From a virus: 64,000 bases of DNA. Under the pieces are notes generated by a model. That model was not told the DNA's origin. It did no database searches and worked only from the letters and a program-made list of their open reading frames with translations. The stretch's first letter is position 1. Every line of letters starts with the position of its first letter. The stretch is taken from positions 29,706 to 93,705 of the IMG/VR virus record IMGVR_UViG_3300043775_002839. One strand, 5' to 3'. Shown one piece after another: positions 1-64,000 of the stretch. The position numbers and the translations under genes were made by a program.

Positions 1-2
1 AT

Positions 3-887
3 GATATGGTGTACACTTTCTTAATGAAATTCTTACCAAAGTTTCCAATGATGACTGGTTGGAATTTTATCAACTATGACTGGCAATATATTGTTAATCG
101 ATGTAAGAGACTTCAAATTGATATTAAAGAAGTTGGCATGACCCATTCAATCGATCATACTGACGGTCGACCTCTTCATATCGGAATTCTTGACTACATG
201 CAATTGTATGACAAATATGACCGAACCGTAAAAGTTAAAGAATCTAACTCTTTGGATTATGTTTCTAGTCAAGTCCTTAATGTTAATAAAATCAAGTTCA
301 CTGGCTCACTACAGGACTTATACCGGGATAACTTTGTCAAGTACATATATTACAATGTTGTCGATTCAGTACTTGTATATTACATTGACCAGAAGTTGAA
401 GTCGATGGAGGTACTACTAACCTTGGCAAACATTACTAATATGCCATTATATAAAGCAAGTTCTCCAGTGGCAGTTACTGAAGCGATTATGGCCAGAAAA
501 CTTGCTGAGCAAGGAATGCGAATTGGAAGTGAAGAAAAATCTGACAGTCAAAAAGATGGCCAATATGCTGGAGCATTCGTAAAAGAACCAATCTTAGGAT
601 TCTATGAAGGTGTAAGTGCATTCGATTTTGCTTCACTATACCCTTCGATCATGAGACAGTTCAATATATCTCCAGATGCGTACATCGAAAAGATTTATAA
701 AAGTGAAATTGAAGAGCGCAGAAAGAACAAAGAAGTTATTGTTTGTGATAATGGTGTAGTTTACAAGACCGAAGATTCTATTCTAAGAAAAATATTAAGT
801 GACCTTTATGCACAGCGTAAAGATTATAAAAAAACTTCTTATGAATATTTCACAAAAGCAGACCGGTTGAAAAAACTACTCCAATAA
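3..887 (+). CDS. 43A: DNA polymerase, N-terminal fragment (gp43A), 5' end outside window
   Basis: Family B (T4 gp43-like) replicative polymerase, N-terminal part; the frame is open to the window edge, so the start and Exo I lie upstream. Counting from the Met at base 6, an Exo II-like TGWNFINYDW is near residue 17, an Exo III-like YNVVDSVLVYYID near 116-128, and the palm motif A DFASLYPS at 207-214. The chain stops after the QRKDYKK segment that begins the fingers. Motifs B and C are missing here and are found in the gene at 5468-6664, so the polymerase is made as two polypeptides, as known for some Aeromonas T4-like phages. Both chains presumably associate with each other and with the gp45 clamp. 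Confidence 0.9.
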   Translation, partial: DMVYTFLMKFLPKFPMMTGWNFINYDWQYIVNRCKRLQIDIKEVGMTHSIDHTDGRPLHIGILDYMQLYDKYDRTVKVKESNSLDYVSSQVLNVNKIKFTGSLQDLYRDNFVKYIYYNVVDSVLVYYIDQKLKSMEVLLTLANITNMPLYKASSPVAVTEAIMARKLAEQGMRIGSEEKSDSQKDGQYAGAFVKEPILGFYEGVSAFDFASLYPSIMRQFNISPDAYIEKIYKSEIEERRKNKEVIVCDNGVVYKTEDSILRKILSDLYAQRKDYKKTSYEYFTKADRLKKLLQ

Positions 888-891
888 AACG

Positions 892-900
892 TATATATAA
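892..900 (+). promoter_or_regulatory. Late-type promoter box TATATATAA before nrdB
   Basis: Member of the recurring (G)ATATATAA family; it ends 23 nt before the nrdB start, the same spacing seen before head and tail genes. Confidence 0.55.
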
Positions 901-922
901 ATTTCTAAAAAAAACCCCATCA

Positions 923-1900
923 ATGAGCAATATCTTTCAAAAACGCGTAAATATTTTACCTTACGAATACCCTTCCCTATTAGCATACAAAGACGCAATC
1001 CGTCACTCATATTGGATTCATACCGAATTTAACTTTACAACAGATATTGATGACTTTATGACTAAAGTATCTGACTCAGAGCGTGAAGTAATTAAAAGAT
1101 CGATGCTTGCAATTGCACAAATCGAGGTTAATGTTAAAACTTTTTGGGCAGATCTTTATAAAAGAATGCCAATCACTGAAATTGGAGATGTTGGTATGAC
1201 ATTTGCAGAAAGTGAAGTGAGACATAAAGATGCTTACGCACAATTATTAAGAATCCTAGGATTAGAAGACGAATTCCAACATGTAGTAGAGATTCCAGCA
1301 ATTAAAGATAGAATTGCATACTTAAGCAAGTATTTGGACGGTACAAGAAGTAAGGACAATAAAATGTATACGAAATCCGTACTGCTATTTTCATTGTTTA
1401 TAGAGCATGTTAGCCTATTTAGTCAATTCTTTATTATGATGTCCTTTAACAAGGAGAAAAACCTATTTAAAGGTATTTCAAATGTAGTTGAAGCGACAAG
1501 TAAAGAGGAGGAAATCCATGGAAACTTTGGTTCTGAGTTGATTAACATTATTAAGAGAGAGAACCCAGAATGGTTTGATGAGGAATTTGAAAATCTTATA
1601 GATTCTGCTTGTAAAAAAGCATACCTAGCAGAGGTTAAAATTCTTGATTGGATTTTTGAAAAAGGTGAACTTGATTTCCTATCAAAAGAAACTATCAAAC
1701 AATTTATTCAAAATCGTTTTAATAATTCCCTACAGCGAATTGGAATGAAACCTGTATTTGAAGTTGATTTTACAGAAATTGAAAAATCTCTATGGTTTGA
1801 TGTTGAGATTCTTTCAACAAAGGAGGGAGACTTTTTCTATAAAAAGCAAATTGATTATTTTAAGAAAGGTAAGTCAATTACCGAAGACGATTTGTTTTAA
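923..1900 (+). CDS. nrdB: Ribonucleotide reductase class I, small subunit NrdB
   Basis: Diiron radical subunit that works with NrdA to reduce ribonucleotides to deoxyribonucleotides for phage DNA synthesis. The signature E98-x-x-H101-x-x-x-Y105 (in FAESEVRHKDAY) supplies two iron ligands and the likely tyrosyl radical; a second ligand set is in EEEIHGNF near residue 196. The 325-residue length is normal for the family. The acidic C-terminus ending DDLF fits the peptide that docks in NrdA. The gene has its own promoter box and is followed by an HNH endonuclease gene that separates it from nrdA. It lies between the two polymerase halves. Confidence 0.93.
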   Translation: MSNIFQKRVNILPYEYPSLLAYKDAIRHSYWIHTEFNFTTDIDDFMTKVSDSEREVIKRSMLAIAQIEVNVKTFWADLYKRMPITEIGDVGMTFAESEVRHKDAYAQLLRILGLEDEFQHVVEIPAIKDRIAYLSKYLDGTRSKDNKMYTKSVLLFSLFIEHVSLFSQFFIMMSFNKEKNLFKGISNVVEATSKEEEIHGNFGSELINIIKRENPEWFDEEFENLIDSACKKAYLAEVKILDWIFEKGELDFLSKETIKQFIQNRFNNSLQRIGMKPVFEVDFTEIEKSLWFDVEILSTKEGDFFYKKQIDYFKKGKSITEDDLF

Positions 1901-1938
1901 TTAATGTCCTTTTTTGATAAAAAAATTCAGATGATTGA

Positions 1939-1947
1939 GATATATAA
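1939..1947 (+). promoter_or_regulatory. Late-type promoter box GATATATAA before the HNH gene
   Basis: Exact GATATATAA, 23 nt before the start of the gene at 1970; it gives the inserted endonuclease its own promoter. Confidence 0.5.
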
Positions 1948-1969
1948 ACTATAAAAATATAACAATCAA

Positions 1970-2791
1970 ATGAATTGGACAATCATATATAAAAACTTAA
2001 TAGATAATGCAATCTTAGAAAAAAGAACTAAAAGTACTGAAATATATTATGAAAATCATCATATTGTTCCAAAACACATGGGAGGTGATAATTCAAAAGA
2101 TAATTTAGTACTTTTGACATTTAGAGAGCATGTATTAGCGCACTATTTGTTATGGAGAATCCATGGATGTGAGGGTGATAAATTAATGTATTCTCTTAGA
2201 AATCTTCAAACCGAAGAGGCTCAAAGATTAAGAGTTAAATTAGCAGTTGAAGCAAATAGAAATGGAGGTAAAGGATTTAGACTATGGGATGGCGATAAAA
2301 ATCCAATGAAAGATCCGAAAAAAGTTCAAAAAATGATTGAAACCAAAAAGGAAAAATACAATGGACATGTAATATCTAGCGAAGCAATGGAAAATTGGTA
2401 CTCTGGAGTTTCAAACCATTTAAAAGAAATGGCAAAGGACCCTGAAATTCAAGAAAAAAGGTCTAATACTATTAAACAAATTAATGCAACCCTAACGCCG
2501 GAAGAATTTGCACTAAAATATAATAATGCTGGTGAAAACAATGGAAACTTTGGATGGATTAAAGGGTATTATGAAGTAGTTGATCCGGATGGAAATGTTA
2601 CTAAATATGAAAGTCAAGAGAACATTATAAAAGAATTAAATGTATCTCAATCTTTTTTGGTTAGAAATAGAAACAAAGGAGTATTATATACAAAACCAAA
2701 AAAGAATGCCGGACAATGGAACGGATGGACTTTTAATTACTTTAAGCTTCCATGTCCAACTACGGGTAGAATACAAAAAGAACATAAATAA
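1970..2791 (+). CDS. Free-standing HNH homing endonuclease
   Basis: The N-terminal HNH core runs from about residue 30 to 58: HHIVPKHMGG, then DNLVLLTFREH, giving the His-His/Asn/His metal finger. A C-terminal segment (about residues 200-245, ...YESQENIIKELNVSQSFL...) resembles the NUMOD/helix-turn-helix DNA-recognition units of phage homing enzymes. At 273 residues it is typical of selfish nucleases that sit between phage genes. It separates nrdB from nrdA, a common neighbourhood for such elements in T4-like phages. Its target is inferred to be the same intergenic region in related phages. Confidence 0.85.
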   Translation: MNWTIIYKNLIDNAILEKRTKSTEIYYENHHIVPKHMGGDNSKDNLVLLTFREHVLAHYLLWRIHGCEGDKLMYSLRNLQTEEAQRLRVKLAVEANRNGGKGFRLWDGDKNPMKDPKKVQKMIETKKEKYNGHVISSEAMENWYSGVSNHLKEMAKDPEIQEKRSNTIKQINATLTPEEFALKYNNAGENNGNFGWIKGYYEVVDPDGNVTKYESQENIIKELNVSQSFLVRNRNKGVLYTKPKKNAGQWNGWTFNYFKLPCPTTGRIQKEHK

Positions 2792-2817
2792 TAAAATTTA
2801 AAAACAAATTAAACTAA

Positions 2818-4443
2818 ATGGAATACGAAAAGAATTACTGGCTTAACGAAGACAGTAGAACATTTTTATCTAGAGGCTATATTACTGAATCTCCAGAGCA
2901 GCGAATTAAAGATGTAGCAAATACCGCAGAAAAGGACTTAAAAATTGAAGGATTTGCAAAAAAGTTTGAGGACTATATGACTAGAGGATTCTATAGTTTA
3001 TCAACTCCAGTTTGGATTAATTATGGAAAAGACAAAGGACTTCCGGTTAGTTGTTATGGAAGTAACGTAGATGATACTTTAGATAGTATTTTAAATGGAA
3101 GTAGAGAAGTTGGAATGATGTCAAAATACGGAGGAGGAACCTCTGCATTTTTAGGAAACATCAGAGCAAGAGGTACTAAGATTTCAACAGGTGGAACTGC
3201 CGATGGTCCAGTGCACTATGCAAGATTATATGATACAACAGTTGATGTATGTAAACAATCAGAGGCCAGAAGAGGAGCATGTGCAGTTTGGTTACCAGTT
3301 GAACACGATGACATTTTAGAATTTTTAGACATTGGAACTGATGGAAATCCAATTCAAAATCTACAATATGGAGTTACTGTTACCGATGCTTGGATTGCTG
3401 AAATGAAAGCAGGAGACGCAGACAAACGTAAAATTTGGGCTAAAATAATTCAAAGACGTAATGAGTTTGGCTTTCCTTACATTATGTTTAAAGATAATAC
3501 CAATAACAATTCACCGTACAAAGAGTTAGGACTTGAAATTACTGCAAGTAACCTATGTAGTGAAATTCAATTACCAACCGACAGTTTCAATTCATTTGTA
3601 TGTTGTTTAGGTTCTATTAATCTATTACACTGGGACGAAATTAAAGAAACTGATGCGATTGAAGTTTACACAATGTTCTTAAACGCAGTAATGGACGAAT
3701 TCGTTAACAAGTCTTATAACATGCCTGGAATGAAAAGAGCATGGAGATTTGCAAATGACCACAGAGCGCTGGGTCTTGGAGTATTGGGTTATCATTCCCT
3801 GTTTCAATCTAAATTAATCAGTTTTGATTCACTTCAAGCAAAACAATTAAACCATGAAATCTTTTCAACACTAAAGGAAAAGAGCGAAGCGGCTTCTAGA
3901 TTATTACATGACGAGAAAGGTTACAAATCAATCCGACCAGGATATGCAAACACTACGCTAGTTGCGATTGCTCCAACCAAAAGTAGTTCATTTATCCTAG
4001 GACAAGTAAGTATGGGAATTGAACCAATCAAATCTAATTATTTTATCAAAGATTTGGCCAAGTCAAAAACTATTTACAAAAATCCTTTCTTAATTCAAGA
4101 GTTAGACAAATATGGTTTAAATACACCAGATGTTTGGGAAGGAATATTAAAGCGCGATGGAAGTGTACAACACTTAGACTTTCCAACTAAAGAGGTTTTT
4201 AAATCTTTTGTTGAAATCAGTCCAAAGGAAATAGTACTACAAGCGGCTCAAAGACAGCATTTTATTGACCAATCGCAGTCACTAAACCTAATGATACATC
4301 CATCAGTTTCGGCTAAGGATATTAATACACTATACCTTTACGCTCATGAGGAAGGGGTTAAAACATTATACTATCAATTTAGTCAAAGTTCAGCCCAGTC
4401 TTTTGCAAGAGACATTTTAGAATGCTCAAGCTGTGAGGCATAA
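2818..4443 (+). CDS. nrdA: Ribonucleotide reductase class I, large subunit NrdA (short form)
   Basis: Catalytic subunit of ribonucleotide reductase. Visible active-site features: C79 (PVSCYGS), C247 and E249 in SNLCSEI, C262/C263 in CCLGSINL, the radical-relay tyrosine pair in TLYYQFSQ, and a C-terminal CSSC (about 536-539) that would be re-reduced by thioredoxin or glutaredoxin. A candidate partner is the CGPC thioredoxin at 50571-50825. The 541-residue chain starts directly in the catalytic barrel and lacks an N-terminal ATP-cone, so dATP feedback inhibition is probably absent. It is followed by a strong terminator. Confidence 0.93.
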   Translation: MEYEKNYWLNEDSRTFLSRGYITESPEQRIKDVANTAEKDLKIEGFAKKFEDYMTRGFYSLSTPVWINYGKDKGLPVSCYGSNVDDTLDSILNGSREVGMMSKYGGGTSAFLGNIRARGTKISTGGTADGPVHYARLYDTTVDVCKQSEARRGACAVWLPVEHDDILEFLDIGTDGNPIQNLQYGVTVTDAWIAEMKAGDADKRKIWAKIIQRRNEFGFPYIMFKDNTNNNSPYKELGLEITASNLCSEIQLPTDSFNSFVCCLGSINLLHWDEIKETDAIEVYTMFLNAVMDEFVNKSYNMPGMKRAWRFANDHRALGLGVLGYHSLFQSKLISFDSLQAKQLNHEIFSTLKEKSEAASRLLHDEKGYKSIRPGYANTTLVAIAPTKSSSFILGQVSMGIEPIKSNYFIKDLAKSKTIYKNPFLIQELDKYGLNTPDVWEGILKRDGSVQHLDFPTKEVFKSFVEISPKEIVLQAAQRQHFIDQSQSLNLMIHPSVSAKDINTLYLYAHEEGVKTLYYQFSQSSAQSFARDILECSSCEA

Positions 4444-4536
4444 AAGACCGGCAATCTGAAACATGATTGCATTTTAGGACCGGGACTAGTTCACGGAGGT
4501 GTAAAGCAGGGAATTCGCTACTCCCTGCTTTTTTAT
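4444..4536 (+). other. Intergenic segment with hairpins and terminator; possible small RNA
   Basis: No ORF. It holds a local hairpin (GCAATC/GATTGC) and then the nrdA terminator. The stretch AGGACCG...ACT...CACG is echoed in the next segment (4580-4625), suggesting two related short RNAs, but no known RNA family is recognised. Confidence 0.2.
4507..4536 (+). terminator. Intrinsic terminator after nrdA
   Basis: Stem AGCAGGGA/TCCCTGCT with a 9-nt loop, followed by a T run. Confidence 0.85.
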
Positions 4537-4551
4537 TTTTAAAAATTTATG

Positions 4552-4561
4552 AATATATAAT
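4552..4561 (+). promoter_or_regulatory. Promoter-like box GAATATATAA between two terminators
   Basis: Late-type box between two intrinsic terminators with no ORF downstream; it would produce an RNA of roughly 90 nt. Position is good to within a base or two. Confidence 0.35.
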
Positions 4562-4625
4562 TAATAAAAATCTAAATAAGAACCCCTCCTCAGGATAGAA
4601 TCGGAGGACCGACTCACACGAGTTT

Positions 4626-4652
4626 AACCTGTCAGTAATGACAGGTTTTTTT
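4626..4652 (+). terminator. Intrinsic terminator before the clamp gene
   Basis: Stem AACCTGTCA/TGACAGGTT with a GTAA loop and a following T run. It insulates the clamp gene from upstream transcription. Confidence 0.85.
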
Positions 4653-4708
4653 ATGTGAAACAAAACCCCTTTTTTGTCTATAATATTAAAATAATTTAAA
4701 CACTAAAT

Positions 4709-5464
4709 ATGAAAATTAAAATTGACAAAGTAGACCAAAACAATTTCATCGGTTTTGTGAATAGACTTAAGGTTATCGATACCTTTATCTACTTTAAAAT
4801 CAAGGATGAAGTGGTACAGGCATCTGCCTATCTTCCACAAAGAGATGCTGTAAAACATCACAGAATTCCAGTGTCGCAAGTATTCCAATTGGAAGACGGC
4901 GCTATTAACACATCAAAAGAATTAAAAATTGCTTTCTTTGATGCTGGTCGTTTAACTGACGCATTTAAACAATTTGAATTTGGAAACATCCAAGCTGAAA
5001 TTGAATTTGTAGAAAATGACGAGGATTTTGTAGCAACTGAGTTCCGTATTTTCAACAATGAATTGGAAATTAAACTTGCATGTTCTGAGCCTTCATTAGG
5101 TTATAAAGACCTTACAGATGCTCAAATTGCAGGAATCTTTAATATTGACGCAGCAAACTATGTATTTGACATGGATTATACTGCAACTTCAAAAGTTCGT
5201 TCTCTTTTTGGATTGGACAAAGAAGAAACTTTCACGATCTCAACTAATGCAGAAGGTGTCCGAATGAAAGGTAAAACTTACAACTACCTTGTGACTGATT
5301 CATTCCAAGGAACCAATCCTGGAAATGTAACTCTTTTCAAAAAATATTTAAACCTATTAGACAAAGAAGATTATTCAGCAAATGTTATGGATAACAGAGT
5401 AGTATTACGCTCAAAAGATTCAGAAACATTACTAACTATCGCTACTTGCCAAACTGCTGAATAA
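4709..5464 (+). CDS. 45: Sliding clamp (gp45-like)
   Basis: DNA polymerase processivity clamp that rings DNA and tethers the polymerase; in T4 it also activates late transcription with gp55. The 251-residue length and the N-terminal pattern (NFIGFVNRLKVIDTFIYFKI, then AFFDAGRLTDAFKQF) fit T4-type clamps (228 residues in T4). The position three bases before the C-terminal polymerase gene supports the call and suggests co-expression. The clamp loader genes lie far away (32985-36594). Candidate clamp-binding tails are seen on other proteins here (see findings). Confidence 0.8.
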   Translation: MKIKIDKVDQNNFIGFVNRLKVIDTFIYFKIKDEVVQASAYLPQRDAVKHHRIPVSQVFQLEDGAINTSKELKIAFFDAGRLTDAFKQFEFGNIQAEIEFVENDEDFVATEFRIFNNELEIKLACSEPSLGYKDLTDAQIAGIFNIDAANYVFDMDYTATSKVRSLFGLDKEETFTISTNAEGVRMKGKTYNYLVTDSFQGTNPGNVTLFKKYLNLLDKEDYSANVMDNRVVLRSKDSETLLTIATCQTAE

Positions 5465-5467
5465 TTT

Positions 5468-6664
5468 ATGACAATCGAAGAATTAATACTAAAACCAGAA
5501 GGTGAGTTATCACAAGATGAAATTAAAATATTGGTTGAGCATTATTCTATGTTGTCAGCAAAGTTCGGTGCCTATGAGCAAGCAGTAAAAGTAATGCTTA
5601 ACTCAATCTATGGTGCATTCGGTAATAAATGGTTTCACTTTTTTAATATAGACATCGCAGAATCTATTACCTTACAGGGACAGTCTGCGATTCTATATTC
5701 TGAGAAGATACTAAATAAGTACTTTCAAGAGTTCTGGACTAAAGACAAGGCAGTTCATGAGTTTTTTAACATCGGAGTTAAGAGCAAATTGGTGCGACCT
5801 TCAGTAGTCTATATTGATACCGATTCTTGTTATGTACAGTTTGAAGAGATGTATGAATCTATCGAATGGCTTGGAGACAAGTTATCGATTGACCAATTCA
5901 TTATGAAATTGTATAACTTTAGACTTAAGGATTATATCTTTAAGTGTATGGAGAAATATGCCGAAGCCACTAATACTGAAAACTTCCTCCAGTTTGAATT
6001 GGAAACGATTGCATACTCTGGAATTTGGTTAGCTAAGAAAAAATACCTGCAGAATATTGCATGGGAAGATAAAATCGGAATCGAAGAACGTTACCCTTCG
6101 CTTAAGAAAGTGAAAACCATCGGATTTGATACAATTCAAAGTTCAACTCCAGCTCTTGCAAGAAAGCAATTAACTGAGATACTTAAACTGATTCTTTCAG
6201 AAAAACCTACTGCTTCTCTATTAAAGAGACTTGTAGACCATTTGAAACAATGTAAAAAAGAATTTCAGCTGGCAAGTGTTGATGAGATATGTTTTAATAA
6301 AAGAACTAACAATATTGAAAAATATATTGTAGATGATACTGTAGAATTTCAATATGGTTTAAAATGTCCGCCAAACGTTAAAGCTGCTGGTTTTTATAAT
6401 TTCTTAATGAATCAAAATCCAAAGCACAAGAACAAATATAAGATGATTGGTAATGGTGAAAAGTTAAAACTATACCACTGTAAACATGGAACTTGCGAAA
6501 TATTTGCATACCAACCAGGATCTCATCCCTATGAAATCGCTCCTCAAGTTGACTATGAAACACAATTTGAAAAGAGTGTTATAGACCCATTGAACCGGGT
6601 TCTTACTGCAGTTGGTTTACACACATTAAATAGAAACTTAATTTATTCAACCTCATTATTTTAA
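5468..6664 (+). CDS. 43B: DNA polymerase, C-terminal fragment (gp43B)
   Basis: C-terminal fingers/palm/thumb part of the split family B polymerase. Motif B KVMLNSIYG is at residues 41-49, motif C YIDTDS at 115-120, and the KKKY thumb-side motif at 190-193. It begins with about 35 residues that complete the fingers helices, so the break lies between motifs A and B. The C-terminus STSLF resembles the hydrophobic clamp-binding tail of T4 gp43 (which ends DFLFG). It has its own ATG and no intein motifs at either edge, so the halves most likely assemble non-covalently. Confidence 0.92.
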   Translation: MTIEELILKPEGELSQDEIKILVEHYSMLSAKFGAYEQAVKVMLNSIYGAFGNKWFHFFNIDIAESITLQGQSAILYSEKILNKYFQEFWTKDKAVHEFFNIGVKSKLVRPSVVYIDTDSCYVQFEEMYESIEWLGDKLSIDQFIMKLYNFRLKDYIFKCMEKYAEATNTENFLQFELETIAYSGIWLAKKKYLQNIAWEDKIGIEERYPSLKKVKTIGFDTIQSSTPALARKQLTEILKLILSEKPTASLLKRLVDHLKQCKKEFQLASVDEICFNKRTNNIEKYIVDDTVEFQYGLKCPPNVKAAGFYNFLMNQNPKHKNKYKMIGNGEKLKLYHCKHGTCEIFAYQPGSHPYEIAPQVDYETQFEKSVIDPLNRVLTAVGLHTLNRNLIYSTSLF

Positions 6665-6666
6665 AT

Positions 6667-6858
6667 ATGGATATAGATATCGAAGACTTAACCCAAGACC
6701 AAAAAGAATATGTCAATCAGTACAGGAGAATTAATTCTAGACTAGAATCTCTTATGAAACAAATGTCAATAATACAAAACGAGACCAAAGGTCTAATAGA
6801 GGAACTTGAAGACCTCCGAAAAAAAGAAACAAAACAATATAAAAATGGCAAAAAATAG
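6667..6858 (+). CDS. Small coiled-coil protein of unknown function
   Basis: 63 residues, highly charged, with a heptad-like pattern (INSRLESLMKQMSIIQ...LIEELEDLRKK) predicting one long coiled coil. The start lies three bases after the 43B stop and the 3' end overlaps the uvsX start by 14 nt, so it is translated within the replication operon. Function not recognised; the location suggests a small replication or recombination accessory. Confidence 0.65.
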   Translation: MDIDIEDLTQDQKEYVNQYRRINSRLESLMKQMSIIQNETKGLIEELEDLRKKETKQYKNGKK

Positions 6859-7804
6859 ATTTACATTTGACGATTTAAACGCAGAACTTGCGGGATTAAA
6901 CCCATTAGGTTCTGTTATGGATAAATCAGACTTCTCTGAAGTTACTGAATGGATTCATACCGGAAACTATCACTTAAATGCATGCCTTTCTGGAGATTTA
7001 TTCGGCGGCTGGCCAAACAACAGGTCTTGTTCGATTGCTGGACCATCAGGAACAGGTAAAACTTTCTTGACACTGAATTCAGTTCGAGAGGCAATTAACA
7101 TGGGTTACTATGTAATCTATTATGATTCAGAGGCTGCAGTTGACAAGGACCAGATGGTAAAATTTGGTATTGATGTAACTAAAGTAAACTATCAACCTGT
7201 AAATACAGTGCAGGCATTTAGAACTTCAGTAACTTCAATTACTCAGAAAATGCAAGAGGTTAAAAGAAAGGGTGGAGAGATTCAAAAGATTATGATTATC
7301 TTAGATAGTGCCGGTAACCTTGCAACACAAAAAGAAATCGATGATGCTGCAACTGGAAGTGAGAAGGCAGATATGACACGTTCTAAAATGTTAAAGTCAA
7401 TCTTTAGAATTATCATGACGCCATTGGCTGACCTAAAAATTCCTTTCCTATTTACAAATCATACATACCAAACACAAGACTTTATATCACGTCAAGTTGC
7501 CGGAGGTGGTTGTTTAATTGCAGGTTCTAAAATTAGAATGTCAGATGATTCTTTAAAAGCTATAGAAGATATTAAAGAAGGAGACTTAATTAAAACATTG
7601 CTAGGCGATAAAGAAATAGAAAATACTTGGACATTTAATAAAAAAACATATCAAATAGAGTTTGAAGATGGTAGCATAATTGAATGCTCGGAAGACCATA
7701 GATTTTTTATAGGAGATGTAAATGATGACCCTCTAGATAATAAAAATTGGATATTTGCTAAAGATTTGGTAAAAAATAACGAAGTATCTAGATATATATT
7801 ATAG
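6845..7804 (+). CDS. uvsX: UvsX/RecA recombinase N-terminal part fused to N-half of a split intein
   Basis: Residues 1-222 are the N-extein of a T4 UvsX-like strand-exchange recombinase: Walker A GPSGTGKT at 66-73, Walker B IMIILDSAGN near 149-158, and the conserved TNHTYQTQ...VAGGG segment. Residue 223 is a Cys that starts a 97-residue N-intein: block A CLIAGSKIRM...IKEGD, and block B with CSEDHRFF. The chain stops at TAG. The C-half is encoded at 8788-9360. Trans-splicing should join GGG to TGP, restoring a 372-residue UvsX (T4: 391). The start at 6845 is preferred over an in-frame ATG at 6806 because the family begins at this MAKNRF-type sequence. Confidence 0.9.
   Translation: MAKNRFTFDDLNAELAGLNPLGSVMDKSDFSEVTEWIHTGNYHLNACLSGDLFGGWPNNRSCSIAGPSGTGKTFLTLNSVREAINMGYYVIYYDSEAAVDKDQMVKFGIDVTKVNYQPVNTVQAFRTSVTSITQKMQEVKRKGGEIQKIMIILDSAGNLATQKEIDDAATGSEKADMTRSKMLKSIFRIIMTPLADLKIPFLFTNHTYQTQDFISRQVAGGGCLIAGSKIRMSDDSLKAIEDIKEGDLIKTLLGDKEIENTWTFNKKTYQIEFEDGSIIECSEDHRFFIGDVNDDPLDNKNWIFAKDLVKNNEVSRYIL
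7511..7801 (+). other. Split intein, N-terminal half (IntN)
   Basis: 97 residues from Cys1 to the stop. It contains the splicing motifs A (Cys nucleophile) and B (C-S-E-D-H) but no endonuclease domain. Confidence 0.88.
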
Positions 7805-7823
7805 GAGGTGGTATACCACCTCC
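7804..7823. repeat. Perfect 20-bp palindrome after the IntN stop
   Basis: Arms GGAGGTGGTA/TACCACCTCC, with the first G being the last base of the stop codon. It can form an 8-bp GC-rich hairpin with a TATA loop. The left arm matches the predicted intein-less uvsX junction (GGA GGT GGT A). Confidence 0.8.
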
Positions 7824-7847
7824 CTTAATTTAAAAAATATCTTAAAA

Positions 7848-8840
7848 ATGCCAGTACTTAAAGAATATATCAATCCGGATTTAATAGAATTTAAAAATCT
7901 ATTAATTAAACACTATCCAGATTTAAACGCTGACAATGCACAGTATATTTTAGAACTTTATTCTTTTGTTTATACCGATAAAATAAAAGGAATGGTGGAT
8001 TTTAATTCTAAATGCCAATTATTTTTTAAACAATTTAGAAATGGAAAATCACACTCTTTTTTATCAAAAGAATATTGGATATCAATGGGACATTCAATAG
8101 AATATGCAAGTAAGAAAGTAAGCGAAAGTCAGAAAATTAACAGTCCTCTAAATAAAGAACATTGGTTAAAAAAAGGATTTAGTGAAAATGATGCGATTAT
8201 TAAAATAAAAGAAATTCAATCAAATAGGAGCAATCTTAGATATGAAAAGTATACCAAAGAAGAAATTTCAAGACAAAGCACATGGTCTATAGATTATTGG
8301 ATTAATAAAGGATTCTCAAAGGAAGATGCTATAAAAAAAGTCCATGAAAAAAATTATTCATGTAGAGAATTTTGGAATAGTGATGATGAATATAATGAGA
8401 TTAAAAAAATAATATCTAAAAAAACTTCAGATTTTATTAAAAACAATCCAGAGATTTATAAATCTTTTTTTGGAAGTATTTCTAAGGAAGAAATTTCATT
8501 TTTTAAAGACATTTCAACACATATTAATAATATTAAACATATAGAATTCATTGTCAATATAAAAAAATCTAAAGAACTAGAACAAGGAATAATAAAATAC
8601 GATGGTTATTTTAAAGATGATGATTCATTAATTCTAATAGAGTATGATGGATTGTATTGGCATAAACAAGACTATGACGAGATAAAGGATAAAATATGTT
8701 TAGAAACAAGAAATGATGTTAATGGTATAATAAGAATAAGTTGCGATGCTTATAAAAATAATAATAAAATAATCAATTTAATACAAGATGCAATTAGAAA
8801 AATTAAAAATAAAGAATGTAACAGAGTTAAAATCTACTAA
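7848..8840 (+). CDS. Endonuclease gene inside the fractured uvsX (EDxHD/Vsr-like)
   Basis: 330-residue protein between the intein halves. The C-terminal part has the signature IEYDGLYWH (E265, D267, H272) followed by D275 and a Lys-rich tail, consistent with the Vsr-like EDxHD homing endonucleases described in fractured genes with split inteins. The N-terminal two thirds carry three copies of a motif of the form (K/D)x(Y/H)W(I/L)xxG(H/F)SxxxA at about residues 74-90, 103-118 and 148-163, probably DNA-binding modules. Its 3' end overlaps the start of the IntC gene by 53 nt. The AT content is higher than in the flanking uvsX exteins. Confidence 0.8.
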   Translation: MPVLKEYINPDLIEFKNLLIKHYPDLNADNAQYILELYSFVYTDKIKGMVDFNSKCQLFFKQFRNGKSHSFLSKEYWISMGHSIEYASKKVSESQKINSPLNKEHWLKKGFSENDAIIKIKEIQSNRSNLRYEKYTKEEISRQSTWSIDYWINKGFSKEDAIKKVHEKNYSCREFWNSDDEYNEIKKIISKKTSDFIKNNPEIYKSFFGSISKEEISFFKDISTHINNIKHIEFIVNIKKSKELEQGIIKYDGYFKDDDSLILIEYDGLYWHKQDYDEIKDKICLETRNDVNGIIRISCDAYKNNNKIINLIQDAIRKIKNKECNRVKIY

Positions 8841-8907
8841 AGTATATGACCTTACTGTAGAAGACGCTCAGCATTACATCTCAGAAAATGGAGTGATTAA
8901 TCACAAC
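8788..8907 (+). other. Split intein, C-terminal half (IntC)
   Basis: 40 residues ending His-Asn, followed by Thr as first C-extein residue; size is typical of natural split-intein C halves. Confidence 0.87.
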
Positions 8908-9360
8908 ACAGGACCTGAATACGCCGCTTCAATAGTTCTTATGTTAAATAAGGCGCAATTAAAGGATGGTGATAAAAAAGTTGGTATCGTTGTAACCGCC
9001 AAGCCTGACAAGAATCGTTTCGCAAAACCCCACCCAATTAAATTCCACCTTGACTTTACTAAAGGTATGAATCCTTATGTTGGATTAGAACAATATGCAA
9101 CATGGGATATTTGTGGAATCACAAGAGGTTCTATTGAGAAAGGTGTTAAAACTCCTAAATCAACTGCAAGAGGATGGATTTGTAAACATCTTGATGAGAC
9201 TGTTTCTAATGCAGAATTCTTTACTGAAAAGGTATTTACAAGAGAGGTACTTGAACAAATTAATGAGCACCTTAAGCCAATTTTTAATTATAATACTTCG
9301 GCTGAAACTCTTAATAATGAAATTGGAGACTTATTAAACGAGGACTTAGATACTGAATAA
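8788..9360 (+). CDS. uvsX: C-half of split intein fused to UvsX C-terminal part
   Basis: The first 40 residues form the C-intein: block F VYDLTVEDAQHYI, then GVINHN, ending in the catalytic His-Asn. Thr41 is the +1 nucleophile and opens the C-extein TGPEYAASIVLML, which matches the UvsX GGGTGP segment seen in T4. The remaining 150 residues complete the recombinase core and acidic tail (GDLLNEDLDTE). The ATG at 8788 lies inside the 3' end of the endonuclease gene and gives a normal IntC length. Trans-splicing with the product of 6845-7804 is needed for a whole UvsX. Confidence 0.88.
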   Translation: MQLEKLKIKNVTELKSTKVYDLTVEDAQHYISENGVINHNTGPEYAASIVLMLNKAQLKDGDKKVGIVVTAKPDKNRFAKPHPIKFHLDFTKGMNPYVGLEQYATWDICGITRGSIEKGVKTPKSTARGWICKHLDETVSNAEFFTEKVFTREVLEQINEHLKPIFNYNTSAETLNNEIGDLLNEDLDTE

Positions 9361-9361
9361 T

Positions 9362-9673
9362 ATGGAAGTGAATCTTAATCGACTAGATGAAGACAAACTA
9401 CCCATAAAATATATTTTAGGCATCCATGAACAACTAGAAAGTTTTCCGGATGCCTTTGATATTATACATGTTTATGTTGTCGAAACTATGAAAAAACCAG
9501 ACCGTCCACGAAACAATTTTACAAAACATTCATTGATGACATATCATGCTTGTGGTAATATTGAAAATGCGGAGAAGGGTTTGGAACAGGCAATTGGACT
9601 TGGTTTAATTGAACAAACCAACTCTGAAGATGGAAAAGAATCTTATAAGATATTAATTAACCCATTCCAATAA
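9362..9673 (+). CDS. Conserved hypothetical protein in replication operon
   Basis: 103 residues, starting one base after the uvsX C-half stop, so probably coupled to it. The sequence is soluble and mixed alpha/beta with a Pro-Arg patch (MKKPDRPRNNFTKHSL) and a central helix (NAEKGLEQAIGLGLIEQ) reminiscent of a small winged-helix layout. I do not recognise a family. Position between uvsX and gp41 suggests a recombination or replication accessory, but that is context only. Confidence 0.6.
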   Translation: MEVNLNRLDEDKLPIKYILGIHEQLESFPDAFDIIHVYVVETMKKPDRPRNNFTKHSLMTYHACGNIENAEKGLEQAIGLGLIEQTNSEDGKESYKILINPFQ

Positions 9674-9713
9674 GAAACTTTACCTCAAAAGTGCTTATAA
9701 TCTAAAAAAATAT

Positions 9714-11027
9714 ATGAAATTCGGACAAGATTTTGAAAAAATATTCTTTAAGTTATCTTTGGCAAAACCAAAGTACTTAGAAAAAATACATAAAGGCTTT
9801 TATACTTCAGATGAAATAGACACAATGCATTTTTTAGCAACGAAGTTCTATGAGAAATTCCATGAAGCTCCAAAGGCGGATCAGATGAAAATCCTTTCTC
9901 AAAGTCCTAAGTTTAAAGGAAAGGTTGATGAGAATATTATTGAATTGGTTTATAAAACTGACCTATCACAATATGATGAAGAATGGCTAGTTTCTACTGC
10001 TGAAGCCTGGATTAAATGGAGAACATTCGATACTACTTTAATAGACACTATTGAGTATATTAAGACCACTGAAGTTACTCCAGAGAATGCAGATTCAATC
10101 ATCTCAAAAGTTAAAAGTTTAATCAATGACCGAAATTCAATTGTATTTAACTCAGATATTGGACTAGATTTCTTTAATGCTGGCGATCACTACCAAGAAG
10201 GTCGAGCTAAATTTTCGACAGGATATAACTTTTTAGACAGGTTACTTTCTGGCGGTTATGACAAAGATGGTTCATTGATAGTTTATGTTGGAGAACAAAA
10301 TATTGGTAAGTCTATTTTCTTAGCGAATGACGCCGCAAATTTTGTTAAGATGGGAGTTAACACTGCATTTGTTTCTGCGGAAATGGCAGCTCATAAAGTT
10401 CTTAAAAGAATTGGAGCAAACCTACTTACAATTCCAATGAATGAATATGACGCCAAAGCCCAAAATAAAGACCTGATTAAAAGAAAGCTTGAAAATGTAG
10501 GTGATGGTTTAACACCACCTGGAAATCTTTTTGTAAAACAATTTCCAACTTCTCAAGCAACTGTACCAGATATTGAAGCCTATTTAAAACAAATCGAAGA
10601 GGAACGTAAGATAAAACTAGGAGCCATTGTTATTGACTACATAAATATCCTGGCAAACTATAGAAATCCAAACTCTGAAAATATGTACCTTAAAATCAAG
10701 CAAATTGCTGAAGATTTACGTGCAATGGGAGTAAGAAATAATTGGTTGATAGTTACTGCAACACAGATTAACCGAAATAATTATAATTCAAGTGATATTG
10801 GAATGGGAGATGTTGCAGAATCCGCAGGACTTTCGCATACCGCAGATTTAATGCTTGGAATTATTCAAGATGATATTATGCGAGCATCATTTGAATACTG
10901 GCTTAAAGTCTTAAAAATTAGAGATGGTGAAGGTAAAGGTGTTAAATGCCGACTAGATATTAACTATCAATACATGAGACTTACTGAAACTGATGACGTT
11001 ACAAATTCAAACATACACAACTTATAA
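9714..11027 (+). CDS. 41: Replicative DNA helicase (gp41, DnaB-like)
   Basis: Hexameric 5'-3' helicase that unwinds the replication fork. The RecA-type C-terminal domain has Walker A GEQNIGKS at 193-200, followed by VSAEMAAHKVLKRI, Walker B AIVIDY near 304-309, and TATQINR...AESAGLSHTAD as the sensor/arginine-finger region. The N-terminal 150 residues form the helical primase/helicase-interaction domain. The length of 437 residues is close to T4 gp41 (475). It ends two bases before the next gene, in an operon with the gp46/47 nuclease. Confidence 0.92.
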   Translation: MKFGQDFEKIFFKLSLAKPKYLEKIHKGFYTSDEIDTMHFLATKFYEKFHEAPKADQMKILSQSPKFKGKVDENIIELVYKTDLSQYDEEWLVSTAEAWIKWRTFDTTLIDTIEYIKTTEVTPENADSIISKVKSLINDRNSIVFNSDIGLDFFNAGDHYQEGRAKFSTGYNFLDRLLSGGYDKDGSLIVYVGEQNIGKSIFLANDAANFVKMGVNTAFVSAEMAAHKVLKRIGANLLTIPMNEYDAKAQNKDLIKRKLENVGDGLTPPGNLFVKQFPTSQATVPDIEAYLKQIEEERKIKLGAIVIDYINILANYRNPNSENMYLKIKQIAEDLRAMGVRNNWLIVTATQINRNNYNSSDIGMGDVAESAGLSHTADLMLGIIQDDIMRASFEYWLKVLKIRDGEGKGVKCRLDINYQYMRLTETDDVTNSNIHNL

Positions 11028-11029
11028 AC

Positions 11030-11473
11030 ATGAGAACACAAAGAGATAAAATATTCGACAATACATTTACTGAGAGTGAATATGAATTAGACAGTTCATT
11101 TTCTTTTGAAATTGCTCCAAGCTACCTAGACAATCGAGACGAAGAGGACAAAATTGAAACGCAAATCATAATCACAAAGATTCATGAACTAATTGAATCT
11201 TCAAGATTTAAACACTTCAATAGCATTAACGAATTTAATGAGACTGTTAAATTAAAAAAGAATGAAATTAACGAAATCTATGAATTTATTTCAGACGAGC
11301 TCAGACCAAACCATTCAATTATAGAAGTATTTTCAGAATTATGTGATTACTTTAATGTTAATCCAACCAAATTCTACCAGTCACTAGGAAACAAATTTAA
11401 AGAAGAGCTAATCGAAGTATTAGACAAGAAGACAAACGTACTTAAGAAAAAGCATATAAATAGATTATTCTAA
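11030..11473 (+). CDS. Hypothetical protein with possible clamp-binding C-terminus
   Basis: 147 residues, acidic N-terminal half and helical C-terminal half (LCDYFNVNPTKFYQSLGNKF, then ELIEVLDKKTNVLKK). The last residues, HINRLF, resemble the C-termini of the polymerase (STSLF) and the FEN-type nuclease (INTLF) in this window. Tightly packed between gp41 and gp47 (2-nt gaps). The function is not recognised; a clamp-associated replication factor is an inference. Confidence 0.6.
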   Translation: MRTQRDKIFDNTFTESEYELDSSFSFEIAPSYLDNRDEEDKIETQIIITKIHELIESSRFKHFNSINEFNETVKLKKNEINEIYEFISDELRPNHSIIEVFSELCDYFNVNPTKFYQSLGNKFKEELIEVLDKKTNVLKKKHINRLF

Positions 11474-11475
11474 CT

Positions 11476-12588
11476 ATGATTCAACAAGCAAATTTAAACA
11501 AGCCAGTAAAAAGAATTTGGATTCTAGGTGATATGCACTTAGGAGTCCGTTCAAGTTCTTTGGAATGGTTAGAGATGCAAAAGGATTTTTATGACAACCA
11601 ATTTATTCCGACTCTATTAGAAAACTATGAAGATGGAGATATTTTGGTTCAAGTTGGAGATGCTTTCGATAATAGACAAAGTGTAAACATTAGAGTCCTA
11701 CATTATGCAATCGATCTTTTTGAAAGACTTGGAAATATTCTACCGACTCACGTAATCTGCGGAAACCACGATATCTGGGCAAAAAAGAGCAATGATGTAA
11801 GTTCTATTGATGCACTTAAATGGATTCCAAATGTAAGTATCTACAAAGAACCCCAAACATTCAATTGGGGTGGACGAGAAATCCTATTAATGCCATGGAG
11901 ACGGGACGTAGAACATGAAGTAGAAACTTTAGATGCATTCCCAAACGCTGAAATTGTATTTTGCCATTCAGAAGTTCGAGGTATTAAATTAAATAAGAAG
12001 GTTGACAATCACCACGGAACCGATTCAACTACTTATGACCGATTTACTGCAGTTTATTCAGGACATATTCATTATAGACAGAGACGCGGACAACTGAGAA
12101 TGGTTGGTACGCCTTATGAATTGACCCGATCTGATATGGACAACACTAAAGGATTTGATCTGGTTAATTTAGAAGACATGCAGGAGACCTTCTTTGAGAA
12201 TACAATATCACCAAAGTTTGTTAAATTTAATCTAACCAATCTTTATAATACACCTCTTGGAGAATTTAAAGATGCCATTAGAAATAATTTTGTAGACCTT
12301 TATGTCCCATCAAATATTGCAACAACATCTGCTCTTTCAAGACTAATTAATAAAGTACAAACAATAAGTAGAAAAATTGACCCCAATATCTACGAACAGG
12401 ACACATTCTTAGACGAGGATTCATACGACATGGACCAAATTGAGGACCTATACAAAAATTATAATATCTTACATCTTTGTAATATCTATGTCGATAATAC
12501 TGGACATGCCGAAGATGTTAAAACACAAATCAAGGATCGTTTAAAGAAACTTCACGATTTTTACGCATATAATAATCAAATGGATTAA
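11476..12588 (+). CDS. 47: Recombination exonuclease subunit gp47 (SbcD/Mre11-like)
   Basis: Metallophosphoesterase nuclease that pairs with gp46 to resect DNA ends and feed UvsX-dependent recombination and host DNA degradation. All five metal motifs are present: GDMHLG at 18-23, GDAFD at 61-65, GNHD at 96-99, FCHSE around H164, and GHIH at 196-199. The 370-residue length matches T4 gp47 (about 340). It ends two bases before the gp46 gene. Confidence 0.93.
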   Translation: MIQQANLNKPVKRIWILGDMHLGVRSSSLEWLEMQKDFYDNQFIPTLLENYEDGDILVQVGDAFDNRQSVNIRVLHYAIDLFERLGNILPTHVICGNHDIWAKKSNDVSSIDALKWIPNVSIYKEPQTFNWGGREILLMPWRRDVEHEVETLDAFPNAEIVFCHSEVRGIKLNKKVDNHHGTDSTTYDRFTAVYSGHIHYRQRRGQLRMVGTPYELTRSDMDNTKGFDLVNLEDMQETFFENTISPKFVKFNLTNLYNTPLGEFKDAIRNNFVDLYVPSNIATTSALSRLINKVQTISRKIDPNIYEQDTFLDEDSYDMDQIEDLYKNYNILHLCNIYVDNTGHAEDVKTQIKDRLKKLHDFYAYNNQMD

Positions 12589-12590
12589 AT

Positions 12591-14264
12591 ATGAAAATAC
12601 AAAGTATTGAACTAAAAAACTTTGCATCCTACGGCAATCAAGTTCAAACGATAAAATTCGAAGATGATAAATCTGAGCTATTTTTAACATTGGGTAAAAA
12701 TGGCGAAGGCAAAACAACTATTGCTAACGCGATAGTTTTTGCGCTTTACGGGAAAGTTGAAGGTGTTAAAATGTCTGACCTTCCAAACCGAATTAATAAA
12801 GAACTTTGGGTCCAAATAACCTTACAATGTAAAAGTACAACCGTTGTTATTGAGCGCGGTCTGGCTCCTGGAATTTTCAAAGTACTCCTTAATGGAATTG
12901 AATTTGACAAGGCAGGAAAACGTTCAGTACAAGAATATCTTGAAGAGGAAATCTTTGGCATTCCATACCATGTATTTAAAAACATTATTATTCTCTCGGT
13001 TAATGACTTTAAGTCTTTTTTAACAATGAGCAATAGTGACAAACGTCAGATCATTGATAAAATGTTTGGATTCTCTATCTTAAATGAAATGCAAAATGCA
13101 CTTAAAGAAGAGAGGCGAACACTTAAAGGTGATATTGATGCATTTGGTAGAGAATTGAGTCAAATAAATGAGAACATAAAATCGGTTCAAATAAAACTTG
13201 ACCAATTAATGGTTGAAAGCCAAGAAAAGGACAAGCAGAAAATTCAACATCTTAAAGATTCTCTTGTTAAATATGACGAAAATAAAAAGAAGTTAGAAGA
13301 GGCTCAAGGTAAAATTACTGCAAGCATTAAAGGTTTAAATCTAGACCTTCAAACAAATCAGTCGACCGAAACTGAATTAAAGTTTAAAATAGCAGAACTT
13401 AAAAAGAAATTAGAGTTGTATGAAAATAATTCATGCCCAACTTGCGAACATGAGCTTACTGGAGAATTTCATAACTCTAGAAAGGATGAACTTGAATCTG
13501 AACTAAAAGATATTCCAAGTCAACTTCAAGAAGTTACTGGGGAAGTGTCAACTATTAAAACCCAAATCAGCGATCTTAGAGATAAAGATAGTGCAGTTCG
13601 AGACAAAGTATCTTCCTTAAATATTAACATTGCAAATTTTAAAACAGAGCTCTTAGCAATTGCCGCATCAATCAAAGGCACAACTGATTTTTCTCACATG
13701 GAACAAATTATCTCTGACTTTGAAACCCAAGAGTTGGAGAAAGGAAATCTCAAAGATACTAAAACAATTGACTACAATTTCTTAGAAATGGTTGAAGAGG
13801 TTCTTGGCGAGGATGGAGTTAAAAATCTTGCAATCAAGACAATATTGCCCGGACTGAATGCAAACATTGCAGCTATGACCCAGACAATGCACCTTCACTT
13901 CCACCTCAGGTTTGATGAGAAATTCAATTGTATTATCAATCACTTAGGAGAGGAAATAAACCCAATGACCCTTTCAACAGGAGAACGAAAGAAAGCCGAC
14001 TTTATAATTATTATTGCAATTATTAAAATCCTAAAGTTAAGATTTCCACAATTAAATTTACTATTCTTAGATGAGTTATTAAGTTCTGTCGATCAGGATG
14101 GAATTCACAATATCCTAAAAATTTTGAGTGGAGTAATCAAGGAGAGCAAAATTAACTGTTTTGTTATCAACCACACACCCTTGCCCCACGAAATCTTTGA
14201 CAAAAAGATTCAAATCTACAGAGAAAATGGATTCTCTAAATTTAATATTGAGCTAATAGAATAA
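12591..14264 (+). CDS. 46: Recombination exonuclease subunit gp46 (SbcC/Rad50-like)
   Basis: ABC-type SMC-like ATPase that drives the gp47 nuclease. Walker A GKNGEGKT at 35-42; a coiled coil from about residue 165 to 360 broken by the zinc hook CPTC at 282-285; signature LSTGERKKAD; and Walker B LLFLDELLSSVD near the C-terminus. The length of 557 residues is close to T4 gp46 (560). It closes the replication/recombination operon before the fibre genes. Confidence 0.94.
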   Translation: MKIQSIELKNFASYGNQVQTIKFEDDKSELFLTLGKNGEGKTTIANAIVFALYGKVEGVKMSDLPNRINKELWVQITLQCKSTTVVIERGLAPGIFKVLLNGIEFDKAGKRSVQEYLEEEIFGIPYHVFKNIIILSVNDFKSFLTMSNSDKRQIIDKMFGFSILNEMQNALKEERRTLKGDIDAFGRELSQINENIKSVQIKLDQLMVESQEKDKQKIQHLKDSLVKYDENKKKLEEAQGKITASIKGLNLDLQTNQSTETELKFKIAELKKKLELYENNSCPTCEHELTGEFHNSRKDELESELKDIPSQLQEVTGEVSTIKTQISDLRDKDSAVRDKVSSLNINIANFKTELLAIAASIKGTTDFSHMEQIISDFETQELEKGNLKDTKTIDYNFLEMVEEVLGEDGVKNLAIKTILPGLNANIAAMTQTMHLHFHLRFDEKFNCIINHLGEEINPMTLSTGERKKADFIIIIAIIKILKLRFPQLNLLFLDELLSSVDQDGIHNILKILSGVIKESKINCFVINHTPLPHEIFDKKIQIYRENGFSKFNIELIE

Positions 14265-14276
14265 GATATATATTGA

Positions 14277-16868
14277 ATGGCAAATTATAACCAGAAGTTT
14301 AACTCTGACGATAGTGTAGTTAGACACATTATTATAGGATTTTTAGCCGATTTGAATACTAAATTGTATTTTCATCGACAAATAACCAATGAAGAGAGAG
14401 TAGTAGTGGACGTTCCATTTTACTACTCAATAACAGGGGATGACCAGTTCCTAAGAGATAATTTCTTATTTTCTACAGCATCCGGTCCAAATTGTACTCC
14501 AGATAAAGAACATGCCGATGCAAACTACGATGTTGTACCAAGAGGACTTGTAAACTTTGATGGACTTGCTATTGATTCTGGAAAACTAGTTAATAAAAGA
14601 ATCTCCGGTAACTATACTAAAATGAATTCTGAGGGAATTATTGAATCTTATGTTGCCGAATTTGACATGATTCCAATAACTATCAGTTTTAATGTTGAAA
14701 TACTAGTATCTTCAACTCTTGATTCTTTTAAAATAACTGAGGCAATAATTAAAAGAATGTACAAATCCAACTATTTTAATGTTGAAGTTGGACATTTAGA
14801 AGAGGGTAATTATAGAATTGCATCTTATTATGCCCTACCGGACGATTATAATCTTGAAAGACCCGTTGGATTCAAATATGATGATAAGGACCGATTTAAA
14901 ATAACCTTTCCAATTGAAGTTAATTCATTTATACCTTCATTCCATCTAGGAAATGAAGAAAGTTTCGGAACAAATACAGATCGTTTCGGAACAAATCAAC
15001 GTTCTACTGAAATGTTTGCTGGAAATAGAATGTTTACAATAAATAACATTATAAATTCGACAGATGTTACTCAAATCGATTCCGGTCCATTTCTTGGAGA
15101 AATTATACAAGTGCCATCAATACCACCAACAAATGGTAGTTCACTATTTGGATCTCAGGGACCTATAGGTCCTGCAGGAGACAGAGGACCTCAAGGACGC
15201 CAAGGTCCTATAGGACCTCAAGGATATCAGGGTATTCAGGGTATTAAAGGAGATCAAGGACTTCAGGGTATTAAAGGAGACCAAGGTACTCAAGGAGATC
15301 AAGGACTTCAGGGTACTCAAGGAGATCAAGGACTTCAGGGTATTAAAGGAGACCAAGGAATACAAGGAGACCAAGGAATACAAGGAGACCAAGGTACTCA
15401 GGGAGACCAAGGAATACAAGGTACTCAGGGAGACCAAGGAATACAAGGTACTCAAGGAGACCAAGGAACGCAAGGTACCACTCCACTTTGGATTTTTAGA
15501 GGTGAATGGGTAAATGGGATTGATTATATTGCTGGAGACTTGGTTACATTTAACGGATCTCTTTACTATACAGCAACCGGCGTTTATTCTTCTTTTAATC
15601 CGGAATATACTGGAGTGGACTGGGCTCTTATATCTCCGAGAGGAGACCAAGGAGACCAAGGAGACCAAGGAGACCAAGGAGACCAAGGAACTCAAGGAGA
15701 CCAAGGAACTCAAGGAGACCAAGGAACTCAAGGAGACCAAGGAACTCAAGGAGACCAAGGAACTCAAGGAGACCAAGGAACTCAAGGAGACCAAGGAACT
15801 CAAGGAACTCAAGGAACTCAAGGAGAAAAAGGCACAACAGGAAATTTTGGTGGTGCAACATTTGAGTTCTTCTATGACAATGATACAACGGATCCTGTAA
15901 ATCTTACTTCTGGACACATAAGAATTAATGAATTTGGTACTGAAATGTACATTTCATATTTAGATGCTAACTCCGTAAATATTCAATCATTCATACATAC
16001 AATTGATGACTCATCTTCTCAGATCAAAGGTTCATTTAAACTAACCTCATATTCTGACCCACTGCTTTATGCATTTTTTAATATCACCGGCTCTCATACA
16101 GAACATTCAGATCATTTTAATGTTCCAATTGCATTTATTTCTAGCCCTATTGCTGGAACTGTACCTCCTGATCAAAGAACATATATTACATTTCAAAGAA
16201 CAGGAGATATTGGAGACCGAGGACCTCAAGGAGACCAAGGACCTCAAGGACCTCAAGGACCTCAAGGAGACCAAGGACCTCAAGGAGACCAAGGAACTCA
16301 AGGAGACCAAGGAACTCAAGGAGACCAAGGAACTCAAGGAGACCAAGGAACTCAAGGAGACCAAGGACCTCAAGGAGACCAAGGACCTCAAGGAGACCAA
16401 GGACCTCAAGGAGACCAAGGACCTCAAGGAGACCAAGGACCTCAAGGAACTCAAGGAGACCAAGGACCTCAAGGACCTCAAGGAGACCAAGGACCTCAAG
16501 GAGACCAAGGAACTCAAGGAACTCAAGGAACTCAAGGAAATGGACCTCAAGGACCTCAAGGACCTGCTGGTACAGGTTCAGGTGCAGGTGGAAGTATTAA
16601 ATCAATAAACGTAATAAGCAGTAATACAATCGCCGGAAGTAATGCTAGCACTGAATACACATATCTTGCATCAGGAACTATTGATATCACTCTTCCAACA
16701 GCCGTGGGAAATACAAATAACTACTATATCAAAAATACAGGAACAGGTACAGTAACAATTAAAACAACAGGATCTGAAACAATAGATGGAAGTTTAACAG
16801 CACCTCTGCGGGTACAATACACTGCGCTAACTCTTGTCAGCGACCAATTAAACTGGTTCATAATATAA
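14277..16868 (+). CDS. Collagen-like fibre protein
   Basis: 863-residue virion fibre candidate. Residues 1 to about 285 form a globular virion-attachment domain. Three Gly-X-Y blocks follow (rich in GDQGTQ and GDQGPQ), which should form triple-helical rods. Between blocks 1 and 2 is an insert (WVNGIDYIAGDLVTFNGSLY) with the W..G..Y..GD.V...G..Y pattern of small carbohydrate-binding modules (CBM5/12-like). A second insert separates blocks 2 and 3. The C-terminal 95 residues (ITLPTAVGNTNNYYIKNTG...) look like a trimerising fibre tip. Probably a receptor-binding or decoration fibre. A weak GATATATAT box sits just before the start. Confidence 0.75.
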   Translation: MANYNQKFNSDDSVVRHIIIGFLADLNTKLYFHRQITNEERVVVDVPFYYSITGDDQFLRDNFLFSTASGPNCTPDKEHADANYDVVPRGLVNFDGLAIDSGKLVNKRISGNYTKMNSEGIIESYVAEFDMIPITISFNVEILVSSTLDSFKITEAIIKRMYKSNYFNVEVGHLEEGNYRIASYYALPDDYNLERPVGFKYDDKDRFKITFPIEVNSFIPSFHLGNEESFGTNTDRFGTNQRSTEMFAGNRMFTINNIINSTDVTQIDSGPFLGEIIQVPSIPPTNGSSLFGSQGPIGPAGDRGPQGRQGPIGPQGYQGIQGIKGDQGLQGIKGDQGTQGDQGLQGTQGDQGLQGIKGDQGIQGDQGIQGDQGTQGDQGIQGTQGDQGIQGTQGDQGTQGTTPLWIFRGEWVNGIDYIAGDLVTFNGSLYYTATGVYSSFNPEYTGVDWALISPRGDQGDQGDQGDQGDQGTQGDQGTQGDQGTQGDQGTQGDQGTQGDQGTQGDQGTQGTQGTQGEKGTTGNFGGATFEFFYDNDTTDPVNLTSGHIRINEFGTEMYISYLDANSVNIQSFIHTIDDSSSQIKGSFKLTSYSDPLLYAFFNITGSHTEHSDHFNVPIAFISSPIAGTVPPDQRTYITFQRTGDIGDRGPQGDQGPQGPQGPQGDQGPQGDQGTQGDQGTQGDQGTQGDQGTQGDQGPQGDQGPQGDQGPQGDQGPQGDQGPQGTQGDQGPQGPQGDQGPQGDQGTQGTQGTQGNGPQGPQGPAGTGSGAGGSIKSINVISSNTIAGSNASTEYTYLASGTIDITLPTAVGNTNNYYIKNTGTGTVTIKTTGSETIDGSLTAPLRVQYTALTLVSDQLNWFII
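15150..15480 (+). repeat. Collagen-like coding repeat block 1
   Basis: About 110 residues of Gly-X-Y built from 9- and 18-bp units such as GGAGACCAAGG; in-frame, no stop. Confidence 0.85.
15643..15840 (+). repeat. Collagen-like coding repeat block 2
   Basis: Nearly perfect GDQ and GDQGTQ repeats (9- and 18-bp units). The low divergence suggests recent expansion by slippage. Confidence 0.88.
16204..16590 (+). repeat. Collagen-like coding repeat block 3
   Basis: Gly-X-Y repeats mixing GDQGPQ and GDQGTQ units, ending in a flexible GTGSGAGGS linker before the fibre tip. Confidence 0.88.
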
Positions 16869-16880
16869 AAATAAAACAAT

Positions 16881-17330
16881 ATGGCATACAATCCTAATAA
16901 TCCAAACGGAAGAACAACAGCATCAGCATCAGCTCCCGTTGTTCTTGCTAATGACGTTACACCTCCATTTTCTATAGCAGAAGCAACTACAGGAGGAGCC
17001 TCTGTATTTAGACTTGTGTCTGCATCGGGACAGAACATTACTCAAGTAAAAACTCCAGCAGGCCAGGCAAAGATAACAGGGTGGTACATTTACAATTCAA
17101 ATGGATCTGCAAGAACTTTACGTTTTTTTAATGTAGCAGTTGCACCAACTCTTCTTACAGCGCCGTATCTTACTATTACAATTCCTGCATTATCCGCAGC
17201 TAACTGCCCATTTCCAGCAGGAATAGATTTTTCAAATGGAATTTACATAGCAACTACAACGGCATCGGATGACGCTGCCGCTGGAGGAGTTTCAGCAGGT
17301 GATTTAATAATAAACATATTCTACAAATAA
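16881..17330 (+). CDS. Hypothetical virion-associated protein
   Basis: 149 residues, rich in Ala, Thr and small residues with alternating hydrophobics, consistent with an all-beta capsid or tail decoration protein. It begins MAYNPNNPNGRTTASASAPV, an N-terminal style common in small phage structural proteins, and ends with a hydrophobic strand (GDLIINIFYK). It lies in the fibre gene cluster with a 12-nt gap after the collagen-like gene and one base before the next gene. No specific family recognised. Confidence 0.6.
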   Translation: MAYNPNNPNGRTTASASAPVVLANDVTPPFSIAEATTGGASVFRLVSASGQNITQVKTPAGQAKITGWYIYNSNGSARTLRFFNVAVAPTLLTAPYLTITIPALSAANCPFPAGIDFSNGIYIATTTASDDAAAGGVSAGDLIINIFYK

Positions 17331-17331
17331 A

Positions 17332-17640
17332 ATGAAAATACAAGCAACACAATCAGTACAGCTTCCATTATTAGGAACAGTTAACAATTTAGAAATTAGA
17401 GTTAACTCTTTTCCACTATTTCCATCTTCTATAGAGATAATTTGGCAAGTAAGTGGAGAAACACTAATTAAAGAAGGAACAATGACTCTTCCGACAGAAG
17501 TAGTTTCTGCATGGGGAACAGATGACACTATAGTAAAAGACTACGTGCTTCAACAATTAGGATTGGTCGAAGATACTACAACAGATCCTGTAGTAGAAAT
17601 TTCACAACCATCAACTCCAACTGAAGAAACTCCGCAATAA
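17332..17640 (+). CDS. Hypothetical protein in fibre cluster
   Basis: 102 residues: a beta-rich N-terminal part (VQLPLLGTVNNLEIRVNSF, then EIIWQVSGE), followed by a helix (VKDYVLQQLGLVE) and a low-complexity Thr/Pro/Glu tail. It starts two bases after the preceding stop and is co-transcribed with the fibre genes. Function unknown; a small structural or chaperone role is plausible from position. Confidence 0.55.
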   Translation: MKIQATQSVQLPLLGTVNNLEIRVNSFPLFPSSIEIIWQVSGETLIKEGTMTLPTEVVSAWGTDDTIVKDYVLQQLGLVEDTTTDPVVEISQPSTPTEETPQ

Positions 17641-17652
17641 AACAAAGTTTAA

Positions 17653-20600
17653 ATGGCCGTTAAGTATTGGTATAAAGCAGCAAATTCAAATGATAACTGG
17701 TCAACTACAACAAACTGGTGGACAACATCAGGTGGACCAACAGGAGGAGGTGTTAATGCCGGTTTACCTACGTCTGCTGATGATGTTATTTTTGATTCTG
17801 CATCTACTACTAGCGCTACTGTAACAATAGTTACAACTGCGGCGGTATGTAATAGTATAAACTTTACAGGTTTTACAGGAACATTAGCAGGAAGCACAGT
17901 TGGACTTAATGTAACTAATACAACGGGTAGAGGTCTTTCTGCTAACACTCCACTTTTTGCATGGGGTTCTGGAATGACTGTATCTTTTTCTGGAACTGTT
18001 ACATTTGGAGGTACTGGAACAGGAGGGTGGATTTATTGTAATGGCAAGACATTTCAAGGTCCAGTTATATTTAATAATACTGCAGCTACCTTTACTTTTA
18101 AAGATATATTTAGAACATCTGCAACTGCTACTGGTGGTTTAGGTGCATTAGTAACACAAACTGCGGGTGCTATAATTGCAACAGATGCTGCTGCTGAATT
18201 TGGAAGATTCACATCAACTGGTACAAGTGCTAGCAAAACCTTTAACTGTACCAACTTATACCTAAAGGGAACAGGTGCACTATATACTTTAGGTACTAGT
18301 TCAACAGGTTTAACAACATCAATCACCAATATTTATGTTGATAATGGGACAACTACTGCAAAAACTTTATTATTTAATACCCAGTTTGGTTCTACAAACC
18401 TAGAACTTGGTGGTTCAGGGAATATATCAATAGCATTAGGTACTACTAAACAACCTGCGGTAACTGTTACTAACACAGGAGGAACCGACTATATTTTTAA
18501 TATAACAGCAACTACCACCATTAAATCACTGGTATTTACTCAACCTATAACATGGTCAAATGCTGCAATCACTACAACAATATCTGGAAATCTAACACTT
18601 GTAAGTGGAGTAACTATCGGTGCTCTAGGAACTCCAAATCTTGTTTTTTCTGCCAATGCAACAATAACAACTGCGGGTAAAAGTTTAGTAACAGGAACAT
18701 TAACTACCAATACATCAACAACAACAACTATAGTAGGAGTATTGTCTAGTAATGCAAATATAACATTTAATAGTACAGTAAATACTAGCGATGATGTTAG
18801 TACAACAGGTACTTTAACTATTGGTGGTACAAGTAATCTTTCAGGAAGTATAATATCTGCAGGTGTATTGACTATTTCAGGAGCTACTGCATCTTTAAAT
18901 ACAGTAGCAAGTTCAGCGGTTACATGCAATGGTTTAACTACACTAACGGGTGGAAGCACAATTTCATATGCCGGAACATTTACATCTGGTTCAATAACTA
19001 TAACAAGTGGTTCATTTACCGGAACTACCGGTGTTGCCGGTAATTTAGTATGTAATGGTATACTTACAATAACATTAGGCTCAATTAATACCGGAGGAGC
19101 TTCATTACAGGCAAGTTCAATAACTCAAACAGGTACAGGAGCTAAAAGTATTATAGCAGCTAATTTGTATTTAACAGGAACAGGCACATTATACACAAAT
19201 ACAACTTCAACAGGTTTAACCACGTCTATTAGTAATATGTATGTTACTAATGCAGCAACTACTGCAAAATCTTTAATATTTGACGGTCAATTTGGTTCTA
19301 CAAATTTAGAACTTGACGGATCAGGAAATATAACTTTTACACCAGGAACTGCTAAAACTCCTAATGTAACGGTAACTAATTCTGGCGGGCTTGCATCTAA
19401 TTTTAATATTGCAGCTACTGGAACTATAGGAAATTTAATATTTACTACACCTGTAACATGGAATAATACCCTCAGCGTAGTATTAACATTAACAGGAAAT
19501 ACATTTACCCTAGTAAGTGGGTTGGCCTTTGGTGCTAATGGGCATTCTTCATTAGTTTTTTCTAACAATGTAGCAATTACCTTAGCTGGCAAAAGTTTAG
19601 TAACTGGAACATTAACAACTAATGCAAATGCAACCTTTGATGGAGGCATCACTAGTAACGCCGCTATCTCATTAAATGGTACAACTAGTATTCCTGGAAA
19701 TATTGATACTACAAGTTTACTAACTATTGGAGGTGCTTGTACTATCACAGGAGATACTGTATCTTCAAGCACAATGGCTATTAATGGTGCAACAGCTTCA
19801 TTAAGTGGAACAGTACTATTTAATGTAACGGGAACAGGCGCACTTACAATAACACAGGGTTCAATTAACACAAACGGAGGTACATTAACTGTAAGTTCTA
19901 TTACTTCATCAGGAGTTTCTGCTAAAAGTATAACGGCTCCCATTTTATATTTAACAGGAAATGGAACATTATATACTGCAGCTACCGGTTTAACTACTAC
20001 TATTACCGACGTGTATGCTATCGCAACAACTGGATCAAATAGAACACTTACATTTGATACTCAATTTGGTTCTACAAATTTAGAATTAGGTGGAGCTGGT
20101 GCTGGAAATATTACATTCATACCTGGTACAACATTTCAACCAAATTTATTAGTATCAAATACTGGTAATGCAATATTCAATATTTCTACCGCAGGAACTA
20201 TTAAAAATTTAATATTTTCAGCCTCATCAAATGTCAATTGGTCAAACAGTGCAGTCATAATAACATCTATCGGATCTTTGTTTACAATGGTAGGTGGCAT
20301 AACAGTCACAACCACACCATCGCTTGTTTTTTCTAATGCGGTAAATATAACAACTGCTGGCAAAAATTTAGTTACTGGTACCTTAACAACCAATGAATCA
20401 GTTAATATAATAGGAGCATTTAATAGCAATGCTGCAGTTACACTTAATGGAAATCCACTAGCTTCTCCAACTTCATTTAATTGTGATAGTACGTTTCAGA
20501 CAACAGGTGCTTTAATCGCATCAGGAATTGCTCATACTTGTAATTTTAGTAGTACATTAACTGCAGCATCTATTACTATAAATTCTGGTTGCACATCAAA

Positions 20601-23211
20601 CACAGTTGGAAGTGTTGTTTGTAATGGTTTAACTACAATATCAAGCGAAGGATTCTTCGGATACTCTGGAACATTTACATCTAATTCAATAACTCTAAAT
20701 TCGGGTACTATTCAAAATGATGGCAGTACCGATAATCAAACACTTATATGTACAAACATACTTACTCTTGCAAGTGGTAATATTAATACTTCCAATTCTG
20801 CATCAGAAATGTATATTGGTTCAATTATTACTTCCGGATCAGGCGTTAAATCTATCTCAACTTTTTCCAATTTATATCTAACAGGAACGGGTACACTTTT
20901 TACTCCAGGAGCAGCAACTGGGTTGTCTACTGTTATACAAAATATTTATGTAACTAATAATTCAATAACATCAAGAACTTTAACATTCACAGATACATTT
21001 GGTTCAACTAATGTATATTTACAAGGTACATTATCAGGTGCAATAACATTCGGAGGTGGGACTGCCTTTGTTCCAAATGTGTATGTTCAAAATACAGGAG
21101 GTGCTGTTATATCTTTCCAAACAGGAACTTTTACTAACTTAACATTTTCAACCGGTACTAATGTTACATGGACCAATACAGCCGCGCAGACAATAACAAT
21201 GCAAGGAAATCTTGTAATGGTTTCTACGATGAACACCTTAACGACAACTCCTACATTATTATTTAATACGGCAGCAAGTATTACATTGGCCGGGGAAACT
21301 CTATACACTGGATCTATAATAGTAGATGGAGTACAGGTAGATATATTAGACAATTTTAATAGTAATATACCCGTAATTGTTCAAAATAGTGGAAAACTAT
21401 ATACAAAAGAATTTTTGACTACCGGGCTTCTTTCTATTTTAAGTGACGGTACTATTTATACTACAGGTTCTACTTTTTCTATTGGTAGTTTAACATTGAT
21501 GGATGGCACTGTCAATTTAGGTTCGAATAGTCATGTATGTACCGGAAATGTGGGTGCATCAGGATTTTCTTACATTAATAATGGGCCATTAACTATAAAT
21601 GGGACATTAACTATAAGTGGCGGAGGTCAATTGGATCTCAATAGTAGTGTTAACGTAATAGGCCTAACCACTCTTACTGGCGTATCTACACTTAATACAT
21701 ATTCTAATACTACCGTATTTTCAGCAGTGACTATAACAAATGGTTATATCAGCACAGGTAGTAATTCATACGTATGTACCGGTGTAACTACTCTAACTGA
21801 AGGTGATTTTGGAAATAACACAGGAGACCTTTACACAGGAACTCTTACAACCACTGGAGGTGCTGCACCAAAAAATATATATGCACCAAAATTATATTTA
21901 ACAGGAACCGGTGCATTATATACACACGGTACTGGTGTAATTTTATCTGCAGGACCCGACGCAATACACATAATAGATAGTACTAGTGCCGTAAAATCTC
22001 TTTTATGTAATACCCAGTTTCCTTATACTACAAATATTCCAATTTATTTAGGTGGCTCGGGCTCAGGCTCTATATCAATAGCACCAGGGTCAACGTGTCT
22101 TCCAATTATAAATGTAACTAACACTGGAGGCGCTAATATATCGATAACCGGAGCCAGTGCTACTATAACAAGTTTAGTATTTGCAAATACATCTAATGCG
22201 GTATGGAATAATGGAGCAATGACATTAAACATCCAAAATGACTTAAATTTAGGTACTAATCTTAATATGACAGTCACCGCTACTCCTACTATTGTATTTA
22301 ATGTTGGGAGTAGCAATATATCGTTATATGGAAAAAGTCTAACTGCGCCTATATCAATAACATCCGCGACCACCGCCAATGTAACTAATGATTTTTCTAG
22401 TACTTCATCTGTGACAGTTACAGATGGATCACTTGGTGTAATGTCTGGTAATTTCACCGCGACTACACTTACCTTATCCATTGATGGAACTTTTGTAATG
22501 TCTTCTTCCGGTAATATCAATCTAACATCAATATCCTCTTCCGGGAGCTATACTCAATACACAGGAAATTTAATATGTACTGGAGCAATTACAGTCCCTG
22601 GTATATTTCAAACAGTTACAGGTCCAGTTTCTATTCAATGTACATCATTCATCGGAAGTACAGCAGAATGCATTATTAATTTTTCAGCTAATACTATAGT
22701 AACTCTAACAGGTACTGGTACGGTATGGTCTGCACCTACTACTGCAAGTTCTATACAAGTTTTAGGTATTATAAAAATAACAAATCCTGCTACTACGAAT
22801 ATTACATTCGCAGGAGGCGGTTGGTTTTATTATGAATTAATATTTGATAGAGGAATATCCCCTAATAATAATACTATCACCGGAAGCAATTTTTTTACAA
22901 ATTTAAGAGATTTGGGAACAGTCGCTCATTCTTTAATACTAGGAACGGGAACAACTCAGCAAGTTGGACACTTTGATGTAAAAGGAAGCCCGGACAATTC
23001 AATAGCAATAGCAAGATCCGGTACAACTGGAGTCGCTACACTGCTTAAATTTCCAGAGGGTCTTGTTATTTGCGATTGGATAACCGTAACGAATGTTACT
23101 GCTGAAAACTTTGATACATTCTATTCCGGTCCAAATAGCACTTTAACTAATGCCGCTAACTGGATTGCTGGAGGAAAGGTCCGAAACCAAAGTGCTCTAG
23201 GCGCAGGATAA
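17653..23211 (+). CDS. Giant repeat-rich adhesin/tail-fibre-like protein
   Basis: 1852 residues, dominated by Thr, Ser, Gly, Asn and Ile with short alternating hydrophobic strands, predicting a long beta-solenoid. Five diverged internal repeats are marked by a QFGSTNLELGGSGNI-like segment at nucleotides about 18374, 19290, 20063, 20995 and 22009 (spacing about 770-1010 nt). Each repeat also carries a TGTLYT...GLTTSI segment upstream of it. The N-terminus (YWYKAANSNDNWSTTTNWW) and C-terminus (LTNAANWIAGGK) both carry a TxxNW signature seen in Bacteroidetes surface repeat proteins. Likely a host-recognition fibre. Confidence 0.65.
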   Translation: MAVKYWYKAANSNDNWSTTTNWWTTSGGPTGGGVNAGLPTSADDVIFDSASTTSATVTIVTTAAVCNSINFTGFTGTLAGSTVGLNVTNTTGRGLSANTPLFAWGSGMTVSFSGTVTFGGTGTGGWIYCNGKTFQGPVIFNNTAATFTFKDIFRTSATATGGLGALVTQTAGAIIATDAAAEFGRFTSTGTSASKTFNCTNLYLKGTGALYTLGTSSTGLTTSITNIYVDNGTTTAKTLLFNTQFGSTNLELGGSGNISIALGTTKQPAVTVTNTGGTDYIFNITATTTIKSLVFTQPITWSNAAITTTISGNLTLVSGVTIGALGTPNLVFSANATITTAGKSLVTGTLTTNTSTTTTIVGVLSSNANITFNSTVNTSDDVSTTGTLTIGGTSNLSGSIISAGVLTISGATASLNTVASSAVTCNGLTTLTGGSTISYAGTFTSGSITITSGSFTGTTGVAGNLVCNGILTITLGSINTGGASLQASSITQTGTGAKSIIAANLYLTGTGTLYTNTTSTGLTTSISNMYVTNAATTAKSLIFDGQFGSTNLELDGSGNITFTPGTAKTPNVTVTNSGGLASNFNIAATGTIGNLIFTTPVTWNNTLSVVLTLTGNTFTLVSGLAFGANGHSSLVFSNNVAITLAGKSLVTGTLTTNANATFDGGITSNAAISLNGTTSIPGNIDTTSLLTIGGACTITGDTVSSSTMAINGATASLSGTVLFNVTGTGALTITQGSINTNGGTLTVSSITSSGVSAKSITAPILYLTGNGTLYTAATGLTTTITDVYAIATTGSNRTLTFDTQFGSTNLELGGAGAGNITFIPGTTFQPNLLVSNTGNAIFNISTAGTIKNLIFSASSNVNWSNSAVIITSIGSLFTMVGGITVTTTPSLVFSNAVNITTAGKNLVTGTLTTNESVNIIGAFNSNAAVTLNGNPLASPTSFNCDSTFQTTGALIASGIAHTCNFSSTLTAASITINSGCTSNTVGSVVCNGLTTISSEGFFGYSGTFTSNSITLNSGTIQNDGSTDNQTLICTNILTLASGNINTSNSASEMYIGSIITSGSGVKSISTFSNLYLTGTGTLFTPGAATGLSTVIQNIYVTNNSITSRTLTFTDTFGSTNVYLQGTLSGAITFGGGTAFVPNVYVQNTGGAVISFQTGTFTNLTFSTGTNVTWTNTAAQTITMQGNLVMVSTMNTLTTTPTLLFNTAASITLAGETLYTGSIIVDGVQVDILDNFNSNIPVIVQNSGKLYTKEFLTTGLLSILSDGTIYTTGSTFSIGSLTLMDGTVNLGSNSHVCTGNVGASGFSYINNGPLTINGTLTISGGGQLDLNSSVNVIGLTTLTGVSTLNTYSNTTVFSAVTITNGYISTGSNSYVCTGVTTLTEGDFGNNTGDLYTGTLTTTGGAAPKNIYAPKLYLTGTGALYTHGTGVILSAGPDAIHIIDSTSAVKSLLCNTQFPYTTNIPIYLGGSGSGSISIAPGSTCLPIINVTNTGGANISITGASATITSLVFANTSNAVWNNGAMTLNIQNDLNLGTNLNMTVTATPTIVFNVGSSNISLYGKSLTAPISITSATTANVTNDFSSTSSVTVTDGSLGVMSGNFTATTLTLSIDGTFVMSSSGNINLTSISSSGSYTQYTGNLICTGAITVPGIFQTVTGPVSIQCTSFIGSTAECIINFSANTIVTLTGTGTVWSAPTTASSIQVLGIIKITNPATTNITFAGGGWFYYELIFDRGISPNNNTITGSNFFTNLRDLGTVAHSLILGTGTTQQVGHFDVKGSPDNSIAIARSGTTGVATLLKFPEGLVICDWITVTNVTAENFDTFYSGPNSTLTNAANWIAGGKVRNQSALGAG

Positions 23212-23240
23212 CTAATAAACAAAAAACATTTTAATAAAGA

Positions 23241-23249
23241 GATATATAA
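23241..23249 (+). promoter_or_regulatory. Late-type promoter box GATATATAA
   Basis: Exact box, 23 nt before the gene at 23272. Confidence 0.6.
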
Positions 23250-23271
23250 ATAAAATAAAATAATAAACAAT

Positions 23272-24033
23272 ATGACAACTAATATTCTTGCACCATTTGT
23301 TAAATTAGATGAATCTTTCCAGTTTTATGTAAGCGGAAGACTTTTTGAAATGAATGAAACTGAAATTAAAGAAGTTGAAGGAACCCAAAATTCAACCCTA
23401 ATTAATGCAATTAATGCATTCGAATCTTTTCAATTTACAGAAGATTCTGTAAGATGGTTCCATGGACCAAGCAAATTTATCTACAATTTAGCTGAAGGAG
23501 TTTTTCAACACAACAATTCAGAAATTTTAGGAAATTCATTTTCAAACCACATTATGGCAGCTGGACATATCAGATATGCTGAAAAACCAATTGCTGAATT
23601 ATTTGAATCTCTTCCTACACTACTAGAAAATTTTGTAACTCTTGATTTTGCTGCAACATTCGAAGGAAATGAAGTAACTGTAAATCTTTTTAAATTAAAC
23701 GAGGATGTTTACGTTGCACGTTTTAACAAGGCAAATAAAATTGCAAAATTCTTTAAAGCAGCTAACGCTAATGAAGCTGCCGAATATGTTACTAAAGAGA
23801 CTGGAGAATCTGCGCTTCTTTTCTTAAAAGAGATGGTTGAAGGACAATCTGCTGAACTTGCAATTAAAGAGGAAAAACTACAAACTTACGAATCGATGAT
23901 TTCTTTCCTAAAAGACCAAAAAGGGCTATTGGCAAATGCTGATAGAAACGATGAGTCTATTAAAGAGGCTGAGTCTTTAATCAATGGAGAAATCCAGTCA
24001 TGGGAAGACAAGATTGCTGCACTAGATGCATAA
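23272..24033 (+). CDS. Hypothetical protein, possible head or internal protein
   Basis: 253 residues in its own transcription unit, with a promoter box upstream and a hairpin downstream. The N-terminal two thirds are mixed alpha/beta; the C-terminal 80 residues are a charged coiled coil (EEKLQTYESMISFLKDQKG, then EAESLINGEIQSWEDKI). No membrane segment or signal peptide is visible. I do not recognise a family. Its late-type promoter and location next to gp55 and the head genes suggest a structural or assembly role. Confidence 0.55.
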   Translation: MTTNILAPFVKLDESFQFYVSGRLFEMNETEIKEVEGTQNSTLINAINAFESFQFTEDSVRWFHGPSKFIYNLAEGVFQHNNSEILGNSFSNHIMAAGHIRYAEKPIAELFESLPTLLENFVTLDFAATFEGNEVTVNLFKLNEDVYVARFNKANKIAKFFKAANANEAAEYVTKETGESALLFLKEMVEGQSAELAIKEEKLQTYESMISFLKDQKGLLANADRNDESIKEAESLINGEIQSWEDKIAALDA

Positions 24034-24058
24034 TCTACATAGTTTTTAAATTAATATT

Positions 24059-24083
24059 AAAGGGAACGTTAATCGTTCCCTTT
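24059..24083 (+). terminator. Hairpin terminator after the 23272 gene
   Basis: Stem AAAGGGAACG/CGTTCCCTTT with a TTAAT loop; the T run is short and interrupted. Confidence 0.65.
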
Positions 24084-24121
24084 GGTGTTTAGCCTGGAAT
24101 TGAAACAGAATCAACACTTCG

Positions 24122-24130
24122 TTATATAAA
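24122..24130 (+). promoter_or_regulatory. Late-type promoter box TTATATAAA before gp55
   Basis: Box variant ending 21 nt before the gp55 start. Confidence 0.5.
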
Positions 24131-24150
24131 TCTAAACTAAAGAAATAAAA

Positions 24151-24522
24151 ATGGCTAAAACTAAAAACTATTTAAACAATAAGGACTTACATGATGCAAT
24201 GAGTGAATCCAAAAATATGGATAAACTGACACCAACTGCAGAAAAAATGTTAATCCTATTAGCAGAACGCGCAATTAACAGAATGTCTTATGTTAACAAA
24301 GACGACCGGGATGATTGCCTCCAATTTGCAATGTTAGACCTCTTAAAATATTGGAGAGGATTTAACCCAGTCTATCCAAATGCTTTTGCCTATTTTACAG
24401 AAATTGCCAAACGAGGATATGCCAAAGGTTGGAATAAAATTCATCCACAAAAATACAAAGGTACTATCTCTATGAGTAGAACATCAGGAGATGATGATAG
24501 TGGCGGGATCTATTCTATTTAA
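24151..24522 (+). CDS. 55: Late transcription sigma factor (gp55-like)
   Basis: Small T4 gp55-like sigma factor that redirects host RNA polymerase to late promoters. The N-terminal NYLNNKDLHDAM matches the gp55 start pattern (NYVNNKELLQAI in T4). The following helices (AERAINRMSYVNKDDRDDCLQ, and YPNAFAYFTEIAKRGYAKGW) resemble sigma region 2. At 123 residues it is shorter than T4 gp55 (185). The C-terminus (GGIYSI) could still be a clamp-binding tail, but this is uncertain. The stop overlaps the next start by one base. Its presence fits the GATATATAA promoter family. Confidence 0.75.
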   Translation: MAKTKNYLNNKDLHDAMSESKNMDKLTPTAEKMLILLAERAINRMSYVNKDDRDDCLQFAMLDLLKYWRGFNPVYPNAFAYFTEIAKRGYAKGWNKIHPQKYKGTISMSRTSGDDDSGGIYSI

Positions 24523-25010
24523 TGTCAATAAAGAATTTAAAACCAACCAAAAAATCCGGATTTAATCAAGGATATTTTAATCCCAAGAACCCTCAAAAAT
24601 ATATAGGTTCATCGCCTATTATTTACAGAAGTTCTTGGGAATATAAGTTTATGATTTGGTGTGATATTAATGACAAAGTCCTTTGTTGGTCCAGTGAACC
24701 TGTTGAAATTAAATATTGGTCACGCCAGGGAAACAAGCAGAGAACATATAACCCAGACTTTTACTTTAAAATACTTAAACAGGACGGCTCAACTGAAGAG
24801 TTTCTTGCCGAAATTAAGCCAAAAAATCAAATACAAAAACCAACCCCTCCTGCAAATCCAACCAAAAAAAGCGTTGCATCCTATAAATTTCTTACCGAAC
24901 AGTACATAAAAAATATGGATAAATATAATGCTGCTAAAGAATATGCGGAAAGTCGCTGTTGGCGATTTATTGTTCTAACAGAAGATACAATTAAAAATGG
25001 GTTACATTAA
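24522..25010 (+). CDS. 4: Head completion protein gp4 (gp50/65 family)
   Basis: Head completion factor needed before tail joining in T4. Diagnostic features: KYIGSSPIIYRSSWEYKFMIW, CWSSEPVEIKYW, a PDFYFKI...EFLAEIKPK core (a PD-ExK-like nuclease fold), and a C-terminal KYNAAKEYAESRCWRFIVLT segment. All align by eye with T4 gp4 (150 residues; here 162). It is translationally coupled to gp55 (1-nt overlap) and overlaps the next gene by 14 nt. Confidence 0.85.
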   Translation: MSIKNLKPTKKSGFNQGYFNPKNPQKYIGSSPIIYRSSWEYKFMIWCDINDKVLCWSSEPVEIKYWSRQGNKQRTYNPDFYFKILKQDGSTEEFLAEIKPKNQIQKPTPPANPTKKSVASYKFLTEQYIKNMDKYNAAKEYAESRCWRFIVLTEDTIKNGLH

Positions 25011-25632
25011 ACAAAGAATAGCCGAACTTAGCAAAGAATTTGGAGGTAAAATAAGAGCCTCTCGAGCATGTATGGATTGGTACGAGGCTGGAATTAAATC
25101 TAAAAGCCAAAATGAGGCTAAAATAACCCGAACAAGGTTTCAACCCGGAAAGATTTATGTTTTTAAATACTTTCCAAAATATGCAAAAGAGCTCCCTTGG
25201 TTTGACCAAAATCCAGTAGTGTTAGCAATAGAACAGGTTAATAATAATGACTTTGGAATTAATTTAAACCTGCTGCCAGTTCCTTACAAAGAAAAGTTAT
25301 TGGATGAACTATTTACCCGTATGAATATAAAGGTAGATGTACAAGAAACAGACATAATTTCAGAAATTCTAGGAATTGAAACACCAAGTGGAATTGATGC
25401 AATTAAAGAAAAACCTCTCCGAATAACTTATGAAGGAATTAGGGCATACCTTGAAAAGGATGGATATGATTTTGCCCTAAGACAATATATACCTTCAAGA
25501 AAGAAGGACCAAGCAGTTGTTAGTTATTCAAAATGGCCAGAAATAGCACTATGTGATTTTATGGACTTTAATAAAACAAATGTACTGAAGGTCAGATTAA
25601 TGTTTAATGACTATTTAAAAAAGAATATATAA
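24997..25632 (+). CDS. Conserved T4-like structural/assembly protein, function unknown
   Basis: 211 residues. The segment FQPGKIYVFKYFPKYAKELPWFDQNPVVLAIE, with the following FGINLNLLPVPYKEKLL, is a pattern I associate with conserved proteins of marine T4-like phages, but I cannot name the gene. In T4 the gp4 gene is flanked by gp2 (DNA end protector) and gp53 (baseplate wedge), so one of those roles is possible; neither is supported by motif. The start overlaps gp4. Confidence 0.6.
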   Translation: MGYIKQRIAELSKEFGGKIRASRACMDWYEAGIKSKSQNEAKITRTRFQPGKIYVFKYFPKYAKELPWFDQNPVVLAIEQVNNNDFGINLNLLPVPYKEKLLDELFTRMNIKVDVQETDIISEILGIETPSGIDAIKEKPLRITYEGIRAYLEKDGYDFALRQYIPSRKKDQAVVSYSKWPEIALCDFMDFNKTNVLKVRLMFNDYLKKNI

Positions 25633-25654
25633 CTTAAATTAATATAATAATATA

Positions 25655-27247
25655 ATGGCAGGATTTGTACAAAGAAATGGTCCATTGACTAAAGCCCCGT
25701 TTAACCTAAGTAATACGCTTAAGAAGTTATCTTCTTTTGGTATGTACTATGATGATTTGGTGCTTAGACAATCTCAAGCAATAGGCCCAGTAGAAGATGC
25801 AATTGGTTACGGCCAAATGAACCCAACAGGTCTGGATAGTGATGATATGTATGGCGCATTTGCAGCCCTTTCGATGGCTGATACTACAATGCGTAAAAAT
25901 ATTCCATTCTTTGACCAAGCATATCGTGGTAAAAGAGATGAACTGCGGGCTTTTGCGCAGCATGATGAAATTGAAGACATCCTGGATATACTTTGCGATG
26001 AGTCAATTGTATACGATAGCAAAAACTTCATGGCCAATCCCGAGATTATTGGAATGGAAGTTTCTGAAGATGTACAAAAATATCTTAATAAAGCATATAG
26101 AGACCTGTATCAATACTTTGGATTTAACCTAGACCAATCAGCATGGTACTTCTTTAGAAAATGGTTAATTGATGGTTATCTATCATTTGAGATTATTTAT
26201 AATCCTGAAATGTCAGAAGTTATTGGATTTAAAGAAATTGATCCAATCACATTGGTTCCAGGATATAACCACGAAGATGGTAAAAAAGTTTGGATTCAGT
26301 TTAAAGACGATCCAGTTAAGCAGAGAAAATTGTATGATTCACAGATTGTGTACATATCATACTCTTCGATTACTACAGCATCAAGGGTTTCTTACCTTGA
26401 GAGACTTGTAAGAGCATTCAACTTAATGAGAATTATGGAACATACCCGGGTTATTTGGGCTGTGACCAATTCATCTTATAGAATGAAATTTATTATACCA
26501 GTCGGTGGTAAATCTAAAACAAGAGCAAAACAATCCCTTGCTCAACTGATGAATAACTATAAAGAAGTTGTAGATTTTGATTGGGACAGTGCATCCCTTA
26601 CAACTAATGGTAAACCAATGTTACAATTTAATAAAGAATATTGGTTACCTAGCAAGGACGGAGAACAACCAGAGATTGAAACCTTGGGTGGAGAAGGTCC
26701 AGAGCTTAGCGACACTGAATCATTAAAATACTTCTCAGATAAACTTAAATCAGTTTCAAAAATTCCTTACAATAGATTCATGTATGAAGATGGCGGAGGA
26801 GATTTCAATCTAGCTGCAGATGGTATGATTAGAGACGAGATTAAATTTAGTAAATTTATTAATCGTTTACGTAGCTCATTCCAAGAGATATTGATTAAAC
26901 CCCTATGGATTCAAATGTGTCTTAAATTTCCAGAATTTAAAGAGGATGCAGGATTTAGAACCCAAATTGCTCTAAGATTTAACGAGGATAATATGTTCTC
27001 TGAATTAAAGACAATGGAAATCATGCAAAAGAGACTTGATTTTATTACTACAATGAAAGATTCACTGGTTAAAACAGATCCTGTAACTATGGAAGAAACT
27101 CCATATTTTGATATGGACTTCTTAGTTGATAGATACCTTAAACTCTCTCCAGATGATAAAGCAGCTAATGATGCATATAAAGCCAGAACTGCTGCTGCAA
27201 AAGCTGCCGAACCGGAACCTGAAGATCCAATGGCAATGGGAATGTAA
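25655..27247 (+). CDS. 20: Portal vertex protein gp20
   Basis: Dodecameric portal through which DNA enters and leaves the head. The 530-residue length (T4: 524) and conserved segments support the call: IEDILDILCDESI, WLIDGYLSFEIIYN, IKEIDPITLVPG-like FKEIDPITLVPGYN, YLERLVRAFNLMRIMEHTRVIW, and SKIPYNRFMYEDGG. The C-terminal domain ends in an Ala/Glu/Pro-rich tail. Followed by a small acidic protein, the protease-scaffold fusion and the capsid gene, matching the T4 20-67-68-21-22-23 order. Confidence 0.93.
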   Translation: MAGFVQRNGPLTKAPFNLSNTLKKLSSFGMYYDDLVLRQSQAIGPVEDAIGYGQMNPTGLDSDDMYGAFAALSMADTTMRKNIPFFDQAYRGKRDELRAFAQHDEIEDILDILCDESIVYDSKNFMANPEIIGMEVSEDVQKYLNKAYRDLYQYFGFNLDQSAWYFFRKWLIDGYLSFEIIYNPEMSEVIGFKEIDPITLVPGYNHEDGKKVWIQFKDDPVKQRKLYDSQIVYISYSSITTASRVSYLERLVRAFNLMRIMEHTRVIWAVTNSSYRMKFIIPVGGKSKTRAKQSLAQLMNNYKEVVDFDWDSASLTTNGKPMLQFNKEYWLPSKDGEQPEIETLGGEGPELSDTESLKYFSDKLKSVSKIPYNRFMYEDGGGDFNLAADGMIRDEIKFSKFINRLRSSFQEILIKPLWIQMCLKFPEFKEDAGFRTQIALRFNEDNMFSELKTMEIMQKRLDFITTMKDSLVKTDPVTMEETPYFDMDFLVDRYLKLSPDDKAANDAYKARTAAAKAAEPEPEDPMAMGM

Positions 27248-27268
27248 TTAAATAAAAATATAAATAAA

Positions 27269-27619
27269 ATGAAAATAATTAAAACATTTGAGGAATTTAC
27301 AAGCTCACTTCAAGAAGATGCAATCGATGCAGGTGAAGATTCAAAAGTAGTAGTTGACGATGTCACACTTGACTCAGGAAAAGAAATTAAATCCACTGAA
27401 ATCCTAGGGACTATATTATCCTCTAAAAGTGAAAAGGAATTTAAAGAATATTTCTATAAAGAATACGGAAATACAGCGTTTACCGAAGAGGATATGTTTA
27501 CCCTTGTTAAATTTTTTAATGACTACCAAGAGGAAGTTGCTCAAAAAGAGAAGGATGCCGAAAAAGATGCAGAAGGCGGAGAAGGTGGCGAGGAAAAGGA
27601 TCCATTGGCAGACATTTAA
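27269..27619 (+). CDS. Small acidic prohead core protein with targeting-like N-terminus
   Basis: 116 residues, very acidic, with a Glu/Lys/Gly-rich C-terminus (KDAEGGEGGEEKDPLADI). It starts MKIIKTFEEFTSSLQED, which resembles the T4 capsid targeting peptide with an LxE protease site (LQE). The position between portal and protease corresponds to the T4 gp67/gp68 core proteins. No sequence identity to those is claimed; the assignment rests on location, charge and the N-terminal peptide. Confidence 0.6.
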   Translation: MKIIKTFEEFTSSLQEDAIDAGEDSKVVVDDVTLDSGKEIKSTEILGTILSSKSEKEFKEYFYKEYGNTAFTEEDMFTLVKFFNDYQEEVAQKEKDAEKDAEGGEGGEEKDPLADI

Positions 27620-27646
27620 TTTTTAAAAATCTTCAAAAATTAACTG

Positions 27647-27655
27647 GATATATAA
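27647..27655 (+). promoter_or_regulatory. Late-type promoter box GATATATAA before the protease-scaffold gene
   Basis: Exact box, 25 nt before the start at 27680. Confidence 0.6.
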
Positions 27656-27679
27656 TAGAAATATAATAAAATAATAATT

Positions 27680-29602
27680 ATGACTAAAAACTTACTGATC
27701 CTAGAAAGATCGTCTACAGAGTTAGAGTTTAAACAAGAAGGTGGGACCTATGTTCTAGAGGGTATCTTTGGAGAAATCGATAAGAAAAATCGTAATAACC
27801 GAATCTATACTGAATCTGAATACTTACCGCAAATTGAGGCTCTACAGGCAAAAATTAAATCATCTAAGTTATTAGGTGAATTAGATCACCCGCAAACATT
27901 TGATGTTTCTTTAAAAAATGTATCACATATTATTGAAGAACTTACTTATGACACAGAAACTAAGCAGGTTAAAGGACGTATAAGATTATTAGATACTGAT
28001 GCTGGAAGACAGGCAAAAGCCCTTGTAGATGCTGGTGTTCCATTACAAATTTCAAGTAGAGCAGCTGGTGCAGTTGAATCTAATGGAACTGTAAAAATTA
28101 AACAATTATTTACTTATGATTTAGTGGCAGACCCTGGGTTTGAAAACGCTGAATTGAAAAGAGTTAATGAAGCTTATGGGTTTCTTAATGAAGGAAATGA
28201 CCTATTTATTTACGAGATAAATAAAGAAAACGAACAACAACCAATCGAAAATATAAACGAAACAAAAATGGCAGAGTCTAAATTTATTACGGTTGAGGAT
28301 TTTAATAAATACTCTAAATATCTTTCTGAAGAAATTAAATCTATTAAAGAAGGTATGAATTCTTTAACAGAATCAGAGTCTACTAGTTCTCAATTAGGAA
28401 CCCTTAAAGAATATACTGATTATTTAGCTAAGAAATTAGATGAATCAATCAAATATTCAGAACACATTGCTGAAAAAGCAGACCAAGGTATTCAATACTC
28501 AGAAACACTTGCAGAGAAATTGGATCAAGGTATTCAATACTCAGAGCATATTGCTGAAAGCGTTGATGCTATCAAAAATTACACTAACTATTTAGCTGAA
28601 TCTTACAATGAAGGTTCTACTTCTTACGAGAATTTAATTAAATATACTGAATATTTAAGAGAGAACTTAGAAAAAGTAACTGAGTATGCTGAGTACGTTG
28701 CAGAAACTGTTAACACTAACCTATTATTAGAAGACGAAGCAGGAATTCCAGCTGAAGACCTTAAAGATGAAACAGAAGATGTTTCTCCTGATGTCGTAGA
28801 TGCTGACGGTAATGTAATCACTGGAAAACCAGAAGACGTTGCTAAAGATGTAAAACTTGCTGGTAGTGGAGATGCTGCTGGTGAAGAAATTAAAGAAGCA
28901 AACGACGGAACTGCAGCAGGTTTACCAGCTGAAGATATCAAAAAAGCTACTAAAGATGTTACTGTAGATGTAATTGATGCTGACGGTAATGTAATTAAAT
29001 CAAAACCAGAAGATGTAGAAAAGGACTTAGAACTTGCCGGTAAAGGAGACGCTGCTGGAAAACAAGTTGACCAGATGGAAGCTTACAAAAATTCAATCAC
29101 TTCTAAATTAGAAGCCCTAGTTGAAAAAGTAAATGCTAAAAAAGAAGACAATCCAACATTCTTTAAATTTATCTCTGAAGAGAAAGTAACCGAATTTAAC
29201 GCCCTATCTACTGAAGATAAAACTAAAGTTGTAAGTGCAGTCGAAGGTAGAGGTTACCTAACTGAAGGACAAATCTTGGCCCTATGGAATACTTCATTAA
29301 GTGGAGTTGTAGAAACTAATAATTCACCTACAGTTATTAAATTAATGCCAACTGAATACCATGATACTTGGGCTAAATGTTCTGAAGGTAAGAAAAACCA
29401 AATCATCGCGCAGTCTAAATATCATAAATTAGAAACAGCTTACCAAGTTGCAAACTTTTGGCAAACTAGAGACCTTAGAGAAGTTGCTCCAGTAATGGAA
29501 AAAATCGCTATGGTAAATGAATCAACAGTTGAAGATGTTCAAACTTTAGGTTATGATGCTACCCAATTAGGTGCTGAAATTGCAAAAAGATTCAATAGAT
29601 AA
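27680..29602 (+). CDS. 21: Prohead protease gp21 fused to core scaffold (gp22-like)
   Basis: Residues 1 to about 185 are a gp21-type serine protease: GIFGEIDKKNRNNRIY, catalytic His in LLGELDHPQTF, and catalytic Ser in QISSRAAG. From residue 197 onward the sequence is a long charged coiled coil with repeats such as KLDQGIQYSE and YLAE, and two copies of a block ending in VIDADGNVI...KPEDV, typical of a scaffold that is later digested. Many (I/L)xE sites are present. An internal ATG at 28268 in an A-rich start-like context (AACAAAAATGGC) could give a separate scaffold, as in nested phage protease/scaffold genes. In T4 the two are separate genes. Confidence 0.82.
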   Translation: MTKNLLILERSSTELEFKQEGGTYVLEGIFGEIDKKNRNNRIYTESEYLPQIEALQAKIKSSKLLGELDHPQTFDVSLKNVSHIIEELTYDTETKQVKGRIRLLDTDAGRQAKALVDAGVPLQISSRAAGAVESNGTVKIKQLFTYDLVADPGFENAELKRVNEAYGFLNEGNDLFIYEINKENEQQPIENINETKMAESKFITVEDFNKYSKYLSEEIKSIKEGMNSLTESESTSSQLGTLKEYTDYLAKKLDESIKYSEHIAEKADQGIQYSETLAEKLDQGIQYSEHIAESVDAIKNYTNYLAESYNEGSTSYENLIKYTEYLRENLEKVTEYAEYVAETVNTNLLLEDEAGIPAEDLKDETEDVSPDVVDADGNVITGKPEDVAKDVKLAGSGDAAGEEIKEANDGTAAGLPAEDIKKATKDVTVDVIDADGNVIKSKPEDVEKDLELAGKGDAAGKQVDQMEAYKNSITSKLEALVEKVNAKKEDNPTFFKFISEEKVTEFNALSTEDKTKVVSAVEGRGYLTEGQILALWNTSLSGVVETNNSPTVIKLMPTEYHDTWAKCSEGKKNQIIAQSKYHKLETAYQVANFWQTRDLREVAPVMEKIAMVNESTVEDVQTLGYDATQLGAEIAKRFNR

Positions 29603-29607
29603 TATTA

Positions 29608-29638
29608 TTTTTTGGTTTTTTTAAAAAAACCAAAAAAA
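29608..29638. terminator. A/T palindrome, possible terminator after the protease-scaffold gene
   Basis: TTTTTTGG-rich arm followed by its complement, able to form a long A-T hairpin; no separate T run follows, so termination is only probable. Confidence 0.45.
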
Positions 29639-29642
29639 CAAA

Positions 29643-29651
29643 GATATATAA
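29643..29651 (+). promoter_or_regulatory. 23: Late-type promoter box GATATATAA of the capsid gene
   Basis: Exact box, but about 110 nt upstream of the start, giving a uniquely long leader. Confidence 0.6.
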
Positions 29652-29667
29652 TACTTATTAAAACATA

Positions 29668-29726
29668 TTCGATGCTCAGTTAAGAAGCAAAAAACTGAAA
29701 TAATATCGAAAACTCGTAATATACGA
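29668..29726 (+). promoter_or_regulatory. Structured leader of the major capsid mRNA
   Basis: Nested pairing TTCGAT/ATCGAA (29668-29673 with 29705-29710) enclosing TCAGTT/AACTGA (29676-29681 with 29693-29698), then a hairpin TCGTA/TACGA (29714-29726). Could stabilise or regulate the most abundant late mRNA. Confidence 0.5.
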
Positions 29727-29761
29727 AAACATAAAACCATTAAAAAAAAATAAATTTACAA

Positions 29762-31279
29762 ATGGCAAATTTAATTAATGAAGCAGAAATCAGAGCAACG
29801 TGGGCTCCGATTATCGAATCTGCGACAGGTATCAACGATGCAAGCAAATTAGCTTGGATGTCAGAATACTGTCACAACCACAAATTATATGAAGATGCTT
29901 CTCAAATGAGCTTAGGTACTGCTGGTAACATCTTTGGTATGGGTGCTACAGCTTTACCTGGAAATACCTTTACAAATGGTATGTCTACTACAAAAGGTTC
30001 TGGAGACAAATCTCCTTCTTTACTTCCTTTAGCAATGCAAGTTGCTGCTCAAACTATCGGTCTTGACTTAGTACCAGTAGTTCCTATGGCTGGTCCAATG
30101 GGATTATTATCTTACTTAGACTTTGTTTACGAAGGTGGTAAATTAGGTGGAACTACTGCTCCAACTTATGTTAAAGCTAACCCAGTTGCTGGTACTTCTG
30201 ATTTAGCAGCTGCTACTGCTGGTTCTCCTGCAGTTGCAACATCTACAACTTATACTTACATTGGAAAATCTCGTATCGATGGTTATTCAATCTTTAAAGT
30301 AAATGGTAACCCAGTTGCTGCTAACGTTGCTGCCGATTTACTATTAGCTGTAAATGCTGTATTATCTCCTGATACTACCGGTACTATCTTAGATGTACAA
30401 TTAGTAAAAGCTTTAGAGGATCACGTTAAAGGATTCGCTGCTTCTACTGCATCTGGTACTCCATTTACAAGAGAAGGTGGAGAACAAACTCCAGACAAAG
30501 TTATGGGTCTATCTTTATTCTCTAAAAGCGTTTCAGCTGAAACTTTCCAAGTTGCTGCTGCCGTTACAAGAGAGCAAGTTCAAGATTTAAAACAATTCGG
30601 AGTTGATGCTGTTGCTCAAGTTGAAGCTGTTTTAACTAATGAATTAACTCAAGGTATTAACCAATACATCTTAGGAAGAATCAGAACTTTAGGTACTCTT
30701 AACGTTACTAGAGCTTTCAGCGCTGATGCATTTGACTTAAGCTTACCTGCTGCTTCATCTTTAACAGGTGGTGAAACTTTACCTTCTGTTCACAGAAGAA
30801 TTCTTTCTCAAATCTTAGCTTCTGCTAACTTAATTGCTAACAGAGGTAGAAGAGGTGCTGGTAACTTCGCAGTATGTGGACCACAAACTGCTACAGTTTT
30901 ACAATCAATCGCTGGTTTCGTTGCAAACCCAATGGCAAATACTTTCGCACAAGCTGCTGGAGCTATCTACCCATTAGGATCTGTAGCTGGAATTAACATC
31001 TATACTGACCCTACAATGGACTGGGCTGATTATTCAATCGCAGTTGGTAGAAAAGGAGACGGAAACGGACCTGGTATCGTATTTATGCCTTACTTAATGG
31101 CTGAATCAGTTCAAGCAATTGCTGAAGGAACTATGGCTCCTAAAGTAGCTGTTAAATCTAGATTCGCTCTAGTTGATGCAGGATTCCACCCTGAAACTCA
31201 ATATGTTGAATTTAATGTTAAACCAATCACTGCTTCACCAGCTGTTGCACAATGGACTAACTTATTAACTTTAGCTTAA
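29762..31279 (+). CDS. 23: Major capsid protein gp23
   Basis: HK97-fold major head protein (505 residues; T4 521). The N-terminus EIRATWAPIIESATG parallels the T4 gp23 ELLNKWKPLLEG propeptide, and central and C-terminal stretches fit the family: VTREQVQDLKQFGVDAVAQ, NLIANRGRRGAGNFAVCG, and GPGIVFMPYLMAESVQ. Strong codon bias toward TTA, GCT, GGT and ACT distinguishes it from neighbours and fits very high expression. It has its own promoter, a long structured leader and two tandem hairpins downstream. The N-terminal part is probably removed by gp21. Confidence 0.92.
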   Translation: MANLINEAEIRATWAPIIESATGINDASKLAWMSEYCHNHKLYEDASQMSLGTAGNIFGMGATALPGNTFTNGMSTTKGSGDKSPSLLPLAMQVAAQTIGLDLVPVVPMAGPMGLLSYLDFVYEGGKLGGTTAPTYVKANPVAGTSDLAAATAGSPAVATSTTYTYIGKSRIDGYSIFKVNGNPVAANVAADLLLAVNAVLSPDTTGTILDVQLVKALEDHVKGFAASTASGTPFTREGGEQTPDKVMGLSLFSKSVSAETFQVAAAVTREQVQDLKQFGVDAVAQVEAVLTNELTQGINQYILGRIRTLGTLNVTRAFSADAFDLSLPAASSLTGGETLPSVHRRILSQILASANLIANRGRRGAGNFAVCGPQTATVLQSIAGFVANPMANTFAQAAGAIYPLGSVAGINIYTDPTMDWADYSIAVGRKGDGNGPGIVFMPYLMAESVQAIAEGTMAPKVAVKSRFALVDAGFHPETQYVEFNVKPITASPAVAQWTNLLTLA

Positions 31280-31287
31280 TATTTTAC

Positions 31288-31307
31288 TTTAGAACCTACG
31301 TTCTAAA
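31288..31307 (+). terminator. First hairpin after the capsid gene
   Basis: Stem TTTAGAAC/GTTCTAAA with a CTAC loop; no T run, so possibly a 3' mRNA-stabilising hairpin. Confidence 0.5.
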
Positions 31308-31314
31308 GATACTT

Positions 31315-31347
31315 AAAGGGAACTGAGAAATCAGTTCCCTTTTTTTG
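31315..31347 (+). terminator. Strong intrinsic terminator after the capsid gene
   Basis: 12-bp stem AAAGGGAACTGA/TCAGTTCCCTTT with a GAAA tetraloop and a T run. Confidence 0.92.
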
Positions 31348-31348
31348 T

Positions 31349-31357
31349 GATATATAA
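31349..31357 (+). promoter_or_regulatory. Late-type promoter box GATATATAA
   Basis: Exact box immediately after the capsid terminator, 27 nt before the gene at 31384. Confidence 0.6.
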
Positions 31358-31383
31358 TCTATCAAACAAAATACATTAAAATT

Positions 31384-32424
31384 ATGAACAAATTTGAAAA
31401 TTGGTATACAAGTATACTTGAAGAGGTTGCAACACCTACCAAAACCCTAGTTGGAGATGTCGATACGATTATAAACTCACTAGACACTCTTGTTAAAGAA
31501 TTAACTGAAGAATTTGATTCTCCTGAATTTAATGAAGTAAATGAGGCTGATGCAGAAGGTCCAAGCAAAGTTATGCAATGGATTTGGTGGATGCCAAAGG
31601 CCAGAAAGGCGCAACAAAAGATTAACAAAATTAAATTAAATGTTACTGACATGGAAGCTGCCGCTTCAGATGCTCCGGATAAAGACCAAAAGGCAAAAAT
31701 TAGTGCTAAAGCAGGAATTGCTAGAGACCAGGCCGGAGAACTTCAAAAAATGGTTGATGACAAATATGGTGCAAAGGGAGAATTGGTTAAAAAGGCCCTA
31801 AGTAGTGAAAAAATTGCAGGTCAAATTGCATCTATTAAAAGAGCAACGGGATTAGAAGATAATCCAAAAAAGGTTGCATCTTATAAAGAAAAAATGGCTG
31901 AACTTCAAGTTAAATACAAAGAGGATCAGGCTGCAATTGCAGAACTTGAACCTTCTGAAGAGGATAAAAAAGCTGAAAAAGAAAAGAAAGAAAAGGAAGC
32001 AAAAGATGCTAAAACCGCACAAGATAAATTAAATGCTGACGCAGAAGCTGCTAAAAAAGCAACTGCTGATAAAGAAGCTGCCGACAAAGAAACTGCCGAC
32101 AAAGCAACTGCCGACAAAGCAACTGCTGATAAAGAAGCTGCCGACAAAGAAAAACCAAAGGACGATAAAAACTCTAAAGAAGGAAAACTTAAAAGATTAG
32201 AAGATATGTTAGCAAAAGCTAAAGAATCTGGAGACGAAGAAAAAATCAAAAAAGTACAAGACTTAATTGATAAAGTTTCTGCTAAAGAATCATGGCAATT
32301 AGATGGTACTACATTAGGAATGATGTTAGAATCTGAAATCTTAAAATTAGAGATGAGTTTTACATTAAACGAGTCAAAATACAATAATTTTAGCGTTAAA
32401 GATAGATTCTCTAGATTACTATAA
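31384..32424 (+). CDS. Coiled-coil internal head protein candidate
   Basis: 346 residues, Lys/Glu/Ala-rich and largely helical. It contains a run of AADKE/ATADK-type repeats at about residues 217-257. The N-terminus MNKFENWYTSILEEV and sites such as ILE and LEE resemble targeting and protease-processing signals of T4 internal proteins. It has its own late-type promoter directly after the capsid gene. No enzymatic motif. A DNA-packaging-associated internal or scaffold protein is the best guess. The 3' end overlaps the convergent - strand gene by 6 nt. Confidence 0.6.
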   Translation: MNKFENWYTSILEEVATPTKTLVGDVDTIINSLDTLVKELTEEFDSPEFNEVNEADAEGPSKVMQWIWWMPKARKAQQKINKIKLNVTDMEAAASDAPDKDQKAKISAKAGIARDQAGELQKMVDDKYGAKGELVKKALSSEKIAGQIASIKRATGLEDNPKKVASYKEKMAELQVKYKEDQAAIAELEPSEEDKKAEKEKKEKEAKDAKTAQDKLNADAEAAKKATADKEAADKETADKATADKATADKEAADKEKPKDDKNSKEGKLKRLEDMLAKAKESGDEEKIKKVQDLIDKVSAKESWQLDGTTLGMMLESEILKLEMSFTLNESKYNNFSVKDRFSRLL

Positions 32425-32919
32425 TTTAGAATTTTTTCTTGCAATATTTAAAAACTCCTTTTGTTGATTCAATAGGAGTTTTTTTACGTGCTGTTGGAAG
32501 GCAACTGAAGATTTAAGGATTCGACCATCCACCGTCTTACCACCAAGAGTATCGTGATAATCAGGATGAACAAAGTTCTCCACATTAAAGTTATTTATAT
32601 TAGACCTGATAGGTTCACCAGAAAGTGCACAAGTCCAATCAATCGTATCATAGCTCTCCTCAAGCTCTTCACCTTTCATTAGCTCTCCAGTCGACCAATC
32701 ATAATAGTACCTGTCCCTCTTTGAATCGTTTTTATGTTTACACATTTCAAAAATAATGTGTAGGAACTGGTCAGACTGGGCACTTTCTTTTATTAGTGGA
32801 TTCTCTAATAGAAGACGACGCTGTTGTCTAGAGAGACCTTCATAACATACACCATACCTATTCCTTGGATAGGGTCCTCCAGTTCTACGAATCTTTGGGT
32901 ATTTGTTATTAAAAGCCAT
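32419..32919 (-). CDS. Hypothetical protein, minus strand
   Basis: 166 residues on the opposite strand to almost everything else. The N-terminal part is basic (KYPKIRRTGGPYPRNRYG, then LSRQQRRLLLENPL). A central region (WTCALSGEPIRSNINNF) and HPDYHDTLGGKTV follow, and the C-terminus is helical. It is convergent with the internal protein gene and divergent from the gp44 gene. On the minus strand a TAAGTTTC element about 27 nt upstream resembles the TAnnTTTG -7 box. Function not recognised; an early regulatory or host-directed role is possible. Confidence 0.65.
   Translation of the reverse strand: MAFNNKYPKIRRTGGPYPRNRYGVCYEGLSRQQRRLLLENPLIKESAQSDQFLHIIFEMCKHKNDSKRDRYYYDWSTGELMKGEELEESYDTIDWTCALSGEPIRSNINNFNVENFVHPDYHDTLGGKTVDGRILKSSVAFQQHVKKLLLNQQKEFLNIARKNSKL
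32450..32485 (+). terminator. Terminator between convergent genes
   Basis: Stem AAAAACTCC/GGAGTTTTT with a 16-nt loop, followed by T residues; located inside the 3' end of the minus-strand gene. Confidence 0.7.
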
Positions 32920-32951
32920 AAGATATTTATCTGAAACTTATAGAGACCTTC

Positions 32952-32960
32952 TTATATAAT
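32952..32960 (+). promoter_or_regulatory. Promoter box TTATATAAT before gp44
   Basis: Variant of the late-type box ending 25 nt before the gp44 start, in a divergent intergenic region. Confidence 0.5.
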
Positions 32961-32984
32961 ACCTATAAACTTAAACCTAAAAAA

Positions 32985-33935
32985 ATGATTCAAGCACTTT
33001 TTACAGAAAAATATCGTCCTAAAAATCTAGAAGACCTAATCCTTCCAGAACGTGTAATGTCGAAATTTGAAAATGGACTAACACAGAACATGTTATTGGC
33101 AGGTAGCCCAGGAACTGGTAAAACTTCAACTGCAAAGGCTATTGTTAATCAATTTGGATTACCATACCTCTACATTAATGCATCTACCGATACTTCAGTT
33201 GATGTAATTAGAACCCGAATCACTGATTTCTGTTCAACAATGTCAATCCTAGATGACCAAGGAAAATTTAAAGTTGTTATATTAGATGAGGTTGATGGTG
33301 TATCTGACCAATTCTTTAAAGCACTTCGTGCAACCATGGAGCAGTTTGCAAGTAACTCTCGTTTTATTGCAACTTGTAATTACGTTAATAAAATCCCAGA
33401 CCCAATCCTTTCGCGTTTTGAAGTTATTAACTTTGATTTTGATAAAGCAGAAGAGAATGAATTGACTAAGAAATATATTAGACGAGTTTATGATATTTGT
33501 GGAAAAGAGGAGATGACAATTGAAAAACCAGCCCTTGTAGAATTTGTTAAAAGAAACTTTCCAGACTTACGTAGTACTCTTAATAAATTACAAGGATATA
33601 AGACACAAGGTACTCAGAATATTACAATAGATGACGTTAAGAAATTTAATTCAGTCTATAAAGATATGTTTGACCTTATTTTTAATCAAATGGACCCTGT
33701 AGTTAACTATAAGTACATTGTCGGTGAATATTCAAATAGAGTAGATGATGTCCTACAAACGCTTGGTCAAGAATTTATTGAGTATATTCAAACAGAAAAA
33801 CCACAAAATGCCCGACACATTCCGCAAATTGCAATTTGCGTTGCAGAACATCAAGCACAAAGAACCTTGGTAATCGACCCGGTTATTACATTGCTCGCAT
33901 GTGTGTACAAAATTCAAACAATAGTTAACGGTTAG
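32985..33935 (+). CDS. 44: Clamp loader large subunit gp44
   Basis: AAA+ ATPase that opens and loads the gp45 clamp. Motifs: TEKYRPKNLEDLILP near the N-terminus, Walker A GSPGTGKTS at about 39-47, Walker B VVILDEVDG, sensor 1 FIATCNY, and the arginine-finger SRFE. The length of 316 residues equals T4 gp44 (319). The small subunit candidate lies about 2.2 kb downstream, with a glycosyltransferase and a nuclease gene in between. Confidence 0.94.
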   Translation: MIQALFTEKYRPKNLEDLILPERVMSKFENGLTQNMLLAGSPGTGKTSTAKAIVNQFGLPYLYINASTDTSVDVIRTRITDFCSTMSILDDQGKFKVVILDEVDGVSDQFFKALRATMEQFASNSRFIATCNYVNKIPDPILSRFEVINFDFDKAEENELTKKYIRRVYDICGKEEMTIEKPALVEFVKRNFPDLRSTLNKLQGYKTQGTQNITIDDVKKFNSVYKDMFDLIFNQMDPVVNYKYIVGEYSNRVDDVLQTLGQEFIEYIQTEKPQNARHIPQIAICVAEHQAQRTLVIDPVITLLACVYKIQTIVNG

Positions 33936-33936
33936 T

Positions 33937-34725
33937 ATGGAAAAGGTAGCAATAATTTGTCCAATCAAAGATGAAAATACATTTATCCATAAATTCTTTG
34001 AGTACTACAAGCAACATTTAGATAGTAAGGATATTTATATTCTAGATTTCAGATCGTCTGAAGAGTATATTAAAGATGTGATCCGTCCAAATGCAAATGT
34101 AATACATACCGATGCAGATATTTTAGATGCACCTGGAGTTTTCAATGAAATAAAAAAGAACATGGAATTGTTAAAATCTGAAGGATACAATTTTGTGATT
34201 CCATTAGATGTTGATGAGATACTATACTATCATGATGAAGGAGGACTAAAAGGATTCCTACAGGGTTTAACAAAATCCCATGATATAGTAACATGTAGAG
34301 GGTATGAAGTAATTCACATACCAACCCTACAAGAAGACCTGAAACGGGATGAACCATGGGCGCCTCAAATTAAGTATTGGTACCCTGACCAGCAGTGGTA
34401 TGGAAAAACTTTAATCTCAAGGAGTCAACTTGACTGGGAAATAGGTTTTCATAAATATAAAATAGATAATATTTGGCAACCTGACACACATGTCAATGAT
34501 AGATTACTTTTAATTCACATGCATAAAAGTGATTTTAAAACAACGATTGAACGTCACCAAAAATGGTCCTCAATGACATGGTCTGATGAGACAATCGAAA
34601 ATGGTTACAATTACCATTATAGAATAACTGAAAGGCAAAAAATAATAGATTGGTATTTTGAACCAATCTTAAACAATATTGTATATGAAATGCCAGAAGT
34701 AATAAAAAATAACATAAAAATATAA
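33937..34725 (+). CDS. Glycosyltransferase family 2-like protein
   Basis: 262 residues. The N-terminus VAIICPIKDENTFIHKFFEYY matches the GT-A nucleotide-sugar binding start of glycosyltransferase 2-like proteins. The metal-binding DxD is PLDVDEIL (residues about 88-95). HMHKSDFKTTIERHQKWS resembles the C-terminal acceptor region of capsular or O-antigen transferases. It starts one base after gp44. Possible roles: modifying phage DNA, virion proteins or the host surface; substrate unknown. Confidence 0.78.
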   Translation: MEKVAIICPIKDENTFIHKFFEYYKQHLDSKDIYILDFRSSEEYIKDVIRPNANVIHTDADILDAPGVFNEIKKNMELLKSEGYNFVIPLDVDEILYYHDEGGLKGFLQGLTKSHDIVTCRGYEVIHIPTLQEDLKRDEPWAPQIKYWYPDQQWYGKTLISRSQLDWEIGFHKYKIDNIWQPDTHVNDRLLLIHMHKSDFKTTIERHQKWSSMTWSDETIENGYNYHYRITERQKIIDWYFEPILNNIVYEMPEVIKNNIKI

Positions 34726-34734
34726 CACAAAATA

Positions 34735-34767
34735 TTTTACCGTGTCAGATTTTTTTATTATATTTAC
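34735..34767 (+). promoter_or_regulatory. Early-type promoter TTTTACCGTGTC / TATATTTAC
   Basis: The 12-bp upstream element begins exactly 24 nt before TATATTTAC. There is no left terminator arm here, so the element is conserved independently of any hairpin. It drives the FEN-type nuclease gene. Confidence 0.7.
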
Positions 34768-34786
34768 ATAAATAAATTATAGAACT

Positions 34787-36019
34787 ATGAAACTAGGAAA
34801 ACACACACTTATTATCGACGGAAATTACTTCGTGCATAGTAGACTTTTTGTACTTCCACGTCCTAAAAAAGAACAATTACTAGGAGACAGAGATGGCCAA
34901 GAACAATTTATGAGAAAACTATGTATTGACTTTGCGTCAGAGGTCAGAAAAATGACCCCTTTCGTCGACCAAATAGTAGTTGCAGTTGATTCAAAATCAT
35001 GGCGTAAAGACCTATTCCCAACAGCAGAATATAAAGGTACCAGAGTTGCTGATAGTTCAGTTAACTGGGAAAATGTATTTAATGTTTATACAGAGTTCCA
35101 AGATATTCTTGCAGCACAGGGTGTTATTATACACAAAGTACCTGGTGCAGAAGCAGATGATATTCTTTTTGGATGGTCGACACAATTAAATAATGAAGGT
35201 AAAAATTGTATTGTTTGGACTGGTGACCGTGACCTTATTCAATTGGTTAATTATAATGAAGCAACTGATGCGTATACCTTGTGGTACTATAATTCTAAAC
35301 GTAGACTATTAGCATTTGAAGGTTTTGAAAATCTTATTAATAAACCTAATGAGGTAGAAATTTCTAATGATGACTTATTATTTAACATGGGTTCTGCTGA
35401 TGTATTAAATAACCAACTTAAAGGTGATTTTATAGGTTGGATTGCTAAAAACGGCGTAGAAATAGAAGAGATTAATTGTGATGATTTTATCTTTTCTAAA
35501 ATCTTACAAGGAGATAAAAGTGATAACATCCAATCTGTAGTTTCATGGACTAAAAGAACCAGTTCAGGTTCTATCCGAAACTATTCAATCACTGAAAAGC
35601 AGGCTCTTCAAATCCTAGAAAAATATCGTGAAATTGAAGGTAACTTCCACATTGACCATTTTTTCTCTGAAGCACAAGTTAAAACGATTGTTGATATGAT
35701 TCATGAAGTTGTTGGTAAATCTACAATTGATGAAATCCGTCTACGATTTAACCAAAATCTTGACTTAATGTTACTCCATTATAACACAATACCTGGTGGA
35801 ATACAAAAAGCAATATATAATGAAATTGAGAAAGATTTTAAGGTTGAAACTAGATTGGCCGGACTAACTCAGATGGAAAAGATATTGGAAGGAACCCAAT
35901 GGAATTCTAAAGGTTCAACTGGAAGTGGAGCTCCAAAGAGTTTTGACCCATTTGCTACACTTCAACTTGATAAAGTCTCTCAACAACCTGAAACTAAAAA
36001 AATAAATACACTATTTTAA
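34787..36019 (+). CDS. rnh: 5'-3' exonuclease / RNase H of FEN family (T4 Rnh-like)
   Basis: Flap nuclease that removes RNA primers from lagging-strand fragments. Metal-binding acidic motifs: IIDGNYFVH at the N-terminus, GAEADDILFGW, TGDRDLIQLV and LQGDKSDNI, in the order seen in T4 RNase H and FEN-1. At 410 residues it is longer than T4 Rnh (305), with a C-terminal extension ending KKINTLF that may bind the clamp. Its own early-type promoter lies directly upstream. Confidence 0.87.
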   Translation: MKLGKHTLIIDGNYFVHSRLFVLPRPKKEQLLGDRDGQEQFMRKLCIDFASEVRKMTPFVDQIVVAVDSKSWRKDLFPTAEYKGTRVADSSVNWENVFNVYTEFQDILAAQGVIIHKVPGAEADDILFGWSTQLNNEGKNCIVWTGDRDLIQLVNYNEATDAYTLWYYNSKRRLLAFEGFENLINKPNEVEISNDDLLFNMGSADVLNNQLKGDFIGWIAKNGVEIEEINCDDFIFSKILQGDKSDNIQSVVSWTKRTSSGSIRNYSITEKQALQILEKYREIEGNFHIDHFFSEAQVKTIVDMIHEVVGKSTIDEIRLRFNQNLDLMLLHYNTIPGGIQKAIYNEIEKDFKVETRLAGLTQMEKILEGTQWNSKGSTGSGAPKSFDPFATLQLDKVSQQPETKKINTLF

Positions 36020-36020
36020 C

Positions 36021-36191
36021 ATGACAAGCGAGGATATTTTAACAGAAATCTTAATAGAAGTTCATAAAGACGGTGACTTTGAAAAGGTTATTGCAGAGGT
36101 AAACAAATTACGAAAAACCGATATAAATAGTACACAACTTGAACTTTTTGAAAAAGCAATAAAAAATGTTAGACGAAACAAAACTGTTTGA
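36021..36191 (+). CDS. Small hypothetical protein
   Basis: 56 residues (MTSEDILTEILIEVHKDGDF... ending VRRNKTV), helical and charged. It starts one base after the nuclease stop and overlaps the next gene by 26 nt, indicating translational coupling in the clamp loader/nuclease operon. No family recognised. Confidence 0.6.
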   Translation: MTSEDILTEILIEVHKDGDFEKVIAEVNKLRKTDINSTQLELFEKAIKNVRRNKTV

Positions 36192-36594
36192 TTTTATAAA
36201 AATCTTATTCACCAAACCAGCTGAATATAAAAAAATAAGTAACAACAATAAGAAGCGACATCATTTTATGATTAATCGCTTCTTTTCGATTCAGTACCCA
36301 TCAAATGCCCAATTATTTAATAAGAATGGGATTAATCCACTTGCTGTAATTGATAGTTGGTCTCTTGTTGCTGCCCGGTTTAAGAGTGTTCCGGGATGGA
36401 TTTACACTAAGACCAAAAAGCCCGAAAAAGAAGCAACTTCAAAAAGCAAATATATACCATCAGAAGAGGCTATTTCATTCTTTATGGAAAAGAATGAAAT
36501 TGGCAAAAGAGAATTTAAAGAACTTGAAAAATTTGCTAAAGAAGAACTTTACATCTCTTTACAGAGGATAGAGAATTCTATGCAGGTATATTAA
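36166..36594 (+). CDS. 62: Probable clamp loader small subunit (gp62-like)
   Basis: 142 residues. The segment KRHHFMINRFFSIQYPSNAQLFN resembles the PF(M/I)(V/I)NR.LS....T...N pattern I recall from gp62 of cyanophages, and the C-terminal helix pair (EEAISFFMEKNEIGKREFKELE) fits as well. It is shorter than T4 gp62 (187). Location downstream of gp44 and the FEN nuclease supports a replication role. Identity by motif only, so moderate confidence. Confidence 0.55.
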   Translation: MLDETKLFDFIKILFTKPAEYKKISNNNKKRHHFMINRFFSIQYPSNAQLFNKNGINPLAVIDSWSLVAARFKSVPGWIYTKTKKPEKEATSKSKYIPSEEAISFFMEKNEIGKREFKELEKFAKEELYISLQRIENSMQVY

Positions 36595-36603
36595 TACCCG
36601 ACT

Positions 36604-37248
36604 ATGGAACAATTTGAATTTAGTTCGATGCCAACGGCGATCGACGTTACACTGTACAAATATAATTACATTGACAATAAATTATGGGCACAAATCCAAA
36701 ACGATACTGATTTTATCGAACTTGGAAATGACTCTATAATGATATCGGCGTCTCAATTAAAATTTGTATTAGATACATATTATCAAAATTCTATCAATAG
36801 AATTAAATCAGTTGGTTCTGATTTTATCCATAAAGAAATCAACACAGTCTTTTTTCTTTTCCAAATATTGCTAGAAATGGAAAATTTGCAATACATTAAA
36901 TTTACGCTTAACAAGGATAAAAAGTACTCCCGAATAATTGAAACTGATGGTGTAAAAATGATTCAATTCAGTTTTAAATTACTAACTGCAACATTTAGAC
37001 TCTATGACTTGTACGATGATGATGAACTTCTTCTGGTTAATAAGATTCTAGAAGAGATTGAAATCCTTGAAGATGGAATTCCGTATGCCAGACTTAATGC
37101 AAAAGAACTTTATGATACGATACTTTTATATCTTGAAGAAAAAGACCCTGAAGACTTAGAGGCTGGAATAGTTACCGACATTCTGGATATACTTGAGTCA
37201 AAAATTGAGAAAGAGGACCCATTAATCCTATTGATTACTGACTACTAA
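36604..37248 (+). CDS. Hypothetical protein after clamp loader genes
   Basis: 214 residues, acidic and mostly helical (EFSSMPTAIDVTLYKYNYID at the N-terminus; LYLEEKDPEDLEAGIVTDIL near the C-terminus). No catalytic motif, membrane segment or signal peptide. It begins 9 nt after the preceding gene and ends the operon. Function not recognised. Confidence 0.6.
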   Translation: MEQFEFSSMPTAIDVTLYKYNYIDNKLWAQIQNDTDFIELGNDSIMISASQLKFVLDTYYQNSINRIKSVGSDFIHKEINTVFFLFQILLEMENLQYIKFTLNKDKKYSRIIETDGVKMIQFSFKLLTATFRLYDLYDDDELLLVNKILEEIEILEDGIPYARLNAKELYDTILLYLEEKDPEDLEAGIVTDILDILESKIEKEDPLILLITDY

Positions 37249-37257
37249 TATTTTTTG

Positions 37258-37266
37258 AATATATAA
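37258..37266 (+). promoter_or_regulatory. Late-type promoter box AATATATAA
   Basis: Ends 17 nt before the membrane protein gene and heads the neck/terminase operon. Confidence 0.5.
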
Positions 37267-37282
37267 AGAAAAACGTTTAGTT

Positions 37283-37687
37283 ATGAATTTCTTTAGTAAT
37301 TTTGGTAAAAGAGAGGCATTAATCTATATTATAGTTGCTCTTTGGGTAGGAATGGGACTTTTTGGAGCCTTTAAAGAGGCAAGCTTCACAGACCTTTCGA
37401 TATATTTTGGATCCCTAACAGCATATGCTGCAACTTATATATGGGCTGAATCCAAAAAACCAAGCACAAAATCAGCAATTCTTAAGCCAGGACCAAATTC
37501 TAGAAAAGAAGTAATGATATATGTTATTGTTATTCTTTGGGCTATTGCAGGCTGTGGAGCCATTTGGTTTAAAGCAAACTTAGGAGAACTTGCATTATAT
37601 TTTGTATCATTAACTGGATTTGTAGCATCTTGGCTAGCTGGAGAGGTTTATGCTCCACAAGACAAGATAAATAAAAATATAGATTAA
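37283..37687 (+). CDS. Four-helix membrane protein with internal duplication
   Basis: 134 residues built from two similar halves: (K/R)(E)ALIYIIVALWVGMG...DLSIYFGSLTAYAATYIWAE and KEVMIYVIVILWAIAG...ELALYFVSLTGFVASWLAGE, separated by a polar Lys/Pro/Ser linker. Each half has two hydrophobic segments, predicting four membrane helices. It has a late-type promoter and precedes structural genes by three bases. A holin-like or envelope role is possible, but no family is recognised. Confidence 0.65.
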   Translation: MNFFSNFGKREALIYIIVALWVGMGLFGAFKEASFTDLSIYFGSLTAYAATYIWAESKKPSTKSAILKPGPNSRKEVMIYVIVILWAIAGCGAIWFKANLGELALYFVSLTGFVASWLAGEVYAPQDKINKNID

Positions 37688-37689
37688 TA

Positions 37690-39624
37690 ATGGTAACTAA
37701 TTATACAGCAAATGAATATGGTGATTTTTTTGTCGCATCTATTCAAAACCCATATCATAATATAATTAATGTACTTGACTGGAATATTGTGGTAGGTCTT
37801 AAAAAACGAAATATGACCGGTAGTGTTACAGGGTCTATCTCATCATTAAATATTTATGGATATGAAACTCAATTTGATATATCATTTGCTGCTGGAGATT
37901 CTATAATCATCGGTAATATAACATATCAAATCGATATTGTTATTAGTGATACTGAACTGACCATTACTGAACCGCTACACTATAATTTTACAAATGCCAA
38001 ATATTATACAACACCAGATAACATAAGCTTTTTTGAATATGAATTTAGATGGTCTAATACTGGTAAAGTTTTCTCTGAATTTGCTCCACTAAATCACGAG
38101 ACAGGACCTAGAGATATACAAGGAATTACATTTGACCACCTAAAACCCCTTTACATTGATGTTAAATCTGAAGTTGCAGGTTTGGAAAGTGGAAATACTT
38201 TAACATTTCTTTCAATAGAATTTACACTTGAAACTGAGGCCGGAATTATTGAATCATGTCCTAATTTTTGCACAGATTGTACCGATCCTTTTGCAATGAA
38301 TGGATGCGCAAATATTCAAGTTACATGTAACCCAACAAATCAATTTAATCCGTATGCTCTTAACAAATCAGTTAAAATGTATAAGCAACTTGTCAATATT
38401 GTAAATGGCATTTTTGGACATAGTGTTACGTATTTTAGAACAGAGCCTAATTTAAGAACGACAGATGTTATTTTAATGGAATATTCATTACATAATGTAG
38501 TTGACAAACAAACAATAAAGATACTGGTTCCTGATAATGAATTTCCAACAGAATCACATACTTATGATATATTTGGAATTGAATTAGAAGATTTTGAAAT
38601 TCATATAACTGCCGAAGAATTTGAAACACATTTTGGAGCAGGAAAAAATCCAAGAAATAAGGACTACATGTTTATTCCAATCATTAATAAAATGTATGAA
38701 ATAAATTCTATTGCTCTAGCTGATGAATTCAATAGAAGCCATTCATATTGGAAAGTTAAACTTGTTAAATATCAAGATCGTGGAGACGTGCTCAAGGGAG
38801 ATTTTGACAATGACACTGATGTGTTAATAACTGGAATTGAAGAAATATTTGGAGAAAGAATTCAAGACGAATACAAAAAGAATCTTAAACCAGAAATATT
38901 CCAAACCGTTACCGATAAACAATATGATGGGATCCGAACTTTTGTTAATAGAAAACTTAGAATAGTTGATTATGCCTTAAAAAATAGATGGAATATTGTA
39001 AGTAAAAACTACTATAATTTTTCAAATATGATTCTAGAAGATTCTGCTATAGTTTATGAAGCTCAGTCTGAAGTTAAAACTGGAAATGGAATTGCATTCT
39101 CTTCGTGGTTTGCTCCTCGATTTGCATCAAATTCAAACCTAAATTATAAGTTGATTGGAGATACTGCTGACAAGTTTTCAATAACAATAAGTAATACGGA
39201 GTTAATTGTTACAACCCCGCAAGGGGTTCAATACTTTACCCATGGAATAACATTCAACCCTGCAAAGTGGTATGGTTATGTTGTTAATATCAATAATGAA
39301 TTTCTTCAATTATCTGCATCAATATATAGTCTTGACGCATCAAATAATATCATGCTTCCTCAAAATGCTAGTAACAATTTAGTTAATGAATTTACCCAAA
39401 CAGTAACCCAAACCGGAGAACTTGTTTGGTCTTCTCAGGCAAAATTTGAATTAGTTGCAAATAGTATGTTTATGACTAACATTAGAGTATTTGATACTCC
39501 TATTGAATTTGAGCAGCATTCAAATATTTTAAATCAATATGTTGTAAGAGATAATCAACGCGCAATTATTGTTGATAATGCAATTCCAAGCATAGGATTC
39601 CAAAAATATGCCAACGCTCGTTAA
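37690..39624 (+). CDS. Large virion structural protein candidate
   Basis: 644 residues, beta-rich. A Cys cluster (CPNFCTDCTDPFAMNGCANIQVTC, about residues 188-211) could bind metal. The C-terminal 150 residues (GIAFSSWFAPRF...FNPAKWYGYVVNINN) have the strand pattern of a concanavalin/LamG-like lectin domain. It precedes the terminase genes under the late-type promoter at 37258, where T4-like phages encode neck and tail-completion proteins. A neck or whisker-like fibre role is inferred. Confidence 0.55.
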   Translation: MVTNYTANEYGDFFVASIQNPYHNIINVLDWNIVVGLKKRNMTGSVTGSISSLNIYGYETQFDISFAAGDSIIIGNITYQIDIVISDTELTITEPLHYNFTNAKYYTTPDNISFFEYEFRWSNTGKVFSEFAPLNHETGPRDIQGITFDHLKPLYIDVKSEVAGLESGNTLTFLSIEFTLETEAGIIESCPNFCTDCTDPFAMNGCANIQVTCNPTNQFNPYALNKSVKMYKQLVNIVNGIFGHSVTYFRTEPNLRTTDVILMEYSLHNVVDKQTIKILVPDNEFPTESHTYDIFGIELEDFEIHITAEEFETHFGAGKNPRNKDYMFIPIINKMYEINSIALADEFNRSHSYWKVKLVKYQDRGDVLKGDFDNDTDVLITGIEEIFGERIQDEYKKNLKPEIFQTVTDKQYDGIRTFVNRKLRIVDYALKNRWNIVSKNYYNFSNMILEDSAIVYEAQSEVKTGNGIAFSSWFAPRFASNSNLNYKLIGDTADKFSITISNTELIVTTPQGVQYFTHGITFNPAKWYGYVVNINNEFLQLSASIYSLDASNNIMLPQNASNNLVNEFTQTVTQTGELVWSSQAKFELVANSMFMTNIRVFDTPIEFEQHSNILNQYVVRDNQRAIIVDNAIPSIGFQKYANAR

Positions 39625-39628
39625 TTTC

Positions 39629-39637
39629 GATATATAA
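39629..39637 (+). promoter_or_regulatory. Late-type promoter box GATATATAA before terminase
   Basis: Exact box, 20 nt before the small terminase start. Confidence 0.6.
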
Positions 39638-39656
39638 TTTAATAAAACAAATTTAT

Positions 39657-40301
39657 ATGTCAGAAAATAAAAGTATAAAAGACCAGGCTGAGGATATCAG
39701 AAAAGACCTTGATGAATTGATTGGCGCTAGCGCTGGAGAAATATCCCAAGTAATTGAAACTGATGTCCAACTTCCCACAAGAAGACCTCAAAATCAACTC
39801 AGTTTTGCCGAACTTAAAGAGAGCTCTACCAGAAAGGCCAAGAAAACTATCACTGCCTTAATGAAGTTCTACTTAGATGAGGATATTATAGAACGGGACG
39901 AATACATTCAAGCTAAAAAGAAGATGGACGAAATGACAATGAGTTCATTAGTCTATCAACTCCAAGCAGGAGAACGGGCTCTTACAACGCTACTTAATGC
40001 TATCGAAGATGGTGAAGTTGCTCCAAGAATGTTTGAAGTACTGGCAACCCTACAAAAATCAATGCTCGATATAATCAAATCTCAAACAATGTATTTAATG
40101 GCAACTGAAGAGAGTGCCAAAAGAATCGCACGAGATATTGAGATATACAGAAAACGAGATAACATTAGAGAAATAGAAGTTTCAGGTGGAGACCCAGGCT
40201 CAGGAAATGTTCAAAGAGGTACTAAAGACCTGATGAGAATGATTCGAGAAGGAATAGATTCTGCCGAAACTGACGTGCAAGACGTCGAAATAACTGAATA
40301 A
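39657..40301 (+). CDS. 16: Terminase small subunit gp16
   Basis: DNA-recognition subunit of the packaging motor. The central helical region GEVAPRMFEVLATLQKSMLD followed by IIKSQTMYLMATEESAKRIA matches the oligomerisation core of T4 gp16 ([20 protein letters not shown]). At 214 residues it is longer than T4 gp16 (164), with extra polar N-terminal sequence. It ends one base before the gp17 gene. Confidence 0.78.
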   Translation: MSENKSIKDQAEDIRKDLDELIGASAGEISQVIETDVQLPTRRPQNQLSFAELKESSTRKAKKTITALMKFYLDEDIIERDEYIQAKKKMDEMTMSSLVYQLQAGERALTTLLNAIEDGEVAPRMFEVLATLQKSMLDIIKSQTMYLMATEESAKRIARDIEIYRKRDNIREIEVSGGDPGSGNVQRGTKDLMRMIREGIDSAETDVQDVEITE

Positions 40302-40302
40302 T

Positions 40303-42138
40303 ATGTCAAATGAAAACTATATAGGTGATAATAAATGGATCCCTTCAGGAGATTCAGAAAAAGATGCACAAAAATTAGTATGGTCAACCAAGATTATTAA
40401 TGACTTAATGGTTGCACTTGATAAAGGTTATAGACCCCAGGTTAGCATGCCTTTCTATGAAGGAAAACAATTCTTGCGTCGAGGTAATATTGTATTTGAA
40501 TATACTGAAGCAGAACTTAAGGAAATTGCAAAGTGTGCAAATGATATCGTTTACTTTGCAGAAACTTATGCAGTTGTAATGACCGATAATGGTATTCAAC
40601 AGGTAAAACTTCGTGAATATCAAAAAGACCTCTTAAGGGACTTTCAACATAACCGTTTTAATATTGTTCTAGCATCCAGACAGATGGGTAAAACTGTAAC
40701 TGCCAGTATTTTTAATGCATGGTATCTTACATTTAACTATGACAAGACCACCTTATTGCTTGCAAATAAATCTGAATCAACAAAAGAGATTATTGACAAG
40801 GCTAAAGTTGTAATTGAGAATCTTCCATTCTTTATGAAGCCGGGAATTATTAAATATGATGTAATGAACGTAAGGGCCGATAATGGCTGTAGACTTGTTG
40901 GTCAGTCAACTACTGCTAAGTCTGGTATTGGTTTTACTATCCACAATTTATATCTTGATGAGTTTGCTCACGTTCACCCAACTATTGTAAACTCATTCTA
41001 TGAAAACGTTTACCCTACGCTTTCTGCTTCTAAGATTTCGAGAATTAATATTACCTCTACACCAAATGGATTTAATAAGTTCTATGAAATTTATGCCGAT
41101 GCTGAAAAGGGACTTAATGAATATAAAGCAACCCGAATCGATTGGTGGCAGCATCCTGACAGGGACGATGCCTGGTTTAAAAGAGAACTTGGAAACCTTG
41201 GTTCTGAGGATGCTTTCAATAGACAATACGGTAATGAGTTTACCAGTTCATCCAGTTTATTACTCAGCCCTGGTACGATGAAAAATATCCGAAAGAATGC
41301 CAAGAAATTTGTTTGGCATGATATTGAAGAGTTTGAAAATGCTCACATTGATACTCAAGGATTCCTTTCATTCCACCCGAGCTTTGATATTGAAGAGGCC
41401 GGAAACGAAGAAAAATATTACCTATTTACTGTCGATATTGCAGAAGGAAATGGAGGAGACTATTCAGTTATAAATATGTTTGAAGTTGAACCACTTCCCG
41501 ATAAGGACATAGAGAATTATATTAATCCAGGTGCGATGTATGATTTCTTTCGGATTAATCAAGTTGGAATATTCAGGAGTAACGAGCATCCAATTGAAGA
41601 TTTTGCAAAAATCCTATACATATTAGCACTTGATGTATTTAATGCTGAAAACGTTAAATTGATTATTGAGTATAACACTTATGGAAGTATCTTATTGCAA
41701 TACCTTTCAACAGTTTTCCCAGGGAGGAATGAATTTGAAGATGAATTAGTCCTAAGATTTAAACATCGGCATGACGCAAAAGCCCCAAAGCCTGGAATTA
41801 GATTAAAATCCGATAATAAATCAGTGTTTTGTCAAAACTTTAAAAAGTTTATTGAAATAAATAGGGTTAAAATAAATGATGTACAAACAGTACAAGAGGC
41901 AAGTCTTTTTGGAATTGTTAAAAATGGAAGTTATGGCGCCCAAATGGGAAATGATGATTCAATCATGACATGTATCACTGCAACTGAATTTTTTACAACA
42001 GTTGATTACGCTGATTACGTTGAAGAGTTATTAGATATTATAGAACCTGAAAAGCATCAACTTATGGAAAGTATATTGTATAAAAATAATGATTTTCAAG
42101 GTGATTTACAGTTCGATATATATTCATTGTTAGAATAA
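40303..42138 (+). CDS. 17: Terminase large subunit gp17
   Basis: Packaging ATPase and nuclease. Walker A ASRQMGKT at 124-131, Walker B LYLDEFAHV with DE at 219-220, coupling motif NITSTPNG, then an RNase H-fold nuclease with FTVDIAEGNGGDYSV and IIEYNTYG and a final acidic residue near NDDSIMTCI. The length is 611 residues (T4: 610). It is preceded directly by gp16. Confidence 0.95.
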   Translation: MSNENYIGDNKWIPSGDSEKDAQKLVWSTKIINDLMVALDKGYRPQVSMPFYEGKQFLRRGNIVFEYTEAELKEIAKCANDIVYFAETYAVVMTDNGIQQVKLREYQKDLLRDFQHNRFNIVLASRQMGKTVTASIFNAWYLTFNYDKTTLLLANKSESTKEIIDKAKVVIENLPFFMKPGIIKYDVMNVRADNGCRLVGQSTTAKSGIGFTIHNLYLDEFAHVHPTIVNSFYENVYPTLSASKISRINITSTPNGFNKFYEIYADAEKGLNEYKATRIDWWQHPDRDDAWFKRELGNLGSEDAFNRQYGNEFTSSSSLLLSPGTMKNIRKNAKKFVWHDIEEFENAHIDTQGFLSFHPSFDIEEAGNEEKYYLFTVDIAEGNGGDYSVINMFEVEPLPDKDIENYINPGAMYDFFRINQVGIFRSNEHPIEDFAKILYILALDVFNAENVKLIIEYNTYGSILLQYLSTVFPGRNEFEDELVLRFKHRHDAKAPKPGIRLKSDNKSVFCQNFKKFIEINRVKINDVQTVQEASLFGIVKNGSYGAQMGNDDSIMTCITATEFFTTVDYADYVEELLDIIEPEKHQLMESILYKNNDFQGDLQFDIYSLLE

Positions 42139-42174
42139 ATAATAATAAATTTTAATAAAATCCAGTTTAATTTA

Positions 42175-42183
42175 GATATATAA
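42175..42183 (+). promoter_or_regulatory. Late-type promoter box GATATATAA before the sheath gene
   Basis: Exact box, 26 nt before the gp18 start. Confidence 0.6.
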
Positions 42184-42208
42184 TAAAAGAAAAAAAATAC
42201 TTAAAATT

Positions 42209-44710
42209 ATGGCACTAAGTCCGCAATTATTAAATTTTAAAAGCTCAGGAGTTTATAGACTTGAGTTTGATAAATCTCAGACAGCAAATATAAATGTTGA
42301 GACTCTTAGATTAATGGTAGGTCACTCTAAAAAAGGACCGTATAACACACCAGTTTTGATTGATTCAGTTGAAACTCTTACTAATGTGTTTGGAAACATT
42401 GATAAAAGTTTAGAAAAAAAGGGAATGTTTTTCCACAGATCTTGTATCGAAGCTCTTTCAAGAGGTCCTATATTGGCCCTAAATCTTGAACAATTTACTA
42501 TAGGAGATGTTGCATCTTACCAAAGTCCAGTAACATGTGGAGGCGAAGGAGCATTAGGTATTACTTCTGATAGTGGTACTTCAGGATATGCAACTTTCTT
42601 TGATAATGACAAATTCATGATTCCTTCAGATGCCCAAACATTAGCAACTATAGTTCCTGATGATGACCACGTTCTAAACTTTGTGAATATTAAACAAGAA
42701 CCAATTACAATTATCGTAAGACAGGCACAAGATGTTAAAGAATTTGACCTAACTGCAAGAGAATGGTATGGTGTTGGAAACGTTCCAGAGTACTTAAATG
42801 ATTTTGACAAAATGTCAGATTTTATGATTGATGTATTTGTATTCAAAGGAGAATTTGATTCTGCTGCAATGTCAAATGACCCAATCTATTCTGCCTATTT
42901 TACAGAAGACGGTTTAGATAAAACAAAACTTGCACAATTTGCAAACCTTAGACAAGTTAGTTTAATTGCGCAATATACAGGTTCTATCTTACCAGGATTT
43001 AAAGACCTTGAAGGCCGAAACTTATACATTGAATCAATTGTTAACGCAGAGGCTAGAAGAACTGGTCTATTCTGTGCAGTTAATGAAGATGATGTTATGG
43101 ACGAGCAAGGAACTAAAATTGATTTTGTAGGACACGTTCACATCGATACTAATGATTATGAATTATTATCTCATTATGTTCCTGCTGGAGATAGAGAAAT
43201 TACTGAAACTTTCGTCGGTGGTACTGTTGCTAACAATTCATCAAATTTCACAGTAACATATGATAATATTGTAAAAACAGTAACTAGTGCTAGTGCTAGT
43301 GGTACTGAAATAGAATATACTACAAGTACTCCACATGGAATCCAAAACGGGAAAACGGTAACTATTACTGGGTTAACTCCAAGCCTTTTTAACATAACTG
43401 GAACTGCAACTAATGTAGCAACTGATACTTTTGAAATTGTTAACAATTTAACAGCACAAGACACAGTTCCAGGAAGTCCAAATGGAACTGCAACCGTTCT
43501 AATAAATGTACCTTCCCCTTTCCCAATTAAAGTTGGACACTATGTCGACTCGAATACAGAAGATAGACTTGCAAGAGTCAATAGAGTTGCAAAAGCACCT
43601 ATAAATATTGATGGAGAGACGATCTTTACAGTTTATACTGATATAGAACCTGAGTATGACGGTAGAATTATTAAATCATATGAAGAAGCTTCATTAGTTT
43701 ACAAAACCTTTGTATTGCCAAAAGCAAATATATCTGGAAAAGAAATAAGCGACTATTTATCAGTTCTTTCTGGAGGTAATGGAATCTATGATGCCCTAAT
43801 CGACAAAGATATTATTGATTTTAGATATGTTGTAGATACTTTTACATCTTTTGATGAGAATGGCTTAAACAATAAGAGTAACCTTTCTCAATTAGCAAAA
43901 GACAGACAAAATGCTTCTGCAATCTTAAATGCACCAACAATTGAAGATTTTAAAAAATCTGATGACCCATCTTTTACTGATGAGTTTGGAGGTTTTGATA
44001 CTGCTTATATCGCAGCAGGTGGTAATCAAGATAAAAACCCTACTAAAATATATGCCCTACCAAGTATTAATCAAGGTGCAAATTACGCATTCTACTACGG
44101 ACCTGGTTTAATCGTAAGCGACAATGGAAAAGACATTATTGTTCCTCCAGCTGCTTATGTATGTAACAACTACATTGACAAATATACGAACGCTCTTCCA
44201 TGGTCAATCGTTGCTGGTCCAAGAAGAGGAGTTGTTGCAGGTACAAACGTTAAAGGGGTTGAATATTCTTTTGATAAAGGTGATAGAGATATTCTAGAGC
44301 CATTTGGAATCAATCCAATTGTATTCCAAAGAGGAACTGGTTTAACTATTTTAGGTAATAAAACTGCCCAACAATCTATTAAATCTGCACTTTCTTCTGC
44401 TCACGTAAGAGAGGTACTTATTTATATTCAAGACGGTATGGCTAATATTCTTAAAGATTACGTATTTGAATTTAATACTGCGCAAACAAGACTTGAAATC
44501 AAGACCCTTGCAGATTCATTCTTAGAAAGTGTTAAACAAGACAGTGGTGTTTATGAGTTTAAAAATGTAATGGACTCGACAAATAACACAAATGAAGTTA
44601 TTGATAATAACATGGGTATAATTGATACTTACGTAGAACCAGTTAAAGGTTTAGAAATTGTAGTTCACAGAACAACTGTTTTAAATACTGGAGAAATTTC
44701 ATCTAGCTAA
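42209..44710 (+). CDS. 18: Tail sheath protein gp18
   Basis: Contractile sheath subunit. The N-terminus (MALSPQLLNFKSSGVYRLEFDKSQ) and MVGHSKKGPYNTPVLIDSVE are typical. The C-terminal domain (NLRQVSL..., KDRQNASAILNAP, WSIVAGPRRGVV, SALSSAHVREVLIYIQDG) carries the conserved sheath core. At 833 residues it is longer than T4 gp18 (659). The extra length includes a beta-rich insert near residues 340-440 (STPHGIQNGKTVTITGLTPS) that resembles a surface immunoglobulin-like or adhesion module. Confidence 0.9.
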   Translation: MALSPQLLNFKSSGVYRLEFDKSQTANINVETLRLMVGHSKKGPYNTPVLIDSVETLTNVFGNIDKSLEKKGMFFHRSCIEALSRGPILALNLEQFTIGDVASYQSPVTCGGEGALGITSDSGTSGYATFFDNDKFMIPSDAQTLATIVPDDDHVLNFVNIKQEPITIIVRQAQDVKEFDLTAREWYGVGNVPEYLNDFDKMSDFMIDVFVFKGEFDSAAMSNDPIYSAYFTEDGLDKTKLAQFANLRQVSLIAQYTGSILPGFKDLEGRNLYIESIVNAEARRTGLFCAVNEDDVMDEQGTKIDFVGHVHIDTNDYELLSHYVPAGDREITETFVGGTVANNSSNFTVTYDNIVKTVTSASASGTEIEYTTSTPHGIQNGKTVTITGLTPSLFNITGTATNVATDTFEIVNNLTAQDTVPGSPNGTATVLINVPSPFPIKVGHYVDSNTEDRLARVNRVAKAPINIDGETIFTVYTDIEPEYDGRIIKSYEEASLVYKTFVLPKANISGKEISDYLSVLSGGNGIYDALIDKDIIDFRYVVDTFTSFDENGLNNKSNLSQLAKDRQNASAILNAPTIEDFKKSDDPSFTDEFGGFDTAYIAAGGNQDKNPTKIYALPSINQGANYAFYYGPGLIVSDNGKDIIVPPAAYVCNNYIDKYTNALPWSIVAGPRRGVVAGTNVKGVEYSFDKGDRDILEPFGINPIVFQRGTGLTILGNKTAQQSIKSALSSAHVREVLIYIQDGMANILKDYVFEFNTAQTRLEIKTLADSFLESVKQDSGVYEFKNVMDSTNNTNEVIDNNMGIIDTYVEPVKGLEIVVHRTTVLNTGEISSS

Positions 44711-44721
44711 GATATAATAAT

Positions 44722-44730
44722 GATATATAA
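44722..44730 (+). promoter_or_regulatory. Late-type promoter box GATATATAA before the tube gene
   Basis: Exact box, 21 nt before the gp19 start. Confidence 0.6.
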
Positions 44731-44750
44731 AAAAATAAAAATTAATTAAC

Positions 44751-45305
44751 ATGGGATTACCACATTATTCACAAGACCAAACGTCTAAAAAAGGTAGAAA
44801 TTTTGAACCAATCCAGCCTAACCTGTTTGAAGTTACAGTACTTCCACCAGCTGGTGTTGCAGATGCTCCACTCCTATTACAGCACGTTAATTCAATCTCA
44901 GGATTAGAATTATATAAAGAAATTGCTGCGGTAGAACAAAAATACAAATGGGTTACCAGATCGTTCGCTGGTATGCCTGATGGAACTGCAGTTGATGTAA
45001 CTATTAACTTCTCATTAAACTTAAATGAAGCAAATCAAGCCTATTTATACAAGTCAATGAGACAATGGTATAACTTAAGATACGATCCAAACACAGGTAC
45101 AATGGGCCTTAAAAAAGATTACGTAGGTACTATTGTTATCGTGCAATTTAATAGAGCCGGCGATATTTATAGAACTGTAACTTTAGAAGATTGTCAAATT
45201 ACTTCAGGTTTAGGTTTTACAAATGAATTAAGTTATGAAACCAAAGATGCAGCCGCTTTAGAAGTATCATGGAGATGCGATGCTTGGAAAGAAGTATTAG
45301 CATAA
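44751..45305 (+). CDS. 19: Tail tube protein gp19
   Basis: Forms the inner tail tube. The 184-residue length (T4: 163) and features such as PIQPNLFEVTVLPP, WVTRSFAGMPDGTAVDVTINFSL and the C-terminal SYETKDAAALEVSWRCDAW are those of T4-type tube proteins. It follows the sheath gene and is closed by a strong terminator. Confidence 0.9.
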   Translation: MGLPHYSQDQTSKKGRNFEPIQPNLFEVTVLPPAGVADAPLLLQHVNSISGLELYKEIAAVEQKYKWVTRSFAGMPDGTAVDVTINFSLNLNEANQAYLYKSMRQWYNLRYDPNTGTMGLKKDYVGTIVIVQFNRAGDIYRTVTLEDCQITSGLGFTNELSYETKDAAALEVSWRCDAWKEVLA

Positions 45306-45315
45306 TTATTTAACA

Positions 45316-45354
45316 AAATATAGGGAATGATTAATTTGTTCCCTATATTTTTTT
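45316..45354 (+). terminator. Strong intrinsic terminator after gp19
   Basis: 12-bp stem AAATATAGGGAA/TTCCCTATATTT with an 11-nt loop, then further T residues. Confidence 0.9.
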
Positions 45355-45392
45355 GAAACAAAAACATAATATAATGATAATATAATATATCG

Positions 45393-45608
45393 ATGGATAA
45401 ACTAACCAAAAAGTTACAGGTCCTATTATCAGAAGATGAAGTAACCCTAATTAATCGAATAATACTTAGTGAGGCTATAGAAACTGGACAGCGACCAATT
45501 TCAATTTCAGCGTTTATTAGAGATGTTATAAGAACCGAAATAGACAAAAAATCAGATGAAATTAAAACATTTAATAAAATTGACATTAAAAAACTTAAAA
45601 ACAAATAA
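45393..45608 (+). CDS. Small ribbon-helix-helix-like protein
   Basis: 71 residues. The segment RPISISAFIRDVIRTEIDKK fits the strand-helix signature of ribbon-helix-helix DNA-binding proteins, after a helical N-terminus (KLQVLLSEDEVTLINRIILSE). It starts three bases before the gp26-like gene's leader and may be a small regulator. No other support. Confidence 0.5.
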   Translation: MDKLTKKLQVLLSEDEVTLINRIILSEAIETGQRPISISAFIRDVIRTEIDKKSDEIKTFNKIDIKKLKNK

Positions 45609-45611
45609 TTT

Positions 45612-46577
45612 ATGAGTACAAAAAACGATTCAAATCTAGATGAACAATATAAAAATATGGTTCAATCTGTTGAAACCCAAGAGGTTCATGAACAACAAGT
45701 TCAAGAAGCTCCTTTAAATCTAGGAAAGGTTAACATGGAACGATTTACTGGAGAAAGGGCAGAAGATGCAGATTTCCATTTAGGCTACCATTCAATTCCA
45801 TTACTTTCTCTACCTTCAGGTGGTATGTTTTACCCAGAAGGAACTCAACTTTCAATACGTTCTGCTAAAGTTGCAGAAGTCCGACACTTTTCAACTATTG
45901 ACGAAACTAACGTATTAGATATTGATGAGAAATTAAATACAATAGTAGATTCTTGTACAAGAATTACGTGTACGTCAAAAAGATTATCTTATAAAGACCT
46001 TTTAGAAGAGGACCGTTTTTACGTTATTCTTTCTATTAGAGACTTAACTTTTCCAGAGCCAGAATCAAATTTAAAAATTGAGCATACAAGTAAAAAAGGA
46101 GAAAAGCACGATATTGAAATTAAAAAAGAATATTTTCAATACTTTAAAATTCCAACAGAACTTGATAAGTATTATGATTCTGAATCAAAATCATTTCAAG
46201 TTGAAACAAGATCTTTTGGTACTATTGAAATGAAACCACCTGCTATTGGAGTTATGCAGAAAATTACAGCATATATTAAAGAAAAACAGCAAAAAGGACT
46301 TAAAGTTGACCAGTCAGTACTTCAAATCATTCCATATTTACATAAAGATTGGAGAACATTTAGTGATAAAACAATTTTTGAATTTGAAATTGAATTAAAC
46401 GGATGGACTAATAAAAAATACAATCTAGTCTATACATTGGCTGAAAAAATGAAAGTAGGAATTCAACCAAATATGCTAGTACAATTAGGGGACGAGGAGG
46501 AAGAGGTTCCCATCAGTTTTCGTGACGGAATCAAATCTCTTTTCATTGTTCAAGATATCGCTGGAGAACTTCTTTAA
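45612..46577 (+). CDS. 26: Baseplate hub/tail assembly chaperone (gp26-like)
   Basis: 321 residues. The core LLSLPSGGMFYPEGTQLSIRSAKVAEV, followed by VDSCTRI...YKDLLEEDRFYVILSIRDLTF, is the pattern of the T4 baseplate (gp26-like) family, equivalent to the G-type tail chaperone of other phages. It lies two genes before the tape measure candidate, the usual chaperone position. It terminates at CTT TAA G (46572-46578), where a +1 shift would enter the overlapping frame at 46522-46794. Confidence 0.68.
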   Translation: MSTKNDSNLDEQYKNMVQSVETQEVHEQQVQEAPLNLGKVNMERFTGERAEDADFHLGYHSIPLLSLPSGGMFYPEGTQLSIRSAKVAEVRHFSTIDETNVLDIDEKLNTIVDSCTRITCTSKRLSYKDLLEEDRFYVILSIRDLTFPEPESNLKIEHTSKKGEKHDIEIKKEYFQYFKIPTELDKYYDSESKSFQVETRSFGTIEMKPPAIGVMQKITAYIKEKQQKGLKVDQSVLQIIPYLHKDWRTFSDKTIFEFEIELNGWTNKKYNLVYTLAEKMKVGIQPNMLVQLGDEEEEVPISFRDGIKSLFIVQDIAGELL

Positions 46578-46794
46578 GACGAAGTTTCACATATATCTTA
46601 AACTCCATACACAACCATCTGAACTTGAGGGTATGGAATACTATGAATTCCATTATCTTGTTAAAGAACTAATAGATCATATTAAGGAGGAGAATAAACA
46701 AAACCAAGGCCAAAATGATGCAACATCAGGAGTAATGGGAGGTATGAAAATGCCAAACATAAAAATGCCAAACATCAGTATGCCGAAAATGTAA
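46522..46794 (+). CDS. 51: Tail chaperone extension (gp51-like), probably reached by +1 frameshift
   Basis: Overlaps the gp26-like gene by 56 nt in the +1 frame. The conserved-looking part begins after the overlap (TKFHIYLKLHTQPSELEG, EYYEFHYLVKELIDHIKEEN), then a Gln/Asn-rich segment and a Met/Pro/Ile repeat tail (KMPNIKMPNISMPKM). A shift at CTT TAA G would fuse 72 codons to gp26, giving a protein of about 393 residues, like the G-GT chaperone pairs that assist tape measure assembly. Independent starts inside the overlap (46522) or at the later ATG near 46633 are alternatives. Confidence 0.6.
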   Translation: MTESNLFSLFKISLENFFKTKFHIYLKLHTQPSELEGMEYYEFHYLVKELIDHIKEENKQNQGQNDATSGVMGGMKMPNIKMPNISMPKM

Positions 46795-46798
46795 AAAT

Positions 46799-46824
46799 AA
46801 GGGTCCCTAATCGGGCCCTTTTTT
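46799..46824 (+). terminator. Intrinsic terminator before the tape measure gene
   Basis: Stem AAGGGTCC/GGGCCCTT with one G-U pair, loop CTAATC, and a T run. Confidence 0.82.
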
Positions 46825-46829
46825 ATTTG

Positions 46830-46838
46830 GATATATAA
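46830..46838 (+). promoter_or_regulatory. Late-type promoter box GATATATAA before the tape measure gene
   Basis: Exact box right after the terminator, 37 nt before the GTG start. Confidence 0.58.
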
Positions 46839-46874
46839 CAAAGATAAAGTTTATCTTAAAAAAATCGACAATAG

Positions 46875-49800
46875 GTGACTCAAAGTAATAAACAAATTGT
46901 ACTACTAACAAACCCGTTACAACGAATTGCAGATGCAACTGAAGCAACTACAATAGTTCTTAATAAAATCGCTGAAGTTGTTCTTAATGGCGCAAGTAGT
47001 AAATCCGGAGATACCACTTCAGATGAACTTAAAAAGCAAACAACAATACTTTCTGATATTAGAAGCATTTTAAGGGAGCAGAACAAAGTATTAGCAAATG
47101 GAGCTGGTGCTAAAGGTGGAGCTTCCGGAGGAATGTTCTCTCCGATGTCGGCTAAAGATGTTGGATTAACAGCCCTAATGATAGTTGGAGTTGCTGGAGC
47201 AATTGTTGGAGCAGCCGCAATATTTACATTAGTTCCAGTTATTTCAATAGGACAATTGCTTACAGTATTGGCAGTTGCCGGTATTTTTGCACTTATTGCA
47301 CCGACATTTGTTAAAATTGCAGAAGTACTTAGTGGACAAAAAGATCTTGCTGGAAATGCAAAAGGAGGGGATATGAGTAGTCCAAAGGCAATGTTCGCAC
47401 TTGCCGGAGCCACTGCGCTTGCTATGGTAGGTATTGCAATATCTATAGTCTTAAGTGGCGCAATATTTACTCTAATGCCAGTTATAACAGGTGGTCAATT
47501 CTTAACAGTATTGGCGATTGCAGTTATAATGATTCCAGCCGCTTATGCATACTCAATGATTCTTAAAGCAACTAAAGACCTTAAGAAAGAACAATTAATA
47601 TTCGCAGCAGCTGCAATTCCATTAATGGCAATTGGTATCGTTGCAGCGGCTTATGCATTTATGTTATTACCAAGCGGAGCTAATTTAGTGGCGCCAGATC
47701 CTATATGGGTTCTTAAATCAGCCCTTGCCATTGGTCTTTTTGCAACTGGTTTTTATTTTATTATGAAAGCAATTAAAGGTGCTACTACTAAAGAACTACT
47801 CTATGGCGCCTTAGCAATTCCATTAATTGCGCTATCGATAGTAGCAATTTCGGTTATATTTATGCTATTACCACAAGGAGATAATTTAATGGCACCGGAT
47901 CCTATATGGGTTCTTAAATCAGCGCTTGCAATTGGTCTTTTTGCAACTGGATTCTATTTCATCATGAAAGCCATTAAAGGTGCAACTACTAAAGAACTTA
48001 TTTTTGGTGCAGTAGCCATTCCAATAATGGCAATTGGTATTGTTGCAACCGCATTCATCTTTATGGCAATGCCGGGAAATCCTGTAGCACCAGATCCTAT
48101 ATGGGTTCTTAAATCAGCCCTTGCCATTGGTCTTTTTGCAACTGGATTCTATTTCATTATGAAAGCCATTAAAGGTGCAACTACTAAAGAACTTATTTTT
48201 GGTGCAGTAGCAATTCCAATAATGGCAATTGGTATCGTTGCAACCGCATTCATCTTTATGGCAATGCCAAGCAATCCATCGGCTCCGGATCCTATTTGGG
48301 TCCTTAAATCAGCCCTTGCCATTGGTCTTTTTGCAACTGGATTCTATTTCATCATGAAAGCCATTAAAGGTGCAACAACTAAAGAACTTCTTTTTGGAGC
48401 ACTTGCAATTCCAATAATTGCAGCCAGCATTGTTTTAACATCTTATATTTTTATGGCAATGCCAAGCAATCCATTGGCTCCAGATCCTATATGGGTCCTT
48501 AAATCTGCACTTGCAATTGGACTATTTGCAGTTGGTTTTTATTTTATTATGAAAGCCATTAAAGGAGCATCGCTTAAAGAACTTATTTTTGGTGCTCTTT
48601 CAATTCCAATAATCGCAACCAGCATTGTTTTAACATCTTATATTTTTATGGCGATGCCAAGCAATCCATTGTCTCCGGACCCTATTTGGGTTCTTAAATC
48701 AGCACTTGCTATTGGTCTTTTTGCAGTTGGATTCTATTTTATTATGAAAGCCATTAAAGGAGCATCGCTTAAAGAACTTATTTTTGGTGCTCTTTCAATT
48801 CCAATTATAGCAACCGGTATTGTTTTAACATCTTATATTTTTATGGCGCTACCTGCTACTCAAGTTGCACCAGATCCTGTTTGGGTTCTTAAATCTGCAC
48901 TTGCAATTGGTCTTTTTGCAATTGGTTCCTATTTTGTTATGAAAGCCATTAAAGGAGCAACAACTAAAGAACTACTATTTATGGCGCTTGCAATTCCAAT
49001 TATAGCAACCGGTATTGTCCTAACGGCATATATTTTTATGGCAATGCCAAGCAATCCATTAGCTCCGGATCCTATTTGGGTCCTTAAATCAGCCCTTGCT
49101 ATTGGTCTTTTTGCAATTGGTTCCTATTTTGTTATGAAAGCCATTAAAGGTGCAACAACTAAAGAACTACTATTTATGGCGCTTGCAATTCCAATTATAG
49201 CATTTGGAATTCTTGCAACAGCCTGGATTTTTCAAGGACTTCCAGATGTTTATAAAGCTCCTGAACCGACATGGACTCTTAAATCCGCTCTTGCTATTGT
49301 ACTATTTGGAGCTATGATATATCTTTCAAGTAAAACTATTGGAAAGTTAAGTATGGGTGATATGCTTAAAGCCCTATTAGGGGTTGTTGTAACATCGTTC
49401 GCCATACTTGCAGTAGCATGGTTATTTCAAATGTTGCCTGGTTCATTTGTTGCGCCGCCTTTAGATTGGACCTTAGCAGTCGGAGTTGCACTTGGTGCAT
49501 TTGCCCTGGTCATTACGGCAGTTGGTTTAGCAGTATCGGCGTTGACTCCTGCAACACTTCTCTTAGGAGCATTAGGTATTATAGTAATTGCAATAACAAT
49601 TGTAGCAGTTGGTTGGATTCTTTCACTATTAGAACCTGCAATGCCATCGCTTAAAGCAGTTTCAAATGGATTTGTAGATATTGTGATGGCCCCGGTCCAT
49701 GGAATTATTGATGCATTTGCCAGATTTAAAAATGAGATTGGAGTTGAAAACTTAATCCCTCTTGCTGTTGGTGTAGCTGCCCTAGGAGGAGCCTGGCTGA

Positions 49801-50528
49801 TATTTTCTGCTGCAGTAGCTGGAGGATCTGTTGCTGGATTACTTGGTTCAGCGGCCGGAGCAGTTGGAGCAATATTTAATGGAATAAGTTCTCTTTTTGG
49901 AGGAGATACTCCTTCTCCACTTGATATATTAAAAGAACTTGCGGTACTTGGACCTCAAATACAAACACTAGCAGCCCCGCTTACTGCGGTTGGTGTTGGA
50001 TTTGCAATGATTAATAAGAGCGCAAATGGAGTCTCCAAAGCATTTGAAAGCGTTACTAAATTTGTCGGAGACACTGATGTTGATGATTTAACCGCAAATG
50101 CAAAATCATTAAGTAGTATTGCAAACTCTTATATTAAAATTTCAAATGCAAGTAAAACATTAAATGTAAAAGCAATTGAATCCACTACAAATATGTTTAA
50201 GGCACTTACTGATCTTGCCAAAAATAATGGACAATCTGCAATGGGAATCTTAGCTGATAAATTACTTGTAGCCGTTAAGGAACTTACCGGAGCTGCTAAA
50301 AATCTTGAAGATAGTGTTTCAAAACAAGGTGCTAATACTGCAGCTGCTGGTGATGCAATTGGTGCATCACTTACTAAGGTTAAAGAAACTGTTACTAATG
50401 TTAAGAAGGATGTAAGCAAAATGACTGCCGATGCAAAAGGAGTTATGGACATTCAACCATTAATCGATGCAATAACAAAATTAGAAGACCGCTTTGATAC
50501 GTTTATTACTGTTAAAATAAAACAATAA
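46875..50528 (+). CDS. Tape measure protein candidate with tandem hydrophobic repeats
   Basis: 1217 residues, starting with GTG directly after an in-frame TAG. Residues about 240-800 consist of 65-residue units (APDPIWVLKSALAIGLFATGF..., IMKAIKGATTKEL, IFGAVAIPI..., FIFMAMPSNP), each with two hydrophobic segments. The N- and C-terminal parts are Ala-rich coiled coil (LEDSVSKQGANTAAAGDAI near the end). Length, location after the chaperone pair, and hydrophobic repeats fit a tape measure (gp29-equivalent). At about 1.5 angstrom per residue the tail would be roughly 180 nm. A multi-spanning membrane protein is the alternative. Confidence 0.7.
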   Translation: MTQSNKQIVLLTNPLQRIADATEATTIVLNKIAEVVLNGASSKSGDTTSDELKKQTTILSDIRSILREQNKVLANGAGAKGGASGGMFSPMSAKDVGLTALMIVGVAGAIVGAAAIFTLVPVISIGQLLTVLAVAGIFALIAPTFVKIAEVLSGQKDLAGNAKGGDMSSPKAMFALAGATALAMVGIAISIVLSGAIFTLMPVITGGQFLTVLAIAVIMIPAAYAYSMILKATKDLKKEQLIFAAAAIPLMAIGIVAAAYAFMLLPSGANLVAPDPIWVLKSALAIGLFATGFYFIMKAIKGATTKELLYGALAIPLIALSIVAISVIFMLLPQGDNLMAPDPIWVLKSALAIGLFATGFYFIMKAIKGATTKELIFGAVAIPIMAIGIVATAFIFMAMPGNPVAPDPIWVLKSALAIGLFATGFYFIMKAIKGATTKELIFGAVAIPIMAIGIVATAFIFMAMPSNPSAPDPIWVLKSALAIGLFATGFYFIMKAIKGATTKELLFGALAIPIIAASIVLTSYIFMAMPSNPLAPDPIWVLKSALAIGLFAVGFYFIMKAIKGASLKELIFGALSIPIIATSIVLTSYIFMAMPSNPLSPDPIWVLKSALAIGLFAVGFYFIMKAIKGASLKELIFGALSIPIIATGIVLTSYIFMALPATQVAPDPVWVLKSALAIGLFAIGSYFVMKAIKGATTKELLFMALAIPIIATGIVLTAYIFMAMPSNPLAPDPIWVLKSALAIGLFAIGSYFVMKAIKGATTKELLFMALAIPIIAFGILATAWIFQGLPDVYKAPEPTWTLKSALAIVLFGAMIYLSSKTIGKLSMGDMLKALLGVVVTSFAILAVAWLFQMLPGSFVAPPLDWTLAVGVALGAFALVITAVGLAVSALTPATLLLGALGIIVIAITIVAVGWILSLLEPAMPSLKAVSNGFVDIVMAPVHGIIDAFARFKNEIGVENLIPLAVGVAALGGAWLIFSAAVAGGSVAGLLGSAAGAVGAIFNGISSLFGGDTPSPLDILKELAVLGPQIQTLAAPLTAVGVGFAMINKSANGVSKAFESVTKFVGDTDVDDLTANAKSLSSIANSYIKISNASKTLNVKAIESTTNMFKALTDLAKNNGQSAMGILADKLLVAVKELTGAAKNLEDSVSKQGANTAAAGDAIGASLTKVKETVTNVKKDVSKMTADAKGVMDIQPLIDAITKLEDRFDTFITVKIKQ
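47690..49270 (+). repeat. Tandem 195-bp coding repeats
   Basis: The PDPIWVLKS-coding sequence recurs at about 47697, 47898, 48093, 48288, 48483, 48678, 48873, 49068 and 49263: a first step of 201 bp, then 195 bp each time. Neighbouring units are nearly identical in places. Confidence 0.9.
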
Positions 50529-50542
50529 ACAAATCCCACTTT

Positions 50543-50551
50543 TTTTATATA
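50543..50551 (+). promoter_or_regulatory. Promoter box TTATATAAT before the thioredoxin gene
   Basis: Variant of the late-type box, 20 nt before the start. Confidence 0.48.
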
Positions 50552-50570
50552 ATATAAAAATATAAAATCT

Positions 50571-50825
50571 ATGAAATACCTTTATTTTAGCGCGCCATGG
50601 TGCGGACCTTGTAAACAATTAGCACCGAAAATGAAATTGGTTGCAGAAAGTGTTACTGTTGAAAAAATCCTAGTGGATAATGATACAGAAATGACACAAA
50701 AGTATGGAATCCGAAATATTCCAACAGTATTATTAATCGATGAGAATGGAACAGAACTTGAAAGATTCGTAGGGGTTAATCCAGTTGAATTCTATCTTGA
50801 AAAATATACAAATCATGTTAACTAG
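50571..50825 (+). CDS. Thioredoxin-like protein
   Basis: 84-residue thioredoxin-fold redox protein with the active site APWCGPCKQLAP (CGPC at about 11-14) and the cis-proline segment IRNIPTVLLI. Shorter than bacterial thioredoxin (about 105) because the first strand and helix are missing. It could reduce the phage ribonucleotide reductase NrdA, which ends in CSSC, or host proteins. The stop overlaps the next gene by 11 nt. Confidence 0.88.
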   Translation: MKYLYFSAPWCGPCKQLAPKMKLVAESVTVEKILVDNDTEMTQKYGIRNIPTVLLIDENGTELERFVGVNPVEFYLEKYTNHVN

Positions 50826-51156
50826 AGAATCAATTATCCAAAGGTTATTGGATGAAAAATCCATAACTACCGAAGAGGCTGTTGTCCTATTAAAAACTGA
50901 AGTTACTAAATGGTTGCCGAGTCCGGATCAAAGAATCCCAGGAACTTCAAGTCCTTGGATTGGTCCAGGACCTACTATCCAACCGTATCAGCCATATACC
51001 AGTCCAAATACTCCGTATAATCCAATGTACCCACAATGCGATTGGACTAATAGGCCGGAAACACAACCATATTATGGGGGGACTACATCACATACAGGGA
51101 CTGGAAAAATTAACGCATTTGCATTTAATACTAACGAGAACCTTTGTGCTAAATAA
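50815..51156 (+). CDS. Proline-rich hypothetical protein
   Basis: 113 residues from the ATG at 50815 (an upstream in-frame ATG at 50785 would lie deeper inside the thioredoxin gene). The N-terminal 35 residues are helical (ESIIQRLLDEKSITTEEAVVLLK). The rest is Pro/Tyr/Thr/Gly-rich and disordered (PYQPYTSPNTPYNPMYPQ). Possibly a structural linker or decoration protein; no family recognised. Confidence 0.55.
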   Translation: MLTRESIIQRLLDEKSITTEEAVVLLKTEVTKWLPSPDQRIPGTSSPWIGPGPTIQPYQPYTSPNTPYNPMYPQCDWTNRPETQPYYGGTTSHTGTGKINAFAFNTNENLCAK

Positions 51157-51160
51157 AAAA

Positions 51161-51181
51161 GCCAAGGTTATTTACCTTGGC
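51161..51181 (-). terminator. Terminator of the minus-strand small gene, possibly bidirectional
   Basis: Stem GCCAAGGT/ACCTTGGC with a 5-nt loop; read on the minus strand it is followed by a run of T residues. On the plus strand it may also end the tail operon. Confidence 0.75.
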
Positions 51182-51305
51182 CTTTGTAAGCTTTTTTGTA
51201 TTTGTGGGCTCCTTTATTCTTAGTGCTTTTAGTTTTTGCATGAACCCCTTTTCTTTTCTTTTTTGGAGTTGCTGTGAAAGCTCCTCCGGTTGCGCCTTTT
51301 GCCAT
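51168..51305 (-). CDS. 45-residue very basic small protein
   Basis: Minus strand, ATG at 51305, TAA at 51168. The sequence starts MAKGATGGAFTATPKKKRKG and continues VHAKTKSTKNKGAHKYKKAY, ending KGQGK. About one third of residues are Lys or Arg, with a compact N-terminal Gly/Ala/Thr segment. This suggests binding to nucleic acid (RNA, DNA or ribosome). The stop codon sits inside its own terminator stem. I recall similar short basic proteins in Bacteroidetes and their phages, but I cannot name a function. Confidence 0.72.
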   Translation of the reverse strand: MAKGATGGAFTATPKKKRKGVHAKTKSTKNKGAHKYKKAYKGQGK

Positions 51306-51369
51306 GATTTATGGATATTTTTAGTTTAGATTATTTATCTAAACGTTTCCAAAAAAATGATTGAAAAAG

Positions 51370-51402
51370 TTTTACCGTGTCCCATTTTTTGTTTATATTT
51401 AC
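51370..51402 (+). promoter_or_regulatory. Early-type promoter TTTTACCGTGTC / TATATTTAC
   Basis: Exact 12-mer with its start 24 nt before TATATTTAC; no terminator hairpin is formed here. Confidence 0.7.
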
Positions 51403-51425
51403 ACTATAATTAAAATATATAGATT

Positions 51426-52016
51426 ATGAAGAAAATTAAACTATATGAACAATTTATAGAGGAGAGAAGTGGAGAGCTTTTTAATCCTAAGAAAAACAAA
51501 CCAGTAGTATTAAAACCGACCAAAGATACCGAACTAGAAAAGGAATTCTTTAATCTTATTAGTACAGCGTACTCCGAGATTGGAGGACATATCAAGGTCC
51601 AATCACCAGAGGATGTATTTAAAGACCCTGATTGGAACTATTGGGAGGGAATAGATATTCATGGTAGTAATGATTTTGATGTTATCATGTTTGGTGAAAA
51701 AACCCGTTTTGGACTTAAATTCTCAGGAGTTGGCCATGATGGAACCAAAGATGCTAAAAGAGACTATATGGATAGACGAGGAAAGGAACTAAAGCAACTT
51801 GGATATTATATAGAAGTTTCTGGTAAAATTGCAGAAATCTTAATCAATAAATACCAAGTACCTATTGTAACTGACCGAGAGGTTGTAGAAAAGGTATTGG
51901 GTAAAAAAGTCGATTGGATTGGAAACCTAGACGGTGGAACCGGCGGAGGTTGGTACAGTCGAACTATTGGAGGAGGAGCCCATGAAAAGATAATGTTAGG
52001 TAAACCAAAAGCATAA
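51426..52016 (+). CDS. Conserved phage protein with targeting-like N-terminus
   Basis: 196 residues starting MKKIKLYEQFIEERSGE, a member of the shared N-terminal peptide family with an IEE site. The body has DFDVIMFGEKTRFGLKFSGVGHDG, GYYIEVSGKIAEILINKYQVPIVT and a C-terminal GGAHEKIMLGKP. These look like conserved motifs of a phage-specific enzyme or binding domain, but I cannot assign a function. An early-type promoter lies upstream, and the next gene starts one base after its stop. Confidence 0.65.
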   Translation: MKKIKLYEQFIEERSGELFNPKKNKPVVLKPTKDTELEKEFFNLISTAYSEIGGHIKVQSPEDVFKDPDWNYWEGIDIHGSNDFDVIMFGEKTRFGLKFSGVGHDGTKDAKRDYMDRRGKELKQLGYYIEVSGKIAEILINKYQVPIVTDREVVEKVLGKKVDWIGNLDGGTGGGWYSRTIGGGAHEKIMLGKPKA

Positions 52017-52017
52017 T

Positions 52018-52527
52018 ATGAAAGCACTATTTTTACACGGTCTTGAAAGCAACCCAAAAAGCGAAAAGTCAAAGTTCTTAGCAAAGTTTGATGCCGAATG
52101 TCCCGCAATGGACTATAAAAATTCTGGACTATTTAATGAAATCTTAGCAAAGATACAATCTGATAGACCAGATGTTTTAATTGGAAGTTCTATGGGAGGT
52201 TGGTTTGCATATTGTCTTTCAACGATTACTGGAATACCAACTATTCTCTTTAATCCAGCAGTTCATAGTCGTTCAATGGAACCTGTTGTTCAAATGGGAA
52301 GTATGAAGGCAAATCATACTGTTATTCTTGGTAAGAAAGATGACCTAATTAGCACTGAAGGGACACTTGAATGGATTAAAAAGAATCCAGGAAATTTCAA
52401 TGTTCACTTTGAAAACAATGGACACCAAACACCAATTGGTATATTTAAGAAATACGTTCTGAATTCTGGCTATCTTAACGAAATGCAAAGGATTAAAATG
52501 TTTGAGGAATTCAATAGCCTGGATTAA
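52018..52527 (+). CDS. YqiA-like alpha/beta hydrolase (esterase)
   Basis: 169-residue short alpha/beta hydrolase. LHGLESNPKSEKS is the oxyanion-side start, GSSMGGWFA is the nucleophile elbow (Ser about 60), KKDDLIS supplies the acid, and NNGHQTP the catalytic His. This is the architecture of the UPF0227/YqiA esterase family (about 190 residues). Substrate unknown. It begins one base after the preceding gene, with which it probably forms a two-gene early operon. Confidence 0.8.
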   Translation: MKALFLHGLESNPKSEKSKFLAKFDAECPAMDYKNSGLFNEILAKIQSDRPDVLIGSSMGGWFAYCLSTITGIPTILFNPAVHSRSMEPVVQMGSMKANHTVILGKKDDLISTEGTLEWIKKNPGNFNVHFENNGHQTPIGIFKKYVLNSGYLNEMQRIKMFEEFNSLD

Positions 52528-52552
52528 ACATAAAACTTTAACAAAAATAATT

Positions 52553-52582
52553 AACCTGACATTTTACCGTGTCAGGTTTTTT
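52553..52582 (+). terminator. Terminator overlapping an early-type promoter
   Basis: Stem AACCTGACA/TGTCAGGTT, loop TTTTACCG, T run. The loop and right arm contain the promoter element TTTTACCGTGTC. Confidence 0.8.
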
Positions 52583-52594
52583 GATTATATTTAC
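52562..52594 (+). promoter_or_regulatory. Early-type promoter TTTTACCGTGTC / TATATTTAC
   Basis: Same element and 24-nt step as at 34735, 51370 and 58483; it drives the small gene at 52613. Confidence 0.7.
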
Positions 52595-52612
52595 ATATCT
52601 AATTAAAACACC

Positions 52613-52750
52613 ATGGAAAAGAAAAAACTTACAAAGATAAACTTCACATTAGAAGAATGGTTTGATGCCTTAAAGGTGCCGACTCCTCATCGTAATAAAA
52701 AGAAGTATTTCAAGAAAAGAAAGCACAAAGGTAAATCCGAGGATTGTTAA
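52613..52750 (+). CDS. Small basic protein (45 aa)
   Basis: MEKKKLTKINFTLEEWFDAL followed by a basic tail (PHRNKKKYFKKRKHKGKSED). It lies directly behind an early-type promoter and is followed by another. A small, strongly basic early product of this kind could act on host RNA polymerase, nucleoid or nucleases; no family recognised. Confidence 0.6.
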   Translation: MEKKKLTKINFTLEEWFDALKVPTPHRNKKKYFKKRKHKGKSEDC

Positions 52751-52779
52751 TAACTTTAACAAAACTTTAACACTCCGGA

Positions 52780-52812
52780 TTTTCCAGATTCAAAACTATT
52801 GATTATATTTAC
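52780..52812 (+). promoter_or_regulatory. Early-type promoter TTTTCCAGATTC / TATATTTAC
   Basis: Variant upstream element with its start 24 nt before TATATTTAC, preceded by the shared TTAATAACTTTAACAAAA block. Confidence 0.65.
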
Positions 52813-52835
52813 ATATCTAATTAAACAAAGGAATT

Positions 52836-52961
52836 ATGATTATAGCGACCGAATTAGCAGAAAAATTAATAGCCACAGGAAAACTTATTTTTGGAGACTA
52901 TTTTATTAACCTAGAAGGTGAATATTATATTACTCGTAAAAATCTTAATAAAATTAAATAG
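52836..52961 (+). CDS. Small hypothetical protein (41 aa)
   Basis: MIIATELAEKLIATGKLIFG, then DYFINLEGEYYITRKNLNKI: a short helix followed by beta strands. The promoter box lies 23 nt upstream and the next gene starts two bases after the stop. Confidence 0.5.
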   Translation: MIIATELAEKLIATGKLIFGDYFINLEGEYYITRKNLNKIK

Positions 52962-52963
52962 TT

Positions 52964-53062
52964 ATGAAACAAAATGTAAAAGACAATTTCCAGTTTGCCA
53001 TATTCTGGATTGCTGTTGCTATAGCCACGGCTTTAGTTGTTCATTTTTCATCTGCAGCGTAG
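52964..53062 (+). CDS. Single-span small membrane protein (32 aa)
   Basis: MKQNVKDNFQFAIFWIAVAI followed by ATALVVHFSSAA: one hydrophobic helix with a basic N-terminus. It starts two bases after the previous stop and ends one base before the next start, so it belongs to a coupled cluster of tiny early genes. Confidence 0.5.
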   Translation: MKQNVKDNFQFAIFWIAVAIATALVVHFSSAA

Positions 53063-53063
53063 T

Positions 53064-53210
53064 ATGAAAAATTCTATTTTATTTGCAAGATGCAAAACCA
53101 GTATCTTGATAGCCATGCTATGCATTAAACTGAGTTGGAATCCCAAACCGCACGGTGCAGCCAGAGCCCTTGATAAGAAATATAAGGCTATTACTTCTGC
53201 AGTATGCTAA
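53064..53210 (+). CDS. Small hypothetical protein (48 aa)
   Basis: Begins MKNSILFARCKTSILIAMLC (a hydrophobic, Cys-containing N-terminus), then a basic soluble tail (SWNPKPHGAARALDKKYK). It may be membrane-associated. It is the last gene of a three-gene cluster and is followed by the next early-type promoter. Confidence 0.48.
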   Translation: MKNSILFARCKTSILIAMLCIKLSWNPKPHGAARALDKKYKAITSAVC

Positions 53211-53239
53211 TAACTTTAACAAAATTTTAACACTCTAGA

Positions 53240-53272
53240 TTTTCACGATTCAAACATATTGATTATATTTAC
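53240..53272 (+). promoter_or_regulatory. Early-type promoter TTTTCACGATTC / TATATTTAC
   Basis: Same geometry as the others; the upstream AACTTTAACAAAATTTTAAC block is shared with 57535 and 63190. Confidence 0.65.
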
Positions 53273-53296
53273 ATATCTAATTAAAACAAAGAAATC

Positions 53297-53494
53297 ATGA
53301 CAACAATTACAAACATTCTTAATGCAGCTAAAAGTCTTAACGCTCAAAACTTTGCAAGTTTTCTAGACAACAACAAAATTTCATTCACAATTTTAGATTG
53401 TAACATTATGGACTACAATGATGATTATTTTAACATAATTATCGACAAGTTTGACGAAAACATTTTATTTTTTGACGGTAAATTTCAATCATAA
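53297..53494 (+). CDS. Small acidic hypothetical protein
   Basis: 65 residues, strongly acidic in the second half (NIMDYNDDYFNIIIDKFDEN). The promoter at 53240 lies just upstream. An acidic early protein could mimic DNA or inhibit a host protein, but no family is recognised. Confidence 0.55.
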   Translation: MTTITNILNAAKSLNAQNFASFLDNNKISFTILDCNIMDYNDDYFNIIIDKFDENILFFDGKFQS

Positions 53495-53515
53495 TATAAT
53501 TAAAACAAAGAAATC

Positions 53516-53845
53516 ATGGTAACACAAGTACAAATGGAAAGATTAAATGTTAATGATAATAGATTTAACTATTGGGTAGAAGCAGAAGAGTTTAACAAAA
53601 TTAAGCAAGGATATCTACCTAGAAAAATTGAGGCTAACGGTGCTGGAGCAATATTACAAGGTAAAGAACAGTACTATAATGATGTAACTAGATTTTCTTT
53701 TACTCCTACTTATGAATTGAAAGAAGAATATAGAAACACTATTTTTGAAGGGTTAACTCATGAATTTATATTAGAAAGCATTTTTAATGAGGATGGTATG
53801 AATAAAGGATTTGGTAATTTAATTAATAACTTAAGACAAAACTAA
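53516..53845 (+). CDS. Hypothetical early protein
   Basis: 109 residues, soluble, mixed charge (RFNYWVEAEEFNKIKQGYLP; YELKEEYRNTIFEGLTHEFI). The leader AATTAAAACAAAGAAATC is identical to that of the preceding gene's start region, suggesting duplication of the leader. No family recognised. The next gene overlaps its stop by one base. Confidence 0.58.
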   Translation: MVTQVQMERLNVNDNRFNYWVEAEEFNKIKQGYLPRKIEANGAGAILQGKEQYYNDVTRFSFTPTYELKEEYRNTIFEGLTHEFILESIFNEDGMNKGFGNLINNLRQN

Positions 53846-54003
53846 TGAAAGTAATCTACATGGAACACACATTGAACCTGATGGCTGCCGGAGGTTTAGA
53901 AATCTTAGCAGCAGTTAAAGAAATTGTAGCATCTGGAACAATAAAACAGACAGAAGTTGGAAATTATTTAGTAATTGAAACAAAATCAGAAGAACAAATA
54001 TAA
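53845..54003 (+). CDS. Small hypothetical protein (52 aa)
   Basis: MKVIYMEHTLNLMAAGGLEI followed by LAAVKEIVASGTIKQTEVGN and YLVIETKSEEQI. Helix then hairpin, soluble. Its ATG overlaps the previous stop (TAATG), so it is translationally coupled. Confidence 0.52.
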   Translation: MKVIYMEHTLNLMAAGGLEILAAVKEIVASGTIKQTEVGNYLVIETKSEEQI

Positions 54004-54008
54004 TTATT

Positions 54009-54227
54009 ATGGAAAAATTAACTACAGGAATCGGATTAATCTTTGCTGGGATAGCATTATTAGTCGTGGCTGCAATCCTTTTTGCATGGCCAGTACAATT
54101 ATTATGGAATGGATGTTTAATTAGTGCAGTTGATGGAGTTCACCCAATAACATTTTGGCAGGCTCTTGGATTGAATTTCTTATTTTCAATCTTATTCAAA
54201 GGTACTTCAACCTCAAGTAAAAAATAA
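54009..54227 (+). CDS. Small membrane protein, two spans
   Basis: 72 residues with a long N-terminal hydrophobic segment (GIGLIFAGIALLVVAAILFA) and a second near the C-terminus (FWQALGLNFLFSILF). A Lys/Ser-rich tail would be cytoplasmic. In the small early gene cluster, it could be a superinfection or lysis-related factor; not recognised. Confidence 0.55.
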   Translation: MEKLTTGIGLIFAGIALLVVAAILFAWPVQLLWNGCLISAVDGVHPITFWQALGLNFLFSILFKGTSTSSKK

Positions 54228-54228
54228 A

Positions 54229-54426
54229 ATGATACACGATATTATTTTATACCTCTTTGTTGGTGTATCTTATTCATTTGGGATATACCAATTAAGAGAA
54301 ATGTTAAATAATAGCAATCCAATTGGAATGCATTTAAAACCATACACCAATGTTGAGCTCTCATTATTGGCCCTATTTTGGCCATTCTTTCTAATAGTGT
54401 TTATTATTTCATTTTTTAAATCTTAA
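54229..54426 (+). CDS. Small membrane protein, two spans
   Basis: 65 residues: hydrophobic N-terminus (IILYLFVGVSYSFGIYQL), polar middle, and a second hydrophobic segment (LSLLALFWPFFLIVFIISFF). Adjacent to another two-span membrane gene with a 1-nt gap. The pair may act together at the host inner membrane. Confidence 0.55.
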   Translation: MIHDIILYLFVGVSYSFGIYQLREMLNNSNPIGMHLKPYTNVELSLLALFWPFFLIVFIISFFKS

Positions 54427-54427
54427 C

Positions 54428-55207
54428 ATGCCAGAATTAGCAGAACTTAAACTTACCGCAGCCTATATTAATACAGTTTCACAGGGTCTCTTTTTTAACA
54501 AGATTGAAAAGAATCCGGAGCATAAAGGTATTGAAGTAGAACCAGAATGTACAGTTTTTAAAATTAGTGCAAAGAGCCGAGGAAAAGAATTGATGGTGTA
54601 TTTAACCTCTCCAATGGGTTGTCAAACCATTCGAATGAACATGGGTATGGCTGGACATTTTCAAATAACCCCAACTGGAAAGGAATCAAAACATGCGCAC
54701 CTTAAGTTCTATTCAGAATGTGGGAAGACCTTGAGTTTTGTAGATGTGCGTCGATTTGGAAAATGGAAAGTTGAAAGTGACTGGTCAGCGGACAGAGGAC
54801 CAGACCCTACACAGGACCTGGAAGGATTTGTTAGAAACATAATGGACAATATTGACAAAAAAGAATTTGATAAACCTGTCCACTTGGTAATGATGAACCA
54901 GAAATACTTTAATGGAATTGGAAACTATTTGCGAGCTGAGATACTTTATAGAGTTCCAAATGCAAATCCATTTCTTCCGGCTCGAGATGTTCTCAAACAA
55001 TACCCTGAGATATTAACGCTTTGTTGCGATGTACCAATGTTTGCTTATGCTATGGGAGGTGGAAGTATTAAAGACTGGAAAAACCCCTTTGGAGAGGATG
55101 CCGTACCGGAACATTTCTTTCAGTGTTACTCAAATCCAACTATGTCAAATATAGTTGACGCAAATGGCCGAAGATTTTGGTACGACCCAAAATGGAATCA
55201 ATTTTAG
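54428..55207 (+). CDS. Fpg/Nei-family DNA glycosylase (NEIL1-like, zincless)
   Basis: Base-excision repair glycosylase/AP lyase. The mature N-terminus PELAE provides the catalytic Pro and Glu. RMNMGMAGHFQI, DVRRFGKW and NQKYFNGIGNYLRAEILYR (helix-two-turn-helix) are family hallmarks. The C-terminal finger (QCYSNPTMSNIVDANGRRFW) has only one Cys and no CxxC pairs, so it is probably a zincless finger like that of NEIL1, with an Arg for the damaged-strand contact. 259 residues, normal length. Starts one base after the preceding gene. Confidence 0.85.
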   Translation: MPELAELKLTAAYINTVSQGLFFNKIEKNPEHKGIEVEPECTVFKISAKSRGKELMVYLTSPMGCQTIRMNMGMAGHFQITPTGKESKHAHLKFYSECGKTLSFVDVRRFGKWKVESDWSADRGPDPTQDLEGFVRNIMDNIDKKEFDKPVHLVMMNQKYFNGIGNYLRAEILYRVPNANPFLPARDVLKQYPEILTLCCDVPMFAYAMGGGSIKDWKNPFGEDAVPEHFFQCYSNPTMSNIVDANGRRFWYDPKWNQF

Positions 55208-55235
55208 TATTATACACTTATGACAAATATTTAGT

Positions 55236-55442
55236 ATGAAACAAACAGCAGTAGAATGGTTGATATTCCATTGGATGGAACTTGATTCCCAGTATTATTT
55301 AGGTGAAATAGGAAGGATAGATTATCGGAACAAAAGAGACTCTATACAAGTAGAAGCCAAAGAAATGGAAAAGCAACAACTTAAAGAAATGTATCTAAAG
55401 GGTATTGAAAACTATGACCCAACTTTTAAAATAAAATTATAA
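55236..55442 (+). CDS. Small hypothetical protein
   Basis: 68 residues, helical and charged (TAVEWLIFHWMELDSQYYLG; EAKEMEKQQLKEMYLKGIEN). Such short WL-helix proteins are common in T4-like phages, but no function is known to me. The stop overlaps the next start (TAATG). Confidence 0.62.
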   Translation: MKQTAVEWLIFHWMELDSQYYLGEIGRIDYRNKRDSIQVEAKEMEKQQLKEMYLKGIENYDPTFKIKL

Positions 55443-55921
55443 TGACTGGAAAAATTGCAATTGTCGGAGCTGCGGCTACCGGTAAGGACTACTTAAGAAA
55501 ACGAATGATGGACAAGGGATTTGAATATGGAGTTTCATGTACAACCCGTTTACCCAGAGAGGGAGAGGTTCATGGAAAGGACTATTATTATATACCAACT
55601 GAGGAATTCGACGCTAAAATTGAAAGAGGAGAATTTGCAGAATGGCAAGAATTTAATGGTTGGAAATATGGTTTGACCAAAGATGAATTTGAGAGATGTG
55701 ATGTAATGATTCTAAATGCAGAGGCTGTCACCTTGCTTGAACCAGAGTATAGAGACCGTGTCTTTGTTATATACTTAGACATCCCAGAATCAATTCGCAG
55801 AGAGCGTCTAGGTGTTCGTGATGACAAAAATGATTCAACTGATAGAAGAATTAATGCGGATAATGAACAATTTAGAAACTTTTTGGATTTTGATTGTAAA
55901 ATAACCAACGAAAACTTTTAA
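55442..55921 (+). CDS. Guanylate kinase-like nucleotide kinase
   Basis: 159-residue P-loop kinase. GAAATGKDYLRKRM is the Walker A, SCTTRLPREGEVHGKDYYYI is the guanylate kinase GMP-binding region (STTRxPR...G.DY.F pattern), and LDIPESIRRERLGVR is the lid. It probably phosphorylates (d)GMP or another dNMP for phage DNA synthesis. Slightly shorter than bacterial Gmk (about 200). Coupled to the upstream small gene. Confidence 0.85.
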   Translation: MTGKIAIVGAAATGKDYLRKRMMDKGFEYGVSCTTRLPREGEVHGKDYYYIPTEEFDAKIERGEFAEWQEFNGWKYGLTKDEFERCDVMILNAEAVTLLEPEYRDRVFVIYLDIPESIRRERLGVRDDKNDSTDRRINADNEQFRNFLDFDCKITNENF

Positions 55922-55922
55922 C

Positions 55923-55931
55923 AATATATAA
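55923..55931 (+). promoter_or_regulatory. Late-type promoter box AATATATAA
   Basis: Ends 19 nt before the gene at 55950. Confidence 0.5.
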
Positions 55932-55949
55932 TACCTAAAACAATTTAAA

Positions 55950-56468
55950 ATGGCGAAAGCAAAACAAAAATCTACAGCAGAATTAAAAGACCTACGCGCT
56001 CAATTAGAAATTGAAGTTAATGAGGCACAAAAAGACCTAGCAGAAAAGAAGTATTCTGTAAATCTTGAAAGCATCCAAAACATTAATGCTATCTTAAAGC
56101 AAATCGACAAGAACTACGAGTGGAGCATTAAAAATGCTGCCTTTGTAATTAACCTTTACGATGCCCTAGCAGACCAAAAGCGTCAATTCCAAATTGATGA
56201 CAAAGGAGAATCTACGGTTCAACTTAATGGAGTTCAATTAAATCAATTGTACACTATTATTACAAACATCACCGGAACAGGTATTGATGGAGCAAAAATC
56301 TTTACAAGATTATTAACAAATGTAGGAGCTCAAATCTCAGCAGCCCTAAATGAAATGGCTGAGGCAAACAAGGTAATTCAAGAGAAACATGTTGCTCTAG
56401 CAGAACTTGATGTTGCAATTGATGAAGCAGAAAAACCTGAGGTTGCAGTAGAAGAAATCACACAATAA
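55950..56468 (+). CDS. Hypothetical coiled-coil protein
   Basis: 172 residues: N-terminal coiled coil (LKDLRAQLEIEVNEAQKDLA), a central mixed region (LNGVQLNQLYTIITNITGTG), and a second coiled coil ending in an acidic tail. No catalytic motif. It has its own promoter box and is followed two bases later by a nuclease-like gene. Function not recognised. Confidence 0.6.
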   Translation: MAKAKQKSTAELKDLRAQLEIEVNEAQKDLAEKKYSVNLESIQNINAILKQIDKNYEWSIKNAAFVINLYDALADQKRQFQIDDKGESTVQLNGVQLNQLYTIITNITGTGIDGAKIFTRLLTNVGAQISAALNEMAEANKVIQEKHVALAELDVAIDEAEKPEVAVEEITQ

Positions 56469-56470
56469 AT

Positions 56471-57007
56471 ATGAAATTAGCAAGTAAATCTAAAAAACGT
56501 TTAGATTTGCTAGAGGCTATCCAAGACGGCATTACAACTCGTGATGTTTTTGAAACAATTGGCTATAAGAATCAAAGTGAGGATAAAATAATTCAATTTA
56601 TTTATCCTCACCTTCTTACTCAGTTGACAGAGTATGTCATGGAAAAGAAGGGCTTTAGCAGATCTCTTGCCAAGGAGAAGGCAAGAACAATGATTAAATG
56701 GGAGGGTAATGTAAATACTACCGTGAAACAAATTCAGTTCATGGGGACTCAAAACCGTCCGGACATGACAATTCAAAATGATGGAGTTACTATTGCCATT
56801 GAATTTAAGAAAGGGGACCGAGGTTCATCTTTACGAGAAGGATTTGGGCAATCAATAGTATATTCAACTGCATATGATTTTGTGATGTATATGTTTATTG
56901 ATGTGAGTGAGGACGGTCGAATTGTCAATGGCTCTACTGCCGTAAATGAACAAAAATTCTTACAGAATCTGTGGGATAACTTTAACGTAAAATTTGCAAT
57001 AGTTTAA
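56471..57007 (+). CDS. PD-(D/E)XK-like nuclease candidate
   Basis: 178 residues. The core NRPDMTIQNDGVTIAIEFKKG gives the P-D...E-x-K arrangement of the restriction-endonuclease fold, and REGFGQSIVYSTAYDFVMYMF supplies the following QxxxY-type motif seen in phage and archaeal resolvases. The N-terminal 60 residues are basic and helical. It could be a repair or homing-like nuclease or a host-DNA nuclease; specificity unknown. Its stop overlaps the next start. Confidence 0.65.
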   Translation: MKLASKSKKRLDLLEAIQDGITTRDVFETIGYKNQSEDKIIQFIYPHLLTQLTEYVMEKKGFSRSLAKEKARTMIKWEGNVNTTVKQIQFMGTQNRPDMTIQNDGVTIAIEFKKGDRGSSLREGFGQSIVYSTAYDFVMYMFIDVSEDGRIVNGSTAVNEQKFLQNLWDNFNVKFAIV

Positions 57008-57525
57008 TGAAAATATTCGTAACTTCAAATCAACAATTTGGCCGACCAGGCGCCATAAAATCATATAAAAGACCCTTTGAGGATGTCCAAGAAATGAATC
57101 AAGAACTTTTTGAATCATGGAATTCAGTAGTTTCCCCGGAAGATACGGTATATGTATTGGGTAACTTTGCATGGGATCCAGAAACTGCGGAATATTTCCT
57201 TAGAAACCTGAATGGGACTATTATTAATATAGACGGAGAATTCGACAGTGCAATTGAAGAACTATCTGAAACGGCAGTCGGACTGGATATTGACTACTTT
57301 GATGGTATCCTAGAATTTATGCCGGAAGAGAATGCAGTTCTTTCATATTGGCCCCTTCTTGAATGGCCAGGAAAATCAAAAGGGTCCTATTCGGTAGTAG
57401 GACATCCAAATAAAAAGTATCGTAGTAACCATAAGACCAAGACGGTTAATTGTTGTTGTGACTTTTGGGAATACAAACCTGTAGAATTATCCCGTATAAT
57501 TGAGCTCTTCAATGAAGTAGAATAA
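57007..57525 (+). CDS. Degenerate metallophosphoesterase-like protein
   Basis: 172 residues aligned by pattern with small calcineurin-like phosphoesterases, but the metal ligands are changed: FVTSNQQFGR replaces the usual (T/S)DxHxGH, LGNFAWD replaces GD(x)xD, GEFDS replaces GNHD, and LSYWPL replaces (S/T)H.P. VVGHPNKK keeps one His of the last motif. It is therefore probably inactive as a metal phosphatase and may have a binding role. Start overlaps the preceding stop. Confidence 0.62.
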   Translation: MKIFVTSNQQFGRPGAIKSYKRPFEDVQEMNQELFESWNSVVSPEDTVYVLGNFAWDPETAEYFLRNLNGTIINIDGEFDSAIEELSETAVGLDIDYFDGILEFMPEENAVLSYWPLLEWPGKSKGSYSVVGHPNKKYRSNHKTKTVNCCCDFWEYKPVELSRIIELFNEVE

Positions 57526-57560
57526 TGTTAATAACTTTAACAAAATTTTAACACTCTAGT

Positions 57561-57593
57561 GTTTCCAGATTCAAATAATTGTATTATATTTAC
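57561..57593 (+). promoter_or_regulatory. Early-type promoter GTTTCCAGATTC / TATATTTAC before the sigma gene
   Basis: Same 24-nt geometry; the TAATAACTTTAACAAAA block lies upstream. Confidence 0.65.
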
Positions 57594-57619
57594 ATATCTA
57601 ATAAAAACAAAAAACTTAT

Positions 57620-58234
57620 ATGGCATCTAAATCTTACAGAGAATTAACAGAGAATTTTTTAGCAACCCGTTCTGAAGCGGACTTTACTGCACTTTTTTAC
57701 AAATTAAAACCAGGACTTACGACCTACGTTAATAAAATAGTAAAAGATCGCGAAATGTCTGAAGATATTGCAATAAACACTTTAACAAAATTGTGGACTA
57801 AAATTGATCAATATGACCCACAATACCAGATCACTACATGGTTGTACCGTATAGCATTTAATGATGCATTGGGACATATCAATAATAGAAATAAACAATC
57901 CTCTCTGGATGCCCTATCTGATTACGGTGTTGAAGTAAGTGAGAATGGTGAATTTGTTAGTGGTACCCATGGTTTAAATGGTGCTATTGAAGATTATGTA
58001 ATGAAAACCGAACAGGATTTCCTTGAGGAAGATGACGAACTTATGGCAAAATATGGTCGTGCTCTTACTGAAATCGAAAATCTTAAAGGAATGTACCGTG
58101 AAATAGTAATTGACCGTTTGATTAATGAAATGAAGTACGAAGAAATTGCAGAGAAACATGACTTACCGCTACAGACTATTAAAAACCGTATTCGTAGAGG
58201 TAAAGCAATCATCGAAGAAAATATGATGTCGTAA
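57620..58234 (+). CDS. ECF-type sigma-70 family factor
   Basis: 204 residues. Sigma region 2 runs SEDIAINTLTKLWTKIDQYD followed by PQYQITTWLYRIAFNDALGH; region 4 runs YREIVIDRLINEMKYEEIAE followed by KHDLPLQTIKNRIRRGKAII. An acidic linker joins them; regions 1 and 3 are absent, as in group IV (ECF) sigma factors. This would redirect host RNA polymerase, perhaps at the middle stage, in addition to gp55. It is preceded by an early-type promoter and its stop overlaps the next start by one base. Confidence 0.87.
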   Translation: MASKSYRELTENFLATRSEADFTALFYKLKPGLTTYVNKIVKDREMSEDIAINTLTKLWTKIDQYDPQYQITTWLYRIAFNDALGHINNRNKQSSLDALSDYGVEVSENGEFVSGTHGLNGAIEDYVMKTEQDFLEEDDELMAKYGRALTEIENLKGMYREIVIDRLINEMKYEEIAEKHDLPLQTIKNRIRRGKAIIEENMMS

Positions 58235-58446
58235 TGGTTGTTGTTGTCTATAGAAAATCGATGGGTTCAAAAACAAAATACATGACAGTATTTGAGAATG
58301 AACAAAACCCGGATAAACTTATAAACTTGAATGCCAGGAAACCAATGATTCCAAATAATTATATTATTGATGATATTGGGGTTGGTGAAAGTTTTATAGA
58401 GAGCTATAAGAAACAACATAAAATTAAAAAACATGAAGTTTGTTAA
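58234..58446 (+). CDS. Small protein coupled to the ECF sigma factor
   Basis: 70 residues, basic, soluble (VVVVYRKSMGSKTKYMTVFE; YIIDDIGVGESFIESYKKQH). Its ATG overlaps the sigma stop (TAATG), suggesting a fixed ratio. A sigma-modulating role is possible by position only; no anti-sigma motif is visible. Confidence 0.5.
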   Translation: MVVVVYRKSMGSKTKYMTVFENEQNPDKLINLNARKPMIPNNYIIDDIGVGESFIESYKKQHKIKKHEVC

Positions 58447-58473
58447 ATTGTTAATAACTTTTTGAAAATAATT

Positions 58474-58503
58474 AACCTGACATTTTACCGTGTCAGGTTT
58501 TTT
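58474..58503 (+). terminator. Terminator overlapping an early-type promoter
   Basis: Stem AACCTGACA/TGTCAGGTT, loop TTTTACCG and T run, identical to the one at 52553. Confidence 0.8.
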
Positions 58504-58515
58504 GATTATATTTAC
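58483..58515 (+). promoter_or_regulatory. Early-type promoter TTTTACCGTGTC / TATATTTAC
   Basis: Exact 12-mer with its start 24 nt before TATATTTAC; drives the gene at 58542. Confidence 0.7.
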
Positions 58516-58541
58516 ATATCTAATTTTAACAAAGAAACATT

Positions 58542-58850
58542 ATGAAAAATTTTAAAGTACTTTCAATCGAAAATGCAAACGAAACAGGAACATCTCTTCA
58601 AGGTTACATCAATGCGACTTATAGTCAATTGCTAGAAGTCTTAGGAAAACCCACATGCGATGAACCATCGGGAGATGACAAAGTTCAACTAGAATGGGTT
58701 ATAGAATTTAAAGGTAATATTTTTACAATATATGACTGGAAAACTGGTTCAAGAGAATACACTGAAAATGAATTAACCGAATTTAATGTTGGAGGTACCA
58801 CATCTGCGGCCGATTTTATTCAAGAAATAGAATCTCAAATCAACAAATAA
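58542..58850 (+). CDS. Hypothetical early protein
   Basis: 102 residues, acidic, soluble. YINATYSQLLEVLGKPTCDE and KVQLEWVIEFKGNIFTIYDW show an alpha/beta layout with an exposed Trp-rich sheet. I recall similar short proteins in Bacteroidetes phages and mobile elements, but no function is known. First gene after the promoter at 58483. Confidence 0.58.
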   Translation: MKNFKVLSIENANETGTSLQGYINATYSQLLEVLGKPTCDEPSGDDKVQLEWVIEFKGNIFTIYDWKTGSREYTENELTEFNVGGTTSAADFIQEIESQINK

Positions 58851-58851
58851 G

Positions 58852-59001
58852 ATGGAAGATAAAGATACAAATATGGTAATTTTAATAATTGCATTTATGG
58901 CCTTCCTATTTGGATTCTTGGTAGCAGAATCAATATACAATGAAAGGCCAATGACTGAAGAGGAATATTATGAACTACAAAAACCACAATGGTATGAGTA
59001 A
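58852..59001 (+). CDS. Small single-span membrane protein (49 aa)
   Basis: MEDKDTNMVILIIAFMAFLF then GFLVAESIYNERPMTEEEYY: an acidic N-terminus, one membrane helix and an acidic tail. Starts one base after the previous stop and overlaps the kinase gene start by 8 nt. Confidence 0.52.
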   Translation: MEDKDTNMVILIIAFMAFLFGFLVAESIYNERPMTEEEYYELQKPQWYE

Positions 59002-59392
59002 AGAATTATTTTTATTAAGAGGATTACCTGGAGCAGGAAAATCAACATTGGCAAAAATCCTTGTTGGTGATAGAGATTATTGTCACAAAGAGGCCGATAT
59101 GTATTTCGTAGATAGCAAAGGAAATTATAAATTTGACTTTTCTCTGATTAAAGAGGCCCATGCATGGTGCCAAGAAGAGGTAGAGTTTCTAATGAAATAT
59201 GAGCACACTGTAGTAGTTTCAAACACATTTACACAGGAATGGGAAATGCAGGCTTACTATGATTTGGCCAAAAAATATGGATATAAAGTCAATTCTATAA
59301 TCGTAGAGAACCGACACGACGGGGTAAATGAGCACAATGTTCCGCAAGAAACATTAGAAAAAATGAAACAACGATTTGAAATTAAATTATAA
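58994..59392 (+). CDS. P-loop polynucleotide kinase-like protein
   Basis: 132 residues from the ATG at 58994 (MSKELFLLRGLPGAGKST); an in-frame ATG at 58970 is less likely because the P-loop domain normally starts here. Walker A GLPGAGKST, then HKEADMYF (phosphate-acceptor side) and VVVSNTFTQEWEM, a layout typical of T4 Pnk-like/zeta-like kinases. It probably phosphorylates 5' ends of RNA or a small molecule. Only six bases separate it from the RNA ligase gene, suggesting a joint end-healing and sealing role. Confidence 0.75.
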   Translation: MSKELFLLRGLPGAGKSTLAKILVGDRDYCHKEADMYFVDSKGNYKFDFSLIKEAHAWCQEEVEFLMKYEHTVVVSNTFTQEWEMQAYYDLAKKYGYKVNSIIVENRHDGVNEHNVPQETLEKMKQRFEIKL

Positions 59393-59397
59393 AATAA

Positions 59398-60522
59398 ATG
59401 GAAAACAATAATTCAGTTTGCTACATAGCAAAAATACATGAAGTACGGGCAATCGAAGGTGCAGATAACATCGAATTAGTTATCGCAGGTGGATGGAACG
59501 CCATCACAAAGAAAGGCGAATTTAATGTAGGAGCCTTAACTATTATTGCAACAACAGACGCAGTAATACCTGAAAAACTTTCTGAAAAGATGGGAGTAAC
59601 TAATTACTTAAGAAAAGGTAATAGAGTCAGAACTGTAAAATTACGTGGAGTCTATTCAGAGTGTTTAATCATTCCAGTAATATATGCTAAAGCCAGTTCT
59701 ATATTAGAAGGAAAGGATTTAATGAATGAACTTGGTATCACTAAATATGAGCCACCAGTTAAACAAGTTCAATTGGCATCTGGTAGAAAAATTAAGTGGA
59801 GAGATAACCAAAACTTCCACATCTACTACAAGTTTCCAAACCTTAAAAATGTGGCTGGATTATTTACCCAAGAGGATGAGGTTCAAATCACCAGAAAATT
59901 GCATGGAACCAATGCACGTTATGGTATCGTAAAGAAATCTAAATTGACCCTCTGGGACAAGGTAAAGAAATTCTTAAGAATTGCTGACGAATGGGTTGAC
60001 TATGAGTACATCTACGGTTCTCATAACTGTGAGAAAGGTTCCGACTCTCAAGGATTCTATTCAACTGACGTTTGGAGAACAATCGCTGAAGAATATGGTA
60101 TCAAAGAAAAACTTTGGAACTATGCAAAATTCTTTGGAGCTAAGTATATTGGAGAAGGGGTAATTATTTATGGAGAAATTTATGGAGCTGGTATTCAAAA
60201 GAACTATACTTATGGATTGGAAAAAATTCAATTCGCAGGATTTGATACTAAAGTAAACGGAGAATATCAATCATTAGGTTTAGCATATAGCAGCATGGTT
60301 TTAGGGTTGGGATTGCCTCACGTAGAGGTACTTTACAATGGACCATGGTCTCAAGAGGTACAAGATAGTTTTGTATTCGGTAACTTCATTGATGGTACTA
60401 AAGTGCCTCATGAAGGAATTGTAATCAAGCACATCTCTGGTGAAAGAAACAAGGTGGCAAAGGTTATTAACCCAGACTACTTGATTTATGGTGAAAAAAA
60501 TAACGTAGGAGATTCACATTAA
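59398..60522 (+). CDS. RNA ligase with N-terminal OB domain (DraRnl/Rnl5-like)
   Basis: 374-residue ATP-dependent nucleotidyltransferase. The N-terminal 120 residues form an OB-fold-like domain (VCYIAKIHEVRAIEGADNIE). Motif I is RKLHGTN with adenylated K167, motif III is IYGEIYG, motif IV EGIVIKH and motif V VAKVINPDYL. The N-terminal OB arrangement resembles the Deinococcus-type ligase that seals nicked RNA in duplexes. With the adjacent kinase it may repair tRNA or other RNA cut by host defences. Confidence 0.83.
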   Translation: MENNNSVCYIAKIHEVRAIEGADNIELVIAGGWNAITKKGEFNVGALTIIATTDAVIPEKLSEKMGVTNYLRKGNRVRTVKLRGVYSECLIIPVIYAKASSILEGKDLMNELGITKYEPPVKQVQLASGRKIKWRDNQNFHIYYKFPNLKNVAGLFTQEDEVQITRKLHGTNARYGIVKKSKLTLWDKVKKFLRIADEWVDYEYIYGSHNCEKGSDSQGFYSTDVWRTIAEEYGIKEKLWNYAKFFGAKYIGEGVIIYGEIYGAGIQKNYTYGLEKIQFAGFDTKVNGEYQSLGLAYSSMVLGLGLPHVEVLYNGPWSQEVQDSFVFGNFIDGTKVPHEGIVIKHISGERNKVAKVINPDYLIYGEKNNVGDSH

Positions 60523-60529
60523 AATAATT

Positions 60530-60793
60530 ATGAAATATAAAGTTTATATGACACAATACGTAACAGCTAGAGTTGCGGTAGAGATAGAAATTGAATCAGA
60601 CAAGGATACTGACGAATTAGAGGAAGAAATTTATGATGCTATTGAGGATTGGACAAGGCTTTCAAGGTTTGACCCAGATATAGAAGAATTTCCAGGTTCA
60701 TATGTTGCTAAATCTTATAAATATGATTTAAAATATGATGGAGATGATGGAGATGAGATAGAAGTTTATATTGAAAAAAATGAGGTTGAATAA
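60530..60793 (+). CDS. Small acidic hypothetical protein
   Basis: 87 residues, beta-alpha with a very acidic C-terminal half (ESDKDTDELEEEIYDAIEDW; KYDGDDGDEIEVYIEKNEVE). Could be a DNA mimic or binding partner of the ligase; no family recognised. Seven bases after the ligase stop. Confidence 0.55.
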   Translation: MKYKVYMTQYVTARVAVEIEIESDKDTDELEEEIYDAIEDWTRLSRFDPDIEEFPGSYVAKSYKYDLKYDGDDGDEIEVYIEKNEVE

Positions 60794-60831
60794 AAAATCA
60801 CATTAAAAAACTTCTATCTTCATATTTATAA

Positions 60832-60840
60832 GATATATAA
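60832..60840 (+). promoter_or_regulatory. GATATATAA box immediately before the ATP-grasp gene
   Basis: Exact box, but only three bases from the ATG, unlike the usual 17-37 nt. If used, transcription would start inside the gene or give a leaderless mRNA. Confidence 0.3.
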
Positions 60841-60843
60841 TAC

Positions 60844-61797
60844 ATGAAAAGAATTAAACTATTTGAACAGTTTATTGCAGAGAAGGAGGACAATTCTGAT
60901 TTGCATAAAATCTATTTGGCTATTGATCCTGGTAGTGGGCACCGATGGTGGTCCTATAAAGACTTTGCCGGAGATAATTTCTTTGTACAGGTAACACTTG
61001 ACAATTATAAAGATATTGACATTAACCCAGAATATCCAATCCTTACATACAATTCTGGAGTAACTCAAAAGCTCCTAGACGAAGGGTTGATTAAAAAAGA
61101 AAATGTCTACAACCATCCAGAGCATATTAAACAGTCTGGTTCTAAGGCAGAATTCCATAAGTTGGTTGAAGGCGATGAAAATATCCCAAAAACTGCTCAT
61201 AATGAAAAAGATGCCCTAGAGATTGGATTCCCATTAATTGGAAAACCAGCAGAGGGACACTCAGGACTTGGTATTCAAATCTTTAAGGATCAGAAATCAT
61301 GGGACGATGCAGACCATTCGAAATTAGATGTTTATTCAGAATATATTGATAAAGCAGCCGAACACCGATTGATTACTTTTAAAGGAAAACCATTCTTTTG
61401 GATGGAAAGACAGCCAATGAACGACAAAGCAAAATCTGGAGATGGAAAAGGAGCTGAAAAAATGATGTTCAAATATATCAAAAAGGATGTTACCAAAATA
61501 CCAGGAAAATTCAACGACCTTGTTGAAAAGTTCGGTAAAATATTTTCAGACTTACCATATATCTGTTTTGATATTATGGAAGACCGTTCTGGAAAACTAT
61601 ACATAATTGAAAGTAACAGTCAACCGGGAGTACCGTTTGATTCTACAGTTCAGGCATACAGACAATTATTTAATGATTTCTACGGTCGCGATGTAAATCC
61701 AGCGGCTAACACCGAGCTCGAGAAATTGAGTAACTATATGATTAAGAAAACCCTGGACTTTGACCCAAAAAGATTTGAAATCGATGAAAAAATTTAA
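60844..61797 (+). CDS. ATP-grasp protein with capsid-targeting-like N-terminus
   Basis: 317 residues. It starts MKRIKLFEQFIAE|KED, closely resembling the T4 internal-protein peptide (MKTYQEFIAEA), with an IxE cleavage site. The body is an ATP-grasp ligase fold: FPLIGKPAEGHSGLGIQIF (Lys and Gly-rich loop), VYSEYIDKAAEHRLITF, then DIMEDRSGKLYIIESNSQPG with the Mg-binding Glu and Asn. This architecture is like RimK/glutathione-synthetase enzymes that ligate amino acids or peptides. Substrate unknown. Overlaps the next gene by 14 nt. Confidence 0.75.
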   Translation: MKRIKLFEQFIAEKEDNSDLHKIYLAIDPGSGHRWWSYKDFAGDNFFVQVTLDNYKDIDINPEYPILTYNSGVTQKLLDEGLIKKENVYNHPEHIKQSGSKAEFHKLVEGDENIPKTAHNEKDALEIGFPLIGKPAEGHSGLGIQIFKDQKSWDDADHSKLDVYSEYIDKAAEHRLITFKGKPFFWMERQPMNDKAKSGDGKGAEKMMFKYIKKDVTKIPGKFNDLVEKFGKIFSDLPYICFDIMEDRSGKLYIIESNSQPGVPFDSTVQAYRQLFNDFYGRDVNPAANTELEKLSNYMIKKTLDFDPKRFEIDEKI

Positions 61798-62230
61798 ACT
61801 ATTTGAAGAATTTAAAAATTCTACAGCATGTCCAGTTCCGACTAAAGACCTAGAAGTTAATACTAAAAACAGAGACCGTGCAATTAAAGCAGAGCATATT
61901 GAATATGGTCCCTTAAATGTTGACGAACCTGCTGGATTTTGGGAACATATTGCAGACCACTGGAATACTAGCGTAGAAGCTGCTAAAAAATCATTATGCG
62001 CAAACTGTGCTGCATTTGATGTTTCACCAAGAATGAAAGAATGCATGCCCGGAGAATTAAGCGACCCAGATGGTGAATTAGGATATTGTTGGATGCACCA
62101 GTTTAAATGTCACTCTGCAAGAACATGTTATACGTGGGCTAAAGGTGGACCAATATCAACTGACAAAATCTCTTTTAATTGGCAAGAGAAAAATCAAGAC
62201 GCTGCAATGAACAAAAATCCTATAAAATAA
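61784..62230 (+). CDS. Cys-rich protein with targeting-like N-terminus
   Basis: 148 residues from the ATG at 61784 (an upstream in-frame ATG at 61760 is deeper in the previous gene). It begins MKKFKLFEEFKNS, sharing the family N-terminus. Six Cys lie in CANCAAF, KECMPGE, GYCWMHQFKCHSARTCYTW, a pattern suggesting a metal or Fe-S site. I recall a similar Cys/Trp/His block in marine phages, without a function. Overlap with the ATP-grasp gene suggests a shared complex or pathway. Confidence 0.65.
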   Translation: MKKFKLFEEFKNSTACPVPTKDLEVNTKNRDRAIKAEHIEYGPLNVDEPAGFWEHIADHWNTSVEAAKKSLCANCAAFDVSPRMKECMPGELSDPDGELGYCWMHQFKCHSARTCYTWAKGGPISTDKISFNWQEKNQDAAMNKNPIK

Positions 62231-62231
62231 T

Positions 62232-62774
62232 ATGAAAAGAATTAAATTATTCGAAGAGTTCTTGAATGAAAAGGAGAATGTAACGCACAATTTTAATTGC
62301 GCAATGTTATACTTTGACTTTCCGGCAATGGCAACTCTACACCAATCAATTCGACCTGAAGATATATACACAGTAGAAGCAGATGAAAGTTACGGTCTTG
62401 AAGATGAACCTCACTGCACCTTATTATACGGACTTCACCCTGAAGTAACAGTGGACCAAGTTGCAGATAAATTAAAAGGAATCAAACTTGGTGAGTGCGT
62501 TGCTCACAATCTATCTCTTTTTGAAAATAAAGACTTTGATGTCTTAAAATTTGATATGGAAGGTGATAATCTTCACAATGCAAATAAAGCACTTAGCTCG
62601 CTTCCGCACACTACGGACTATCCGGATTACATGCCACACATGACTGTTGCCTACTTAAAACCAGGTAAGGGTTCTGAATACTTAAAAATATTAAACTCGC
62701 AAGAGCATTCTCTAAAACCACTTCATATTACTTACAGTATGACAGATGGCTCTAAACAAAAAATAGATTTATAA
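62232..62774 (+). CDS. 2H phosphoesterase, Acb1-like, with targeting-like N-terminus
   Basis: 180 residues. After MKRIKLFEEFLNE|KEN (family N-terminus with an LNE protease site) comes a 2H phosphoesterase domain: first HxT as HCTLLYGL at 61-63, second HxT as HMTVAYLKPG at 136-138, with LFENKDFDVLKFDMEG and YPDYMPHMT between. This layout (EPHxT.YG, FEN...DVLK, F/YPDY.PH.T.AY.K.G) resembles phage Acb1 proteins that cut the cyclic nucleotide signals of CBASS. A role in 2',3'-cyclic or tRNA end repair is the alternative. If packaged, it could act from the first moment of infection. Confidence 0.72.
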   Translation: MKRIKLFEEFLNEKENVTHNFNCAMLYFDFPAMATLHQSIRPEDIYTVEADESYGLEDEPHCTLLYGLHPEVTVDQVADKLKGIKLGECVAHNLSLFENKDFDVLKFDMEGDNLHNANKALSSLPHTTDYPDYMPHMTVAYLKPGKGSEYLKILNSQEHSLKPLHITYSMTDGSKQKIDL

Positions 62775-62776
62775 TT

Positions 62777-62956
62777 ATGAAACAAGAATCATTAGACAAA
62801 ACATTAGGACTTGTTAGACACATTCTAACATTTATAGGAGGTTACTTTGTAACTTCAGGAGTTTTAACAGAACCTACTCTTAGCACAGGAATTGGTGCAA
62901 TTGCAACTCTTATCGGTGTGGTATGGTCAGTTATTGATAAAAATAAAGCAGTATAA
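62777..62956 (+). CDS. Two-span small membrane protein, holin candidate
   Basis: 59 residues, absent from longer-gene lists: MKQESLDKTLGLVRHILTFI, GGYFVTSGVLTEPTLSTGIG, AIATLIGVVWSVIDKNKAV. Two hydrophobic helices joined by a short loop, with a basic C-terminus; GAIATLIGVVWSVIDKNK resembles small phage holins. Starts two bases after the Acb1-like gene. The lysis role is inferred; no endolysin is seen in this window. Confidence 0.55.
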   Translation: MKQESLDKTLGLVRHILTFIGGYFVTSGVLTEPTLSTGIGAIATLIGVVWSVIDKNKAV

Positions 62957-63018
62957 TTTGAAACAAGTAGGTTTCGGATTGTATAACTTTAAAATTAAAT
63001 AACATTAAACAAACCAAA

Positions 63019-63189
63019 ATGAAAAAAGTATTTTTAGCATTAGCATTTATTGCAGCATTAGCAGTTACATCTTGTAATAAGAAAGTAGAAACTACAACAA
63101 CAGGAGCAGACTCTACATCCGTAGTAGTTGATTCAGTTGCAGTAGACACTATAGCAGTAGACACTATAGCAGTTGACACTTTAAAGTAA
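63019..63189 (+). CDS. Small lipoprotein
   Basis: 56 residues with a signal peptide and lipobox (MKKVFLALAFIAALAVTSCN; cleavage before Cys19), then a Thr/Val/Asp-rich tail with VDTIA repeats. It would be lipidated and displayed in the envelope. Phage lipoproteins of this kind can block superinfection or modify receptors. Short leader (ACAAACCAAAATG) with no promoter box right before it. Confidence 0.75.
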   Translation: MKKVFLALAFIAALAVTSCNKKVETTTTGADSTSVVVDSVAVDTIAVDTIAVDTLK

Positions 63190-63214
63190 TTAAAACTTTA
63201 ACAAAATTTTAACA

Positions 63215-63242
63215 CTCCAGACTTTCGGGTCTGGGGTTTTTT
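63215..63242 (+). terminator. Terminator after the lipoprotein gene, overlapping a promoter
   Basis: Stem CTCCAGAC/GTCTGGGG (with one G-U pair), loop TTTCGG, then a T run. Confidence 0.82.
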
Positions 63243-63254
63243 GTTTATATTTAC
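63222..63254 (+). promoter_or_regulatory. Early-type promoter CTTTCGGGTCTG / TATATTTAC
   Basis: Same 24-nt geometry; drives the genes at 63272 and 63496. Confidence 0.6.
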
Positions 63255-63271
63255 ATTATAATTAAAACAAT

Positions 63272-63496
63272 ATGATACGAAGTAAACAAGAAAAAAACGG
63301 ACCGATTATTATAGACCTTACAGGTCCTGATGGAAATGCATACGCTCTTATGGCCTATGCTAGAAGATTTGCAACCCAATTAGGATGGTTAGACTGTGGG
63401 TCGGCACTTATTAACGAAATGATGAGTGGAGACTATGAGAATCTACTACAAGTATTTGATAATGCATTCGGTGAATTTGTAATCCTAGAAAGATAA
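63272..63496 (+). CDS. Small hypothetical protein
   Basis: 74 residues: IIIDLTGPDGNAYALMAYAR then a helical segment (LGWLDCGSALINEMMSGDYE). I recall similar short proteins in many phages, but no function. Overlaps the next gene by one base (TAATG). Confidence 0.62.
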   Translation: MIRSKQEKNGPIIIDLTGPDGNAYALMAYARRFATQLGWLDCGSALINEMMSGDYENLLQVFDNAFGEFVILER

Positions 63497-63855
63497 TGGC
63501 TAAATATAAAATACCTAGAGACCGGGTCTTTAAAGACTTTGGAATCATGAGAACGCTTACAGGTACCTATATCTGTCCGGGATGGATTCCTGTAGATGAA
63601 GGAACAACCCGAGAGGATGTAGAGTTTAGCGACGATATAATTATTGAGAAACCAATAGTTTCAACCCAATTGAAGACTGAGACTCAGGTAGACCTTGAAT
63701 TTGTGGTACCATCATCAAATGGAAAATCTGAATACTTGGTCCGTTTTCAGAGAGGAGTTTGGAGTTGTAACTGTCCCGCATCAAGTTTCCGAAGAGGAGA
63801 TTGTAAGCATATCAAAGCCCTTTCAATTGAAAACCAACCATTTGAAAATAAATAA
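63496..63855 (+). CDS. SWIM zinc finger protein
   Basis: 119 residues ending in a SWIM motif: C91-x-C93 ... C103-x-H105 (WSCNCPASSFRRGDCKHIK). SWIM fingers bind DNA or proteins, often in recombination and transposition factors. The N-terminal 60 residues (KYKIPRDRVFKDFGIMRTLT) have no recognised domain. Could be a small recombination or host-regulatory factor. Confidence 0.75.
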   Translation: MAKYKIPRDRVFKDFGIMRTLTGTYICPGWIPVDEGTTREDVEFSDDIIIEKPIVSTQLKTETQVDLEFVVPSSNGKSEYLVRFQRGVWSCNCPASSFRRGDCKHIKALSIENQPFENK

Positions 63856-63895
63856 AAAATAAATGGAATTTACATTGAATTTCATGAAACAAAAA

Positions 63896-63904
63896 GATAT
63901 ATAA
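63896..63904 (+). promoter_or_regulatory. Late-type promoter box GATATATAA near the window end
   Basis: Exact box; a start codon follows at 63967, 62 nt downstream, longer than usual. Confidence 0.45.
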
Positions 63905-63966
63905 TACTATAATATACATAAGAAAATTAAATCTTATATATAATTAAGACAAATAAAACAATTACA

Positions 63967-64000
63967 ATGCAAACAATTCAAAGACATATCATTTTTATGG
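63967..64000 (+). CDS. Start of a gene cut by the window end
   Basis: Begins MQTIQRHIIFM; only 11 codons are visible, so identity and even coding status are uncertain. Confidence 0.35.
   Translation, partial: MQTIQRHIIFM

Follow-up and report, generated by a model that had tools for sequence, protein, structure and literature searches.

An Acb1-like phosphoesterase of a large T4-like phage bears a capsid-targeting-like leader and is plausibly one item of an injected counter-defence arsenal

Both the Acb1 nuclease and the injection of counter-defence proteins are already known, the latter from T4 IPI* and phiKZ Tad1 (PMC13282480). The T4 internal proteins IPII and IPIII start with MKTYQEFIAE, and in IPIII these first ten residues direct proteins into the prohead core. 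Mutations have mapped the targeting to positions 4 and 7 and the processing to positions 8 and 10, and the gp21 cleavage follows L/I-x-E (PMC9026906). In the open literature, to which most subscription journals do not belong, we found neither a packaged Acb1-like nuclease nor a cargo system as broad as the one described here. To our knowledge, Acb1 is made only once infection has begun. A signal nuclease packaged ready-made could act ahead of the CBASS messenger build-up.

Here, we analysed a 64,000-nucleotide stretch, called the window, which covers positions 29706-93705 of a 93,705-base virus record and encodes an Acb1-like 2H phosphoesterase (Table 1). Our main reading, with a probability of about 0.57, is that this nuclease enters the head, is trimmed there and reaches the host by injection, as part of a counter-defence arsenal with many cargoes. 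The HxT pair that the original prediction had put at residues 61-63 and 136-138 is present in the translation. So are its FEN...DVLK and PDY.PH.T.AY.K.G patterns, as F97-E-N99...D103-V-L-K106 and P131-D-Y-M-P-H-M-T-V-A-Y-L-K-P-G. Residues H61, T63, F97, K106, Y133, H136, T138, Y141 and G145 are invariant in the 48 Acb1-like relatives from viral contigs. An AlphaFold2 model of the enzyme has a mean pLDDT of 88 with the core above 90, and residues 1-15 are disordered with values below 50.

Table 1. Features of the window, with positions counted from its first nucleotide
Feature	Position	Strand	Details
T4-type portal protein (gp20)	25655..27247	+	PF07230 E 5e-70
Acidic protein with tag, MKIIKTFEEFTSSLQE/D, between portal and protease as are T4 genes 67/68 (prohead core)	27269..27619	+	gene order
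Prohead protease of the T4 gp21 family (Peptidase_S77), long C-terminal scaffold-like region	27680..29602	+	PF03420 E 2e-11
T4-type major capsid protein (gp23)	29762..31279	+	PF07068 E 1e-40
Tagged cargo gene, MKKIKLYEQFIEE/R	51426..52016	+	
UPF0227 hydrolase-like protein, C-terminal tag ...YLNE-MQRIKMFEEFNSLD at 52483-52524	52018..52527	+	Pfam UPF0227 E 1.1e-10
P-loop kinase-like protein, untagged	58970..59392	+	
RNA ligase, untagged	59398..60522	+	PF09414 E 1e-14; phrog_968 E 2e-56
Tagged ATP-grasp-like protein, MKRIKLFEQFIAE/K	60844..61797	+	below Pfam cut-offs
Tagged Cys-rich protein, MKKFKLFEEF, no LxE directly behind the tag	61784..62230	+	
Acb1-like 2H phosphoesterase with N-terminal capsid-targeting-like peptide	62232..62774	+	180 aa, ATG start
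Tag MKRIKLFEEFLNE, residues 1-13, predicted prohead-protease site LNE/K	62232..62270	+	disorder, relatives, T4 IPII/IPIII CTS match
First catalytic motif, H61-C-T63	62412..62420	+	H and T invariant in 48 relatives
Second catalytic motif, H136-M-T138	62637..62645	+	H and T invariant in 48 relatives

Judging by its capsid protein, whose closest counterparts belong to uncultured huge phages, Lak phages, PAU and pT24, we take the phage to be a probable large myovirus, with Bacteroidetes as its apparent hosts. Elsewhere in the window, at 6806-9360, a RecA/UvsX-like gene is interrupted by an apparent split intein. Its N-part ends intein-like and is followed by a free-standing ORF (7848-8840) and then by an ORF opening with an intein splicing domain. 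A family B DNA polymerase is split in two ORFs (3-887 and 5468-6664), between which lie ribonucleotide reductase-like, HNH endonuclease and clamp-like genes. The long protein encoded at 14277-16868 has collagen-like GxQG repeats and is possibly a tail or fibre protein.

Affinity of the enzyme to the Acb1 family is well supported by sequence comparisons. With 31.8 bits and E 1.4e-7, it passes the Pfam Acb1 family (PF23474) cut-off of 27 bits. The generic 2'-5' RNA ligase family reaches 25.5 bits, below the cut-off of 27, and LigT_PEase reaches 12.5 bits, far below that of 23.3. The sole strong PHROG is phrog_755 (E 7.7e-12), the one matched by T4 Acb1 itself (E 5e-68), and E. coli ThpR matches no PHROG, so none is common to it and the window enzyme. 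In hhalign, run against comparison alignments that are similarly deep, the family aligns with T4-type Acb1 over 78 columns (probability 88.6, E 2.6e-6) and with E. coli ThpR over only 8 columns (probability 4.2, E 0.0097). PADLOC and NCBIfam searches gave no match for the enzyme.

By structure, the best PDB match of the model in Foldseek is the solved Acb1 7t27 (E 3.6e-6, TM-scores 0.48/0.60), followed by a poxvirus cGAMP phosphodiesterase and then by a Burkholderia phage Acb1. Every one of the nine top-ranked PDB chains is a cyclic-nucleotide phosphodiesterase of immune evasion. LigT comes with an E-value of 5.2e-5, about tenfold weaker than Acb1 and with similar TM-scores, so solved Acb1 is the closest fold by a small margin and the fold match alone is non-discriminating. 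A family profile without T4 sequences, A2, puts Acb1 chains alone first, weakly (E 0.0085-0.014). The value of 2.9e-19 given for 7t26 by the profile A1 was set aside because A1 includes T4 Acb1, and A2 is the fairer of the two.

The 2H fold and the HxT pair are common also to LigT/CPDases, and all 48 family members match the generic family 2_5_RNA_ligase2 as well. The enzyme might then be an RNA end-healing 2H phosphoesterase, packaged or not, which opens 2',3'-cyclic phosphates and so helps the phage RNA ligase to mend tRNAs after cleavage by host anticodon nucleases. Genes for an RNA ligase and a P-loop kinase-like protein do lie 2-3 kb upstream, an RNA ligase is near the enzyme also in L040, L042 and L060, and Iyer et al. 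suggest such a role for the jumbo-phage 2H enzymes (PMC7824862). However, the ligase and the kinase are untagged and so would work at a different time or in a different place. The enzymes of the relatives L048 and L054, moreover, lie amid tagged cargo, and the ~3 kb upstream of them has no RNA ligase. The sequence and profile tests prefer Acb1 over ThpR. RNA end healing is the main rival reading, and we consider it unlikely.

The catalytic tetrad of Acb1 (H44, T46, H113 and T115 in T4) corresponds to H61, T63, H136 and T138. As to the base contacts, the Acb1 stacking residue W74 becomes F97, an F in 48/48 relatives, and F107 becomes Y130, a Y or F in 48/48. Y12 aligns one residue off the aromatic position 21, which is Y/F in 38/48. 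For two further Acb1 residues, the adenine contact E141 and the lid W147, the family alignment shows no conserved equivalent that we could recognise, though they may just be unalignable, and the C-terminus of the protein stops at the position aligned with W147. It is fairly probable that the enzyme cleaves cyclic oligonucleotides. As we cannot recognise two of the residues by which Acb1 contacts nucleobases, the anti-CBASS role of the enzyme is something that we only infer. The Acb1 identity claimed in the original prediction gains support at the level of the family from Pfam, phrog_755, hhalign and Foldseek, while the anti-CBASS part stays conditional.

The same residues bear on the possibility that the packaged enzyme degrades another signal, e.g. 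another cyclic or 2'-5'-linked oligonucleotide, in place of the classical CBASS dinucleotides. The unrecognisable E141 and W147, with the aromatics kept or nearby, suggest a changed base pocket, but this loses its force if the two are merely unalignable. A neighbouring homologue of the Thoeris inhibitor Tad3 in relatives hints that Thoeris signalling is a pressure common to both. The huge phage LR745206 (L013:9998-11314) has a fusion of an Acb1-like domain, with its own leader MKLKKYKQFIKES, and an RNase_T-like exonuclease, which could finish linear products. We find such a different substrate rather improbable and keep to an Acb1-like activity on adenine-containing cyclic nucleotides as our preferred reading.

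The peptide MKRIKLFEEFLNE at the N-terminus is genuine and occurs far more often than chance would allow. Searched as a degenerate DNA pattern, the tag matches 14-17 times in each of the four relatives with 200-236 kb and 6 times in the window's own 94-kb record, and the reversed pattern, used as a control, has no match in all ten records. Since the tag filter used residues 1-10 only, and the conservation of these residues in the 51 tagged families comes partly from the search expression, residues 11-13 alone are independent. They read [LIMV]xE in 67% of the 61 tagged non-Acb1 ORFs vs 3.6% of the 674 untagged ones. Hence, the LxE step behind the tag is not chance.

The tag resembles the T4 leader residue by residue. 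FEEFLNE of the window and YQEFIAE of T4 are alike in kind at all four mapped positions, with the T4 targeting residues Y4 and F7 corresponding to F7 and F10. Packaging of the enzyme is very likely on this sequence evidence. The predicted head-packaging N-terminus with a gp21 cut after LNE is favoured by the CTS match, the [LIMV]xE enrichment and the gp21-family protease. We found no virion proteomics of this clade.

As the function of the tag is drawn from T4 by analogy, the shared peptide might be another sorting or assembly signal, for a membrane, a compartment or the tail, and the enzyme might act only once synthesised in the infected cell. This is very improbable. The match to the mapped T4 CTS is at the residue level with the protease motif alongside, the same genome encodes a gp21-family protease, and the tag is also on the protein at the gene 67/68 position. 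Furthermore, the genes annotated as scaffold and internal capsid protein in the isolate Sphingomonas phage PAU bear a comparable leader.

In PAU, the lineage-specific leader MKTLTQLYEA... is on a 'scaffolding' gene and on two 'internal capsid protein' genes, as they are annotated, and these adjoin the portal and protease genes. Around ten head-region genes of PAU (L034, 116-7800), these among them, open with MK[ST][LI]xxL[YF]E-like leaders. As a cultured phage, PAU offers a test of the tag hypothesis.

Eighty relatives were located via the conserved core motifs and not via the tag. In 47 of the 48 aligned Acb1-like sequences, a set that includes the window protein, [LIMV]xE comes immediately ahead of the conserved body, although the sequences are related and so the 47 cases are not independent events. 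The leaders vary by lineage, e.g. MKRIKLFEEFLNE, MESQEFKRMQELAGIIVE, MIKLLDLLKE and MIKSFTQFVNE, and at several loci unrelated neighbours bear the leader of that lineage. An [LIMV]xE kept behind differing leaders is what repeated selection for packaging would be expected to leave in sequences.

The more distant relatives (L014, L016 and Maribacter phages) have no clear tag. The neighbours of the LR745206 fusion gene carry common leaders such as MKHLKKFNES. DNA patterns for two other leader types, MIKLxDLL and NEQxxxIKxxMG, matched each genome only singly and in most cases at the Acb1 gene. It is thus only in the LFEEF clade, and in PAU and LR745206 over the stretches read, that a tagged set spanning the genome is shown.

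Within this clade, a relative genome of ~235 kb has ~16 tagged genes. They stand in tandem islands whose content shifts between relatives. Among the tagged proteins read are ~51 families, mostly unrelated in their bodies, which include ATP-grasp, GNAT, zeta-toxin-like kinase and nucleoside deoxyribosyltransferase-like proteins. Most of the tagged cargo has no assigned function. The tag of the UPF0227-like protein is C-terminal, is retained in the relatives L207-L209 and has the cleavage motif ahead of it, so may be a mirrored capsid-targeting peptide. At the level of sequence, the tag with its cleavage motif, the protease gene and this cargo set sharing the tag are established, as is the affinity of the enzyme to the Acb1 family.

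A homologue of Tad3, the Thoeris inhibitor (PF25185), is among the tagged proteins (L001:9256-10014, E 4.7e-21). It has several LxE/IxE motifs ahead of the domain start at residue 42. In L001 it is directly upstream of the Acb1-like gene, which also has the homologue close by in L048, L053, L054, L056 and L081, and tagged homologues are also in L204 and L205. The members beyond L001 were assigned by sequence clustering, with family matches confirmed in G022 and G023. In the window's own record, a search for Tad3 found none. The idea of injected counter-defence is strengthened because the tagged Tad3 adjoins the Acb1-like gene in relatives. As far as context goes, nothing speaks more strongly for a counter-defence role than two unrelated families of signal-based immune evasion side by side with the same leader.

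From all these, we infer a course of packaging, cleavage, injection and signal destruction. The enzyme would be produced as a precursor whose first 13 residues serve as a T4-type capsid-targeting sequence and pull it into the prohead core. The gp21-family protease of the phage would trim it behind LNE, at E13. The mature enzyme would be kept in the head alongside the DNA and then injected at infection, where it may cut adenine-containing cyclic di- or trinucleotide signals, those of CBASS and possibly cA3. The signals would be destroyed from the infection start, ahead of any phage gene expression. The enzyme would be only one item of the arsenal, the same tag being on dozens of unrelated proteins including Tad3.

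A broader claim, on which we are evenly divided, is that one widespread group of the large T4-like phages, apparently of Bacteroidetes, loads each head with a swappable set of at least 10 injected effectors. A common cleavable leader would have been recruited repeatedly onto counter-defence proteins, Acb1-like and Tad3, and onto dozens of unknown families. If so, the tag is a genome-wide finder of injected anti-defence factors acting at the very start of infection. Should it be a capsid-targeting sequence, reading a genome lists the injected proteins, which can be tested singly as counter-defences. The T4 internal-protein idea, with three IPs and Alt, would then extend to an arsenal of ~16 or more per genome.

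In T4 (L035, NC_000866; 10592-11411), acb1 (57B) adjoins ipI, the gene of the injected anti-restriction protein. The candidate notion that T4 Acb1, which adjoins ipI and begins with MMEFKDF, itself carries a CTS was rejected, because this stretch varies among T4 relatives (MTLNEVSEG, MINFQDLG) and is mostly without the cleavage motif in them.

Among known enzymes, the Acb1 proteins of T4 (gene 57B) and FBB1 share with the window enzyme the 2H fold, the HxT/HxT tetrad, phrog_755 and Pfam Acb1. Unlike it, they have E141 and the lid W147, for which the window protein shows no recognisable equivalent. T4-type Acb1 also has no processed capsid-targeting leader, and its N-termini, MMEFKDFSTG and variants, are mostly without L/I-x-E. 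The RNA 2',3'-cyclic phosphodiesterases ThpR/LigT have the 2H fold and the HxT motifs in common with the window enzyme but stand apart as a sequence family, with an 8-column profile match and no shared PHROG.

Among counter-defences against nucleotide signalling, the Tad3 homologue, of a Type I Thoeris inhibitor, has the same tag as the window enzyme and an adjoining gene in relatives but an unrelated body. The phiKZ Tad1, a sponge for CBASS and Thoeris signals, is likewise reported to be virion-delivered (PMC13282480). It sequesters the signals, whereas the window enzyme would degrade them and would be delivered via a T4-type leader.

Like the window tag, T4 IPII and IPIII have a short N-terminal leader with aromatic-x-x-aromatic and then [LI]-x-E. 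Like the tagged cargo, T4 IPI, IPII and IPIII have unrelated bodies, and IPI* is an injected counter-defence protein. Compared with these T4 internal proteins, the window-clade leader is three residues longer, the genes per genome are ~16 instead of three and the cargo includes enzymes.
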